Source: Tridacna crocea
Taxonomy: Eukaryota > Mollusca > Bivalvia > Cardiida > Cardiidae
Length of the DNA: 64,000 nt
Assembly: GCA_943736015.1 (NCBI GenBank)
Contig: OX031062.1
Coordinates: forward strand, 53,680,962-53,744,961
Direction: 5' to 3'
Part shown: positions 1 through 64,000 of the stretch, piece after piece
How positions within the stretch are numbered: the stretch's first letter is position 1
How the letters are laid out: each line of letters begins with the position of its first letter
The notes under the pieces: model-generated
The model's input: the letters and a program-made list of their open reading frames with translations, nothing else
The model's database searches: none
Told to the model about the DNA's origin: nothing
Program-made: the position numbers and the translations under genes

Positions 1-84
1 CCATCTGAGCCACTTTAAAATTGTCGTCTGCAAATGCTTTCCACTTGGGTAGGTCTAAAATTTTGCCATGCGGTAAAGGGTTAA
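1..84 (+). mobile_element. hpA, right arm only (cut by window edge)
   Basis: Long-arm sequence GTCGTCTGCAAATGCTTTCC and the end GGTAAAGGGTTAA. Confidence 0.8.
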
Positions 85-197
85 CCCCTATCTTACTGAG
101 TAAGAGAACAGAAACTATCAAGTCTGTAGTGAAAACCTAAATTGAGCTATTTCAAAGGTATTTTGTAAGGGAAAGATATATCTCCTGATCTTACAGT

Positions 198-254
198 GTA
201 GATCCAAGATCAGACTGCACATTCTGTGCAGTCTGATCTTAGCTCTACACTGTC
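198..254. repeat. Hairpin of dispersed repeat G
   Basis: AAGATCAGACTGCACA pairs with TGTGCAGTCTGATCTT. Relatives occur near 41815-41865, 42205-42260, 48885-48935 and 49035-49090. Confidence 0.6.
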
Positions 255-334
255 CACAAAAGGCCAGCGAGTCGCACCAGGCAGCCTAAGAGTTAATGCA
301 TCTCTTTTATGCATGATGCCAAAGAAGTCATTAT

Positions 335-563
335 TTAACTCCTTACCAAACGACAAAACTGTGGACTTGTCCAAACTGAAAGCACTTGCAGACGACAAAA
401 TAAAGGTGGCTAAAAAATTGAAATTTGTGTTGGAAAGGGTAGAAAACATTGTGGGAAAAGGAGAAAATGCTGGTAACCAGCATTTTCTCCTTTTCCCACA
501 ATGTTTTCAAAAGGCTTCTTTCTCAGGGTTGTTAAAAGTCTGGATTGTGTGGTAATGAGTTAA
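335..563 (-). mobile_element. hpA copy, complete
   Basis: Both TTAA ends and an intact stem with a GGTAACC centre. It shares its right TTAA with the next copy. Confidence 0.88.
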
Positions 564-788
564 CCCATTACCAAACGACAATATTTTAGACTGGTCCAAC
601 TTGAAAGCATTTGTAGACTACAAAATAATAGTGACTGAAAATTTGAAATTTGTTATGTGAAGGGTAGAAAACATTGTGGGAAAAGGAGAAAATGCTGGTT
701 ACCAGCATTTTCTCCTTTTCCCACAATGTTTTCTATAGGCTTCTTTCTCCGGGGCGTCAAAAGTAGGGATTGTGTGGTAATGGGTTAA
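560..788 (-). mobile_element. hpA copy, complete
   Basis: Head-to-tail with the previous copy through one TTAA. GGTTACC centre. Confidence 0.88.
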
Positions 789-1224
789 CTATGGATCCAA
801 ATATATTTTGTAACTACTGACGGAATCATGAGGTACAATGGTCATTGAACAAGCAGAAAATTTGCCAAACCTCCAACCCAGGTCAGCCTGCACAGACTGA
901 CCTTGGCCAACACTTAACCTTTTTTTCACAAAGTATGGCTAAACACTGGCCTAAAGACATTACTTCAGAAAAGTTATTTTTTCAAAGATCATTAATGAAC
1001 TAGAATAGTAAGAAACAACAACTACAAATTTTAGGGTTTTTTTGTAAAGAATGATTTATTTCATGTATTTATGCAGTTTTGTTGTATGAAAAATAGTTAT
1101 AAAACTATAAACAGTTAATACATTTTTTCTATTTTTATATTCATTCTGATACTATGTATTAACCAAGGTATACCAACTTCATTTCTTTCTTTGAATTGAC
1201 TCAGGATTAAAAATGGCTATGGTT
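789..1224. other. No gene seen
   Basis: AT-rich stretch downstream of the membrane protein gene's 3' end. The only structure is a weak CCAGGTCAGCCTGCACAGAC hairpin of the dispersed type noted at 10695. Confidence 0.5.
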
Positions 1225-1448
1225 TTAACTCTTTATCAAACGACACCATTTTGGACTGGTCCAAATTGAAAGCACTTGCAGACGACAAAATAAACGGAAC
1301 TCAAAATTAAAACTTGTTTTAAGCAGGATAGAAAACATTCTGGGAAAAGGAGAAAAGCTGGTTACCAGCCTTTTTCAATTTCCAATTATATTTTAAAAAG
1401 CTTCATCCTTCAGGGTTTTCAAAATTGGAGACTGCATGGTAAATGGTA
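1225..1448 (-). mobile_element. hpA copy, diverged
   Basis: Left TTAA is kept; the right end has decayed to GGTAAATGGTAA. The stem has several mismatches. Confidence 0.75.
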
Positions 1449-1734
1449 AAAATCATTGATCCTATTTAACATAAATCATATAAGGACAAAATAGCCCATT
1501 TTTTGCCAGATGAATATTTTTTTAAAAGCACCAATACAAAAAGATACAATTACAGATTTACATAATGTCAACAAATATGTACAAGCCTTGTTGTGGAAGT
1601 GATAGCGGATAAAAATGTTTGGAATGGTATAATGTGATTATGATTTTTTATAAACTTAAATTCTGGCTTCTAGAAACTGACCCTATGCCACACAAAGCTG
1701 AGTTTTAGCAACCCTGAGCAAGACCCCTTTTGCA

Positions 1735-1800
1735 AACATGGTGAGAAAATAGAGAAAATGCTGGTAACCAGCATTTTCTCCATTTTCTCACCATGTTTTT
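1735..1800. mobile_element. hpA hairpin core alone
   Basis: AACATGGTGAGAAAATAGAG and its inverse around GCTGGTAACCAGC. The arms are not recognisable. Confidence 0.65.
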
Positions 1801-2089
1801 TTTTTCTGTCAGAAAACTTCAGCCCATTTGTACTGATTCCAAAGATGAAGTTTTGAATTTCCGGGAGTCTATAATTTGTGTGGGGAAAGGGATAAGAGGA
1901 TAAAATACTATAAAAGGATCACTAGCTTCACAAATAAAAGGAAATGTACATAGCACACAATATCTTTTTGTTGCAAATACACAATAAGATGGGTTTTGGG
2001 AAAAAAATTCTTTAATAACCATTCATCAAATCTTGATTTAGCACTTTACCTTACAGTTCTAATTTTTAATAAGTCAAGAACAAAAAGCT

Positions 2090-2234
2090 TTTGAAAGTAT
2101 TTTGGTATTTTCTCCTTTTTCAACAATGTTTCTATCTCTTCAAAGAAAAACTCCCATTTTGCCATATTTATTTCATTGTCTGCAAATGCTTTCAAACTGA
2201 GCAAGTCCAAATTTTTTTGTTTGGCAATGAGTCA
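2090..2234 (+). mobile_element. hpA right half
   Basis: Starts in the stem (TTTTCTCCTTTTTCAACAAT) and runs to TTTGGCAATGAGTCAA. Confidence 0.65.
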
Positions 2235-2389
2235 AAAGACTTGAGGCATGCAGGCTTTTTGAAAACATTGAGAAAATATAAATTACTGATAACCAGCACT
2301 TGCTATTTCTCAAAGACTAAATGCCACCACTTAAGCCATAATTATTCAACTTAGACTAGTTGCCTCCAAAAGTGCTAAAGTGGTAAAGA

Positions 2390-2527
2390 GGAACCCTAAG
2401 AAAGAAGCCTTTTGAAAAGATTGCGGGAAAAAGACACTTCCCATCATACAGGTCACATCTAATTTGTTGTCTGCAAATGCTTTCAATTAGAAACAGCCTA
2501 ATAATTTGTCATATGGTCAAGATTTAA
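2390..2527 (+). mobile_element. hpA copy, decayed with core deleted
   Basis: AAGAAAGAAGCCTTTTGAAA joins directly to the long arm TTGTTGTCTGCAAATGC. Confidence 0.55.
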
Positions 2528-2741
2528 ACATTTACCAAACAATTTCTGGTTTTCACAACCCAGATGCAGACCTTCTGAAAACATTGTGGGAAATGGGAAA
2601 ATGCTGGTAACCTGTATTTTCTCCTTTTCCAACAATATTTCCTACTCTTCAAGTTGTAATTTTTGAGTCATGTTTATTTTGTCGTCTGCAAATGCTTTGA
2701 ATATGAACAAGTCTAAACTTTTATCATTTGGTAAAGATTTA
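2523..2741 (+). mobile_element. hpA copy, diverged
   Basis: TTTAAA at the left and GGTAAAGATTTA at the right; the stem pairs imperfectly. Confidence 0.75.
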
Positions 2742-3156
2742 CATGAACACTTTTTCCTTGAGATACTCCTTGTTTGTATGTTCTGTATAATGTTCTAGAG
2801 GGATCAAACTTGTCAACTAACTCATGTAGAATAACATTTTCTGTTGATATTTTTTTCACAAAGAAATTTGTACTAGAAATGAGATTCTGCTTAAACATAT
2901 TATGCCTGGGAATTTTGAAAACAAAACTATTCGATTAGTTAAGGAGACATATCGTATGCTTCTATTCAATCAAGTAATTCAGTCAAAGTCTGTATCCAAA
3001 GACCACCCAGTCAAATTTGAAACAGTGGTCTTTTACAGCAGGTAGCCTTATATTGCAAGTTCAGTAAAGTTAATTCAACAAGGAATTATAGGATCTAAAC
3101 CATCATTTTCCCCTTTTCAAGCAATCTATTCATTTATGCAGTCTTGCTCAGGGCAG
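2742..3156. other. No gene seen
   Basis: AT-rich; short open frames only, no repeat recognised. Confidence 0.5.
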
Positions 3157-3385
3157 TTTACCCTTCACAAAACCACAAAATTTAAGCCTTGTTGAAATTG
3201 AAAGCATTTGCAAATTACAATTTCAGTGTGGCTCAAATGGTGCAATTTTTCTTTGACAGGGGAGAAAACATTGTGGGAAAAGGAGAAAATGCTGGTTACC
3301 AGCATTTTCTCCTTTTCCCGCAATGTTTCCAGAAGGTTTCTTTCCCAGCGGTGTAAAAAGTCAGGATTGTGTGGTAAATTGTTAA
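3157..3385 (-). mobile_element. hpA copy, complete
   Basis: Left end decayed to TTTACCC, right end GGTAAATTGTTAA. The core stem is perfect except for one C. Confidence 0.85.
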
Positions 3386-3510
3386 CATACTGGATCATTT
3401 CATGAAGTGTTAAATCTCAATAGCAATTTTAATGACCCCGTTGAAGAAGGCTTTTGAATTGTGGGAAAAGAAGGAAACCCTTGTGACTAGATACTAGTCT
3501 TGTAAGGGGG

Positions 3511-3655
3511 TTAACTCTTTACCACATGATAAATATTCCAGACTATTCAAATGAAAACCACATGCAGGCAACAAATCTGACTCAAATGACAGCCTTTTCA
3601 TCTTTGAGTTTAGGTAAAAAACATTGTGGGCAAAGAAAAAAAATACAGATTACCT
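3511..3655 (-). mobile_element. hpA left part, truncated
   Basis: TTAACTCTTTACCACATGA and the long arm; breaks off in the stem. Confidence 0.6.
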
Positions 3656-5212
3656 GAAATATTTTTTTAAAAATCCATGTTTGGGTCAAGATAACAATAG
3701 ATTGTTTGATACAGGATTAAGTTATACATGTATTTTATAGAATATGGCACATTAATTGCTACAATAACATTGTATAAAGTAATTGTACAAAATAACTGTT
3801 TATATATACACTGGTTTTTTGCAATGCTTAATGACTACAAAACAAATCTGTTTATCACAAATATTAGACAAAACATGAAAAACATAGTATCAAACATAGC
3901 TTAAAACACTTTTAAGCTAGCTAAAGTATGATGTAGGTAACACGTTGACATTTTAATGACGTCATATACTCCACTAGTGGTCAGACCGACCTTTTATTTT
4001 AGCTGTAAGTATGAGGTTTTATGTCAAACTCAGAAAGCACATATCAGAAATCAAAACCTATTAACTCATTATCAAACGAAAAAATTTTAGGTTTGTTCAA
4101 ATCAAAAACATTTGCAGATGACAAAATAAAAGTGATCCAAAATTTGAAATTTGTTTTGTGAAAGGTAGAAAACATTATGGGAAAAAGGAGAAAATGCTGG
4201 TTACCAGCATGTTCTCCTTTTCCCACAATGTTTTCTAAAGGCTTCTTTCTCAGGGGCTCAAAATTAGGGATTGTGTGGTAATGGGTTAAGAAAAAGGATA
4301 AATGGCCTCTACACTCTAGTCAATGGGGACTAGGGCTGAAATCTGCCAAGAACTTTAAAAAAAAAAACACATTAGAATAGAGGAGTCAAATCTAACTTGT
4401 CATATTGCAACATACTATGGAACACTAATACCAGACTGAATCTAAACAACAAAGCATTACATAGAAACATCTAACATTGCCTTCCGCTTTACAGCATAAG
4501 TTTCTAAATCAATTGGTATATGCATCATGTTTTTCTGTTCTCCTTTTTTCTTCTTCATCATATTATATCTATACATATCAAAGTCAGTGCTGAGTTTATA
4601 CCCACATCATTCAAATGAATTTTACAAGCACCATATGAAAAAAACGGCCAGATGGCATGCGGGGCGATGTCAGCATACACCATTATAACAATAAAGCCAT
4701 ACTTGTGCAAGAAACTTTGCAAAAACTAAACATAGAAACATCAAACAACCTTCCCTATAATTCAGTCCTGAACCCCTTGTGATCTCTAGCTAGTTCCTGT
4801 TTTGAAGGGTTCCCTATGTGGTGTGCGCAATGAGAGCAGAAAGGAACTAACCATCGCTATGACTGGGTCCTTGAAAACAATGTCAAGTGACACAGTCATG
4901 CATGTGTTTTGTGCATGAGAATCAAGAATTATTAAGTGCATAGAATTCAAAGTAGGTTACCTTCAAAAATAGTAAACTTTAAAGCTTGCTTTTTATGACA
5001 ATATTCCAATAAAAATCTGATTGCCTCTCCCAGCTTTAAAAAAAAAAAATGGATAACTATGTCTGCGATCTAATAGTACACATTTTTTAATTTTTGGAAA
5101 AAGGGGTTGATGCTGGTATTCTGCATTTTCTGTCTTTTACCCCAAGTTTTCCAAAAAGGGTAACTTACATAAAAATTTCAGTGAGACCTATGAAGAATCA
5201 AATTTTTTATGC
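3656..5212. other. Mostly unannotated, one hpA copy inside
   Basis: Apart from the copy at 4061-4289, I see AT-rich sequence with poly-A runs and no coding signature. Confidence 0.5.
4061..4289 (-). mobile_element. hpA copy, complete
   Basis: Both TTAA present. The stem is interrupted by one extra A. Confidence 0.87.
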
Positions 5213-5400
5213 TTGGCCCTTTACCATACAATGACGACTTTTGACAACCCTGAGGTAGAAGCCTTTTGGAAACATTGCGGAAAAAGGAGAAAATGCTTTC
5301 TACCCTTCTCAAATTAAATTTCAGTTTTTCAGTCACACTAATTTTGTCGTCTGCAAATGCTTTCAATTTAGACTTGTCTAAAATTTTATTGGCTGGTGAA
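5213..5400 (+). mobile_element. hpA copy missing the right stem
   Basis: The left stem GGAAAAAGGAGAAAATGC runs straight into CTACCCTTC, so the second half of the hairpin is deleted. Confidence 0.78.
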
Positions 5401-5695
5401 TGTTTAGATGCATTCACATTTGAATACTCCTCATTCTGCAACAATTTCTGCTGACAATACTTTCTTTTACTTTCTGAAATGCTTACCTGTAAGCACTTCT
5501 ACAATCACATGACCAACTTATGGATAACAAAAAATACAGTGCCCTATGATTGGGTCAATATTATTACAGTACAACAAATCTACAACTCAAGTCTACAACT
5601 GCTATAAATGCAGCCAATCAAATTTACAACTTTGTTAAGATACTTATTTCAACCCTTTATAAACTATTCCATGTCTTCATGACTTTTGGAGAAAA

Positions 5696-5881
5696 CAGAC
5701 ATTTAAGAACATTGCTGGAAGTAGAGAAAATGCCAGTAACCAGCATTTTTTCCGTTTCCCGCAATGTACTCTACCAATGATTTCAGTCAAACTTGCCAGC
5801 ATTTTCTCCTTTTCTCACAATGTTTTCAAAAGGCTTCTATCTAAGGGTTGTAATAACCATGATTGTATGGTAAAGGGTTAA
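5696..5881 (-). mobile_element. hpA copy, rearranged
   Basis: Two hairpin remnants (5696-5775 and 5797-5840) ending in a good GGTAAAGGGTTAA terminus. Confidence 0.6.
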
Positions 5882-6107
5882 AGAGAGACAAAAAAATAAC
5901 AATAAAAAGTTTTGTTGACAAATATGAAACAAGATTTCATAAAAGCCAAAATACACACTCATTGACTTTCCCTTCATTTCCATGAATATCAAAATATATG
6001 AATTAATATAATGGGCATACATAAGATAGTTGTCAGTTATATGGTATGACATGTACCTACTAAATATTGGGCAAATATTGCCAAATATTGGTATTAGGCA
6101 TGAAATA

Positions 6108-6400
6108 ACTAGAGCTGTCACTGAATGTGACTTAATACCCCTGCCACACTTTAGCAGAAAAAAGTGTCAAGTTCAAGGGGAGATAATTCCTCAACCAGGA
6201 AGAGTTGACACTAGAAAATTGCATCTTGCAAATCTTCAATATATGATCAATATTTGTGCAAAGTTGCAATACAATTGTAGGACAACTGTAGGATTTGCAA
6301 CACAAAATTAATAGTACTTTGTACACAGATGGACACACAGATGGACACACAGGCTGATTCTAGTATACACCCAAAAGCATTCATTTTGTGCGGGTATAAT
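6108..6400 (+). repeat. Dispersed repeat H, copy 1
   Basis: From ACTAGAGCTGTCACTGAATG to TTGTGCGGGTATAAT, with a GGACACACAGATGGACACAC stretch near the end. Same family as 15324-15628 and, inverted, 56850-57134. Confidence 0.7.
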
Positions 6401-6490
6401 AATGGTCAAATATGTACATGTATTAGGCACAAAGGATAATTGTCATAGACTAAACATAGAATTCAAGTCAGTCTCTGTGAAAAGGGGGAT

Positions 6491-6722
6491 TTAACCCTTT
6501 CCAAAACGGCAAATTTCAGACCAGACCAAATTGAAGGCATTTCGCAGATGACAAATTTACAGTGGCTAAAAAGATGATTTTTCTATATGATAGGGTAGAA
6601 AACATTGTGGGAAAAAGGAGAAAATGCTGGTTACCAGCATTTTCTCCTTTTTTTCCACAATGTTTTCAAAAGGCTTCTATTCCTGACCCGTAAAAACCAG
6701 GGATTTTTTGGGAAAGGGTTAA
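6491..6722 (-). mobile_element. hpA copy, complete
   Basis: Ends TTAACCCTTTCC and GGGAAAGGGTTAA. The central stem has extra T residues on one side. Confidence 0.85.
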
Positions 6723-6811
6723 GGCAGCTGCAAAAATATCAAGCAGTATGAGCAAGCTGACCTGAATCAATTTTTTTAATCATTAGTCAATTTTCTGCAT
6801 GTCAGCATAAC

Positions 6812-7040
6812 TTAACCCATTACCACACAATCCCTACTTTTGATGCCCCTGAGAAAGACGCCTATTGAAAACACTGTGGGAAAAGGAGAAAATGCTGGTA
6901 ACCAGCATTTTCTCCTTTTCCCACAGTGTTTTCTACCCTTCCCAGAACAAATTTCTATTTTTCAGTCACCTTTATTTTGTCGTCTGCAAATGCTTTCAAT
7001 TTGGACCGGTCCAAAACTTTCTCATGTGGTAATGGGTTAA
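6812..7040 (+). mobile_element. hpA copy, complete
   Basis: TTAACCCATTACCA and TGGTAATGGGTTAA are perfect inverses; the stem is perfect. Confidence 0.9.
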
Positions 7041-7072
7041 GGGGATACTAGTTATGGGATGATGATAATATC

Positions 7073-7301
7073 TTAACCCTTTACCAAATGACATTTTTTT
7101 TAACAGGACCAAATTCAAAGCATCTGCAGAAAACAAATTAAATCTTGGTAATATGTTGAATTCTGACTTTGATAGGGCAGAAAATATTGTGAGAAAAGGA
7201 GAAAATGCTGGTTATCAGCATTTTCTCCTTTTTTCCACAATTTTTTCTACAGGCTTCTTTCTTATGGTCGTTAAAAGTCGGCATTTGTGGTAAAGGGTTA
7301 C
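7073..7301 (-). mobile_element. hpA copy, nearly complete
   Basis: Left TTAA; right end GGTAAAGGGTTAC with the last base changed. Lies 32 bp after the previous copy. Confidence 0.82.
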
Positions 7302-7454
7302 ATGTAAAATGTCAAGGACTCTAATGCTGACCATTGATACAGTTTGAGAGTATTTTTGTATGTCAATAAATGCTTGTACATGTACATGTGTGTAAATGAA
7401 TAAGGGCTAGAGGCAAATGATACTCAAATAAAACACTGAATTCTAAATCATCAT

Positions 7455-8230
7455 TTAAAGGTGGCCCTTCAGATTTTGGGAGAAAATTTCACTAAAAATA
7501 CAAAAAAAAAAAATCATCCTTGTACTCCAAAAGCCTTATAACTTTCATTCATTAAACCCCGTAGTCGAAAACTATCCGACAGGTAGATAAATTAGAGATT
7601 TACTACAGCCCTGGTCGACACTGAAGGGAAACACGGTCTATTTTTACATGAGCAACTCGCTCATTTACAAATCCGAAATATACAAACAAAGCTTCAAACA
7701 TAGCATCCGAAGTTCTAGACATTATGGAAAATAATTAAATATTTGTTATGTTATGGAATTTAACCCATTACCACTCAATCCCTACTTTTGACGCCCCTGA
7801 GGAAGTAGCCTTTAGAAAACATTGAGGGAAAAGGAGAAAATGCTGGTAACCAGCATTTTCTCCTTTCCCCACAATGTTTTCTACCCTTCACAAAACAAAT
7901 TTCAAATTTTCAGTCACCTTTATTTTGTCGTCTGCAAATGCTTTCAATTTGGACTAGTCAGAAGTTTTCTCGTGTGGTAAAGAGTTAATAGGCATAAGTC
8001 ACATGCAAGTCACTTAACATTCCCACAATGCTTTTTTGATTTTGGCGGGAAATCTAAAAATAGCTTAAGAGGCTATGTAGCCTTTTATGGGAATATCACC
8101 AAAGAATTTTTTTTTGTAATTTTATGATTCTTAATTACTGATGATTCATATTGTTTTTTCACATAAATTTCAGTGATATATATATTTTTTAATTTGGTGG
8201 GATGTGAAAATTCTAAATACCCACCTTTAA
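7455..8230 (+). mobile_element. TTAA-flanked element (family B), interrupted by hpA
   Basis: Begins TTAA AGGTGGCCC and ends ACCCACCT TTAA, so the ends are short inverted repeats. About 550 bp of its own sequence is split by an hpA copy at 7760-7988. The uninterrupted sibling is at 57559-58112. Confidence 0.8.
7760..7988 (+). mobile_element. hpA copy inserted in family B element
   Basis: TTAA at 7760-7763 and 7985-7988 with 221 bp between. The sibling family B copy has a single TTAA here, so this is the clearest insertion footprint. Confidence 0.92.
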
Positions 8231-8272
8231 GTTGTTAAATTTAAAAACATCAAAGTTAAATGCACAAACTAT

Positions 8273-8501
8273 TTAACTCTTTACCAAACTACAAAATTTT
8301 AGACAGGTCCAAATTCAAAGCATATGCAGACGACAAGATAAAAGTGACTGAAAATTTGAAATTTGTTTTGGGAAGGGTAAAAAACATTGTTGGAAAAGGA
8401 GAAACTGCTGTTTACCAGCATTTTCTCCTTTTCCTTCAATGTTTTCAGAAGGCTTTTTTCTCATGGTCGGTAAAAGTCGGGACTGTGTGGTAATGGGTTA
8501 A
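8273..8501 (-). mobile_element. hpA copy, complete
   Basis: Both TTAA present; the stem has compensating and non-compensating changes (GTTGGAAAAGG / CCTTTTCCTTCAA). Confidence 0.86.
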
Positions 8502-8811
8502 GACAGAATCAGTTTGCCAAAATTAGAGCTTTCACTAAACATAATCATTACCCGTACCAGCTCTTTGTCACAAAACAGCTCTATGTCACAAAATGCAGAA
8601 TGGTTTACATCAGGGTCATGAAACAGCAATTCAAATATACCCCTCCCACGTCACTTTGTTGTAGGTGGGTTAAAAATTTAGAAGTTCCTTGTATATAAGC
8701 AAAACAGGCTTTACATGAGCTCCATGAATAAATGGTGTCAACCTATCAGAAATACATTGTGTGGAAAAGAAGGAGTTACTTTTGACAAGCAATTACCCCT
8801 CCCCCTACAGA
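8502..8811. other. No gene seen
   Basis: Small direct repeat CTCTTTGTCACAAAACAG / CTCTATGTCACAAAATGC near 8560-8600; otherwise featureless. Confidence 0.45.
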
Positions 8812-9030
8812 GTATCTGTGGTCGTGAGGTAGAGTGTCGACCTCGTAACCAAAAGGCCCTGAGTTCGATCCCCGTGAGCGAGTGTCAACTTTGGGATTTT
8901 TCATTGGCCCACACATTTGGCACAAGTACTGGTGTAGTTCCCAGGAAATAGAATCGAGAGAGATTAGTATAAGTTGTAAGAACTTGTTTCTCAATCAATG
9001 TAAAATAAATATGTTAAACTAAACTACAGT
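8812..9030 (+). mobile_element. tRNA-derived SINE
   Basis: A tRNA-like head (GTGGTCGTGAGGTAGAGTG, box B GAGTTCGATCCCC) followed by an unrelated body with GCACAAGTACTGGTGTAG and an AT-rich end. Confidence 0.6.
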
Positions 9031-9075
9031 TTTTTTCAAAGGTTGAAGAGAAAAACATTTGGTGTTTTGATTGCG

Positions 9076-9250
9076 CTATCCTTTTACCAAACAAGTTTTA
9101 ATGGGAAAAAGGAGAAATGCTGTTTACACAGCAAGCAATTTCTCCTTTTCCAGCAATATTTTATTCACTTTCATAGGACAATCCCGTCATTTTCATTACA
9201 TCTGGAAGTGCTTTTAATATGGACAAGTTTAGATTTTTGGTTTCCTGGTT
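9076..9250 (+). mobile_element. hpA copy, decayed
   Basis: TTTTACCAAACAAG at the left, a shortened arm, and a long arm with GGACAAGTTTAG. Confidence 0.55.
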
Positions 9251-9634
9251 AAAAATTAATTCTTCTACTAGAACATTTTGCATTCATTCACACTGAAAGC
9301 ATTAAATTTGCTGATATCATATATCAAATCTGGCTTAATTGATGGTTTCTCTCTCTGAAAGGTTGGGAAACATTGTGAAAGCAGAGCAAAAAATGAGGTA
9401 AACAGCTTATCTGTGGTAAAATGGAAGTGGATAAGCAATGTACAAAACTAAAGCAGCAATTCATTTGCTGCAATGTAACACTTATCTATGAGAAAAAGCA
9501 TATAAAAGGGACGGCATGGTAAGTTCAGTTTAAAAATTGAACGAAAAATCAAGGAGACAGTTAACAAGTACAGGAGTTGCAATTCTCAATGCAGTGACTG
9601 GATGTCTGATTGGATGAGACATTATATCTAGTCA
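9251..9634. other. No gene seen
   Basis: One faint hpA-like word (GGTTGGGAAACATTGTG) near 9360; nothing coding. Confidence 0.45.
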
Positions 9635-9866
9635 TTAAATCTTTATCAAACAATCTCCGGTTTTAACAACCCTTGGAGAGAGGCCTCTTGAAAATATTGT
9701 GGGAAAAGGAGAAAATGCTGGTTACCAGCATTTTCTCCTTTTCCCACAATATTTTCTACTCTGTCAATGGCAAATTCTCCCATTTGAACCATCTTTAATT
9801 TTTTAGTCTGCCAATGCTTTCAATTTGCACCAGTCTAAGTGTTGTTGTCGTTTGGAAAAGAGTTAA
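9635..9866 (+). mobile_element. hpA copy, complete
   Basis: Ends TTAAATCTTTATCA and GGAAAAGAGTTAA; strong core stem. Confidence 0.85.
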
Positions 9867-10135
9867 ATGAAGAAATGCATAACAAATATATATAAAACTG
9901 TCTATCAAATTGCAAGCAAAACACATTGTAAAACCAAGCAAAACTGCATGTTATATGCAGCCTGATCTTAAACAACACTGTTCAAATCAAAAACTCAAAA
10001 ATGTTGTCACTAAACCCTTCATAGAATATAGGATGAAGTGTCTGTGAATGTCTGCAAACAGATCATTTACCAAATTTTAAATACGTTAATATAAATCTAA
10101 ATATTTTCGGCCAAATAAACATGCATTTACCTCTT

Positions 10136-10421
10136 TACTAAACAAGAAAAAAATCAGACTAGTCTAATTTGAAAGCATATGCAGACAACAAAATACTTGT
10201 AAATGTAATTGAAAAATTGAAATTTGCTTTAGGAAGGGTACAAAACATCATGGGAAAAGGAAAAAATAAACGAAGAAAATGCTAGTAACCAGCACTTTAT
10301 CCTTTTCTTTTTTCTACACTTCAAAACAGAAATTTTAGTTTTTAGTCACTTTTTTTTTTGCTGTCTGCAAATGCTTTCAATCTGGACAGGTCTAAAATTT
10401 CGCCATTTCGCAAAGAGTTAA
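10136..10421. mobile_element. hpA chimera with two long arms
   Basis: The long arm appears on both sides (GAAAGCATATGCAGACAAC at left, GTCTGCAAATGCTTTC at right) around a decayed core, instead of one short and one long arm. Confidence 0.7.
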
Positions 10422-11015
10422 ATGAGCATTGTTGGGCAATCATTTCCTTTGTAAAACTACTTTTTTTTACTTCTGTGGTTTGACAAAGGGTTAATGCAGC
10501 AGGTGGGTCAAAAGCACTGACAAAGGACAAGGGCGTCTCAAAGATACTACAAACAGTAAATAGGAAATCATTAAGTAGGCCTTACACAATCTTTGACTCT
10601 TAAATTTAAATTCCAAAATGAACCAATTCCTGTAAATAAAGTTGAAAATCTTTGACAGCCTGACACAAATCACTCATGCTGTTTCAAAAGGAGGCTTACC
10701 TGTAATGCATCTGCAAAAAGTATCGACCCATGTCATCTTGCGCAGTCTGCACAGGCTGAAATGGGTCAAAGCTTTTTGCTATTGGTCAATTTCCTGCATG
10801 TCTATGAACAAGTCCATCTAATGATTCAGTCAATTGCAAAACAAAATTGACTTAACATATCCACAATCATGCGACGACTTGCTTGGTATTATGCATAGCA
10901 GAGAATGCATTGAACCCTTTTTTGCCACAGCAGAGTTCAAACTGTTGGAGAGTAAAACCAAGAAATAAGACCACTCTACTAATAAAACAAAACCTTTAAA
11001 GTACCATGTTTGGTC
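10422..11015. other. No gene seen
   Basis: Holds the dispersed hairpin at 10695-10800 and an 11-bp AG...GT interval considered and rejected as an exon. Confidence 0.45.
10695..10800. repeat. Hairpin of dispersed repeat (GCAGTCTGCACAGGCTG type)
   Basis: GACCCATGTCATCTTGCGCA with the facing CAGGCTGAAATGGGTC. Related stretches are near 17950, 37920-38012, 45590-45650, 60980-61075 and 63745-63850. Confidence 0.5.
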
Positions 11016-11240
11016 TTAACCCTTTCCCAAACAAGCCCTGGTTTTTAAGGGTCATGAATGCCTTTTGAAAACATTGTGGGAAAAGGAGAAAATGCTGGTA
11101 ACCAGCATTTTCTCCTTTTCCAACAGTGTTTTCTACCCTTCCCAGAACAAATTTGAATATCTTAGTCACCTTTATTTTGTTGTCTGCAAATGCTTTCAAT
11201 ATGAACCAGTCTAAAGTTTTGTTGTTTGGTACAGGGTTAA
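11016..11240 (+). mobile_element. hpA copy, complete
   Basis: Both TTAA ends; strong stem; left arm opens TTAACCCTTTCCCAAACAAG. Confidence 0.86.
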
Positions 11241-11279
11241 AATACGAGTTTTAATGTACATGTATTCACCCACATAATA

Positions 11280-11398
11280 GTAGAAAAAACTGTGGGAGAA
11301 CGAGGCGATGCTGGTTACTAGCATTTGCTCTTTTTGGTACAATGTTTTAAAAGTCTTTTAACTCAAGATCAGTTAACATAAGGATAGTTATGTAAATG
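11280..11398 (-). mobile_element. hpA copy, decayed
   Basis: Stem GCTGGTTACTAGC with an eroded flank and no clear ends. Confidence 0.45.
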
Positions 11399-11643
11399 CT
11401 TTACTCTTTACCAAGCTGCAAAATGCTGGATCAAACCAAACGGACGACAAATTACCGGTAAATGTTGCTAATGTAAATGCTAATGTTGCTAAAATAATAT
11501 TTCTGTCTTTCATAGCGCAGGAAAAAAATTGTGGGAGAGGGAGAAAATGCTGGTTACCAGCATTTTCTCCTTTTCCCGCAATGTTTTCAAAAGACTTCTT
11601 TCTTGGGGTCTTTAAAAATCAGGATTGTGTGGTAAAGAGTTAA
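11399..11643 (-). mobile_element. hpA copy, complete with small internal repeat
   Basis: Left TTTACTCTTTACCA, right GGTAAAGAGTTAA; a short AATGTTGCTAATG repeat expands the long arm. Confidence 0.8.
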
Positions 11644-11799
11644 CAATAGTAATTTTTCTCTCTTTTCCCCAAACAGTATTTTCAAAGCCCTTCACTTCCT
11701 CTAGGTTGTTAAAACATATGATCATTATAAGATAAAAACTCAACAATTTGACAAAAGTTCTATGATAGTAAAAGGCTATCAAACTGAGTGAATAAGAGA

Positions 11800-11805
11800 T
11801 TTATT
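11800..11805 (-). terminator. Polyadenylation signal of the membrane protein gene
   Basis: AATAAA on the minus strand, about 31 nt past the TAG stop. The very short 3' UTR this implies is typical enough, and it supports exon 9 as terminal. Confidence 0.55.
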
Positions 11806-11835
11806 TTGATTGCATTGCACAAGAACCAAATCATG

Positions 11836-11942
11836 CTATCTTAAATTTACAGTACCCCTGTCTTTAAGTCCTTGTCCAAAGTTTCTGACCACTTGTATCA
11901 GCTCTAGCATCAATATTAACCATACTAGAGAAGCCAGCGCAC
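11836..11942 (-). CDS. Membrane protein gene, terminal exon 9
   Basis: Acceptor ATATTTCAG. The frame reads ALASLVWLILMLELIQVV, then RNFGQGLKDRGTVNLR and stop TAG. Two GT dinucleotides near the end (GTACTG, GTAAAT) could be donors, but the reading frame closes by itself and a poly(A) signal follows, so a terminal exon is preferred. Confidence 0.7.
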
Positions 11943-14900
11943 CTGAAATATATGAGAAAAGTGGGGTTTTTTTGCCGCACTCTATTAAACTCTTTACCAG
12001 GTGACAAGATTTTAGACTTGTCCACACTGATAGCATTTGCAGACAACAAAATGAACGTGACTCAAAAATGGAAACCTCACTTTAGGAGACAAAAAAAAAA
12101 AGCATTGTGGGAAAAGGAGAAAATGCTGGTTACCAGCATTTTCTCCTTTTCCCACAATGTTTTGAAAAGCTTTCTTTTTCAGGGTTGTTAAAAATTGGGA
12201 TTGTGTGGTAAAGAGTCAAAGGGTTTACCGATTTTAACACAATTCTGAGTTTTAATGACCCTGGCAAATCAGACCTTTGAAAACACATTGTGAAAAGGAG
12301 AAAATGCTGGATACCAGCATTTTCTCCTTCTCCCACAATGTTTTCTGATATTTCAGATGCAAATCCATTTCAGTTGTATTTACTTTGTCATCTGCAAAAA
12401 GCTTTCCATTTGAACCAGTCAAAAAAATACTATCATGTGATAAAAAGTTCACTGAAATTTTTTATAAGAGGTTTACCTGTATTTTGATATGTAGCCTTAA
12501 AAAAAAATTCACACGATTTTCTGAGTAACAGAACATTAATTTTATGACGTCACATTTGTTTATATCAATATATTTTATTATATACACCTGAAAAAGGTAA
12601 ATGCCGAAACGTCGTACAGTACATAAACATTAACATTTTAATATATGTTGTTGTAGTTATTTAACTCTTGATATGTAACCTTACAAATACATATATGCAG
12701 GTCTTTGCCTCTGCGGTTGACCACTATCAAAGACAATGAGGTAAAAGGAACAACTGCTTATTGCAATGAATTTCCTTGTTTTGGAAAAATGTTATCCTTC
12801 CAGGCCTCAATGTCAAAATTTAATGTATGTTCTTCCTCATCCTCCTTGACCCAGTTTTGATTTATTCTGTAATCGACCGTGGGTATTTTTCACTGTTGTT
12901 CCTTGTTCTCATGAATTATTCACAAAGCATTCTGATTGGGGATCTCAGTTTTTCTTTGAGAAAATTTGAACTATTTTTATGAGAAATAACCTTCATTTCT
13001 ATTTTCAACTTATCAATATCAAATCTATAGTACTAATTAGATGCAATTTAATCATGTGACATTCTTAAAGACCTAATTTGAATATATACAAATAATAACG
13101 AAGGTTGTCTTGATCAATGGCATCCCTGAAATCAACAGGCTTCTCCATGCATTTTTGCATAGGTATATTATGGCAACCAATGAAGTAACTGACACATTAG
13201 GGTTTTCTCCAATCTAATATATGTGTGTTGTGATGGCTTATCTGTTTTACTGTCAAATTATAAACAGTGAAAATTACCTTCTATTTGGACTTGACAGGGG
13301 TTTTAAATAAATTTACAGATGACATCAATAATTGTGACTCAAAAATGCCAATTACAAAAACTGAGATTTGGCTTCGAAAGGCTAGAGAAACATTGTGGAA
13401 AAAGGAAAAAATGCTGGTTTCCAGCATTTTCTCCTTTTTCCATCACGTTTTTAAAGGCTTTCTTTCTCGTGTCCTTCAAAGGGTTAATTGGTTGGTTGTA
13501 TTAGGGTTTAACGCCACTTTAACAGCTAAGGTCATATCATGGCGGTCGGTGACGCTTATGTGTTTCCTGGCTTTCTCACACCGGTACTTACACAACTTTC
13601 TTTCCAAAGCCACCGACTACTTTTCTCACATGCTTCAGCAGAGGTGAGGGGCGAAAATACGCTGGAAAGAAAGTTCGCCTCAACTGGGTATCGAACTCAC
13701 AACCACCAGGTCATGAGTCCGACACGCTCACCACTGAGCCACCCGGACGGGCTTCAAAGGGTTAAGTCTAAGATAAAGTTTGCCTGATATATGCATGACT
13801 TACCACAAAACAAGATAATATAGACAAACATCTTGTTGTTTTCATCATCTAACTGCTTGTACACCTATTAACAAGAATATAATACAAATAAACCACTTGA
13901 AGGTGCCAACTCTCTGCTGCAGCTGCCTTTAGAAATATACAGATTACAGAGAAAACTTTTAAGTTGAAACAGAAGCAAAACTCTGTCAAAAATATTTTAG
14001 TGGTTACATGCTCCTGTTGTATAGGTTCTCCTTTGACAGTTACAAGTCTGAAGTAAAGTTAGAAGTAAATATCTTCTGTTATGACAGAGAGAGATATTAA
14101 AATCGATTAACCCTATCCCAAGCAATCCCTCTTTTAGAAGCCTTTTGAAAACATTGTGGGAAAAGGAGAAAATGCTGGTTACCAGCATTTTCTCCTTTTC
14201 CCACCATGTTTTCTACCCTGCTGTAAACAAATTCCAATTTTTGAGTTAGCTTTATTTTGTCATCTACAAGTGCTTTCAATCTGGACCAGCCCAAAATTTT
14301 GTCATTTGGGAAAGGGTGAAAGTATGTCATAGTTTTTCAATAGCATATCATAATCTGAAAATGGGCATATCTAGGTTAATAATATTTTAACTGTTGCATG
14401 CCTTTATTGTTTCCCTTTTGACCAAAAGTTTAAGTTTGAAGTGAAATCTTCAGTAATTGAAAAGATAAAATTTCCAAGTTTTTTGCACAACAGAGACAAC
14501 AAACCCTGGTTTTTACGTGTCTGCAGTACAAGTCTTTAGAAAACACTGTGGGAAAAGGAGAAATTGCTCGTAATGAGCAATTTCTCCTTTTCCCATAGTG
14601 TTTTCTAGCCTATCGAAAAACTTTCTGCCATTCTCATAAAATTCAAAATTGTCATCTGCAAACACTTTGAGTTTGGGACAGTCTAAAATTTGTCACTTGG
14701 GGAAGGGTTAAACCAAAGCATAGCACCTAGAATATTCTTATTTTTCCCAAGCTGCTTTTTGTTTTCTATTTTCTAAACCCTTATCACAACACAGTGTGTT
14801 AGTCTTATTCAATTTAAAAGCATTTGCTCATGTCAGAAGTCACTAAAATGATAGAAATTGTCGTGGAAAAGGTAGAAAACTACCAGCATTTTTTTCTTTG

Positions 14901-17900
14901 GCAGCAATTCTTCCATGTTACTTGCCTTCTACATTAATTTGTTACCTGCTCTCAGCACGAAGAGTCTGGATTTTGTCACTTTTTACCACATGGGCAAAAT
15001 TGATGTGATTATTCTTTGATAGGACAGAAAACTTTGTGGGAAAAGGAGAAAATGCTGCTTACCAGCATTTTCTCCTTTTCACACATTGTGTTCAAAAGGA
15101 TTCTTACTTGGGGTCATTTAAAAGCTGTCATTGCATGGTAAAGAGTGAAATAGATTAGAGTCAAGGTACATTTAGACCTACTTACTTTAACAAACTTGAA
15201 GATATAATAAGCTGGTTTTGCTAGACCAAACAAAGCAAATGCAATTGCACCATACTTCAGTTCTTGTCTCAGCTGTTTTGAAAAAACAAACAAACAATTT
15301 GAGATAAATAATGCAAAGCATAACTAGAGCTGTCACTGAACTTGACTTAATACCCCCGCCAGCACTTTGACAGGAAAAAGTGTCAGGTTCAAGGGGAGAT
15401 AATTCCTCAAGCAGGAAGACCAGACACTGGAAATTGCATTTTGCAAATCTTCACTATACGATCCGTATATGTGCAAAGTTTCAATACAATTGAAGGAAAA
15501 CTGTAGGAGGAGTTCGCGACACAAAGTAATTAGTATTTTGTACACAGACGGACACATGGACGGACGGACACACTGGCTGATTCCGCTATACCCACAAAAA
15601 CATTTGTTTTGCGGGGATATAATTTTAAACCTCTCAGCCATTTCCAGACAATTCCATGTATTAATAACCTTGAACAAGAGACCGTTCAAAAACATTGAGG
15701 GAAAAGAAAATGTTGGGTACTAGCATATTCTCCTTTTCCCTGAATATGTTTTGTTTCTTTTGTCATTTCAAAAACAAATCTCATCAGTTGAGCCGGATTT
15801 AGTATGTTGTCTCTAAATGTTTCCAAGATTGAAGGTCTAACATTCTGTCCATTGGTAAAGAGTTAAGTCTATCTGATGACAAAAATTTAGACTTGTTGAA
15901 ATTGAAATCATTGAGTACAGAACATTGTAGGAAATGGAAAAAAAATGGCTTGAGTGTCTGTTTTTGGAAATGAAACCATAAAATAAAAGATTGACTCTCA
16001 GACTGAGTACAGTTTTCCAGAATTGAAGTTTCTTGCATGTACCGGGGAAACAGTGTTATGAAGACGTGGCCTTTGTCTGCTTCAAATTGGCTTTCAGGAG
16101 GTAACATGTAGTTAATTAACCCTTTGCAAACAATCCCTGGTTTTTATGACCCTGAGATACACGTCTTTTGAAAACATTGCGGGAAAAGGAGAAAATGCTG
16201 GTAACCAGCATTTTCTCCTTTTCCCACAATGTTTTCTACCCTTCACAAAACAAATTTCAAATTTCCAGTCACTTTTATTTTGTCTTCTGCAAATGTTTTT
16301 GAATTGGACAAACCTAAAATTTTTCGTTTGGTAATGACATAATTAACCCTTTACCACACAAAATCTGTAGTTTTTATGACCCTGAGATAGAAGCCTTTTT
16401 GAAACAGCATTTTCTCCTTTTCCCACAATTTTTTCTACCCTGCTGGAAAAAAGTTCAAGTTTTGAGTCATGTTTATTTTGTTGTCTGCAAGTGCTTTCAA
16501 TTTGGACCAGTCAAAAAATTTTGTCAATTTTGTTTTTCAGTAAAGAGTTAATTCTCCACAAAATGACAAAATTTTGGAGATATCTTAATCCAAAGCATTT
16601 GCAAGCAACAAATCCAATGTAGTCTGCACTGTTCAGTTTGCTTTTGCAGGTAAGGAAAACATTGTGGGAAAAGGAGAAAATGGTGGTTACCAAGTTTTCC
16701 AACATCAAACTCAAGATTGTGTGGTAAAAAGTTAACAGAAAACTATTATTATGTGCATGATCCAGTCACTAAAAAGCTTTATAACAGTGTGTCAGGTATA
16801 CCTATACAGGAGTCACATCTATACATAAACCTTACCATGATCCATCCCCCTATACACCATGGCAGTGTGTAAGGTATACCTGTACAGGGGTCACATTTGT
16901 ACACAAACCTTACAATGATCCAGCCCCTATACACCATGGCAGTGTGTAAGATATACCTGCACAAGAGTCATAATTTTACATAAACCTTACCATGATCCAG
17001 CCACCCCTATACACTATGGCAGTGTATAAGATATACCTGTACAGGAGTCACATTTATACATAAACCTTACCATGATCCAGCCCCTATACACCATGGCAAT
17101 GTGTAAGGTATACCTGTACAGGGGTCACATTTGTACACAAACCTTACAATGATCCAGCCCCTATACACTATGGCAGTGTATAAGATATACCTGTACAGGA
17201 GTCACATTTATACATAAACCTTACCATGATCCAGCCCCTATACACCATGGCAATGTGTAAGGTATACCTGTACAGGGGTCACATTTGTACACAAACCTTA
17301 TAATGATCCAGTCCCTGTATACCATGGCAGTGTGTAAGGTATACCTGTACAGGGGTCATATTTGTACATAAACCTAACCATGATTCAGCCCCCTACACAC
17401 TATGATGGTGTGTAAGGTGTACTTGTAAAGGGGTCACATTTCTACATAAACCCTACCATGATCCACCCCCCAACCCCCTATACACTATGACAGTGTGTAA
17501 GGTATACCTGTGCACGGGTCATATTTGTACATAAACCTTACCATGATCCAGCCCCCTACACACCACAACAGCGTGTATGGTATCCCGACAGACAGGGTCA
17601 CAATTTCCAGGTCACTAATGTTGGTCCCATTATTCAGAACAACAATAACCAGACTGATCTGCAATAGAATATAAAAAAAAAAAATCTAAATGTACATATC
17701 TCATTACCAAACCACAATATTTTAGGCTTGTTCAAATTGAAAGCATTTGCAGACGACAAATAAAAGTGACTGAAAATTTGAAAATTGTTTTGTGAAAGGT
17801 AGAAAGGTAGAAAACATTGTGGGAAAAGGAGAAAATGCTGGTTACCAGCATTTTCTCCTTTTCCCACAATGTTTTCTAAAGGCTTCTTTCTCAGGGACGT

Positions 17901-20900
17901 CAAAAGTAGGGATTGTGTGGTAATAGGATATAGGGATCATGATCTGTGGAAAGGGGCATTGGTGCCTCTGCCAAAAGTATCTACCCATTTCAGCCAGCCT
18001 GGTCTGTGCAGGATGACATGGGTCAAAATAAATTTTCTGCATTTTAAAGGACCATTTTACTTGATTCTACTATAAAGTTCTGCCCATTTTAGGGAAAAAA
18101 TATCCATGTAAATACATATGTGACTGCTCACTACAATGCATTACACTGATGTATAAGATCCCTTCTTTAACTCTTTTGTATGACGACAAAATTTTATCCT
18201 TGTCTAAATTGAAGGCGTTTGCAAAGAACAATTTAAACGTGACTCAAATCATGGAACTGAATCCTTGATCGAGTAGAAAACACCGTGGAAAGGGAGAAAA
18301 TGCTTGTTACCAGCATTTTCTCCTTTTTTCACAGTGTTTTCAAAAGGCTTCTTTCTGAAGGGTGTTAAAAGTTGTCATTGTGTGGCAAAGGGTTAAAAGG
18401 CACTGTTTTTTTCCCTTTCATTTTTTCCCACAGCGTCTTCTTCTTGTTGAAAGAAGAATAAATTTCTATTTTTCATTCACAGTTACTTTTTTGTCTGCCA
18501 GAGCTTTCCATTTTGCAACTTAAAAGTTTTGATGTTTGGTAAAGTGCTGATTGAAATGCCAACGTCTGCAAAATCCCAATAATTGCTGGCCAAGGGTGAT
18601 GATCACTATATTGCTATATTCACCTTTGGCTTAACAAGTCAAGATTTGTAATCATGGCAATATGCCGCCTACTTGATGTTGATTGTCACCCTTAGATTAT
18701 ATCATCAAATGTTGTGTAACATTGTCTTTTGGGCAAAACTCTTCACACATAAATTATATGGACAGCCATTCATTTTGGAGTTAAATGTATGCTAATACTT
18801 AATTTATCCCTTTATCACTCAATCCCAAGTATTAATGACCTTGACAGACTTTCGAAAACATTGTGGGTAACCTTTTCCCACAATGATTTCTTATCTTTCA
18901 CAGACTACCTGTATGTCTGTTGCATAAACCAAATTCAATGAGTTGTCTGCAAATACTTTCAATTTGGACTAATCCAAAAATTTAGTTTTTGGTAAGGGTT
19001 TATCTCATTTTGTAAATATTAAAGTAACTATTGTAATTGAAATTTTTATATTTTGGTAAAGATTCACTGCCTATCCAAAAATTTTCTCCCCTGGTTCATA
19101 TAGTTAGCTGATAACAGATACCTAAACACAACACACTTTTGGATTTGGAGTGCAACAAAAGATTACAGTTACTTCAGGGGTTACAAATATCAACTTGACC
19201 AGCCAAGGATGAATAGATCAGGGTAGTAATCATCACCCTTGGCTTTCAAGGATTTCAGATTCTATAAATACCTAGCCTGAAAACTCACCGTCACTTGAAG
19301 ATCAAATTTCAACAGGCATGAAAAAATGGCAGCTCGGTTGTAAATTGCTGAAATAAACAATCAAAATTAACAAGTCAATAATATGTATTAGCCCTTTACC
19401 AACCAACAAATTTTTATTCTTTCCAATTGAAGACACCTGCAGACGGCCATTCCACAACCTTTTCTTTGAGTTGCAGCTGTCTAGAAGGGTAGAAAGATTT
19501 GTGGAAAAAGAGAAACTGCCCTGAACGAGCAATTTCTCTTTTTCCCACCATGTTTTCAAAAACCTTTTACACCAGGGATTATTTGTTAACCCTTTACCCC
19601 ATAAGGCATTTCTATGGTATCTCTAATACATAGATCCGTGGAAATCGATATTTGACCAATCAGGTTATCGCATTTATTCTACCCGATGTGCATCGTTGTG
19701 TTCTGCCATTTCGGCTCACAAATAAACGATTGTTAACGTTGGGGGGATGCGATACTATTTATCTATTTTGTGTTTTTAACGTTTTAATTTAAGAAAAACC
19801 TTAAAATATGTGCTTTGTCTGTGTGCACCACTGACGTGAGAGCACACAGGTTATAGACAAGTTTGAATTATGATAATGACTGAAAATTTGGACTAAAGTA
19901 AAGAGCTCTGATGAGCCCTGGAAAATGGATTTATATAAATAATGCTTACCCCTCTGAAAGAGAAAAATTGAAAACAAAGGTGAAAATAGACCTATATGAA
20001 ATACTAATAAAAAAGAAAATACGTTTACTTTAATATCAAACCTTGTTGAATAACCTATGCACATCCAAAAAGTGGCCGCGTAACTTGTCACCAATGTTTC
20101 AGTTTGACATTAATCTTAACCCATGGTGCATGAAGAATATGCTAAATGTTAGATATAGATCAGACTGAAAATTACATGTTGTTTAGTCTTAGATTTAAAC
20201 TACTGCTATTTACAATAAGCACTTCAAATGACGTGTACTTCCTCACTAAGAGTAGATTTCAATTTTAAAAAGGTTTATCTTATGTACTAGTGGAAGTTTA
20301 GCTTAATGGGCAACATGGTAATTTTTGTCTTGACTTATATTTTTCAACCGTTAATCAGATAAACCCGAGTTTTAACGACCCTTAGAAGGCTGTTAAAAGC
20401 ATCGCGGAAAAAGGAGAAAATGTTTGTAACATCCATTTTCTCCTTTTTTGACAGTGTTTTGTGCTCTTTCAAAAAAAAAATCAATTTTTGCATCATTTCT
20501 TTTCTTGTCTACAAATTTTTGAGGTTGGGTTGTTCTAGAAATTTTGTCATTTGGTGAAGAGTTTGATTGGATTAGCACATCTGCACATTAGCACAAAGGG
20601 TGAAGCGTGTTTGATTGCAAAACAATTTACCGGTCTAATCAACTTGACCACCCATTGTCATCAGTATATCATAAGATAAAAAAAAAATCTGTCAATGATA
20701 ATAACAATTTTTATAACTGACAACACACAACACATTTTATAATCATCAGACAACCCTTTTCCCCTTAACCTGATATTGAAAATTTTCATTAATTTAAACC
20801 TCTCTGTTGAATCAGACAGTCTATAAATTTTTCGAAAGTTTTGTAATTCAGTGTTATTTAATTTGGTAAGATGCTGAAATGACTTTACTAGCCAAACGAA

Positions 20901-23900
20901 AGCAATCAGTATCTGTAATTCTATAATTCTGTGGCAGAACGGAGATTTGGTTTTTTTTTTTCCCCTTTCGCATTGGAGTTCGAAATTTTGTTTAAACATG
21001 TATATCTGTTACATTGTCCACTGACCCGATAATTCTCCCTTTTAATACATATCTGTGTGTCAATGCTTTCAAGCATCTATAAATTACTTACCGAGAATTT
21101 ATCATGGACGGAAATATACGATTAAAATATTTTTTCCGGAATTTTATAGCGAGAAACATTCATGATAGCACGATTTAAGTAGCCTATCTGCTATACTATA
21201 TATGTGTTGACAGCGTTTGTTTGTGAGTCCTTGGCAACAGTAACTAAGGTAGTCGGTTTATCTTATCGCCACGGATCCATGTATTGACCCTAGATAACAG
21301 CAAGGATGAAGCTGTTTCTTATGTGTATATGACACCTTTTAATAGCATAGAAAACATTGTGGCAAAAGGTGAAATTGCTCGTCATGAGCAATTTCACCTT
21401 TTGCCACAATGTTTTGCAAAGGCTCCTACAAGCAATGCGTAGAAATGAGTATCTATGGAGTAAAGGGTTAAAGGGTTAACCCTGCGCCATAAAATCCCCA
21501 ATTTACTCTTTTTAATTCCCCTTTCAAAGAAGCCTTTTGAAAACATTGTTGAAAAGGAGAAAATGCTGGTAACCAGCATTTTCTCCTTTTCCCACAATGT
21601 TTTCTTCTCTACCTAAAACAATTTTCAATTCTTTCGTCACATCCATTTTGTCATCTGCAAATGCTTTCCATTTGGACCAGTCTAAAATTTTGTTGTTCAG
21701 TAAAGAGTTAAATGACCAAAAGGAAAAAGGGCTTTTGAATTAATTCTGGTAAAAGGAAGAAGTTCCACAATTTGAGCCACATTAAATTTGCCATCTGCAA
21801 ATCTTTTGAATCTGTTTAGATTGTACAGTGTTTAATTCCGTTTTCAACAATATTTCAGTTATATCGCAGAGGCCAGTTCACCTATCCATGCTTTCCTAGA
21901 CTCTCTTTTATCGTTGCTCTGCACAATATTCTATACATGCCACTGGCTGCTTTACCGCATAACCATCATCGAAGCAATGGCCAGTGTTGGGTGGCAATAA
22001 ATCCTTCGGCAATGACTATTATCAATCTTTTGATAGAAAAATGCCAAGCCAGGCATCAAACCCATGCTATCAACTGAGCTATCACAGCCCCCCCCCCCAT
22101 AATTTTGAAAATCATAGTACCGGTAACTAAAATGTGAATTTTTAGCGCAATGTAACTCCCGCGCATAAAAATCAGTATTTTGAAGTTAAGCCCCCCCCCA
22201 ATCTTGAAATGCTTCCTACGTGGCTGTATCAGCAATTTTTCCTTTTCCCACAATGTTTTCAAAAGGCTTCTTCCTCATGGTCCTTAAAAGTCGGAATTGT
22301 GTGGTAAAGGGTTAATCAAAATACTCTACAATATAATTTTAGATTATTTAGATCTAAGATAAGGCCATATTTCCTGTTTATTTTGTTGCATAACTAACAC
22401 TATCACAATCTTTTTTTATCAAGACAATATCTTAGTTTGTCTCATTTGAACACAGTTTAACCCTTTACCAATTAATCCCTGGTTTTTACGACCCTGAGAT
22501 AGAAGCCCTTAGAAAACATTGTGGGGAAAGGATAAAATGCTGGTAACTAGCATTTTATCCTTTTCCCACAATGTTTTTAACCCTGCTGGAAACAGATTTT
22601 AAATTTTACAGAAGTTACATTTATTTTGTCGTCTGCAAGTGCTCTCAATTTGGACCAGTCTAAAATTTTATCGTTTGGTAAAGGGTTAAATAAAAATGTG
22701 TTTTAAATGATGAAAATTAGATGTGAAAGGGTAAAAACATTTTTGGAAAAGGATAAAATACTTATCAACAGCATTTCTCCATTAATCACAATTTTTTTCA
22801 ACAGTTTCTTTCCTCAGAGTCTTTAATACACATGATTGTTTGGTAAAGGATTAACCAAACAATCCCTGGTTTTTACGCCCCTGAGAAAGAGACCTTTTGA
22901 AAACATTGTGGGAAATCGAGAAAAATGCTGGTAACCAGCATTTCCTCCTTTTACCACAATGTCTTCTACCCTGCTGGAAACAGATTTTGATTTTTTAACT
23001 ACATTTATTTTGTCGTCTGCAAGTGCTTTCAATTTGGACAAGTCTAAAATTTTGTCGTTTGGTAAGGGTGATGAATCATTCATTCCTCTTGTGACAGGAA
23101 ATTGGTCCTTGTTTTTAACTCTTTATAAAACAACAAAATTTTGGACTAGACAGAACTGGAAGATTTTGCAGACGACAAATTAACTGTTGCTGAAATGATG
23201 ATTTCTCTGATTGATGGGGTAAAAGAACAATGTGAGGAAAGAAAAAAAAAAGGAGATTTTCTCCCATTCTCATAATGTTTTCAAAAATCTAATCTAACAG
23301 GGTCATTAAAATTGTTTTTTTTGTGGTGAAGGGTTTAAATATTTTCAAATGAAGTGAATCTAACGGATGTATCATATAACAAACAAAATAAGTAATTGCA
23401 AGCGTACATTATCCCTTTCCCAAACAATCCCTGAGTTTTATGACCCAGAGGTAGAAGCCTTTTGAAAACATTGTGGGAAAAGGAGAAAATGCTGGTAACC
23501 AGCATTTTCTCCTTTTCCTACAATGTTTTCTTCACTGCTGGAAAGAAATTTCATTTTTTTAATTACGTTTACTTTGTCGTCTGCAAGTGCTTTCAGTTTT
23601 GACAAGTCTAAAATTTTGTCGTTTGGTAAAAAGTAAAGACTGAGACTCCTTTTCTGAACCCCATCATTTGAGCCACATTTAACTCATTACTACTCAATCC
23701 CAAATTTTAAATGACCCTGAAAAAAGAATGCTTTCAAAAACATAGTGGGTAAAGGTGAAACTACTTGTAACTAGCATTTTCTCCTCTTCCCACAATGCTC
23801 TCTACCCGATCAAAGACAGAAATTATTATTTCAGTTATACTCCTTTTATAGTCTGCATTATGCTTTGATCAAGTTTGACCCTTTACCACACAACGCCGAC

Positions 23901-26900
23901 TTTTGATGCTCCTGGGAAAGAAGCCTTTTGAAAACATTGTGGGAAAAGAAGAAAATGCTGGACAAGAGCATTTTCTCCTTTTCCCACAACATTTTCTTCT
24001 CTATCAAGAAAAATTACACAATTTGAGCCACAATGAAATTGTCGTCTGCAAATATTTTCAATTTGGATAAGGCTAAAATTTTGTCGTCTGGTAATGGGTT
24101 AAAAAATTATGTCAGGTGAAAAAGAATCAATGTGTCATCTGCAGATGCTTTCAAAATGAGCGAGTCTATTATTCTCATGTTAGATAAATGTTCAGTACCT
24201 TGCAAATGACCTGATGCTCCGGCAATCCTGAATTCCAGTTCACCAAAATCCCGTGCAACGAGAATTGACAAAATAATGTTGGGTGGAGCAAATACACAGG
24301 CAATGATCAACCGTCCCTATAAAAGAAAACACAGAAACACTTAATTAGCTTATCAACCCCTGCAGAAAAATTCATTTTGTATACCAGCTAGTAACAGACC
24401 AGAATTGAAAACATTGTGACAAAGATGATATAGCTCATTGTTAACACCTGAAAAGTGATCGAACCATTTTCAAATCTTATTTACCTCATTACACCCTTTA
24501 TCAAACAATTCTGACTTTTAACAGCCCTGAGGAAAAGGCCTTTTGAAAACATTGTGGGAAAAGGAGAAAAGGCTGGTAACCAGCATTTTCTACTTTTCCC
24601 ACAATGTTTTCTATCCTTCCCAAAGCAAATTTCAAACACTGAGTCATGCTTATTTTGTTGTCTGCAAATACTTTCAATTTAGACGTGTCTAAAGTTCTGA
24701 CTTTGGTAACAGATTAATTCCTGCACGGTTTTTCATTTGTCCTTCAGCAGACTACCCCAGCAAACATCGCGCCAAAAGTTCAAATAACAGCACACCCCAT
24801 TGTTACCTGGCAATGTGTCTTTTGCTTCAAGTTTTTCACTGAAAAAAGATATGATTTGATTTTTTACCTATAACTGTTCGGCCTACAGTTAAACTGTGAT
24901 AGGTGTATTTCAAGAACAAAGTAGAAACTCCAACTTTGTACAGGCCAGTTCTAGAATGGGTTGATACATATTTTATGCAGAACTCAAGCACTGACAGTTT
25001 TAACCAGTCTTCTATAAAAATCTAGTGACTAAGCATTGTGGCTGGGGTATTAACTCTTTACCACACGAGAAAATTTTAGGCTGGTCCAAATTGAAAGCAT
25101 TTGCAGACGACAAAATAAAGGTAAATGAAAAATTGAAATTTGTTCTGGGAAGGGTAGAAAACACTGTGGGAAAAGGAGAAAATGCTGGTTACCAGCATTT
25201 TCTCCTTTTTCCACAGTGTTTTCAAAAGGCTTCCTTCTCAGGGGCGTCAAAAGTAGGGACTGTGTGGTAATGGGTTAAACTCTTTACCAAACAATAACAA
25301 GTTCCAATGACCCAACTGGAGAAAGCCTTTGAAAATATTGTGGGAAAAGGAGAAAATGCTGGTAACCAGCTTTTTCTCCTTTTCCCACAAGGTTTTCATC
25401 CCGTTCAAAGACAAATCTCATTTGTTGACTGTCACTGATTTCGATGCAGACAAGTCCTACATTTCGTTGTGTGGTTAAGGATTAACTCATTATCAAACAA
25501 CAAAATTCTAGGTTTGTCCAAATTGAGAGCATTTGCAGACGACAAAATAAAAGTGACCGAAAATTTGAAATTTGTTCTGTGAAGGGTAGAAAACATTGTA
25601 GGAAAAGGAGGAAATGCTGGTTACCAGCATTTTCTCTTTTTCCCACGATGTTTTCAAAAGGCCCCTATCTCAGGGTCGTAAAAACAGGGATTGTTTGGTA
25701 ATGGGTTAAGCTGTAAATAATATAGATTTCCATCATTGTTTTCCACAGGGTCCTTGAAACATGTGACTGCTTGTAAATATATCATAGATTGTTTGGCATT
25801 ATGTTATAGAAAGTAAATAAACGAAAGTGAACATTTAACCCTTTACCACACAATCCAGACTTTTAACACCCCTGCGAAAGAAGCCTTTTGAAAACATTTT
25901 GGGACAAGGAGAAAATGCTGGTAACCAGCATTTTCTAATTTTCCCACAATCTTTTCTTCCCTTCCTAAATAAATCTTAATTCGTTAGTCATGTTCATTTT
26001 GTGGTCTGCAAATGCTTTCAATTTGGACCAATCTAAAATTTTGTCATTTGGTAAAGGGTTAAACGAAAGTGAAGAATACTTGCTACACTTACACAGTTTA
26101 CAATTTGCAACACTGACTTGCAAGCAAACTCCATGACTTACCAGTTTCACAGAGGTTCGTTTACCACTATTTGTTGAATACTCCACAATGCAGTAGACCA
26201 AAATTACCAGAATGGCAATTATTTGAACATACAGCTCATAAGTTCTCTCTCGTATGACACCATGTATTACATAGAATGCAACAAAACCTGAGAAAAAACA
26301 CGGACAAGAATATGAAAATCATAAACATAATACATGTACTCTATTTTCTGTTCATGGTGTGTATTCATCCAGGGAAAAAAATCAATCTACACGTATTTCG
26401 ATAATCTTGCTTGGAAGTAAGCTAATAAAATAAATAAATCACCTGTACTCTTTCTTAATATGGTGATTTTGCTTTTTTTTGCACAACAGTAATACCATGT
26501 GATATATTATTTAACCTATTACTACACAATCCCTACTTTTGACGATGCTGAGAAAGAAGCCTTTAGAAAACATTGTGGGAAAAAGGAGAAAATGCTGGTA
26601 ACCAGCATTTTCTCCTTTTCCCACAATGTTTTCTGCCCTTCAAAAAATAAATTTCATTTTTTCAGTCACTTTTACCTTGTCATCTGCATTTGCTTTCGAT
26701 CTGGACAAATTTCGTTGTTTGGTAATGAGTTAAAAAAACTAATGGCAAGTCTAGATCATTTTTGTTTACCCTTTGACTACCATTACCAAGTCAATGGAAA
26801 AAGAATCAGGTGGTAGAAAGGACCCAGAAACTGCAAAAAAAACAAAGAGAACAATCTCTGCAGCAATATCTTTTGATATACTGTGCAGGGTTGATCCTAA

Positions 26901-29900
26901 GTCTATGATCATTCAGTACTTTGGGTGCAGATTGCTGTTTGATCTTCATTAACAGTGTCTGCAAATGCAACAGTATGTAATCTTAAGACTACCTGATCCT
27001 TAACCCTTTACTCCAAAGATACTCATTTCTACGCATTGCTTGTAGGAGCCTTTGGAAAACATTGTGCCAACAGGTGAAATTGCTCGTGACGAGCAATTTC
27101 ACCTTTTGTCACAATGTTTTCTATGTTATCAAAAGGTCTCATATACACATAAGAAACTGCTTCATCCTTGCTGTTATTTAGGGTCAACTACATATACCAT
27201 AGAAATGCCTTATGGGGTAATAAGTTAATATCATGTCTATTCTACTTTTGTTCATCCTTTTATAAAGGATTAGCTATTTTCCTACTGTCGAAATCTTAAA
27301 AGAAGGACTTTGACCGGAACATAGAAAGATCTGTAGAAGATAACCCTCATATTCCATCCTCCACACTCCACATAAAAGGACGTAAACTAGATACAGAAAA
27401 GAACTGATCAGTACAGAGCCCCAGATAAGAGAGAATGATGGTATTCCAATTCCATTATTTCTCTTCTAAACCGTTTATGTTATGGGTACTCATTAGAATC
27501 GTCTCTTCGAGAATGAGTACCCATAACATAGGTTTTAGTGGAGAATGATTAGTATTTTCAATTTTGGAATTAAAATCACTTCCTCATTCTTGAGCTCTGA
27601 AGTACCAGCATTGACTAAGATGAGAATGGTAAATGTGAAGTCTGGAGAGTGTGTGTTTTCTGTCTCTACAACATGAACAAGGCTGTAAATTGTGAGTCCA
27701 ATGGCAGCACCAATGCTCAGGAAACTCAGCAATAAAAACAGTTTCTCTTTTGTGGTCAATCCAGCAAATGTCTTGGTCTGAAAGACAAACAAATTTTGTC
27801 AAGCATCTACCATAGATGAAAAGGAATTTTTGCAAAGGTAAAAGGGGAGTAAGACTTCTAATACAATATAAAGCAAGAGTGTGATAGAAATAGAAATGGA
27901 AAAAAGGTTGATAATACTTTTGACTTTGTATCATTGTAAATTTTATTATTACAAATAAGTCTATGCCAGATGGTAAAATTTTGAACATGTTCACATTGCA
28001 AGCATTTTGCTGACAAGACATGAGTGTGGTTCAAAAGATTAGATTCATTTTGTTTACAAGAGTCTTCTTTTTCAGGATTTTTAGACTATAGAACAAGCAT
28101 GTCCCTTTAGGTCCATCTTTTTCCAACTCCAGGTTGATAACTCTTTACCAAACGACAAAATTTTGGACTATTCCTAATTGAAAGCATTTGCAAATGATAA
28201 CATAAATGTGACTCAAATGCTGAAATTTGTTTAGGGAAGTACAGAAAACATTGTGGGAAAATGAGAAAATGCTGGTTATCAGCATTTTCTCTTTTTCCAG
28301 CAATTTTTTCTAACGGCACGTTTCTCAGGGTTGTTAAAATTTGGGATTGTGTGCTAAAGAATTAAACATTTTTACTTTAAATCAATTGAGATACAATTTC
28401 TTACAACTTCTACTTATTTCCCTCCATTCTGCTCCCTTGCTTGTGCCGAATGTAACTTAACCCTTTACCACTCAATCCCGTCTTTTAACAACCCTGAGAA
28501 CGAAACATTGAAAACATTGTGGTAACTAGCATTTTCCCCTTTTCCCACAATGTTTTCTATCCTTTCCAAATCAAATTTCAATTTTAGATTCAAATTTATT
28601 TTGTCGTCTGCAAATGCTTTCAATTTCTACTGGTCCAAAATTTTGTCGTTTGGTAACAAGTTAACATGTGGACGAATGACCAATCGCAAAGTTGGCACAA
28701 CTCGCTGGTATTGTGTAGCAGGTGATTATTATATCCAATGACTATCATTTGATTCTATTTGATCATTGCAGATTCATTAGATCTAGATCAACCTATATGT
28801 TGGTGAATGTTCTCTCTCTCTCTCTCCATAGATGTACAGATCTAATTCCATTTAAAAACTCTCCCTATCCTGGAAAATTCAAGGTTCTAGATAAATTTTC
28901 ACCCTTTGCCAAATTTCAAGTTCTATAAGGCTGTGAATACGTTGTTGGAAGAGAACATACTGTTTGTGAATGGAGACTAATTCAACTATTTCTTCTAATT
29001 AAGCCATATTCAATTTGTCAATTGCAAATGCTTTTAATTCAGACTGTTTCTAAGATTTTGCAGTTAACTTGTCTATGCCATGTGGCTTGCAACACACTCA
29101 AAGGGTCTTCTGGACATTTGTGTAAATTTTTGTCTCGGATCAGCCCGCACAGTTCGCACTGGCTGATCCGAGACGGCACTTTAAAATGACTAGATCTAGC
29201 TTTTAGACTTTGTGCTGCGGTAGTAGATTTGAGCAAAACAGAATTGCATAAAAACGGAAGGTGACATTGCGTAAATTGTTGTCTTGGATCAGCTTGCGCA
29301 ATCTGCACAGGCTGAGCCGAGACGACACTTTACCGTTTACGCAAATGCCCAAATACCCCTTTTCGCGCGTTGTACTTGGTCTAGTCCATTTACACTTACT
29401 TAGAGTGAATAATACATAACGCTACACTTTGCGGGTTTCAAGACAGTTCCCCGACAAGACAGTTCCCCGATATAAGTTTTGGAGACAGTTCCCCGACACT
29501 TTTGAAGACAGTTCCCCGACACTTTTGAAGACAGTTCCCCGACACTTTTGTTCGATGTCAAACAACAAAATAGATATTATCGTATATAAAAAGAAATTTT
29601 TGATAAGGGATTATATGGATAAATGATCTTTTGTGACTAATTGAAGTCTTTGTTAATGTATGTTATTGGCGAGTACGTACATTTGATCATCGTGGTCTAT
29701 TAACTTAGTTTGACAGAACAATTTGACAGCCTATCGTCACAAAATATCAAGACATTATCGAAATTACATGTACATTCTCCGAAATGCTGTGCATACAAAG
29801 AGAGAACTACAATATACATGTATGTAAAATTGTTCGAGAGTACAAGATAAACAGAAAAGGTATTTCACTCGGTAACACCCCCCCCCCCACCTCGCCCTCT

Positions 29901-30470
29901 CTACTGTAGGCCTATTTCTATAAAACAGGGGAAAGCATGTAGGCCTATACGTAACTAAACTACAAATTATTAAAGACTTTATAGAATAAACACAAAATAC
30001 TCATTTTGATGCTGGCTAAAAGTGCCCTTAAAATTCTGTTATGTTCAATACAGCCGTGATTCATTGTGAATTCATCCATGAGACAATAACTACCCGTCAA
30101 TTTATATAGCAATCTTCTTCACAAGGTACAGATAATCCGATCACAACATCAATTATCCACGAATAATTCAATTTCTCATGATTATCAATTATAGTTTTGT
30201 TAATTCTACAGTATAAAAGGTAATTTTCCATGAAACAAAAGTGTCGGGGAACTGTCTTCAAAAGTGTCGGGGAACTGTCTCCAAATCTGTCGGGGAACTG
30301 TCTCCAAAACGTGTGTCGGGGAACTGTCTTGTCGGGGAACTGTCTTGTTCCCCACTTTGCGGACTTACCTTTCCGAACAGAGTTGTGACAGTCGTTTTAG
30401 GAACGTCTGGTATACCGAACCTTGTATAATCTCCCGAGTCATTTTGGTCATTCTGTTCTGTTTCCTCCAT
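11836..30470 (-). CDS. Seven-span membrane protein gene, nine exons, complete
   Basis: Assembled by hand from nine minus-strand exons (30470-30369, 27777-27606, 26287-26142, 24316-24199, 19347-19289, 17658-17542, 15272-15186, 13864-13804, 11942-11836), all with GT-AG junctions and one continuous frame of 322 codons. Residues 1-34 are polar and acidic (cytosolic tail). About seven hydrophobic spans follow: near residues 46-68, 84-105, 110-130, 141-163, then one begun by KFDLQVT and exon 6, one in exon 7 (AIAFALFGLAKPAYYIF), and a last long one across exons 8-9. The tail NFGQGLKDRGTVNLR ends in TAG at 11836-11838, and an AATAAA lies about 31 nt beyond. No catalytic motif or signal peptide was seen. 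The layout is reminiscent of an uncharacterised invertebrate membrane family (possibly DUF7789), a recollection I cannot check. It shares a 421-bp divergent promoter region with the stress-protein gene. Function unknown. Confidence 0.8.
11985..12219 (-). mobile_element. hpA copy, complete
   Basis: Starts 43 bp before exon 9 of the membrane protein gene. The right TTAA is mutated to TCAA. Confidence 0.83.
12226..12452 (+). mobile_element. hpA copy, diverged
   Basis: Core GCTGGATACCAGC; right end GTGATAAAAAGTTCA. Confidence 0.7.
12453..13289. other. Intron 8 sequence of the membrane protein gene
   Basis: Apart from the hammerhead-like motif at 12584, unassigned AT-rich DNA. Confidence 0.45.
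12584..12625 (+). ncRNA. Hammerhead-like motif (relic?)
   Basis: ACCTGAAAAAGGTAAATGCC is followed by GAAACGTC. The layout (CTGANNA, a short stem, GAAAC, GTC) resembles the minimal hammerhead of Penelope-type retroelements. Stem III would be minimal and the CUGANGA box is imperfect. No retroelement frame was found beside it. Confidence 0.25.
13290..13765 (-). mobile_element. hpA copy split by a SINE
   Basis: Decayed left part from 13290; its right terminus CAAAGGGTTAA is duplicated by the SINE insertion at 13488-13751. Confidence 0.65.
13488..13751 (-). mobile_element. tRNA-derived SINE with 14-bp target duplication
   Basis: Minus-strand reading starts with a tRNA-like head (GGGTGGCTCAGTGG, then GTGAGTTCGATACCC as box B). 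The duplication CTTCAAAGGGTTAA is at 13474-13487 and 13752-13765. The target is the right end of an hpA copy. Confidence 0.8.
13804..13864 (-). CDS. Membrane protein gene, exon 8
   Basis: Sixty-one nt after TTAATAG: VYKQLDDENNKMFVYIILFC plus the first base of a Gly codon. The acidic loop QLDDENN precedes the last hydrophobic stretch. The donor is GTAAGT. Confidence 0.75.
14107..14320 (+). mobile_element. hpA copy, nearly complete
   Basis: Left TTAA; right end GGGAAAGGGTGAA has one change. Perfect stem. Confidence 0.83.
14496..14711 (+). mobile_element. hpC subfamily copy
   Basis: The centre is ATTGCTCGTAATGAGCAAT instead of GCTGGTWACCAGC. The arms are hpA-like but diverged; right end GGGTTAA. 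Confidence 0.75.
14770..14940 (-). mobile_element. hpA copy, decayed
   Basis: Long-arm words remain (TTTAAAAGCATTTGC) with a broken stem. Confidence 0.45.
14978..15150 (-). mobile_element. hpA copy with shortened long arm
   Basis: TTTTTACCACATG start, good stem, end GGTAAAGAGTGAA. Lies 36 bp from exon 7 of the membrane protein gene. Confidence 0.68.
15186..15272 (-). CDS. Membrane protein gene, exon 7
   Basis: Twenty-nine codons, phase 0 on both sides: LRQELKYGAIAFALFGLAKP, then AYYIFKFVK. Acceptor TTTCAAAACAG, donor GTAAGT. One hydrophobic span flanked by basic residues. Confidence 0.78.
15324..15628 (+). repeat. Dispersed repeat H, copy 2
   Basis: Starts ACTAGAGCTGTCACTGAACT and ends TTTTGCGGGGATATAAT, with CAGACGGACACATGGACGGA inside. 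In intron 6 of the membrane protein gene, 51 bp from exon 7. Confidence 0.7.
15661..15866 (+). mobile_element. hpA copy, diverged
   Basis: TTAA at both ends; core GGGTACTAGCA shortened. Confidence 0.65.
15863..15945 (-). mobile_element. hpA left fragment
   Basis: Shares the preceding TTAA; ends in a decayed stem (ACATTGTAGGAAATGG). Confidence 0.5.
16116..16346 (+). mobile_element. hpA copy, complete
   Basis: Left end TTAACCCTTTGC, strong stem; the right terminus decays to GGTAATGACATAATTAA. Confidence 0.84.
16343..16551 (+). mobile_element. hpA copy missing the left stem
   Basis: GCCTTTTTGAAA joins directly to CAGCATTTTCTCC. Shares TTAA on both sides with its neighbours. Confidence 0.8.
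16548..16735 (-). mobile_element. hpA copy missing most of the right stem
   Basis: GGTGGTTACCAAGTTTTCC follows the left stem directly; ends GGTAAAAAGTTAA. Confidence 0.72.
16787..17619 (-). repeat. 78-bp exon-derived minisatellite (about 11 units)
   Basis: Unit starts at 16787, 16865, 16942, 17022, 17099, 17176, 17253, 17330, 17408, 17493 and 17571, so the period is 77-80 bp with one 85-bp unit. Read on the minus strand, each unit carries a copy of the exon 6 end (GIPYTLLWCVGGWIM; GIPYTLPWCIGGWIM in one unit), the splice-donor sequence ATCATG GTAAGG, and about 20 nt of intron. The unit at the high-coordinate end is the real exon 6 boundary. Several other units keep an identical donor. The rest of the array lies in intron 6. 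Confidence 0.85.
17542..17658 (-). CDS. Membrane protein gene, exon 6 (source of a minisatellite)
   Basis: Thirty-nine codons in phase 0 on both sides: ISLVIVVLNNGTNISDLEIV, then TLSVGIPYTLLWCVGGWIM. It contains an N-glycosylation-type NIS. The donor is ATG|GTAAGG. The last 60 or so bases of the exon and the start of intron 6 form the outermost unit of the 78-bp tandem array that follows immediately at 16787-17619. Confidence 0.8.
17696..17930 (-). mobile_element. hpA copy, nearly complete
   Basis: Perfect stem; both TTAA ends mutated (ATCTCATTACCA, GGTAATAGGATA). Starts 38 bp from exon 6 of the membrane protein gene. Confidence 0.82.
18167..18396 (-). mobile_element. hpA copy, complete
   Basis: TTAA at both ends; a stem of variant sequence (CACCGTGGAAAGG). 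Confidence 0.83.
18408..18547 (+). mobile_element. hpA right half, decayed
   Basis: Begins in TTTTTTCCCACAGCG and ends TTTGGTAAAGTGC. Confidence 0.5.
18803..19002 (+). mobile_element. hpA copy with shortened hairpin
   Basis: The stem is cut to AACATTGTGGGTAACC then CCCACAATG; ends decayed. Confidence 0.68.
19289..19347 (-). CDS. Membrane protein gene, exon 5
   Basis: A short exon of 59 nt after TTATTTCAG, encoding IYNRAAIFSCLLKFDLQVT in the only frame without a stop. Both junction phases match their neighbours. The donor is GTGAGT. Confidence 0.75.
19387..19589 (-). mobile_element. hpA copy, diverged
   Basis: Stem TTTGTGGAAAAAGAGAAAC; right TTAA shared with the hpD copy that follows. Confidence 0.65.
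19628..21282. mobile_element. 1.65-kb insertion with 14-bp inverted ends, inside hpD
   Basis: Ends ACATAGATCCGTGG and CCACGGATCCATGT are inverted repeats. It interrupts an hpD copy whose flanks read CTCTAAT and ATTGACCC, against CTCTAATTGACCC in other copies, which implies a 2-bp AT duplication. It carries an hpA copy but no clear coding region. Family unknown. Confidence 0.65.
20350..20562 (+). mobile_element. hpA copy, diverged, inside the 1.65-kb insertion
   Basis: Stem GGAAAAAGGAGAAAATG paired across a GTTTGTAACATC centre; right end TTTGGTGAAGAGTTTG. Confidence 0.65.
21476..21711 (+). mobile_element. hpA copy, complete
   Basis: TTAACCCTGCGCC at left, CAGTAAAGAGTTAA at right; begins 5 bp after the hpD end. 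Confidence 0.82.
21845..22090 (-). mobile_element. tRNA-derived SINE, minus orientation, diverged
   Basis: Minus-strand head GGCTGTGATAGCTCAGTTGA and a box-B-like GGGTTTGATGCC. The body is shared with 52620-52910 (CTTTCCTAGACTCTCTTTTA). Confidence 0.55.
22084..22226. mobile_element. Short repeat with C-run and CTACGT ends, copy 2
   Basis: Starts in a C run, then ATAATTTTGAAAATCATAGT, ends CTTCCTACGTGGCTG. Homologous to 55228-55385. Confidence 0.5.
22231..22315 (-). mobile_element. hpA right part
   Basis: From CCTTTTCCCACAATG to GGTAAAGGGTTAA, attached to the short repeat at 22084. Confidence 0.72.
22457..22689 (+). mobile_element. hpA copy, complete
   Basis: Both TTAA ends. Stem variant GGATAAAATGCTGGTAAC with the matching ATTTTATCC on the other side. 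Confidence 0.87.
22700..22854 (-). mobile_element. hpA copy, decayed
   Basis: Weak stem (TTTTTGGAAAAGGATAAAA); ends in GGTAAAGGATTAA shared with the next copy. Confidence 0.55.
22851..23071 (+). mobile_element. hpA copy, left tip lost
   Basis: TTAACCAAACAATCC start, good stem, right end GGTAAGGGTGA. Confidence 0.78.
23115..23338 (-). mobile_element. hpA copy, decayed core
   Basis: Ends TTAACTCTTTATAA and GGTGAAGGGTTTA; stem broken by an A-rich run. Confidence 0.65.
23409..23636 (+). mobile_element. hpA copy, nearly complete
   Basis: Strong stem; termini ATTATCCCTTTCCC and GGTAAAAAGTAAAG. Confidence 0.8.
23679..23875 (+). mobile_element. hpA copy, truncated on the right
   Basis: TTAACTCATTACTAC start; weak stem; runs into the next copy at ATCAAG. 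Confidence 0.62.
23876..24102 (+). mobile_element. hpA copy, nearly complete
   Basis: GACCCTTTACCACAC at left, GGTAATGGGTTAA at right. Ends 97 bp from exon 4 of the membrane protein gene. Confidence 0.78.
24199..24316 (-). CDS. Membrane protein gene, exon 4
   Basis: Encodes GRLIIACVFAPPNIILSIL, then ARDFGELEFRIAGASGHLQ. A proline pair sits inside the fourth span. It ends in phase 1 at GTACTG, completed by CA from exon 5 to give Ala. Confidence 0.78.
24489..24717 (+). mobile_element. hpA copy, nearly complete
   Basis: TTACACCCTTTATCA and GGTAACAGATTAA; good stem. Confidence 0.78.
24718..25049. other. Intron 3 sequence of the membrane protein gene
   Basis: No repeat or exon recognised. Confidence 0.45.
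25050..25278 (-). mobile_element. hpA copy, complete, first of a chain of three
   Basis: TTAACTCTTTACCA and TGGTAATGGGTTAA; strong stem. Confidence 0.9.
25275..25485 (+). mobile_element. hpA copy, second of the chain
   Basis: Shares TTAA on both sides; the long arm is shortened and diverged. Confidence 0.78.
25482..25709 (-). mobile_element. hpA copy, third of the chain
   Basis: TTAACTCATTATCA and TTGGTAATGGGTTAA; good stem. Confidence 0.87.
25835..26062 (+). mobile_element. hpA copy, complete
   Basis: Both TTAA ends; ends 80 bp from exon 3 of the membrane protein gene. Confidence 0.86.
26142..26287 (-). CDS. Membrane protein gene, exon 3
   Basis: After a pyrimidine-rich TTTTTTCTCAG acceptor the frame continues as FVAFYVIHGVIRERTYEL, a third span (VQIIAILVILVYCIVEY) and a basic loop NSGKRTSVKL, ending in phase 0 at GTAAGT. 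Confidence 0.8.
26511..26733 (+). mobile_element. hpA copy, complete
   Basis: TTAACCTATTACTA and GGTAATGAGTTAA with a strong stem. Confidence 0.87.
27000..27238 (+). mobile_element. hpD copy, complete
   Basis: TTAACCCTTTACTCC, stem ACAGGTGAAATTGCTCGTGA with its inverse, end GGGGTAATAAGTTAA. It serves as the empty-site reference for the hAT insertion at 59711. Confidence 0.87.
27414..27599. mobile_element. Palindromic element, copy next to exon 2 donor
   Basis: Arms pair from CAGAGCCCCAGATAAGAG to the inverted end near 27599. The central hairpin is TTATGGGTACTC / GAGTACCCATAA around 27480-27535. Homologous to 49855-50052 throughout. Its end lies 6 nt from the GT of the exon 2 donor. Confidence 0.75.
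27606..27777 (-). CDS. Membrane protein gene, exon 2
   Basis: Acceptor TTTCAG, then TKTFAGLTTKEKLF leading into a strong hydrophobic span, a luminal or outer loop (VVETENTHSPDF) and the start of a second span (TFTILILVNA). It ends in phase 1 at the donor GTACTT. A palindromic element starts 6 nt into the intron. Confidence 0.8.
27958..28085 (-). mobile_element. hpA fragment, core deleted
   Basis: Long-arm words (GGTAAAATTTTGAAC, GCAAGCATTTTGC) joined to TCTTTTTCAGG. Confidence 0.45.
28137..28365 (-). mobile_element. hpA copy, complete
   Basis: Left end ATAACTCTTTACCA, right GCTAAAGAATTAA; stem with GGTTATC centre. Confidence 0.83.
28457..28664 (+). mobile_element. hpA copy with shortened left stem
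   Basis: AACATTGTGGTAACTAGCA lacks the purine tract, which survives on the right side. Confidence 0.8.
28665..28989. other. Intron 1 sequence of the membrane protein gene
   Basis: Contains a (TC)n run at 28811-28826; otherwise featureless. Confidence 0.45.
28990..29065 (+). mobile_element. hpA right-arm fragment
   Basis: CAATTGCAAATGCTTTTAATTC and an eroded end GCAGTTAAC. Confidence 0.45.
29077..29370. mobile_element. Short inverted-repeat element (family F), copy 2
   Basis: TGTGGCTTGCAACACAC on the left and TTTTCGCGCGTTG on the right, with hairpins TCTCGGATCAGCC / GGCTGATCCGAGA inside. Diverged from 36605-36885. It lies 55 bp from the 918-bp element. Confidence 0.65.
29435..30352. mobile_element. 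918-bp element with terminal 23-bp tandem repeats
   Basis: Each end carries several copies of a 23-bp unit (AGACAGTTCCCCGACACTTT...), inverted at the right end (GTCGGGGAACTGTCTTC). The flanking duplication CACTTTGCGG is at 29425-29434 and 30353-30362, giving a 9-10 bp target site. The interior is AT-rich without a transposase. It abuts the exon 1 donor of the membrane protein gene. Confidence 0.8.
30369..30470 (-). CDS. Membrane protein gene, exon 1
   Basis: Thirty-four codons beginning ATG GAG GAA and rich in E, Q, N and D, ending TTLFGK in phase 0 before GTAAGT. The ATG is the first in the divergent promoter region. The intron side is only 6 nt long before a mobile-element target duplication begins. 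Confidence 0.8.
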
Positions 30471-30891
30471 AACTCAATCACAAGAGCTGATCAGCCTGAC
30501 AGTTATGCATCCATGTTTTCCTCTTCAATCATGTGACATTCTATTTTTAGATTCGAACTAATAAATTTAGGAAAACTGTAGAATTCATCCGGTTATAATT
30601 GGTGGGTTTGTTTAGTAAGTTAAGAAATAAATAATCTAATCGAACAAAAAAGGAAGCTTTGGTTTTTGCATTTTGTTTTCAAAACAGTTGTATTAGAACA
30701 TGAACCTAGTGATAAAGATATCTTTGGATGGAAGATATACTTCCTGATGTCTGATTATCTAAATTTCATTTCTGATGAATATAAAATCATAACTTCCTAG
30801 AACAATATTACACTAGGATTTTAGCTTATAAATTATCTGTGAAACGTGCTCACCAAAACAGAACAACTTGGAGGAGGAGCAGAGTGGAATA
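30471..30891. promoter_or_regulatory. Divergent (head-to-head) promoter region
   Basis: The 421 bp between the start codons of the minus-strand membrane protein gene and the plus-strand stress-protein gene. It is AT-rich, carries no hpA-type element (unlike most equal stretches nearby), and shows an ATTGG (CCAAT on the minus strand) at 30598-30602. No TATA box is convincing. Shared regulation is an inference from spacing only. Confidence 0.5.
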
Positions 30892-30988
30892 ATGACTGAA
30901 CAGACAACAAACGCTTCCGCAGAAAGTGAAGGACGAGTTGTTCTTATAGCAATGGATAGTAGTGAATACTCTGACTATGCGTTTGAAT
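30892..30988 (+). CDS. USP gene, exon 1
   Basis: Thirty-two codons plus one base: polar leader MTEQTTNASAESEGR, then the first beta strand and nucleotide-contacting loop. Donor T|GTAAGT splits the Trp codon. A 790-bp inverted-repeat transposon begins 56 nt into the intron. Confidence 0.9.
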
Positions 30989-33900
30989 GTAAGTCTAATT
31001 TACAGTTAATTTTGTGTCATCAAATGGTGACGCTAGGCCTGTGCTACCTTCAGTCTGAAGGTGTCTGCTCCGATGCTATTTTTGTGACTGGTCTTCGCTA
31101 ACACCTTCATATCAGCCATTCATTAAACGCTTATGGAAAAAATACGATTTTACCCGCATCTTTTCGAACGGCTCAATGCGATAAAATTTCCAATGACAGC
31201 TAATAAAATGGGCATGGATCGTTAGATAAATGATTAATCTTCAAGAGCACTAAAAATATGCTGCAAAATACCCATTAAATCAATGGGAATTTACCTTTTT
31301 TCTCAACGTAAATAAATCCAGCATAATTTGTAAACAACTAACATGGCGACTTCCGTTAGTCAGGCATGCGCACTCAACGGAATTTGAATTTTGTACAGTC
31401 TGGTTCCCTAACCCTATACAGTCAAGTTCGATCAAGGTGCGTTTGTTTACAGCAAAATTCGCAACTAAACCGTCCTGTAGCGTGTCAGAGATACTGCGAT
31501 TTCTGCCGAGACATGCGCATTGAAAAGATCACCATGTTTTGATTTCTGGTGAAGTAGGTCAATGGTTATTTACGTTGAAAAGTACAGATTTGCACAAAGG
31601 TAAGAGTTGGATATTAACTCACACCAGTTTTTTTGTAAAGGTTAATCATTTATCTAACGATCCATGCCCATTTTATTAGTTGTCATTGGAAATTCTGTCG
31701 CATAGAGCCGTTCGAAAAGATGCGCGTAAAATCGTATTTTTTCCATAAGCGTTTAATGAATGGCTGATATGAAGGTGTTAGCGAAGACCAGTCACAAAAA
31801 TAGCATCGGAGCAGACACCTTCAGACTGAAGGTAGGCCTGTGCCTGTTGACCGTACACAGTACAGATAACAGTCCCCAAGTTGCCCAATGGCAGTGTCAT
31901 TAGTTGTACAATACGGTCAGGTGGTAGGGGACTTGGAAACTTGTTCACGGCTGTGGTTAATCATGTCGCCCTGAGTCGAAGACGAGGTTGCGACATGATT
32001 CGCCGTGAACAAGTTTCCAAGTCCCCTGCCACTTGACTGTACAACAACTTTATTATACTGCAAAGTTTTACCCTTTCAAATCGAATTTCCTGTTTTATGA
32101 TCTCATGAATCGAGTATGCTGACAAAATAGAAATTCCCTTCCAATGCCCCAATTCAGCGAAAACTCCCATCACTGGAAGCTGACGTCACTAAAACATGCG
32201 GTTTGGTGCATAAACGTGCAGTCTGGTGATCGATTGACGGCCGCCATTAAGGATGTTGTGTTGCATGTGTAGTGATGTTTACGGGGCACTCAAAAGGGAT
32301 ACTGGCTTTACATGGTTTTTGCCAGGATACATGATATATATGTTCCCGGCATGTTAACCAACCAGATCATGAGAGATTCCTTTGCAGTATGATAATATTT
32401 TTTGACTGGTTGGCTCTGGGTACAGAGACAATCAAGACAAAACCAGTTAAAAGTTCCACACAGATTTTGTGCACAAGTTTGAACTCTCATGATTTCGCAA
32501 ATAGAGCACAAAACAAGGATTTAAACATACCTGTTGCTTGTATACCCTACATTGAAAAAAAGAGAAATATTGACTCTAGGTAAGACTTTAGAACCACACT
32601 TTATCTATTTTTATGCAATACAGCTTTTTTTCTTCAATGTGAATACAGATTTCATCATTTGACAAAAACTTTACTGACACTCGGATGGAAAGGAAGTTGG
32701 GTGCGCAAGAAAATTCTATAAATTTTCAGCATAAAGAATGTATAGGACGTAACAAATGTATGAGTCTTGGGCTTAATTTCACATGAGGATAAGTGTCACC
32801 GTTCTATGGTTAGAACTTGAGATTGTGTGGTAAATGTTAACTCTTTACCAAATGACAAAATTTTAAACTGGTATAAATTAAAAGCACTTGCAGACAACAA
32901 CAAAAAAAATCTAACTCAGAAATGGAAATTTATTTCCATCAGAGGAGAAAACATTGTGGGAAAAGGAGAAAATGCTGGTTATCAGTCTTCAAAAGGCTTC
33001 TATCTTAAGGTTGTAAGAGCCAGGGATTGTTTGGTAAAGAGTTAATCTTTATAGCCTTTTAAAAGTTTAATTCAGTTCTTTACCCATTACAAAACCATCA
33101 AGGTTGGTAATCACCCTGAGGAAGCAGGTTATTGAAAATATTGTATTAAAAAGAAAAAACACATGTATTAGCTATTTACCATACAATCTCGAATTATAAT
33201 GACCCTGAGAAAGAAAGAAAGCCTTTGAAAACATTATGGGGGAAAGGGAGGAAATGTTGGTAACCAGCATTTTCTTCTTTTCCCACAATGTTTTCTACCC
33301 TTCTACCATGCTAGAAACAAACTGAAACAAATTCCAACTTTTGAGTTATGTTTATTTTTTCGTCTGCAGGTGCTTTCAATTTAGACCAGTCTAAAATTTT
33401 GTCCTTTGGTAGAGTTTATCAAAGGACAAATATCTCTATACTTAGGCTGGTCCTATTTGAAAGCATTTGCATACAAATTAAATGGAGCTCAAATGATGGA
33501 AAAATGCCTTTGAAAGGGTACAAAACATTATAGGAAAGAAGGAAATGCTGGTTACTGTTTTCAAAAGTCCTCCTTTTCCTGGTTTTTATGACTCTGGATT
33601 GTGTGGTTAAGGGTAAAACAGACAGTTTCCTGTTAACTCCTTACCAAACGACAAAATTTTAGACGAGTCAAAATTGAAAGCACTTGCAGATGACAAAATA
33701 AACATAACTGGAAACTGAAATTTATTTCGAGCAGGGTAGAAAACATTGTGGGAAAAGAAGAAAATGCTGGTTACCAGCATTTTCTCCTTTTCCTACATAG
33801 TTTTCAAAAGGCCTCTTCCTCAGAGTCGTTAAAACTGGGGATTGTGCGGTAAGGAGTTACAGTGTCCCGAGGGAAGGTTTTTTTTTAAAACATTGTGGAG

Positions 33901-36900
33901 AAAGGAGAAAGTGAAAGAGATAGAATATGTTCTCTCTTCTTTTCAAGACAAATTGGAGTCACATTTAATTTTTTTTGTCTTTTGTTTTCAATATGAATAT
34001 GTCTGCAGATATTTTTATTTAGTATTAAAGAGTTGAAAGTGTCAAGGTGTTACCAAATCAAATCAGAAATAGGAAAGATAATTATGGAAATGGTTGTCCT
34101 GATTGCTCAGTCACATCCCTTTCCATTTCAACGCATGTATTAACTCTTTACCACACAATCCCGAATTTTAATGACCCTGGGAAAGAAAGAAAGCCTTTAA
34201 AAACATTGTGGGGAAAAGGAGAAAATGCTGGTAACCAGCATTTTCTCCTTTTCCCACAATATTTACTACCCTTTTCATATTAAATTTTAATTTTTCATTC
34301 ACATTTATTGTGTCATATGCGGATGCTTTCAATTTGGACTAGTCCAAATTTTGCCATGTGGTAAAGAGTTAACCACACACCAAAATTTTAGACCTATCCA
34401 AATTGAAAATATCTTTGCAGACAACAATTTCAAAATGGCTCAAATAGTGCAATTTTGCTTTGATACTGATAGGGTAGAAAGCTTTGTTGGAAAAGGAGAA
34501 AATGCTGGTTTCCAGCATTTTCTTCTTTTTCGCACAATGTTTTCAAAAGGCTTCTTCCTCAGGGGTGTTAAAAGTCGTCATTGTGTGGTAAAGGGTTAAG
34601 TCTTTACCACGCTATTTCAAGTTTGAACAACCCCTAGAAACAAAGCTTTTGAAAGTGTTGTGGGGACAATATGCTGGTGACCAGCATGTTCTTGTTTTTC
34701 TGAGTTGTCTGGTCCTTCCATATCAAATCTCCACATTTGAGCCAGAGTTATTAACGTCTTCCGCATGTTCTTTTAGTTTAGACAAATCTAAAATTTTATC
34801 ATTCTGGTAAAGAGGTAAACCTTTACTATTCTGTGTATACTTTATGTGGAAAAAATTTTGGAGAAAGGAGTTATTGATTGCAATATACATTGCTCACTTA
34901 TCTGTCCTATTATCCATAATTATTACTATGGTGAGATAATTATTTCTTCTTCCTGGAATATTTTGTCCTTCCTGTCACACAGTATGTTTCAAATTGTAAG
35001 ATGCAAGAGGTTATCTCAGAAACATTAATTGACAGACAAAAAGTTCATATGAAGATCACTCTAGCTTAGGTTCTAGTCTGTTCATTTTTTCTTTCTATTA
35101 TTGTGGCATAACTTGTCAAAATTAGTAATAATGACAGAATCAGTGAATAGACCAGGATTCTAAAGAGAGCATGGTACAGAGTAATTAAGATTATTACTGC
35201 CTGGACCCTGGGTCCCAGGCCAAGATACCCAGTGAAAACAACTGTTTCCATATCATTTTACATGTATTTGTATGTCATAATCAGATTAAATTTTGTTTTT
35301 TGGGAAATGGTTAACACTTGTCCAAATGACCAAATTTTGGACTCATCCAAATGGAGAGCATTTTGCAAGGGACAAATCAGTTTGGCACAAATGATTGGAT
35401 TTGTTTCATTGGATTGATTGATTGATTGAATTTGCATGTATTTATGGTCACTATAGGTTTTCCATATGGGCAACACCCTCTTAACCCATTACCACACAAT
35501 CTCTACTATTGACAACCCTGAGAAAGAAGCCTCTAGAAAACATTGTGGGATTAAGAAAAAATGCTTGTAACCAGCATTTTCTCCTTTTCCAACAATGTTT
35601 TCTACCCTTCACAAAACAAATTTCAAATGTTCAGTCACTTTTATTTTGTTGTCTGCAAATGCTTTCAATTTGGACAAAACTAAAATTTTGTCATTTGGTA
35701 AACAGTTAAGGCTGTTAGCATTGTTAGGCCTGCCCTCCACTCCTGATTGCTTGTCGAAGGGTTGCAGATGAAAAATGGCTAATTTCGGGGAGCTTTCAGG
35801 ATGAAAGTGGGCGGAGCTTGGAAAACGGGGCTCCTTCGGCAGTGATACGCGGAACAGTATGCGAAAGGTTGCCGAAATCTTACCGAGTATGCAGATCCAA
35901 TGCAGAAAAATGCCGATTGGTCCAGGATTGTTGACCGAGTATTTCCCGATCATGCAGAATGGCTGCAGTTCACTTGCAGAACATACAGAAGTGTTAAAAA
36001 ATCAATGCAGACATGTTGGCGATGTGAGTGCCAAGGCATATATAGGTGAGTTATCTTTCCTGAACTGCTCGGGGTGACACAGTGAATAAGAAACATCGCT
36101 GAATGCTCCCGGATTATGTGCGATGTGTTTCAGAACCTCCGGAATGATCGCTGAAGGTTCCCCAAAGGGATGCTGAAGGTCCTGACGCTTCCCTGAACTC
36201 AACGATCGGCGTCCAAATTTTAAAACTTTTCAGATTTGGATCCTGAAGCTTTTTTGATCCCGAATCGACCCCGACTAAGAATGCTTCCAGATGGGTTTAA
36301 GAAACACCAAGAACGGTTCCTGATCATTGCGAAGATGTGCCAAAGCATCCAGTTCCTGTCATTTTTACAATCAGGAACCTTTTGTGGTCCTAGTGGAGGG
36401 CCGGTCTTACAGGGTATAATGCAGATACAGGACCAAGCAGATCCTAAGTTTTGCCTGGTTCTTTGACTTGCGCTTTGTATTTTACCATCACATAGGACAT
36501 CGGTTTAGCACTCATCTGAAAGACTATTAGTAATTTTAGATAACCAGCTGTGGAGATTGAACCCACACCCTTCCAGTATTGAGCTTGTTTTATTTCATAT
36601 CCCCGACTTTTCATATGGCTTGCAACACACGAAAAGGAGCCTTAGGACATCTGCGTAAAGTGTCGTCTCGGATCAACCTGCGCAGGCTGATCCGAGATGG
36701 CACCTTAGGCCCACATTAGTCTATTTAGATTTTGTCCTACAGTAGACATGGGCAAAACAGAAAACTGCATAAAAACAGAAAGTTTCATTTCGGATTAGCC
36801 AGTGCGGACTGTGCAACCTGATCCGATGGGACACTTTACACAAATGTCCGAATGCTCCTTTTCGTGTGTTGCAGGCCATATTGTTTCACAAATTTGTTGC

Positions 36901-39900
36901 ATGACACCAAAAGGTCTGCAAGGGGTTACAATTTAACATGGGATCATGAGCAATTGTCAGGGCTGTAAAATTACTTTTCACTATATTTTCAGGGTACTTT
37001 GATAATATCCACAAAGATGAAGACAAAATTATCATACTCCACGTTCCAGAGTACCAAACAGTTGTTCAGTCACGTAAGTCTATTGTCCCTTTACCACACT
37101 ATCTGAGTATTATCCGGCTTAAAGTAGAAGGCTTTTGAAAACATTGTAGGAAAAGGAGAAAATGCTTGTAATAAGCATTTTCTCCCTTTTCAAAATTGAT
37201 TTCTAGCCTTTCAAAGACAGTAATTATCATTTGAGCGGTATTTAATTTTTCATCTGCAATCAACTTGGTCAAGTCCACAGTTTTGTCATTCGTTAAAGAT
37301 CTACATTTTGCACCAGATATTATCAAGCTGGGGAATGACAGTGGTAAGTCTTAGAGCAATATAATCGAGCTGTGCTCTGGCAAAAGGGGGGCTTAAGCCT
37401 TTACCCCACAATGCTGACGTTTAACGATCCATGGACAGAAGCCTTTAGAAAACATTGTGGGAAAAGGAGAAAATGCTGGTAACCAGCATTTTCTCCTTTT
37501 CTTACAATGTTTTCTACCCTATCACAGAATCATTCCACCATTTCAGCCATGTTGAAATTAATGTCTGCAAACACTCTCAATGTGGACAAGGCTACAAATT
37601 TTTGTCGTCTGGTAAAGTGTTAACCCTTTACCTCATAAGGCATTTCTCTGGTATCTCTAATTGACCCAAAATAACAGCAAGGATGAAGCCGTTTCTTATG
37701 TGTATATGACAGCTTTTGATATTGCTCGTCATGAGCAATTTCACCTTTTACCACAATGTTTTCCAAAGGCTCCTACAAGCAATGCGTAGAAATGAGTATC
37801 TGTGTAATGAGTAAAGTGTTTATGCATCTCTGCAATACATGGTACCAAGCAAGTCAGCACATGATCATAGACCCTTAAAATCTGTTTTGTATAACAACCA
37901 GCTCAGTTATGAGGTACACTGGTCTTTTTAACTGCAGAAAATTGACCAATCACAAAAAGCATTGAACCAGGTCACTCTGTGCAGACTGCGCCGGCTGACC
38001 TTGGTCAATATTTTTTTTTTTTCAGATGCATCAAGCCTCCTTTTCACAGAGCACAATTCAATTGATTGAAGTTTTAGCAAATTATTTTGAACCTTCTGAA
38101 GCACATTGTCCATGACTGACAATTAATTCCTTACCAAACAACAAAATTTTAGACTGGTCCAAATTGAATGCACTTGCAGACGACAAAGTAAACTTATCTC
38201 AAAATTTCCAGCAGGCTAGAAAACATAGTGGGAAAAGGAGAAAATGCTGTTTACCAGCATTTTCTTCTTTTCCCACAGTGTGTTCAAAAGGCTTCTTTTT
38301 CCAGGGATTGTTTGGTAAAGAATTAAATCTCCACAGAGAATGACTTCAGAGTTTTTGTGGCCCTCAAGTCATCAACTACATATAAAGCATTAGTTTAGAG
38401 GAAATAACGACCAATTTACTTCAAAGCTTAACCCTCTCCAAACAATCCCTGGTTTTTACGGTCTGGAGTAGTAGTCTTTTGAAAACATTGTGGGAAAAGG
38501 AGAAAATGCTGGTAACAAGCATTTTCTCCTTTTCCCACAATGTTTTCTACCCTATCATAGACAGAAATCATCTTTTCAGCAAGAGTTGAAATGTCATCTG
38601 CAAATGCTTTCAATTTTGGTCTAATCCAAAAGTTTGTCGTTTGGGAAAGGGTTAAATATCTGCCCTAGATGTCAAAATGTGTCTAAAGATGGAGAGGAGA
38701 AATATCTGATAAGAACATACTATTTCACAGTTGTCATCAGTCATTAGTTTGTTTATTTCTGCATGATTTTTTCTCCAGGATTCACCTTGCCAAGACAGGG
38801 TAACTGCCTGCACACACCTTAAATCCCAAGTTGTTTTTCTGTAGAGCTAGTTGGTTTTACCTGTACATGATCCGTTCCATGTTTTAAAAACCGTTATTTA
38901 GAAGACTTTTGAAAACATGGGAGAAAGAAAAAAATGCGTGCAACTAGCATGCGTGTCCTTTTAAAGGTGAGTTCCAGCATTTTGATTTCTGTATGGAAGC
39001 CTAACCAATAATTGTACCATGATGTTCTAGTGGTTCTGAGGTTGATCCGGCCCATTTTGAAATTTGATACTTGGAAGATGGAGAGGATGGATCGTTCAGT
39101 TTGGGAAAGTCATACATAACAAGTTGTAAATAATGATAACAAATTACCTGAAATTAAATTTCCAGCTCAACTAGCCAAAGGCCAGCATGCTTGTGTCATG
39201 GCCCTGTGTTGCTCAAATGTCAGTTTGTCTATGCATCAGTCTGTCTGTGGTTTAAATTTTATTTCAAGCATCTTCCACTCTTAAATTATGTATCCAATGT
39301 TGAAGAAACTTCACAGAAATGGTCCCTATCATGAAATTCTTCAGACTTGTTTCAAAGAGTCTTATTTTAGTTAAAACTCTGGTTGCCAAGGTATCAAAGC
39401 TAGAAAATTTGAAAAATCTTTAAAAAACTTCCTTTCTTTAACCAAAAAGCCTAGGCCTTAAAAATCAGAAATCTGCCTTTGGAAGGATAGAAAACATGGT
39501 AGGAAAAGAAGAAAATGAAACAAGCACTTTTTTTCTTTTACCTGCAATGTTTTTAAAAGTGCTCTTCTTTGGGGGTTCTTAAAATTTAGGATTGTACAGT
39601 AGAGGGTAATTAGAGATATGGAGAGTAAAGATCAAATCTTTGTGCACTATATGAAGGCTGATTTATACCCATTATCTGCAAAATTCATCCATTGTTACAT
39701 TTGGCAGGAAAAGTTTGGTATAGGGTAACATCTGTTTAAAGGACGAAGACAGAGAAAGATAAGATCGAATGAATGCTCATCTGTAAGAATGGCGGAAATG
39801 ATTGAGGAACATATAAATATTCATTATTCTGCGATTTAGGCTTTGAAGATTCTGAGTATTGATTCTTTCACACTATCAAACTATCTTGAATTTTAATGAC

Positions 39901-42900
39901 CCTTACAATAGAAGATAGAAGAATGCTGTAGCATTTTCTGTTTTTTCTGTGATGTTTTCTGCCTATACAAGTACAAATTCTATCATTTATACACCAAATT
40001 CTATCATCTGGTTACCAGCATTTTCTCCTTTTCCCACAATCGTTTCAGAAGTTTTCTTTCTCAGGGTCATTAAAAGTCAGGATTGTGTGGTAAACAGTCT
40101 ATAAAGTATTGTCAGTGTCTTGATTTTCGATTTAAATCTGTTATCTCTGATGAGGCTTGTACCTGTATTCACAAACCATTCCAATTAGCATTCTAGATCT
40201 AATTCTAAAGGTTCAAAGTTACTTATTATTTGATTGACAAGACAATTCGATTTAGCTTGTGAAATTGTGTTGTCTCAGCAAATTGATGAGAATTACATGT
40301 AGATTGGAATTTGGAATAGTTGATGGATAGGGGCAAAGATTTTGAAAATCTAAATAGCAAAAGAATTAAAATCTATTTATTTCTCCTGCTTACTTGGATG
40401 TTCCGTTAACTCTTTACCACACCTTTGAAAGTATTGTGGGAAAAGGAGAAAATGCTGATAACCAGCATTTTCTCTTTTTCCCACAATGTTTCCTACCCTT
40501 CCTAAATCAAATTTCAATTTTTGATTTACATTTATTTTGTTGTCTGCAAATGCTGTCAATTTGGACCAATCTAAAATTTTGTCTTTTGGTAAAGAGTTAT
40601 TTCAGTGAAATACAATTTACATAATTATACAGTGTGTGGAAGTCCTGTGTGGGTTGATGGTAAAGTGTAGGACTCTTGATCTGGAGACCCCAGTTCAGCC
40701 TCACTGGATCCACTGAATGCTTTAGTGTAACTGACCTTTGGGAAAGACACATCAGAGCCCTAGTCCAGTACTGGTGAAGCTCAGGAAATACATGGATAAG
40801 TGAGCAGTTGCTGTGTTAGAACTGATATAATGTTGAAAGCAGCATAAAGCACCATTCAAACAATTAATCAATCAAGAATACCGGTAATGCACCATGACAT
40901 AATTTATTAGATAGTAAACCTCTTAGTGGTAGAACTTGCATGTTTAGTGTTTTCATAGAGATATGCCATGGTGAGACACATCCTTTAACCTTTTACCAAA
41001 CAATCCCTGCTCTTTTTTACCCTGAGATGGAAGACAATTGAAAACATTGTGGGAAAAGGAGAAAATGCTGGTAACCAGCATTTTCTCCTTTTCCCACAAT
41101 GTTTTCTACTCTGCTAGAAACGAATTTCAATTTATGAGTTTCATTTATTTTGTTACTGCGAGTGCTTTCAATTTGGACAAGTCCAAAGTTTTGATGTTTG
41201 ATTAAGGGTTAAACCAACTTTTCTTAGCATCATTCTGATTCGCCAAACTAGCCATGGATCGGCTAAGATATTATGTTTCAGCCAATCAGATGCCTGAAGT
41301 TGGAATTTTCATCTTTAAGAGACAGTTGTAATAACTACTAACAACATAGAGTTCAAACAAAGAAATACACCAAGAATAATCATCTGACCATGGTGTTTTG
41401 TCTTTTACAGAATGTGTAAGGTTAACTCTCTACCAAATGACAAAATCTTCAGATTGTCAAAACTGCAAGCATTGCATAATGATGACAAAATTTAATCGAA
41501 ACACTGAAATATAATTTAGGAAGGGTAGAAAACATTGTGGGTAAAGGAATAAAAATGCTGGTAACCAGCATTTACTCCTTTTTCCACAACAACTTTCAAA
41601 AGCCTCTTCTTCAAGGTCACTGAAGTCAGGATTGATTGGTAAAGGGTTAACTTTCAATACAATATGAGTTGACTCCTGAACACAGATGATTCTCAATTTA
41701 GGTACTTTTCCATGTATCTCTGTAGAGTAGTAACCCAAATAGGCAATTTTGTACATTCTTGCATAACTTTAACCCATAAAGCACTGGAACCAAATTAAAT
41801 TGTTTTTGCGGAGAATGTAGATCAAGATCAGACTGCTCATAATCTGATCTTGGATCTACACTTTCTGCTACCTTCTTGCATGTTCTGGCCATAACAACAA
41901 TGAAAATAAGCGATTTTGTGCATTGTTGTTTAACTTTAACCCTGAGAGTGAAAAATCAATTTGATTCTTTACCAAACAACAGAGTTTTGGACTGGTCCAT
42001 ATTGAAAGCATTTGCAGACAACAAAATAAATGCAAGTCAAGAACTGAAACTGGACTGTGGAAGACATTGTGGGAAAAGGAGAAAATGCTGGTTCCCAGCA
42101 TTTTCTCCTTTTCTTACCATGTTTTCAAAGTTTTTTTTTCAGGGCATGAATAATTGCAATTCAAAAATTGATTCTGTCTGGAATGATTCAGCAAAATGGA
42201 CAGCATAGATCAAAGATCAGACATAATGTTTTGTGCAGTGTAATCTTTTTCTATACTGGCCACAAGACAATTTAACCCATTACCACACAATCCCTACTTT
42301 TGACGCCCCTGAGAAAGAAACCTTTAGAAACCATTGTGGGAAAAGGAGAAAATGCTGGTAACCAGCATTTTCTCCTTTTCCCACAATGTTTTCTACCCTT
42401 CACAAAACAAATTTCAAATTTTTAGTCACTTTTATTTTGTCGTCTGCAAATGCTTTCAATTTGGACCAGTCAAAAATTTTGTCGTTTGGTAATGGGTTAA
42501 GTGGCAATTTAACCCTTTCCCAAACAAGCCCTGGTTTTTACGTGTTATCAGTAAAAGTCTTTTGAAAACACTGCGGGTAAAGGAGAAATTGCTCGTAACG
42601 AGCAATTTCTCCTTTTCCCACAGTATTTTCTACCTTGTTTGAGATCTTTCTCGCATTTTCTCCAAATCTAAAATTGTCATCTGCTAACTCTTTTGGTCTG
42701 GAAGAGTCCAAAATTTGTCGTTTGGGAAAAGGTTAAGGGTTACTCAACACAGTGCAGGAAAAAACCCTATATTACTTGTACTTAGATCTAGCAAGCATTG
42801 AGTTGATGCTGATGACTTGATTTTCAGATGTGCACTGCCAACTTATTCAAATTAAATTTATAAAGAAATTGCAGCTGGACTTGATATTCTATTAAAAAGT

Positions 42901-45900
42901 TGGGACAGGAGTGGCTGACATTGGTGATGAACTCATGGCAATATTAGAAACTGCAGCTGTACCGGTTTGATGAAAATATAGAAGTATGTGAAAGAAGACA
43001 AAAGCCGCTATGTACAGGAAATATGCACAAGCATTAGCACATGTGTATTTCCCATTTACCATTGCACAAGATTTGCTTTCAGACTTATACCACATGGGTG
43101 ATATATACAACTAATATACATGTACGCATATGATATTTATACAAATGAAACCACGAGAGAAACATTTTTGAATCATTTGCCTAGATTACTGTGCTCTGAT
43201 TGATCTAATGGTAGGGAAAGGGTTTCCAGAAAATAAAATGGATCATTAAATATTGAAATTCGCTACTGCATTACATGTTTGTATTTCCTATCAGTGTGTA
43301 TACTGGTATACACGTAATAGTATACCTGCTATGATATTATAAGAATGAGTAGAAAACCTTTACAAAGAAATGTTCTTTGAATAATTAATGTAATGCATGT
43401 GTGGATGTTTCTACTGCTACATTTTACAGTTGGTCAAAATTTTAGGCAGACCGTGGTTTCTTTAAAAATTCTAGCAGGGGGTCTGGTGGATGTTTCTACT
43501 GCTACATTTTACACTTGGTCAAAATTTTAGGCAGACCGTGGTTTCTTTGAAAATTCTAGCAGGGGGTCTGGTGGATGTTTCTACTGCTACATTTTACACT
43601 TGGTCAAAATTTTAGGCAGACTGTGGTTTCTTTGAAAATTCTAGCAGGGGGTCTGGACACTTTTCCCGTCCCACCCCATCCTGGATTTGCCAAAGGTCTG
43701 CATGTGGTTTTTATGGTATTTGTCAAAGACAATACCACTATGAGTTCAATAATGAATTTTGAAGGCCATGTATCATATTTTGTGCAAAGCCAAAGTAAAT
43801 AAACCCAATTAAACACAATTTTTCTCAGGCAAATGATTGTTTTTGGTAGGACTCAGATATATAATTGGAAATGGCATGTTAAAATACACTGAGTGAGGCC
43901 ATTGATTGTGGAAAAACTAATTTTTGATTGAAAATAGCTACACTCTGTCATAGCCTTCCATTGGCGCAATGATACATAATTTGTCTACAGATCGGTTGAT
44001 CCTTGGCTTTTTCATTCTAAAACCAGTTTGTCCCATTGCTTGTTCATCCTACGATTGTGCGCTTCTCCATTTTATTTGGCATGGACATTTGTAGATCGAA
44101 ATAATTAATTGTAATGTTTGGATTTAAGTGTTATCGGCTAAAGAAATTTAAAAATCATAGTTTTCAGGTAAAAACTTAACTTTATTTGATTATTCACATG
44201 GTTTCTCTCTCTATCCATCATGCATCATACTGTCAAGGAATGTTTCTCCCGACTCTTAACCCTTTACCAAACAATCCCTGGTTTTTACGACCCTAAGATA
44301 GAGACATTTTGAAAAGTTTGTGGGAAAAGGAGACAATGCTGGTAACCAGCATTGTCTCCTTTTCCCACAATGTTGTGAGTTACATTCATTTTGTCATCTG
44401 CAAGTGCTTTCAATTTGGACCAGTCTAAAATTTTGTTGTTTGGGAAAGGGTTAATGATCAAAAGGAGACCACCGATACACAAATAATGCAAACTTTTTCA
44501 TGACTACTCTCCCTTGAACCAAAAAGGTATTCATTTGTTTAGTTGGTTGACTTTCAACCCAGTATTTGACTCATATGTCTCTTTTTCTTTCAAATCATTA
44601 ATTCTACACAATGGCTTCCTTGACAAATACCACTTTAGTGTTCTCAACGCTTTGATTAGTACAGTAAAATCTGCCATAGTGACCTTCTTTAGCTAGCTTG
44701 TAACTTTTATAAAGTAATCATATAATAAGATTATGTTGCTTTGTTACCGGTTACGTTTATTATTGTGAATAGACCCCTTTTCCAAACAATCTAATGTTTA
44801 AAAGACCGTGAGAACATTGTAGGAACATGAGAAAATGCTGGTAACCACTGTTGAATTTGTGGTCTGCCAGTTATTTCAATTTTGAAAAGTCTAAAATTTT
44901 GTTGTTTGGTAAAGAGGTTTTTTTTACTATTTACAGATTTATTTAAACACCTTGTACACAAGAATGGTTAAATAGTATATGGATACTCTATGTCGTGCAT
45001 ACATGTACATGTATATAATATACACCATCAAGCATCAAGTTTTAACCCATTACCACACAATCCCTACTTTTGACGCTCCTAAGAAAGAAGCCTTTAGAAA
45101 ACATTGTGGGAAAAGGAAAAAATGCTGGTAACCAGCATTTTCTCCTTTTCCCACAATGTTTTCTACTCTTCACAAAACAAATTTCAAATTTTCGGTCACT
45201 TTTCTTTTGTCGTCTGCAAATGTTTTTAATTTGGACAAGTCTATAATATTGTCGTTTGGTAATGAGTTAAGAAGCCACCCACAGGTTGCAAATGCAACAA
45301 CCAAAACACAGGCTTCTTTTCATCCAACCTAGAATTTCCTCTGACAGTTGGTTTGTTTATGTTTAGTAGCTTCTCATTAATATAGTGATCATTAAAACCC
45401 ACGAACAAGCATCCCTATTTTAAAATACTGATTGCTTGTTACTTGTTTAAAATGAAAGTTAAACATTGAACTAAGTGCACCTTCCTTTGGCATAAAGAGA
45501 CTTTACTATAGTTGGAATACATTTATAATTGTTACTGATTTGGGCCAACCCTTTATACAAATACCGTTTGACTCATCATGCAAAAAGGGACCTTTTTGTA
45601 ACTGCAAAAAGTATCAACCCTGGTCAGACTGTGTGAATTGTGCAGTCAAGGAATTCCCGGATGATCCTTTTTTCGGTGACGGGTCCCAAATATGAAAGCC
45701 TTAATTTGAGTGCTTAACCCTTTACCTCACAATCCGACTCTTAACGAATTGAAGAAGAAGAAGGCTTTTGAAAACATTGTGGGAAAAGGAGAAAATGCTG
45801 GTTACCAGCATTTTCTCTTTTTCCCACGATGTTTTCTACTGTTCCAAAGACAAATTTCAAATCTTTAGCATGTTTATTTTTTCGTCTGTAAATGCTTCCA

Positions 45901-47576
45901 ATTTGGACCAGTCTAAAATTTTGTTGTTTGGTAAAGAGTTAAGTGCAGAGGATCGTTATATAAACTGTCTTGTTTTATATTTGCAGCCATGGTTATGGCA
46001 GATGTCAAGGTCATTACAAAGCTAATGGAAGAGGAAGAAGAAAGAATTAAAGAGTACTTAAAGTCTTGTGGGGAAAAACTGAAATGTAAAGGGGTGAGTT
46101 TTGTCTCCCAGAAAGCCTGACATCATCTTTGCAAGCCAAGGCTGACAATTCACTACGCTACTCTACCCTTGGTGGATGGAGCTTGATTTTTACATTCCCC
46201 TGAAACACTTTTTCATTGGATGCAGCCAGCTCTAACTGCAACGAATGAAATCGCTCTTAGCATTAAATTTTCATCTTTGATAAAAATAGAATAGAATGTA
46301 AACATGAAAACGCACGTGGATGCCTGCTTATCGCTTCATGTTGAATAAATGTATTCGTAAGCGGTTAGTAAAACAATATTTGATTGGTTTTCAGAAATAT
46401 GATGTAAAGGGGGCATCCTATAGAGGGCGAATCGCAGGAATCTTAAAATTGGGCTTAATCAGCCAAGGTAAGATCCACGTAGTGATCGTTACCTTGGCTC
46501 GCAAAGATGGCGAGACATATTAAGTTTGTCCTTTTACAGCACAATCATTACTTCCAATGACTTAACCCTTTACCAAACAATCCCTGGTTTTTATGACCCC
46601 AAGATAGAGGCCTTTTGAAAACAATGTAGGAAAAGGAGAAAATGCTGGTAACCAGCATTTTGTCCTTTTCCCACAATGTTTTCTGCCCTGCTGGAAACCA
46701 TTTACAATTTTTGAGTTACGTTTATTTTGTCGTCTGCAAGTGCTTTCAATTTGGACCAGTCTAAAATTTTGTTGTTTGGTAAAGACTTAACACCAAATAA
46801 ACAAAGCATGGGACATAATGTAATATTACAGTTTGATGATAGGTTAACTCTTTACTACACAATCCTGACTTTATACTAGTATGACCCTGAAAAAGAAAGC
46901 CTTTGAATACATTGTAGGAAAAGGAGAAAATGCTGGTGACCTGCATTTTCTCCTTTTCCCACAATGTTTTCTACCCTTTCCTAGTCAAATTTTACTTCTT
47001 AGCTCACATTTATTTGTTGTCTGCAAATGCTTTCAATTTGGACTTGTCTAAAATTTCATCGTCTGTTAAGGGGTTAACCAGCATCTAGTTAATTTGACAG
47101 TTCCTCTTTACCTCAATACAAAATTTTAGACTCAACCAAATTCAAAATATTTGCAGACAAAAAATTATTTGTAGCTGAAATGATGATTTGGGTCATTGAT
47201 AAGGTAGAAAAGTGCTTGGGAAAAGAACAAAATGCTAGTTACCAGCATTTTGTCCTTTTCCCAATTTCTTTTTGAAAGTCTCCTTTCTTAGGGTCCTTAG
47301 AATTCAGAATTGTGTGGTAAAAGCTAAAATTTACAGATTAAATTCTATATTTTACAGGTTGGTGGGAAGGTAAAAAGTGCTAGTGGTAATGCTGGAGAGG
47401 TGATTGTCCGTGTATCCAAGGAAGTCGGGGCCAATCTGATAGTCACAGGTACTCGTGGAATGGGTAAAGTCAGGCGCACATTTCTTGGCAGTGTCAGCGA
47501 TTACGTCCTGCATCATGCTCATGTACCTGTACTGGTGTGCCGACACAAGGAACAAAAACATCATGACCACCACTAA
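30892..47576 (+). CDS. Universal stress protein (USP) family, four exons, complete
   Basis: Exons 30892-30988, 36993-37073, 45987-46093 and 47358-47576 join in phase to 167 codons plus stop. The fold follows the UspA order: first strand VVLIAMDSSEYSDYAFEW with the conserved Asp and Ser-Glu-Tyr, second strand KIIILHV, a Glu/Lys-rich helix (KLMEEEEERIKEYLKSCGEK), then GNAGEVIVRVSKEVGANLIV and the nucleotide-binding motif G-2X-G-9X-G-S inside TGTRGMGKVRRTFLGSVSDY, closing with HAHVPVLVCR. The His-rich tail (HKEQKHHDHH) lies beyond the domain. The intact motif predicts ATP binding, as in the MJ0577-like branch. Expected to be a soluble cytosolic stress-response protein; the physiological role of animal USPs is poorly defined. 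Start ATG chosen because the in-frame codon 24 nt upstream is TTG. Introns are packed with transposons. Confidence 0.9.
31045..31834. mobile_element. 790-bp long-inverted-repeat element (Mutator-like?), copy 1
   Basis: Terminal repeats of about 200 bp begin TACCTTCAGTCTGAAGG and are nearly identical on the two sides. The target duplication GGCCTGTGC is at 31036-31044 and 31835-31843. It sits 56 nt inside USP intron 1. Long terminal repeats with 9-10 bp duplications point to the Mutator group (inference). No transposase. Confidence 0.85.
31905..32045. repeat. Long imperfect palindrome
   Basis: AGGGGACTTGGAAACTTGTT near 31926 pairs with AACAAGTTTCCAAGTCCCCT near 32009. Pairing extends outward to TTGTAC/GTACAA and inward to ATCATGTCGC/GCGACATGAT. 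It lies soon after the 790-bp element in USP intron 1. Confidence 0.75.
32046..32797. other. USP intron 1 sequence
   Basis: No repeat family or exon recognised; an hpA right-end remnant (GAGATTGTGTGGTAAATG) sits at its edge. Confidence 0.45.
32837..33045 (-). mobile_element. hpA copy missing the right stem
   Basis: The left stem ends GCTGGTTATCAG and jumps to TCTTCAAAAGGC; both TTAA ends kept. Confidence 0.82.
33168..33419 (+). mobile_element. hpA copy, diverged
   Basis: Left TTAGCTATTTACCA, right TTTGGTAGAGTTTA; short tandem AGAAAGAAAG in the arm. Confidence 0.7.
33420..33617 (-). mobile_element. hpA copy, right stem reduced
   Basis: GGAAATGCTGGTTACTG joins TTTTCAAAAG; end GTGGTTAAGGGTAA. 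Confidence 0.62.
33633..33860 (-). mobile_element. hpA copy, complete
   Basis: TTAACTCCTTACCA and CGGTAAGGAGTTAC form matching inverted ends, with a correlated C/G change from the consensus. Confidence 0.85.
33857..34033 (+). mobile_element. hpA copy, decayed
   Basis: AAAACATTGTGGAGAAAGGAG with no opposing stem; long arm eroded. Confidence 0.5.
34140..34372 (+). mobile_element. hpA copy, complete, first of a chain of three
   Basis: TTAACTCTTTACCA and TGGTAAAGAGTTAA, strong stem. Confidence 0.88.
34369..34599 (-). mobile_element. hpA copy, second of the chain
   Basis: Shares TTAA on both sides; left tip shortened to TTAACCACACACC. Confidence 0.82.
34596..34817 (+). mobile_element. hpA copy, third of the chain, diverged
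   Basis: TTAAGTCTTTACCA; weak stem ATGCTGGTGACCAGCAT; end GGTAAAGAGGTAA. Confidence 0.7.
34818..35309. other. USP intron 1 sequence
   Basis: Short palindrome TAATTATTACTATGGTGAGATAATTAT near 34917; no coding signal. Confidence 0.4.
35310..35405 (-). mobile_element. hpA left-arm fragment
   Basis: TTAACACTTGTCCAAATGAC and the long arm; no core. Confidence 0.5.
35481..35709 (+). mobile_element. hpA copy, complete
   Basis: TTAACCCATTACCA and GGTAAACAGTTAA; left stem mutated to GGGATTAAGAAAAAATGC. Confidence 0.84.
35724..36410. mobile_element. GC-richer inverted-repeat element of about 690 bp
   Basis: Left TTAGGCCTGCCCTCCACTCC and right TAGTGGAGGGCCGGTCTTA are inverse with few mismatches. The interior is more GC- and CpG-rich than anything nearby, without a coherent reading frame. 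No target duplication could be fixed. In USP intron 1. Confidence 0.5.
36605..36885. mobile_element. Short inverted-repeat element (family F), copy 1
   Basis: Left ATGGCTTGCAACACACGAAA and right TTTTCGTGTGTTGCAGGCCA are inverse, continuing inwards to GGACAT...AAGTGTC. Two internal TCGGATCA / TGATCCGA hairpins. In USP intron 1, 107 bp before exon 2. Confidence 0.7.
36993..37073 (+). CDS. USP gene, exon 2
   Basis: Acceptor ATATTTTCAG. The codons WYFDNIHKDEDKIIILHVPE, then YQTVVQS, carry the second strand. It ends one base into a Pro codon at GTAAGT. Confidence 0.88.
37080..37303 (+). mobile_element. hpA copy, diverged
   Basis: Starts 7 bp after the USP exon 2 donor. Core ATGCTTGTAATAAGCAT; end CGTTAAAGATCTA. 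Confidence 0.75.
37393..37623 (+). mobile_element. hpA copy, complete
   Basis: TTAAGCCTTTACCC and GGTAAAGTGTTAA; strong stem; shares its right TTAA with an hpD copy. Confidence 0.85.
37620..37820 (-). mobile_element. hpD copy missing the outer left stem
   Basis: AGCTTTTGATATTGCTCGTCATGAGC: the left purine tract is deleted, while the right TTTCACCTTTTACCAC remains. Confidence 0.78.
38123..38326 (-). mobile_element. hpA copy, complete
   Basis: TTAATTCCTTACCA and TTGGTAAAGAATTAA; right arm shortened. Confidence 0.83.
38428..38655 (+). mobile_element. hpA copy, complete
   Basis: TTAACCCTCTCC and GGGAAAGGGTTAA; centre GGTAACAAGC. Confidence 0.85.
38888..38966. mobile_element. hpA core remnant
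   Basis: TTTTGAAAACATGGGAGAAAG and ATGCGTGCAACTAGCATGCG; ends lost. Confidence 0.4.
38967..39449. other. USP intron 2 sequence, decayed tandem-element relative
   Basis: GAAACTTCACAGAAATGG and CTCTGGTTGCCAAGG recall the leader of the 61440 element, strongly diverged. Confidence 0.4.
39450..39612 (-). mobile_element. hpA copy, decayed
   Basis: GGATAGAAAACATGGTAGGA to GTACAGTAGAGGGTAAT. Confidence 0.5.
39870..40095. mobile_element. Two joined hpA remnants
   Basis: A decayed forward piece (39870-39995), then a reverse right half from CTGGTTACCAGCATTTTCTC to GTGTGGTAAACAG. Confidence 0.55.
40406..40600 (+). mobile_element. hpA copy with short-arm deletion
   Basis: TTAACTCTTTACCACACC jumps to TTTGAAAG; stem with GATAACC centre; end GGTAAAGAGTTA. 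Confidence 0.78.
40640..40865 (+). mobile_element. tRNA-derived SINE, diverged
   Basis: Head GGGTTGATGGTAAAGTGTAG with a decayed box B (CCCAGTTCAGCCTCAC). The body includes CAGTACTGGTGAAGCTCAGG, comparable to the copy at 8812, and ends in an AATCAATCAAG tail. Confidence 0.5.
40985..41212 (+). mobile_element. hpA copy, complete
   Basis: TTAACCTTTTACCA and TTGATTAAGGGTTAA; perfect stem. Confidence 0.86.
41422..41650 (-). mobile_element. hpA copy, complete
   Basis: TTAACTCTCTACCA and TTGGTAAAGGGTTAA; stem with one extra A. Confidence 0.85.
41815..41865. repeat. Hairpin of dispersed repeat G
   Basis: GTAGATCAAGATCAGACTGC and GATCTTGGATCTACAC form a stem. Same motif as 198-254. Confidence 0.5.
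41960..42150 (-). mobile_element. hpA copy, right end lost
   Basis: TTGATTCTTTACCAAACAAC; core GCTGGTTCCCAGC; breaks after TTTTTCAGGGC. Confidence 0.7.
42272..42500 (+). mobile_element. hpA copy, complete, near consensus
   Basis: TTAACCCATTACCA and TTGGTAATGGGTTAA; perfect stem. One of the best-preserved copies. Confidence 0.92.
42509..42736 (+). mobile_element. hpC subfamily copy, complete
   Basis: Centre ATTGCTCGTAACGAGCAAT, arms as at 14496; TTAA at both ends. Confidence 0.85.
42737..43400. other. USP intron 2 sequence
   Basis: No repeat or exon recognised upstream of the 85-bp tandem repeat. Confidence 0.45.
43401..43655. repeat. 85-bp tandem repeat, three units
   Basis: Near-identical units start at 43401, 43486 and 43571 (GTGGATGTTTCTACTGCTAC...). 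The period is not a multiple of three and no frame stays open, so it is non-coding. It lies in USP intron 2. Confidence 0.85.
43656..44255. other. USP intron 2 sequence
   Basis: Nothing recognised beyond AT-rich DNA. Confidence 0.45.
44256..44455 (+). mobile_element. hpA copy, complete with short arm loss
   Basis: Stem GGAGACAATGCTGGTAACC with the matching GCATTGTCTCC: a paired A-to-C / T-to-G change. TTAA at both ends. Confidence 0.86.
44772..44918 (+). mobile_element. hpA copy missing the right stem
   Basis: AATGCTGGTAACCA runs straight into CTGTTGAATTTGTGG; end GGTAAAGAGG. Confidence 0.65.
45042..45270 (+). mobile_element. hpA copy, complete
   Basis: TTAACCCATTACCA and GGTAATGAGTTAA; strong stem. 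Confidence 0.9.
45714..45942 (+). mobile_element. hpA copy, complete, beside USP exon 3
   Basis: TTAACCCTTTACCT and GGTAAAGAGTTAA; ends 44 bp from the exon and so is within the acceptor region. Confidence 0.87.
45987..46093 (+). CDS. USP gene, exon 3
   Basis: Acceptor TATTTGCAG. It encodes PMVMADVKVITKLMEEEEER and IKEYLKSCGEKLKCKG, a charged amphipathic helix. The donor is GTGAGT. An hpA element ends only 44 bp upstream. Confidence 0.88.
46094..46561. other. USP intron 3 sequence
   Basis: Contains an inverted pair AGCCAAGGTAA / TTACCTTGGCT near 46458-46500 and a related GCCAAGGCTGACAATTCACT near 46135; similar words occur at 18590 and 19200. Confidence 0.45.
46562..46790 (+). mobile_element. 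hpA copy, complete
   Basis: TTAACCCTTTACCA and GGTAAAGACTTAA; stem with one G-T type mismatch. Confidence 0.88.
46844..47077 (+). mobile_element. hpA copy, complete
   Basis: TTAACTCTTTACTA and GTTAAGGGGTTAA; centre GGTGACCTGC. Confidence 0.83.
47100..47325 (-). mobile_element. hpA copy, termini decayed
   Basis: TCCTCTTTACCTC to GTGGTAAAAGCTAA; stem GGGAAAAGAACAAAATGC with the matching GCATTTTGTCC. Confidence 0.72.
47358..47576 (+). CDS. USP gene, terminal exon 4
   Basis: Acceptor ATTTTACAG. Seventy-two codons plus TAA hold the Gly-rich nucleotide-binding motif, the last strand VPVLVCR and the His-rich end. A decayed hpA element ends about 33 bp before the exon, and a truncated hpA tip begins 8 nt after the stop. 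Confidence 0.9.
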   Translation, partial: VGGKVKSASGNAGEVIVRVSKEVGANLIVTGTRGMGKVRRTFLGSVSDYVLHHAHVPVLVCRHKEQKHHDHH

Positions 47577-47583
47577 ACGGCCA

Positions 47584-47622
47584 TTACTCATTACCAGACG
47601 ACAAAATGCTAGACTTGTTCAT
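47584..47622 (-). mobile_element. hpA tip in the USP 3' UTR
   Basis: TTACTCATTACCAGACGACA and AAATGCTAGACTTGTTC match the reverse-copy left end; begins 8 nt after the stop. Confidence 0.65.
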
Positions 47623-47643
47623 ATAAGAGGCATTTTCAAAAGA

Positions 47644-47649
47644 TTAATA
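47644..47649 (+). terminator. Candidate polyadenylation signal of the USP gene
   Basis: AATAAA 68 nt after the stop codon, just past a truncated hpA tip. Alternative AATAAA hexamers lie further on, for example at 48580. Confidence 0.4.
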
Positions 47650-47939
47650 AAACATGGTTCATAAGATAAAATAGGTCTTTTAACTCATTACCAGAAAATT
47701 TTGGACTGGTCCAAATTGAAAGCATTTGCAGACGACAAAATAAAGGTGACTGAAAAAAAGATTTTTTTTCTGGGAAGGGTAGAAAACACTGTTGGAAAAG
47801 GAGAAAATGCTGGTTACCAGCATTTTCTCCTTTTCCAACAGTGTTTTCAAAAGGCTTCTTTCTCAGGGGCGTCAAAAGTAGGGATTGAGTGGTAATGGGT
47901 TAAGAAAACATGGTTCATAAGATAAAATAGGTCTTTTAA
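47647..47939. repeat. 35-bp direct repeats flanking an hpA copy
   Basis: AAAACATGGTTCATAAGATA and 15 further bases, ending in TTAA, are identical at 47647-47681 and 47905-47939. A complete reverse hpA copy lies between. Confidence 0.8.
47678..47903 (-). mobile_element. hpA copy, complete, between direct repeats
   Basis: TTAACTCATTACCA and GGTAATGGGTTAA; stem TGTTGGAAAAGG with the matching CCTTTTCCAACA. Confidence 0.87.
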
Positions 47940-48099
47940 GGAAAAGAAAACATTTCTTGAAAAAGAAAATTGGCTGATTTCCATATGCATTGTTGAGAAA
48001 TGGAGAAATTGATAGTTATCAGCATTTCCTCTTTTTCCCACAGTATTTTCAGGATCTGTCTTAAGATTATACATGGTCCAAGGGATTGTCCTTTTTGGG

Positions 48100-48225
48100 A
48101 TAGAAACTTGTGAGGAAAGGAGGAAATACTAGTTACCAATACTTTTCCTTTTCCCCCACATTGTATTTAAAACCATCTTCCTTAAGATCGTACAAAAAGG
48201 CATTTGTCTGGTGAAAAGTTAACTG
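48100..48225 (-). mobile_element. hpA copy, decayed
   Basis: AGGAAATACTAGTTACCAATAC core; end GGTGAAAAGTTAA. Confidence 0.5.
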
Positions 48226-49435
48226 GCGGAACATAGTGTAAAAAAGGCCATTAAAACAGCTGTTGTTTTCCTAACACTCTGACATGTTGTAGGTAAATTT
48301 TTATTGTAGGATGAACATTTTTTTATTTAAACATTTTCCACCTATAAGAGTGCAGACCAGAGTAAACGAGAAGTTGATTTTTTTTTCAAAATATATGAAA
48401 AGGTTTTGTGTTGTAAAATTTATTTTTCTATTTTGATATTAAGAAACAAAAGCCAAGTCAAATGTCAAAAGAAGAATTAGCTAAGTCAGTGGAATCACAG
48501 CAAAGTTTCAGGCCAAGGATGTTGTCGTAGATTAGAATGATGTTGTTATACTTATTAATCAAAATTATTCAAAGGTCCAAATAAATGATGCATTGCTCAT
48601 GCCATTTAATATTGAAGAATTACTCAGTATAATTTAGTTTTTAGTATTATTAATTTTTTGAGATTTCTTTTCATTATTTTATTTTAATCAGCATTATACG
48701 TGTATTATCTCTGTGAATCTATCACATGTGCAAAGACAAGAATTACTGTTCTAATCATAATTATACAAGTATTTGATATTCTGTAAAAACAGATTTTAAC
48801 ATTTCCCTTTCTTGTCACATTATACTATCTATATATAGATTGCCTACTGTTACTTTAATTGTAGTAGCTTTCATAGCCTATGTAGATCAAGATCAGATGA
48901 TACAGTACATGCAACATGCAACCTGATCTACTCTGTCTACTGAGAGCACCAAATAAACCAATATTTTCAGTCTGGAAATAATTTTTTTGTTTTTTTGGAT
49001 GCCTCTATCTGTATTATTTTAGCAAAACAGACTGTGCAGATCAGTGACCATACTGCAGGTTTTGTGCAGTCTTAGCTTGATCTCTACTGGCCACAAAAGT
49101 AACTGTAGTTGCGAAAGGGCACTAAGGACTACAGCATTACTGTCAAAAGCAGCTACATTATATGCTATTATGTGGATGTAACTGAACATCCATTTTATTC
49201 ATTTGTCACTTTTGTTAACAGATTATTTTTTAAACTTGGCTGTTTTCAAAGAAAATGTCGAGATATTGTCATAGTCTTGATGTCTGTATGGTACAAAAGC
49301 TCTGACATTTTATTCAACCTCTGTCATGATGGACGATATTTACTTCAACTTGAACTGGTTGTTAACTGTCAAAAGAGGAGCTCATACAAGTGGGGCTTGC
49401 AACTATCAAAATATTTTTGACACAGTAATGTCCCT
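48226..49435. other. Intergenic, USP to LAMTOR5
   Basis: AT-rich, with two repeat-G hairpin relatives near 48885 and 49035 and an AATAAA at 48580. No exon recognised. Confidence 0.5.
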
Positions 49436-49659
49436 TTAACTCTTTACCACATAATCCTGGCTTTTAAAAACCCCAAGAAAGAAGTCTTTTGATAACACTG
49501 TAGAAAAAGGAGAAAATGCTGGTAACCAGCATTTTCTCCTTTTCCTACAATGTTTTCTACCCTTCCCAAATCAAATTTTAATTTTTGGGTCATGTTTGTC
49601 ACACACAAATGCTTTCAATTTGGACCAGTCTAAAATTTTGTCATTTGGTAAAGAATTAA
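49436..49659 (+). mobile_element. hpA copy, complete
   Basis: TTAACTCTTTACCA and TTGGTAAAGAATTAA; stem with a few changes. Confidence 0.85.
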
Positions 49660-49854
49660 CCTACTATTTTCATTAAAAGCAACTTCGGCCGAGTGTTGAC
49701 ACCAGCATACAGTGCTCTTATTACAGATTCAGCATTATTTAGTATTATTTAAGCATTACAGATTATTCAGTGTTAATATACATGTTGTTGATAGTCAGAT
49801 GAACCAAAGATACATTTAGTTTCAAATTTTTCACATACTAGTGTTATATTCTCA

Positions 49855-50052
49855 AAGCTCCAGATAGAGGGAGTGATTTTGGTTACAAAATTGAAAATGA
49901 TTTATCAATTATTCTCCACTAAACCCTATGTTATGGGTACTCTTTAGAATCGTCTCATGGAGACAATTCTAATGAGTACCCACAACATAGGGTTTCAAAG
50001 AGAAATAATGGATTTAGAACACCATCACTCCCTCTTATCTGGAGCTTTGTAT
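49855..50052. mobile_element. Palindromic element, second copy
   Basis: Ends CAAAGCTCCAGATAGAGG and TCTTATCTGGAGCTTTG are inverted repeats. The centre is CTATGTTATGGGTACTC with its inverse. Same family as 27414-27599 but in opposite orientation. Confidence 0.75.
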
Positions 50053-50279
50053 ATGGGTAAAGCTGTAACAAAAAGGGATTAAATTCCTACCCATGATGCA
50101 TCATTCCATGGAAGTCATCACATAATTATTGATCAATCTGTATTGTCTCGCAGCTTACAGAGTCAGAAGGCAAATTGGTCCCTAGACATGCAGATGATAG
50201 ACAAATGGCAAAAGGTTTTGACCTTTAAAATTGCCTGCCGGAATCTTAATTTGACAACAAACCATTGTGAAATGCTATC

Positions 50280-50508
50280 TTTACCTCTCTACCACACAAT
50301 CCCAACTTATACGATCCTGAGAAAGAAAACTTTTGAGAACATTGTGGGAAAAGGAGATAATGCTGGTAATCAGTATTTTCTCCCTTTCCCTCAGTGTTTT
50401 CTGCCCTTCCGAAATCATGTTTCAATTTTCTATTCACATTTACTTTGTTTTCTACAAATGCTTTCAATTTTGACAAGTCCAAAATTTTGTCATTTGGTAA
50501 AGAGTTAA
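50280..50508 (+). mobile_element. hpA copy, nearly complete
   Basis: TTTACCTCTCTACCA and GGTAAAGAGTTAA; centre GGTAATCAG. Confidence 0.8.
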
Positions 50509-50510
50509 AC

Positions 50511-50896
50511 AAGAGGAATAATTTAACACTTTACCATAAGAAAATCTGGTTACCAGTATTTTCTCCTACTCCAATAATGTTTTAGCCCTTTACCGAACAA
50601 TCCCTGGTTTTTATGACACCGAGATAGAAGACCTTTGAAAATGTTGTAGGAAAAAGAGAAAATGCTGGTAACCAAATTTCAATTTTTGGGTTATGTTTAT
50701 TTTGTTGAATGCAAGTGCTTTTAACTTGGACAAGTTCAAAATTTTGTTGTTCGGTAAAGAGTTAAACAAGAGGAATGATTTAACCTCTTACCACAATAAA
50801 ATCTGGTTACCAGCATTTTCTCCTTTTCCAGCAATGTTATAAAGAGGCTTCTTTCTCAGGAATGTTAAAAGTCAAGCTTTTGTGGTTAAGAGTTAA
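50511..50896. mobile_element. hpA fragments in a local duplication
   Basis: AAACAAGAGGAATRATTTAAC and a reverse hpA piece occur at 50511-50582 and 50766-50840, around a forward copy lacking the right stem (50582-50765). Confidence 0.65.
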
Positions 50897-51061
50897 CAGA
50901 ATAAGCAGTTTGACCTTGGATGACTCTTGATTATATTGAATGAGATTAACTACAACAACCTAAACATGCAGTATTGTCAGTGTTTGTTTATTTCTGGCCA
51001 GTTGCATCATTTTTATGGCATTGAAAGGATTAGAGAATTTATTGAGTTTTCAATTCAGTGT

Positions 51062-51294
51062 TTAACTCTTTGCCAAACAACAAAATTTTTGACTTGTCCA
51101 AATTGAAAGGGCTTGCAGAAGTCAAAATAAATTTTACTCAAAAATTGAAATTTAATTTCGGAAGAGTAGAAAACATTGTGGGAAAAGGAGAAAATGCTGG
51201 TTACCAGCTTTTTCTTCTTTTCCTACAATGTTTTCAAAATCTTTCTTTTTCAAGCAAGGTTGTTAAAAGTCGGGATTGTGTGGTAAAGAGTTAA
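51062..51294 (-). mobile_element. hpA copy, complete
   Basis: TTAACTCTTTGCCA and TGGTAAAGAGTTAA; GGTTACC centre. Confidence 0.87.
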
Positions 51295-51418
51295 GAAACA
51301 AATCATCTTGTTGTGTCTTTGGAAGAGAAAGAACTGTTAATGACAGAGAATTCCTTTTCTTCAGTATTATGTCGAATGATCATAATTATTGTCTTTTGTC
51401 AACTTTTATCTTATGCTG

Positions 51419-51630
51419 TTAACTCTTTACCACATGAGGTAATTTTAGTATGCTGAAATTGAAAGACTTTGCAGACGACAACTTTGGAGGGGTTAAAAAG
51501 GCTATATCTATATCCATAAGGGAAGAAAACACTGCTTGTTGTGAGTATTTTCTCTTTTTTCCACAGCATTATTCAAAAGCCTTCAACCTCGGAGCTGTAA
51601 AAACCAGGGCTTATCTGGAAAAAAGGTTAA
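51419..51630 (-). mobile_element. hpA copy, core decayed
   Basis: TTAACTCTTTACCACATG; core reduced to CACTGCTTGTTGTGAG; end AAAAGGTTAA. Confidence 0.65.
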
Positions 51631-51685
51631 ATAAAATAGGTTCAGAAGCATTCAATTAACCCTTTGCCATACTGTCCCAACTTTT

Positions 51686-51912
51686 AACCCATTACCAAAC
51701 AATCCCGAGTTTTTAGAACCCTGACAGAGAAGGAATTAGTAAACATTGAAGGAAAAGGAGAAAATGCTGGTAACCAGCATTTTCTCCTTGTCCCACAATG
51801 TTTTCTGCTTTATCAAGGATAGAGATCATCACTATAGCAACATTACATAAATATCCTGTCTGCTAAGGCTTTTGATTTGATATCAGTACAGAATTTTGTC
51901 CTTTGCTATATA
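51686..51912 (+). mobile_element. hpA copy, right end decayed
   Basis: TTAACCCATTACCA; good stem; right end TTTGCTATATAG. A stray left tip precedes it at 51657. Confidence 0.72.
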
Positions 51913-52092
51913 GAGGCATTTGAAAACATTTGGGGGCAAAGAAGATAATGCTGGTTATCAGCATTTTCCCTTTTTCTGCATATTTTTTTCATCCATATCA
52001 AAAACAGATCTTATTGTATGAGTGACATCTATCATCTGCAAGTGCCTTTAGTTTGGAGGAGTCAAAAACTTTATTGTTAGGTGAAGAGTTAA
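51912..52092 (+). mobile_element. hpA copy, left tip lost
   Basis: From AGGCATTTGAAAACATTTGG to GGTGAAGAGTTAA. Confidence 0.65.
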
Positions 52093-52317
52093 CCCATTAC
52101 CACACAATCCCTACTTTTGACACCCCTGAGGAAGAAGCCTTTTGAAAACACTGTGGGAAAAGGAGAAAATGCTGGTAACCAGCATTTTCTCCTTTTCCCA
52201 CAGTGTTTTCTACCCTTCCCAGAACAAATTTCAATTTTTCAGTCACTTTTATTTTGTCGTCTGCAAATGCTTTCAATTTGGACCAGTCTAAATTTTTCTC
52301 ATGTGGTAATGGGTTAA
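52089..52317 (+). mobile_element. hpA copy, complete, near consensus
   Basis: TTAACCCATTACCA and TGGTAATGGGTTAA; perfect stem; closely resembles 6812-7040. Confidence 0.92.
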
Positions 52318-52619
52318 AAATACAAACATAACAGACAGACAAAAACATCAAAATAGATCTACAAGAATATTATGCATTGTAATACTCTTCTTTTTTTTCT
52401 GTGGGATCAAAATAAAATTGCAATAATTTTTTGCACTGCAAGACATATTTGTTCTTTTATTTTATTTTCTCCATATTGATTGTGACATTTTATGTGAAAC
52501 TGAGCACTTGCATTAGATGTGAATTGTAGAATTGCCATGACCAACCTGGGCCTAAAAATGCAAGATACACTGTATAGGATCTGTAGATCTTTTATGCAGA
52601 GTGTACAATGATTGATTGG

Positions 52620-52910
52620 TGTTTACCGCTGTTGTCAACTTTATTTCAGCTATAGTGCGGCCACCAGTGCACCTATCCTTTCTTACCTGGAGTCTCTTTT
52701 ACCAGTACTCTGCACAATTTTCTTTCCAGGCCACTAGCTGCTTTTCCACATAACCATCATCGAAACAATAGTCAGCAGTGGGAGAGATATGAATCCTGTC
52801 GCAGAGACTGTCATCAATCCTCTGAAAGAAATTGGCTGAGCTTGGGATCTAACTCATGAACTCCTGTTCTTAAGTCTTGAAGCTACTGACTGAGCTACCG
52901 GGCCTTGGCA
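52620..52910 (-). mobile_element. tRNA-derived SINE, minus orientation
   Basis: On the minus strand it starts CCCGGTAGCTCAGTCAGTAG with box B GAGTTAGATCCCAAG. The other end resembles the copy at 21845 (TATTTCAGCTATAGTGC). Confidence 0.6.
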
Positions 52911-52955
52911 CAGAGTGTACAAAGCTCAGCATGGATGAGATGTTCAGAAGTAAAA

Positions 52956-53184
52956 TTAACCCTTTACCAGACGACAAAACTTTAGCCTTGTCCAAATTGA
53001 AAGCACTTGCAGAGGACGATAACAGTGTGGCTCAAATCCTGCAATTTTTCTATGAAAGTCAGACAACATTGTGGGACAAGGAGAAAATGCTGAAGATCAG
53101 CATTTTCTCCTTTTCCCACAATGTTTTCAAAAGGCTTCTTTCCCAGGGTCATTAAAAGTTGGCATTGTGTGGTACATGGGTTAA
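52956..53184 (-). mobile_element. hpA copy, complete
   Basis: TTAACCCTTTACCA and GGTACATGGGTTAA; centre GCTGAAGATCAGC with both sides changed. Confidence 0.86.
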
Positions 53185-53233
53185 TGTAGTATAAAACTGT
53201 ACAGACGATTTAGTATATTCATACTTAATACAG

Positions 53234-53461
53234 TTAACCCTTTACCAACCAATCCCTGGTTTTTACGAACCTGAGATAGCAGCATTTTGAAAACATAGTG
53301 GGAAAAGAAGAAAATGCTGATAACCAGTATTTTCTCCTTTTCCCAAAATGCTTTCTTCCCTACTAGAAACAAATTTCAATTTTTGAGCAATGCTTATTTT
53401 GTCATCTGCCAATGCTTTCAATTTGAACAAGTCCAAAATATTGTTGTTTGGTGAACAATAC
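53234..53461 (+). mobile_element. hpA copy, right end decayed
   Basis: TTAACCCTTTACCA; stem with few mismatches; end TTTGGTGAACAATA. Confidence 0.8.
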
Positions 53462-53728
53462 ATAGATTTTGACTATTGTGATGGATGACAATATGTTCCA
53501 ACTCATCTTTGATCGACACTGTTCAATATTCTATGGCATTCTCTGGCCAAAATAATCTTGGGATTTCTATATGTTTATCTTTTGAATTTACTGAAAGTTC
53601 CCATTTCAAGTATTAGATAAATCAACAAGAATCATCGCAGGTCAATGAATATACCCTTCCTTCTCTGCTCCCTCCCTCTTTGCAGCACAATGGCTTGTCT
53701 ATGGTTCAGGAATAAACTCAAAGGCTTG

Positions 53729-53780
53729 TAGCTTCTTCCTCAGGGGCGGCAAAAGTAGGGATTGTGTGGTAATGGGTTAA
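53729..53780 (-). mobile_element. hpA right tip
   Basis: AGTAGGGATTGTGTGGTAAT then GGGTTAA. Confidence 0.7.
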
Positions 53781-53928
53781 TAGTGAATGAATCACTCATT
53801 ATTTTCTCGATGAAAGTTGCAGATGCACAAGTTCCTATTCCAGCAAAGGCTCCATTTAAAATTTGTTTTAATTGATCGGAAATGCAAGGAGAGGACACAG
53901 ACATGTGGTCACTAACAGAGTCTAGTTA

Positions 53929-54016
53929 TTTAACTCAATACCACACAATTCCTACTTTTGACGCCTTGGAGAAAGAAGCCTTTAGAAAACATTGTGGGAA
54001 AAGGAGAAAATGCTGA
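53929..54016 (+). mobile_element. hpA left half
   Basis: TTTAACTCAATACCACAC through the left stem to AATGCTGATC, then unrelated DNA. Confidence 0.7.
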
Positions 54017-54185
54017 TCCAGTTAGGGTGGGTTGTTTTTGTCTGAATTTGGAATGGATTGATTCAGCCTAATTTAGTCTACATGGACAAAAACATGCTTT
54101 TCTTTCTTCAAGCACATGACAGATTTCAGTTATCATATAACTTTGTGCCTTTTGAGGTAGAAAAAATCATAGTTTTATGACTGTG

Positions 54186-54414
54186 TTAACCCTTTACTCC
54201 ATAAGGCATTTCTATGTTATCTCTAATTGACCCTAAATACCAGCAAGGATGAAGCTCTTTCTTAGTTGTATATGACATCTTTTGATAGCATAGAAAACAT
54301 TGTGACAAAAGGTGAAATTGCTCGTCACGAGCAATTTCACCTTTTGCCACAATGTTTTCCAAAGGTTCCTATAAGCAATGTGTAGAAATGAGTATCTATG
54401 GAGTAAAGGGTTAA
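54186..54414 (-). mobile_element. hpD copy, complete
   Basis: TTAACCCTTTACTCC and GGAGTAAAGGGTTAA are perfect inverses; stem with TTGCTCGTCACGAGCAA centre. Confidence 0.9.
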
Positions 54415-54868
54415 TTCTTATGGGTGTCAATGGTTTTGTTATGAACTATATCGAATGGCTTGCATCGAAATTTGCATAAATGACCAAGTTGGGAATGAAG
54501 TTGATGAATCTGGCAAAATCAATTTATTGTCAAAAAGATCTGATACCAACAGACAGACATCCATGTGGGTGTCATTACACCACAACAATTTTTTTCAATG
54601 CTATAAGTATACTGTATAGGATCCCTAAAACCCTGTGTATCTTATCTTGACTGGATCTCAACTAATAAAGCACTTTAACCATCCACAAGGCTAGGATTGG
54701 CCAGACTAGGTCCTTCATCTTTATCATGCTTGAATGTCTACCCGCAAGTGGGCCCGCAGAATAAACATATCTTTAGGAACCAGCAATGCGAGCCTATCTA
54801 TGTTATATTGATCCATTTAGGGAACCAGGGGTCACAAGGGACTGAAAGAAAAATAACAATCAGGAAGA
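54415..54868. promoter_or_regulatory. Upstream region of LAMTOR5
   Basis: The 454 bp between an hpD copy and the start codon must contain the promoter and 5' UTR. No TATA box, initiator or CpG cluster stands out. Confidence 0.35.
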
Positions 54869-54903
54869 ATGGAACGGCCCCTTGAGAAAAGCTTGGACGA
54901 AAC
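54869..54903 (+). CDS. LAMTOR5: LAMTOR5 exon 1
   Basis: ATG GAA CGG CCC, eleven codons plus AC, ending at GTGAGA. Joined to exon 2 it gives DETFRLPGVAGVLCTD, colinear with the family start. There is no long open frame, so recognition depends on the exon 2 phase and family length. Confidence 0.8.
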
Positions 54904-57900
54904 GTGAGAATTTTTTCCGCGATATAAAAGTTCTAGAAAAGGATAGAAGCGACATGTGTTATATGACATATCCTCCATGCTGCGTTTGAACAGTCACGGA
55001 GTAAGATCCCGAGTTGTTTCGGCCCATAGTCGTTTCGTCATAATTTTGGGGCACCATGATTTGTCTTCTTTTACTGCCGTGATTTGGCTCAAGCATTTTC
55101 TACTAACTGTCACTGAAATAAAGTCGTTCAGATTTGCATTTTGTCAGCTTCAGCAAATGTTTTTTTAGTGATTATACTAGACACGGCAAAAGGGCAGGGA
55201 GACATGAAAAAGGGGCAGGAAGCAGGCCCGTAGGAACGAGGGGGGCTCAGCCCCCCCCCCCCCCAATAATTTTGAAAACCATAGTAACGAAAATACGAGT
55301 TCTTAGCGCAATGAAACAATCACGCAAAAAATCTCACTATTTCGAAGTTAGCCTCCCCAATCTTGAAATCCTTCCTACGTCGCTGGGAAGTAACATACCT
55401 TCAGTCTGAAGGTGTCTGCTCTGATGCTATTTTTGTGACTGGTCTTCGCTAACACCTTCAGTCCAGCCATTCATTAAACCCGTATGGAAAAAACAGGATT
55501 TTACCCGCATCTTTTCGAACGTCTCGATGCGACAAAATTTCCAATGACAGCTAATAAAATGGGTATGGATCGTTAGATAAATGATTAATCTTTAAGAGCA
55601 CACAAAATATGCTGCAAAATACTAATTAAATCAATGGGAATTTACCTTTTTCCCAACGTAAATAAATCCAGCATAATTTGTAAACAACTAACACGGCGAC
55701 TTCCGTTCGTCAGGCATGCGCACTCAACGGAATTTGAAATTTGTACAGTCTGGTTCCCTATCCCTATACAGCCAAGTTCGATCAAGGGGCGTTTATTTAC
55801 AGCAAAATTCGCAACTAAACCATCCTGTAGCGTGTCAGAGATACTGCGATTTCTGCAGAGACATGCGCATTGAAAAGATAACCATGTTTTGATTTCTGGT
55901 GAAGTAGGTCAACAATTATTTACGTTGAAAAGTACAGATTTGCACAAAGGTAAGAGTTGGATATTAACTAACATCAGTTTTTTTGTAAAGATATATCATT
56001 TATCTAACAATCCATGCCCATTTTGGTAGTTGTCATTTGAAATTCTGTCGCATAGAGCCGTTCGAAAAGATGCAGGTAAAATCATATTTTTTCCATACGG
56101 GTTTAATGAATGGCTGGACTGAAGGTGTTAGCGAAGACCAGTCACAAAAATAGCATCGGAGCAGACACCTTCAGACTGAAGGTAGGAAGTAACAGTGTCT
56201 TGTTGAGTGACTTGTTCTTTCAGACAAAGGCAAAAAAATGTCCTTAACTCTTTTCAGAACTAATTCTGGCTGTAACTTCGGAATGTCATTTTACAGAAAA
56301 AAACAAGAAAGGATTCTTATCAAATCATTGACTCGAACTCAAAGCAACGTAATCATTCTGACCAATGGGTTTTGATTGCCTTGTAATTTCAGGCTCCATG
56401 ATGTCCATTCACATTTGGCATTGAACCCTGACATTTCTTATCATATAACAAAAAATGTCCAGTGTAATGAAAAAAGAAAAACTTCTCTCCAGCTTAAAAT
56501 TAAGAAACAGCAGCTTTGATTAAAAAACCATAAATAGCTCCTGGCAAAAGTTGAAAGATTTTGACTTAACAAGATTCACATAATAACATTCACAGTCATA
56601 ATCTAATTATGAATTTTTATTAAAATGTTAACATATCAGTAAACTGGTGTATTATTGTGTAAATCTAAAAACAGAAAGGCAAAGATAGAACACTGCAATG
56701 CAGATTTTGCTTTCAAAAGTTGCCATTACTAGGCAAAAAAAAAAATAGATTATTTTCAAGATTGTTTGCTCCTTTGATGTGCCATCCATATTTTTAATTC
56801 ATACAAAAAAATATGTAATAATAATCTCCATCTCTAAGATGAGTTGATTGAGGGAGAGGGGATATACTGAAATCACCCTGTCTGTCCATCTATGTCGGTA
56901 TATATACAAAATACTAGTAATTTTGTGTCGCAAACTCCTACAGTTTTTCTGCTATTGTATTGAAAGTTTTTTGATACATTGATTGTATACTAAAGTTGTG
57001 CAAGAGGCAGTTTTCAGTCATCTCCCTATGGTTCTAATCTCCCCTTGAACTTAAAAAATTTTTTTGTCAAATTGCCTGTTTCTGTCAAAGCGCTGGCGGG
57101 GGTAATGAGTCACATTCAGTGACAGTTCTAGTTTCACTTGTCAAAGAGTTTTAAAAACAAGATACCATTGTGATGTTTCAGGTTTCGATTACCAGGTGTT
57201 GCTGGTGTGTTGTGCACAGACCATCATGGACTTTGTCTTGGAGGTTAGACCATCTTACCATCTTATTTTCTCTCCTGATTTGTTTGTTAACAACTGACTC
57301 TGTTATATTAAATCTTTACCAAAGAAAAGAAAAAAAAATATTTACCAAACAACAAAATTTTAGACTGGTCATTATTGAAAGCATTTGCAGACGAAAAAAC
57401 ATATGTGACTGAAAAATGAAAATTTGTTTTGGGAAGGGTAGAAAACATTGTGGGAAAAGGAGAAAATGCTGGTAGCCAGCATTTTCTCCTTTTCCCACAA
57501 TGTTTTCAGAAGGCTTCTCTCTCAGGGTTGTTAAAAGTCGGGATTGTGTGGTAAAGAGTTAAAGGTGGCCCTTCAGAATCTGGGATGAAAATCTGACAAA
57601 AATGAAAAAAAATCATCCTTATACTCCCATAGCCTTTAAATTTGCATTCATAAAACCCCAGCAGTCAAAAACCATCCGATAACAAGACAATTTAGAGATT
57701 TATTATGGACCAGGTTGACACCAACGGGAGACACATTCTATTTTTAGATTATCAATTTTCTCATTTAAATACAGGAAAACACAGACAAAGCTTCAAACAT
57801 CCGTCCGAAGAAGTCGAAGACATTATGGAAAATAATTATTACATGTTTGTTATGTAATGGAATTTAAGTGTTATTAGTCACATGCCAGTCACTTGACATT

Positions 57901-60900
57901 CCCAAAATGCTTTATTGATTTTTGGCGTGAAATCTAAAAATAGTTTAAGAGGCTACGTAGCCTTTTAAGGGAATACCATCAAAAAAAATTTTTTTTTGTA
58001 ATTTTATGATTCTTAATTATTGATGATTTGTATTGTTTTTTCGTATAAATTTCAGTAATATATATATTTTTTAATTTGGTGTGATGTGAAAACTCTAAGT
58101 ACCCACCTTTAAAACCATTTAATTTTGCAGAAAGCAAACTGATTGTAACTTGAAAACTGAATGTTTTTGGAAGGGGAAAAGGAAAAAAGAATGCTGGTTA
58201 CCAGGTTTTTTCTCCATTTCCCACATTACTTTCAAAGTGTCCCTCGTAAGAATCTTTAAAATGTGAGATTGTTTGGTGAAGTGTTAACCTTCATGAAAAG
58301 ATCATGATTGAAAGAAAGGTTAAAAAAATATTCGAAACTTCATCAGAAAACCCCGTTCCAGCTAAAAAGGTATTTAACACTACCACACAATCCTGACTTT
58401 TGACGACCCTAAGAAAGAAGCCTATAAAAAACATTGTGGGAAGAGGAGAAAATGCTGGTAACCAGCATTTTCTCCTTTTCCCACAATATTTTCTATCATT
58501 CATATCAAAGTCAAAAATCATATTACCAAGATTTTATTTGTTGTCTACAGATGCTTTGAATTTGGTCCAGTCCAAAAATTTGTCGTTTGGTAAAGAGTTC
58601 AGGTTTATTTCATGGATTAAAATTCTTATGACTTATAAGTGCCTAACATTAGGTTTGCTTTATATATCATCACGGTACGTGATTTTGAATCTGGTACTCC
58701 CAAATACAAACATATGCTCATTACCAAACGACAAAATTTTAAACTGATCCAATTGAAAGCATTTGCAGTCATCAAAATACATGTGACTCAAAAACTGAAA
58801 TTAGGGTTGGGAAGGGTAGAAAACAATTTGGAGAAAAGGAGAAAATGCTAGTTACCAGCCATTTTGCCTTTTCTCACAATTTATCAAAAAGAGGCCTTCT
58901 GAAAACATTGTGGGAAAAGGAGAAAATGCTGGTAACCAGCATTTTCTCCTTCTTCCCACAATGTTTTCTACCCTGCTGGAAACAAATATCAATTTTTAGG
59001 TTACGTTCACTTTGCCGCCTCCTTGAACGTGATTGGCTAAAAGTAAGCGCAGACGCTCACTCCACTGAACTTTTGACCAATCACGTTCAAGGATTTCTGT
59101 ATTGGTCGCAGGTCATCAATATTGATACGAGGTCAACTGTATTGATCGGAGGTCAAGTCGTATTAAGCCGGGGTCACGACCTGTGTACTATACGAAATCA
59201 GAAATGTGACTGGTATCGCGTGGACCGGTTTCCTTGTATAACTTCTATATATCCAATAGTTAATTAATAAGACCTGATAATGATAGATTTCTTTGCAAGA
59301 GGTATATATTTTTTGTTATTTCAATACTTCAGCCAAAGGTGTTGCCAGCAGAGAGGTAGCAGGTCATGTGGCAAGTATAGCTGAAAGTGCAGCAAGATTA
59401 AACCCAAATATGCCCAGTCCAGTTATATCTATAGAAGGTGATAATGGGTAGGTTTAGTTATGTACTCACTGATCACATGATTTTATGACCCCGAGGAAGT
59501 AGGCTTATGAGAACTTAAAGCTGAGCCATGGTCTATGAAAAAACGACTTCATTAACCCTTTACTGCAAAGATACTCATTTCTACGCATTGCTTGTAGGAG
59601 CCTTTGGAAAACATGGTGGCAAAAGGTGAAATTGCTCGTGACGAGCAATTTCACCTTTTGTCACAATGTTTTCTATGCTATCAAAAGGTGTCATATACAT
59701 AAAAGAAACGCAGGGTTGGCAAAAAGCCAGTCAATATGAGTATTGACCGGGCTGGCGGTTTTAACCGGTTAAAACCGGTCAATACTGGTCAATAGTGGTC
59801 AATTGAAGTGATTGATTGGGTTGATTAAATCACTGACTTACATACCTGTCCTTTTTCTAAGCTAGTCTTTAAAGCTCTCCTAAATCCTGTACTGAAGATA
59901 CATTACATATTATCATCAGTATCATCTGTTGGTCAACTGAAGAGGTTGGTTGGATTGAACTTACATGCAGGTAGGTTCTTTTCAACCAAAGAACTTTTAA
60001 GTTTCATCTATCATTATTCCTTATGGGTTAGATAACCATTTATAGTACTGCATCTTTTCTCTCTCTCTCTTTCCCCCTCCCACCACAAATACCCACAGGT
60101 TTTTAAAAAATTAGATTATTTCAAAGTTCAAATATAGCATCAAAAAGCAGCTAATTTGAAACTTTCATGTAAAACTGCAGAAGAAAGTCTCACCCATGTG
60201 TAAACCATTGTGAAATTTACCTGTCATTAAATCTAAAGGCATATTGAGTACCCATAAAGAAGGCTGTGACTGATTAACTAAACAATAATTAGGGATACAT
60301 CAATGTCTGAAGCATATTCAAGTGTCTACCTACACCTTTACATTGTTGTCAAACACATTAAAAGGTGTAAAAGTTGCCCCTTTCTATCCCAATGGGAGTG
60401 GCTTAAATTACAAAAGGGACCAATCATGTATCCCTATTTGGGGTAGAATACTTGACACCAGGCCTTATTCCTAAAGTGTGAAATACTGACTTATATGCAA
60501 TCAAGTTAATATCTCATCATCAAGCAGTTACTTGAGGTGTCAAAAATGAAACCTAAAGACCTGATTAGGACCTTATATAGAGTTTTGGAAAACTGGCAAA
60601 AGCCAGCTGATAAGTAGCCTTGGCAGGGATGAAACGCTCTTTCCACTAAAGTAACTCTCATATTGGTGAATTCAACCAAACTTGGAACCAAAAAAGGAAA
60701 AAAAAACAACAACAAATCATCCACTAAATAGCATGACTGTCCACTTAAAATGCATCTGACCAGTAAAATTTCCAAACGACCTCTACAAATATCCAATCGA
60801 CCAGTATTGACCAGTATTGACCACTTTGGGAGTATTGACCGGGGCGGTTTTAACCGGTTAAAACCACCCCTGGTTTCGACCGCCCAACCTTGAAGAAACG

Positions 60901-63900
60901 GCTTCATCCTTGCTGTTATTTAGGGCAATTTAGAGATACCATAGAAATGCCTTGTGGGGTAAAGGGTTAATACAAATTCAAAAAGTATTGACCAAGGTAA
61001 GCCTGCGCAGTTCGTGCAGGCTTAGCTGGACCAAAACTTTTCACTATTGGTCCGTATTCTGTATGTCAAAGGACCAGTTTACCTCATGGTTAAGTCGGTT
61101 GTTTAAATTAGTGGCTATAATCGATCCATGACTTTGTAATTATTTCCCTGGCATCATGTATCATGGAGATGCATTCACTCTATACCACACAATCCAGACT
61201 TTTAACAAACATGAGAAAGAAAGCTTTTGAAAACATTTTGGGAAAAGGAGAAAATGCTGGTAACCAGCATTTCTCCTTTCCCCACAATATTTTCTACCCT
61301 TTTCAAATCAGATTTCAATTTTTGAGTTACATTTTCTTTATCTTCTGCAAATCCTTTCCATTTGGACTAGTCCAATATTTTGTAGTGTGGTAAAGTGTTA
61401 AGCACCATTTTACCAGAGCATGTCTTATTGATGCTTTTTAGCTCACCTTAGCACAAAGTGCTAAAGATGAGCTATTGTGATCGGCCTATGTCTGTCGTCC
61501 GTCAACAATTTCTTTAAAAATCTTCTCCTAAACCACTGGGCCAATCTTCATGAAACTTGGCAGGAATGTTTCTTGGGTGAAGCTCTACCAAAACTATTCA
61601 AAGAATTTAATTCCACCCATAACTCTGGTTGCCATGGCAACAAAAAGAAAGAAAAAACTAAATCTTTGGAAATCTTCTTCTCTGAAACTAGAAGGCGTAG
61701 AGCTTTGATATTTGGTATGTAGCATCTCCTAGTGGACCTCTACCAAGTTTGTCCAAATTATACCCTTAGGGTCAAAACTGGCCCCGCCCCGGGGGATAAG
61801 GCGTTTAATCATAGGAACAAAGAAGGAAAACTTTAAAAATCTTCTCCTCTGAAACTTGAAGGCGTAGAGCTTTGATATTTGGTATATAGCATCTCCTAGT
61901 GGACCTCTACCAAGTTTGTTCAAATTACATCCCTGGGGTCAAAACTGGCCCCACTCCAGGGGTCACAAGTTTGAGCATAGAAACAAAGAAGGAAAACTTT
62001 AAAAATCTTCTTTTCTGAAACTTGAAGGCGTAGAGCTTTGATATTTAGTATGTGGCATCTCCTAGTGGACCTCTACCAAGTTCGTTCAAATTATGTCCCT
62101 GGGGTCAAAACTGGCTCCATCCCAGGGGTTCACAAATTTGAGCATAGGAACAAAGAAGGAAAACTTTAAAATTCTTTTCCTTAGAAACTAGAAAGCGTAG
62201 AGCTTTGATATTTGGTCTGTTGCATCTCCTAGTGGACCTCTACTAAGTTTATTCAAATGATGTCCCTGGGGTAAAAACTGACCCCACCCCGAGGATCACT
62301 AGTTTGAGCATAGGAACAAAGAAGGAAAACTTTAAAATTCTTCTCCTCTGAAACTAGATGGTGTAGAGCTTTGATATTTGGTATGTGGCATCTCCTAGTG
62401 GACCTTTACCAAGTTTGTTTAAATCATGCCCGTGGGGTCAAAACTGGTCCTGCCGCGGGGGTCACAAGTTAGAACACAGGAACAAAGAAAGAAATTTTTA
62501 AAATTCTTCTTTTCTAAAACTAGAAGGCATAGAGCTTTGATATTTGGCATGTAGCAATTCCTAGTGGACCTCTACCAAGTTTGTTCATATTATGCCCTTG
62601 GGGTCAAAACTGGCCCTGCCCCGGGGAGTAACATGTTCGAACATAGCAACAAAGAAGGAAAACTTTAGAAATCTTCTCTGAAACTTGAAGGTGCAGAGCT
62701 TTGATATTTGGTATGCAGAATCTTCTATTGGACCTCTACCAAGTTTGGTCATATGATGTCCCTGGCGTCAAAACTGGCCATGCCCCGGAGGTCACAGGTT
62801 GGAACATAGGAACAAAGAAGGAAAATTTTAAATTTCTTTTTCTCTTAAATGGGAAGGTGAAGAGCTTTGATATTTGGTATGTAGCATCTTTGAGTAGACC
62901 TCTACCAAGTTTGTTCCAAGGATGCTGCTTTGGTTAAAACTGACCCAGCCCAGGGAACCACAAGTTCGAACATAGGACAAAGAAGGAAAATTTAAAATTC
63001 TTCTTTGAAACTGGAAGGTGTAGAGCTTTGATATTTGATTGCCCTATGTCCAGAGTCTGTCGCCCGTCAACAATTTCTTTAAACATCTTCTCCTAACCCA
63101 CTGGGCCAATCTCGATGAAACTTGGCAGGGATGTTCCTTGGGTGAAGCTTTACCAAAGCTGCTCAAAGAATTGAATTTCACTCATAAGCTATAGTCTAAA
63201 GTGAGACTTCCAGGGCCAATGGCCCTCTTGTTAAATTTTGCCAGATACCTAATGTAAGACCTGCTCAAATCTTAACATTTATAGATAAGAAGTAAATTAT
63301 GGCTCAAAGAAAATCATTGGTCTTTGAAAGGGCAGAGGACATTGTGTGAAAAACAGAAAATATTGGTTATCAGATTTTTCTCGTGATGTTTTTGAAACAG
63401 CTTTCCTCAGGATCGTTAAAATTCTGCATTTAGTGAATAATTTTTCCTCTTTTTCCACTTGGCAAACATAATTATATATGTACTGTAATTGAGATACGCT
63501 TGGTAAGAAGAGTAATTTGATAAGTCTCAAAAAATGTTTTGGGGGTTGAAACTGTTTGTTTTTGTCAGGGATCCTATAGACACACTATATATATATACCA
63601 TCCCTGCGTTTGGTAATCTTTTTTTGGTCATGATTAATTAGTTTTTAGACGAAAGAGATCCATATTATGCAATGACTTGCTTGGTATAATGCATTTCAAA
63701 GATGCTTTAAAATTCTTTTCCCAGAGGGCTGCTCAATAATTGTCTACAACATGTATCAATCTTGGTCAATCTGTAGTCATTGCGGACAAACCAGAGTCAA
63801 AAGTCTATGCATTGGTCAATTTTCTGAGTGTCAAAGTACAAGTCTATATCAAGATTTGGTTTGTTTGTAGGCTAAAAGGATTGTATGGATCCATAATTAT

Positions 63901-64000
63901 GTGAAGACTTTGGAATAATACATCATGATGCATCAACCCCTATTTTGCCAGAGGACAGCTCATTTTTAGTTGTGTATTTTTTTTTTCCAGCACCATTCTT
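54869..64000 (+). CDS. LAMTOR5: LAMTOR5 (HBXIP), Ragulator subunit; 3' end outside window
   Basis: Exons 54869-54903, 57182-57243, 59333-59447 and 63991 onward join in phase. The protein starts MERPLEKSLDETFRLPGVAG and continues VLCTDHHGLCLGAKGVASRE, VAGHVASIAESAARLNPNMP, SPVISIEGDNGTIL. It matches the family in length and layout: a short helical start, the GVLCTD strand, a small Gly turn, a long helix, then a strand ending in (E)xDNG. LAMTOR5 is a roadblock-fold subunit of the pentameric Ragulator on late endosomes and lysosomes, which anchors Rag GTPases and supports mTORC1 activation. About 74 codons are visible; the last 15-20 lie past the window edge. Introns hold several transposons. 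Assignment rests on pattern recognition, not alignment. Confidence 0.88.
54904..55227. other. LAMTOR5 intron 1 sequence
   Basis: Unique-looking DNA before the repeat cluster at 55228-56194. Confidence 0.45.
55228..55385. mobile_element. Short repeat with C-run and CTACGT ends, copy 1
   Basis: GCCCGTAGGAACGAGGGGGG... to CTTCCTACGTCGCTGG, with a long C run and TTTTGAAAACCATAGTAACG. The 789-bp inverted-repeat element inserted exactly at its right edge. Confidence 0.55.
55396..56184. mobile_element. 789-bp long-inverted-repeat element, copy 2
   Basis: Same family and length as the copy at 31045. The target duplication is different: GGAAGTAACA at 55386-55395 and 56185-56194, so the two are independent insertions. 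In LAMTOR5 intron 1. Confidence 0.85.
56195..56849. other. LAMTOR5 intron 1 sequence
   Basis: AT-rich, no repeat recognised until repeat H. Confidence 0.45.
56850..57134 (-). repeat. Dispersed repeat H, copy 3 (inverted)
   Basis: Reads GTCACATTCAGTGACAGTTC TAGT at its right edge, the reverse of the other copies. It ends 47 bp before LAMTOR5 exon 2. Confidence 0.65.
57182..57243 (+). CDS. LAMTOR5: LAMTOR5 exon 2
   Basis: Acceptor TGATGTTTCAG. It encodes FRLPGVAGVLCTDHHGLCLG plus one base. The donor GTTAGA is weak. A second AG 14 nt inside the exon (ACCAG) would lose the FRLP codons and break phase with exon 1. Confidence 0.85.
57341..57562 (-). mobile_element. hpA copy, left tip mutated
   Basis: TTTACCAAACAAC after an A-rich stretch; strong stem with GGTAGCC centre; right TTAA shared with family B. 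Confidence 0.82.
57559..58112 (+). mobile_element. TTAA-flanked element (family B), uninterrupted
   Basis: Homologous to 7455-8230 along its length but without the hpA insertion; the target reads GGAATTTAAGTGTTATTAGT. Its left TTAA is also the right TTAA of an hpA copy. In LAMTOR5 intron 2. Confidence 0.8.
58128..58287 (-). mobile_element. hpA copy, decayed
   Basis: TTTAATTTTGCAGAAAGC; broken stem; end GGTGAAGTGTTAA. Confidence 0.55.
58374..58601 (+). mobile_element. hpA copy, nearly complete
   Basis: TTAACACTACCACAC, strong stem, end GGTAAAGAGTTCA. Confidence 0.83.
58715..58889 (-). mobile_element. hpA copy, right end lost
   Basis: GCTCATTACCAAACGAC; stem imperfect; abuts the next partial copy at ATCAAAAAGAGG. 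Confidence 0.68.
58890..59020 (+). mobile_element. hpA core and part of right arm
   Basis: GCCTTCTGAAAACATTGTGG, full stem, then the arm stops at CTTTGCCGCCT where the 16-bp inverted repeat begins. Confidence 0.72.
59023..59092. repeat. 16-bp perfect inverted repeat
   Basis: CCTTGAACGTGATTGG at 59023-59038 and its exact inverse at 59077-59092, with a 38-nt spacer. It replaces the right arm of an hpA copy. Confidence 0.7.
59333..59447 (+). CDS. LAMTOR5: LAMTOR5 exon 3
   Basis: Acceptor ATACTTCAG, then KGVASREVAGHVASIAESAA and RLNPNMPSPVISIEGDN plus two bases, donor GTAGGT. It contains the long helix and the conserved DNG strand end. Confidence 0.88.
59552..60970 (+). mobile_element. hpD copy split by the hAT-like element
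   Basis: TTAACCCTTTACTGC to 59710 and again from 60893 to GGGGTAAAGGGTTAA; hairpin at 59611-59673. Confidence 0.85.
59711..60892. mobile_element. Non-autonomous hAT-like element, nested in an hpD copy
   Basis: Ends CAGGGTTGGC and GCCCAACCTTG form an inverted terminal repeat. The 8-bp target duplication AAGAAACG lies at 59703-59710 and 60893-60900. Subterminal TTTTAACCGGTTAAAA palindromes and repeated TATTGACC motifs occur at both ends. The intact hpD copy at 27000 shows the uninterrupted target (AAGAAACTGCTTCATCC). The longest minus-strand open frame (60506-60907) looks non-coding. Confidence 0.85.
61174..61401 (+). mobile_element. hpA copy, nearly complete
   Basis: TTCACTCTATACCA and TGGTAAAGTGTTAA; stem slightly shortened on the right. 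Confidence 0.8.
61440..63236 (+). mobile_element. Dispersed element with internal 167-bp tandem units
   Basis: Left end TAGCTCACCTTAGCACAAAG, right end GGGCCAATGGCCCTCTTGTT. Between them are about nine copies of a 167-bp unit (AGAGCTTTGATATTTGGTAT... near 61695, 61862, 62028, 62195, 62361, 62528, 62690, 62855, 63017). The leader CCACTGGGCCAATCT occurs before and after the array. No coding potential. It lies in LAMTOR5 intron 3. I recall this type of repeat from bivalve genomes, but cannot check that here. Confidence 0.7.
63280..63440 (-). mobile_element. hpA copy, decayed
   Basis: GGCAGAGGACATTGTGTGAA and a TTGGTTATCAG core; no clear ends. Confidence 0.5.
63441..63990. other. LAMTOR5 intron 3, distal part
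   Basis: A TA-rich microsatellite-like run near 63586 and a dispersed hairpin relative near 63745-63850; ends in the pyrimidine tract of the exon 4 acceptor. Confidence 0.5.
63991..64000 (+). CDS. LAMTOR5: LAMTOR5 exon 4, first ten bases
   Basis: A strong pyrimidine tract (TTTTTTTTTTCCAG) is followed by C ACC ATT CTT, completing Gly and adding T-I-L in the expected frame. The window ends here. Confidence 0.75.

Follow-up and report, generated by a model that had tools for sequence, protein, structure and literature searches.

The DNA analysed here, referred to as the window, is 64,000 nucleotides long and contains on its minus strand several exons that match the Pfam family PF25044 (DUF7789). 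Three of them, which we call the preceding exon (IYNRAAIFSCLLKFDLQVT), the source exon and the next exon, give a single match spanning both junctions when they are joined in phase (65.9 bits, E = 4.3e-18); it is the addition of the preceding exon that lifts the score from 47.6 bits to this value. Two exons farther upstream, joined to each other, form a first DUF7789 copy with a score of 63.1 bits, and they are taken to belong to the same gene. Both copies exceed the curated cut-off of 25 bits. The source exon has 117 nt, or 39 codons, and is in phase 0 at either end. A literature search on DUF7789 found no paper, and neither a PDB sequence search nor Rfam gave a match; a scan of viral contigs gave two loci, with 35% identity over 37 residues (E = 2e-4).

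The end of the source exon is the beginning of a tandem array. On the minus strand, from 17586 to about 16756, there are eleven head-to-tail units, most of them 77-78 bp long. TRF calls the array at 16785-17583 with a period of 77, 10.2 copies, 83% matches and a score of 1052; the stretch 16735-17658 scores 1038, and the best of 100 dinucleotide shuffles scores 57. With several head-to-tail copies of a unit above about 10 bp, beyond what chance would give, the array is a minisatellite. The eleven unit starts were set by anchoring on GGTATACC-like words, and units u0 to u9 are then 78, 85, 78, 77, 77, 77, 77, 80, 77 and 78 bp long. Table 1 lists the units and the other features.

Table 1. Features of the DUF7789 gene and of the array at its source exon (positions in the window; in the motifs, a slash marks the exon-intron junction)
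Feature	Position	Strand	Basis or remark
Upstream exon, first DUF7789 copy	27606..27777	-	63.1 bits joined with 26142-26287
Upstream exon, first DUF7789 copy	26142..26287	-	63.1 bits joined with 27606-27777
Preceding exon	19289..19347	-	raises the DUF7789 score
Source exon (exon 6 of the first-pass annotation)	17542..17658	-	DUF7789 match; AG before, GTAAGG after
Real 5' splice site, GTAAGG	17536..17541	-	junction to 15272 placed by the DUF7789 match
Unit u0: end of the source exon, its donor (after 17542) and 33 intronic nt	17509..17586	-	unit alignment
Units u1-u9, nine full intronic units	16803..17508	-	TRF and unit alignment
143-nt block, two-unit copying	17158..17300	-	exact second copy at 17004-17146
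Decoy donor u4, ATG/GTAAGG	17219..17227	-	exact match
Decoy donor u6, ATG/GTAAGG	17065..17073	-	exact match
Decoy donor u7, ATG/GTAAGG	16985..16993	-	exact match
Decoy donor u9, ATG/GTAAGG	16830..16838	-	exact match
Unit u10, last, truncated and decayed	16756..16802	-	unit alignment; similarity stops at ATCATG
Next exon (exon 7 of the first-pass annotation), 29 codons	15186..15272	-	DUF7789 match runs on into it

The first unit, u0, consists of the last 45 nt of the coding exon, which include the exon side of the ATG/GTAAGG 5' splice site, and of 33 nt of the intron. Its identity is 78-83% with u1-u9 and 56% with u10, and blastn of the exon plus the start of the intron against the array gives E values down to 1.6e-20. 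The claim of the first-pass annotation that the unit repeats the end of the exon together with its own splice donor is thus well supported by the alignment, the identity and the blastn search. Units u4 and u6 are identical, and the other pairs among u1-u9 differ by 3-21%. In u10, the similarity to the unit stops exactly at the last bases of the exon, ATCATG (16756). The original start of the intron would be expected past this last copy; it is not seen there and has presumably been lost or has decayed.

The exonic part of the unit may be longer than 45 nt. Four of the 11 blastn alignments begin at exon position 53-54, and the exonic share of the unit may therefore be about 65 nt, with the intron contributing only some 15 nt; this would add about 20 nt of the exon. 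In a shuffle test with anchored alignments, applied to u0-u3 and the consensus, the longer exonic part had P values of 0.0008-0.026; in an unanchored test, P was below 0.05 in three of ten units (u1, u4 and u6).

The window contains other repeats. The array itself was considered as a dispersed repeat, but this was rejected because blastn found no second copy of it in the window at E values up to 0.001. Another large tandem array, with a unit of about 166 bp, 8.3 copies and 83% matches, is present at 61673-63037, and an 85-bp unit occurs three times at 43401-43656 (98% matches). Two arrays of a 23-bp unit (29439-29562 and 30224-30347) are inverted repeats of each other, 92% over 124 nt with 661 nt between them, possibly the termini of a mobile element. 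Another inverted repeat, of 198 nt and 97% complementary, lies at 31044-31241 and 31638-31835, its arms 396 nt apart. It adjoins an open frame (30832-31101) whose start we take to resemble a universal stress protein; Pfam gave no match to this frame up to an E value of 1. Finally, a short palindromic MITE-like repeat, with a core like TGCTGGTAACCAGCA and flanking arms GGAGAAAA and TTTTCTCC, is present in several introns (about 17805-17885, 16170-16240, 15030-15105 and elsewhere).

As to the origin of the array, the protein profile is informative. When the 15 repeated residues of the exon are masked, the DUF7789 score drops from 65.9 to 39.6 bits, and when they are omitted, it is 37.4 bits and the match is split into two stretches. 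By themselves, the preceding and source exons reach 38.4 bits, and continuing the reading from them into the intron gives 38.2 bits. Because masking costs score and reading into the intron adds none, the end of the exon is old, and the coding part ends at 17542. The first-pass annotation had named proof that 17542-17658 is not an exon as something that would overturn its reading; the profile match across the joined exons shows that it is one. Since the 15 repeated residues supply 26 of the 65.9 bits, the exon is most likely the source of the array.

The exact repeats inside the array provide some information on its growth. The 143-nt block repeats exactly at an offset of 154, which equals two 77-bp units, and there are further exact repeats of 69 nt at offset 234 and of 47 nt at offset 388. 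Therefore, the copied blocks spanned some two units or more, with breakpoints inside the units, and from its sequence the copying of the 143-nt block is recent. The 143-nt and 69-nt repeats agree with the suggestion of the first-pass annotation that partial pairs of units were copied together. The same annotation proposed to align the units for their order of growth. In a tree that omits u10, the supports are low: the grouping of u0 with u2 has 0.69, and that of this pair with u1 has 0.74.

The differences between the exon and the array also display a pattern. Over the 45 exon-derived columns, four positions separate the exon from all ten intronic units, and all four are synonymous third positions. 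The probability that this would happen by chance is 0.0024 if all single changes are considered and 0.007 for transitions, although the sample is small (only four fixed differences) and the test was picked after the alignment had been seen. For comparison, 26 changes are variable within the set of ten intronic units, and nine of these are synonymous when judged by the codons of the exon (Fisher one-sided P = 0.026 for 4/4 versus 9/26). This observation would suggest that the array has not overwritten the exon, and it is consistent with an exon whose evolution continued independently of the array and under constraint on the protein.

These results bear on two other accounts of how the array came about. 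One is that the repeat came first and that the exon was extended into an intronic minisatellite. The 78-83% identity between the exon and u1-u9 would be expected then too, since alone it gives no direction. However, the repeated residues lie inside the DUF7789 profile, which loses 26 bits without them, and the four fixed differences are all synonymous; we consider this origin scarcely credible. The other account is that a true but smaller duplication was inflated during assembly. The 143-nt identity and the identical units u4 and u6 speak for such an error, and the size of the array could be affected by it. Most of the units must be real, however, because apart from this pair, those among u1-u9 differ from each other to the extent given above, and an array whose size is partly an artefact is highly improbable.

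The donor sequence has been multiplied along with the exon end. The motif ATGGTAAGG occurs at five sites on the two strands of the 64-kb window, all of them in the array, namely the real donor and the copies in u4, u6, u7 and u9. The exact nonamer is thus present in four of the nine full intronic units, where the first-pass annotation had counted at least three, and GT is present in eight of the nine. As that annotation also stated, most of the remaining units have a GT-containing variant: u1 (GTAGGG), u2, u5 and u8 do, and u3 has lost the GT (ATAAGG). A ladder of donor copies inside the intron, its main point, is therefore present at the sequence level. The predicted pairing with U1 is -8.5 kcal/mol for the real donor and for each of the four exact decoys and -8.2 kcal/mol for u1; it is weaker than that of u1 in u2, u5 and u8. 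A second series of donor-like sites, CAG/GTATA, is found at the unit start in eight of the ten intronic units, with a predicted pairing of -7.2 kcal/mol. By a home-made score, there are 15 donor-like sites in 805 nt versus two in the remaining 1462 nt of the intron; the minus strand of the whole window, array included, has 3.1 per kb. All of these scores come from home-made counts of pairing and from duplex energies computed with ViennaRNA rather than from a trained predictor.

If a decoy donor were used, it would introduce a stop codon. An exon ended at any of the u1-u9 donors runs into one common stop, the 58th codon counted from the exon start. This stop precedes the junction with the next exon by 31 nt for u1 and by 109-652 nt for u2-u9.

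The acceptor-like sites are less regular than had been reported. The motif CCTGTACAG, described in the first-pass annotation as present in each unit, is exact in six of the ten intronic units, and u2 does not have the AG. The upstream pyrimidine fraction of the candidate acceptors is 0.47-0.53 compared to 0.65-0.82 at five acceptors of the gene, where the value of 0.65, from the exon at 27.7 kb, was computed at a position shifted by one base. Pseudo-exons formed from an acceptor and a donor of the same unit in u1-u9 would be 43 nt long in five cases, 44 nt in two, 46 nt in one and 51 nt in one. The predicted length of 44 nt thus holds for two of the nine; as for breaking the frame, the 51-nt pseudo-exon is in frame but contains a stop. 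Each of the nine gives a stop, either internally or by a frameshift in the next exon.

What the ladder does, if anything, can be explained in several ways. Conceivably, it is a working rheostat, in which decoys compete with the real donor and divert transcripts to decay, and in which the array length is under selection. The four exact donor copies, the eight CAG/GTATA sites with their somewhat weaker pairing and the excess of donor-like sites over the rest of the intron would suit such a device, as would the human ABCA7 gene, where longer VNTRs are associated with reduced expression and with more frequent skipping of the next exon (PMC5954066). On the other hand, conservation in the donor columns does not exceed that of the remaining columns of the unit (across u1-u9, a column has on average 0.67 and 0.66 minority bases, respectively; permutation P(<=) = 0.60, with low power because there are nine related units). 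The GT is gone in u3, the donors of u2, u5 and u8 are weakened, and, in ABCA7, retention of one unit is independent of VNTR length and no influence of length on decay was observed (PMC5954066). Given this variability, there is no sign that the ladder has been maintained for a function, and selection on it is disfavoured within the little power of that test; the rheostat is unlikely. Still less can be said for units that are spliced as tandem cassette pseudo-exons, or for CAG/GTATA as a recursive splice site. It is true that this motif places an acceptor-like and a donor-like sequence at one point in eight of the ten units and that the same-unit spans measure 43-51 nt, but the poor pyrimidine content, the lack of AG in u2 and the stops brought in by all nine pseudo-exons make this very unlikely.

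We favour, with a probability of roughly 80%, a near-neutral minisatellite that arose from a tandem-duplicated exon-intron boundary and causes some unproductive splicing. A single tandem duplication of about 78 bp would have covered the last 45-65 nt of the exon, the donor and the first bases of the intron. Unequal exchange or slippage would then have enlarged the intronic copy into the ten further units, in part by two-unit blocks, with the exon remaining under constraint at the protein level and separate from the array. Presumably normal mRNA is made from the 5'-most donor and the remaining donors are leftovers of the duplication, some of which may be bound by the U1 snRNP. Use of a decoy would give a transcript with an early stop, probably cleared by nonsense-mediated decay, and a slight reduction in productive mRNA is the likely consequence. 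Decoy use may also be substantial, because the predicted U1 pairing is as strong in four decoys as in the real donor and nearly as strong in u1.

A bolder version, which we consider rather unlikely, is that the array acts as a brake on splicing whose strength depends on array length, with the number of donors setting the loss of pre-mRNA, and that the intronic copies are a fossil of older codons of the exon. If so, individuals that differ in array length would make different amounts of the DUF7789 protein, and the intronic units would be a fossil record of the synonymous changes of the exon.

Exon-boundary repeats are already known, and the array is a further case of the kind to which the human ABCA7 and CBS VNTRs belong. 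The repeats of the CBS VNTR create alternative donors. A literature search for a VNTR with "multiple splice donor" found none, and among the matches listed for exon-boundary repeats, there were two others of the kind, both human; the organism here is apparently not human. What defines the kind is that the unit includes the 5' splice site of the exon, which it does here, and so the array is not a new type of object (PMC5954066, PMC2630376).

Intron gain by tandem duplication is a related process. In the Rogers model (PMC4974935), a tandem-copied exonic segment or intron-exon boundary provides spare splice signals in tandem, as in this array; the examples are ATP2A1, 24-bp segments in fission yeast and a potato RdRp. 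This process was rejected here, since the DUF7789 match appears to pass straight from the source exon into the next exon and gains no score from the intron side. A new intron is not evident; instead, copies of the 5' boundary of an existing intron have made that intron longer.

In the CBS gene, a 31-bp VNTR, c.1444_1467+7(16_21), is located at the boundary of exon 13 and intron 13 (PMC2630376, PMC5188458, PMC1395315). Like the unit described here, it combines the end of an exon with the start of an intron, 24 exonic and 7 intronic bases according to its name (PMC2630376). More repeats have been reported with lower CBS activity (PMC2630376, PMC5188458, PMC1395315). The CBS VNTR differs in its shorter unit, its 16-21 copies and its polymorphism in people (PMC2630376, PMC5188458, PMC1395315).

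The ABCA7 VNTR in intron 18 is also a tandem repeat right at the 3' end of an exon, and it starts with the donor of exon 18 (PMC5954066). In this gene, the donor one unit downstream is also used, by which exactly one unit is retained, out of frame and with a stop; two isoforms are put at 14 and 2% "respectively", of which we take the 2% to refer to unit retention (PMC5954066). The higher exon skipping with longer arrays is not accompanied there by more unit retention. The ABCA7 unit is 25 bp long, with 23.7 reference copies, and its array is very variable in length, is linked to disease risk and has been studied with RNA-based data, whereas the present array, with ten intronic copies of 77-78 bp, is known from one sequence (PMC5954066). 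Moreover, the ABCA7 unit starts at the GT, and the unit described here also carries 45-65 nt of coding exon (PMC5954066). The array is a clear example of a minisatellite that arose at the boundary of a coding exon, with a unit long enough to show the direction of copying and the constraint on the exon, and its near-identical donors are a natural series in which the choice of the spliceosome among repeated 5' splice sites can be tested.
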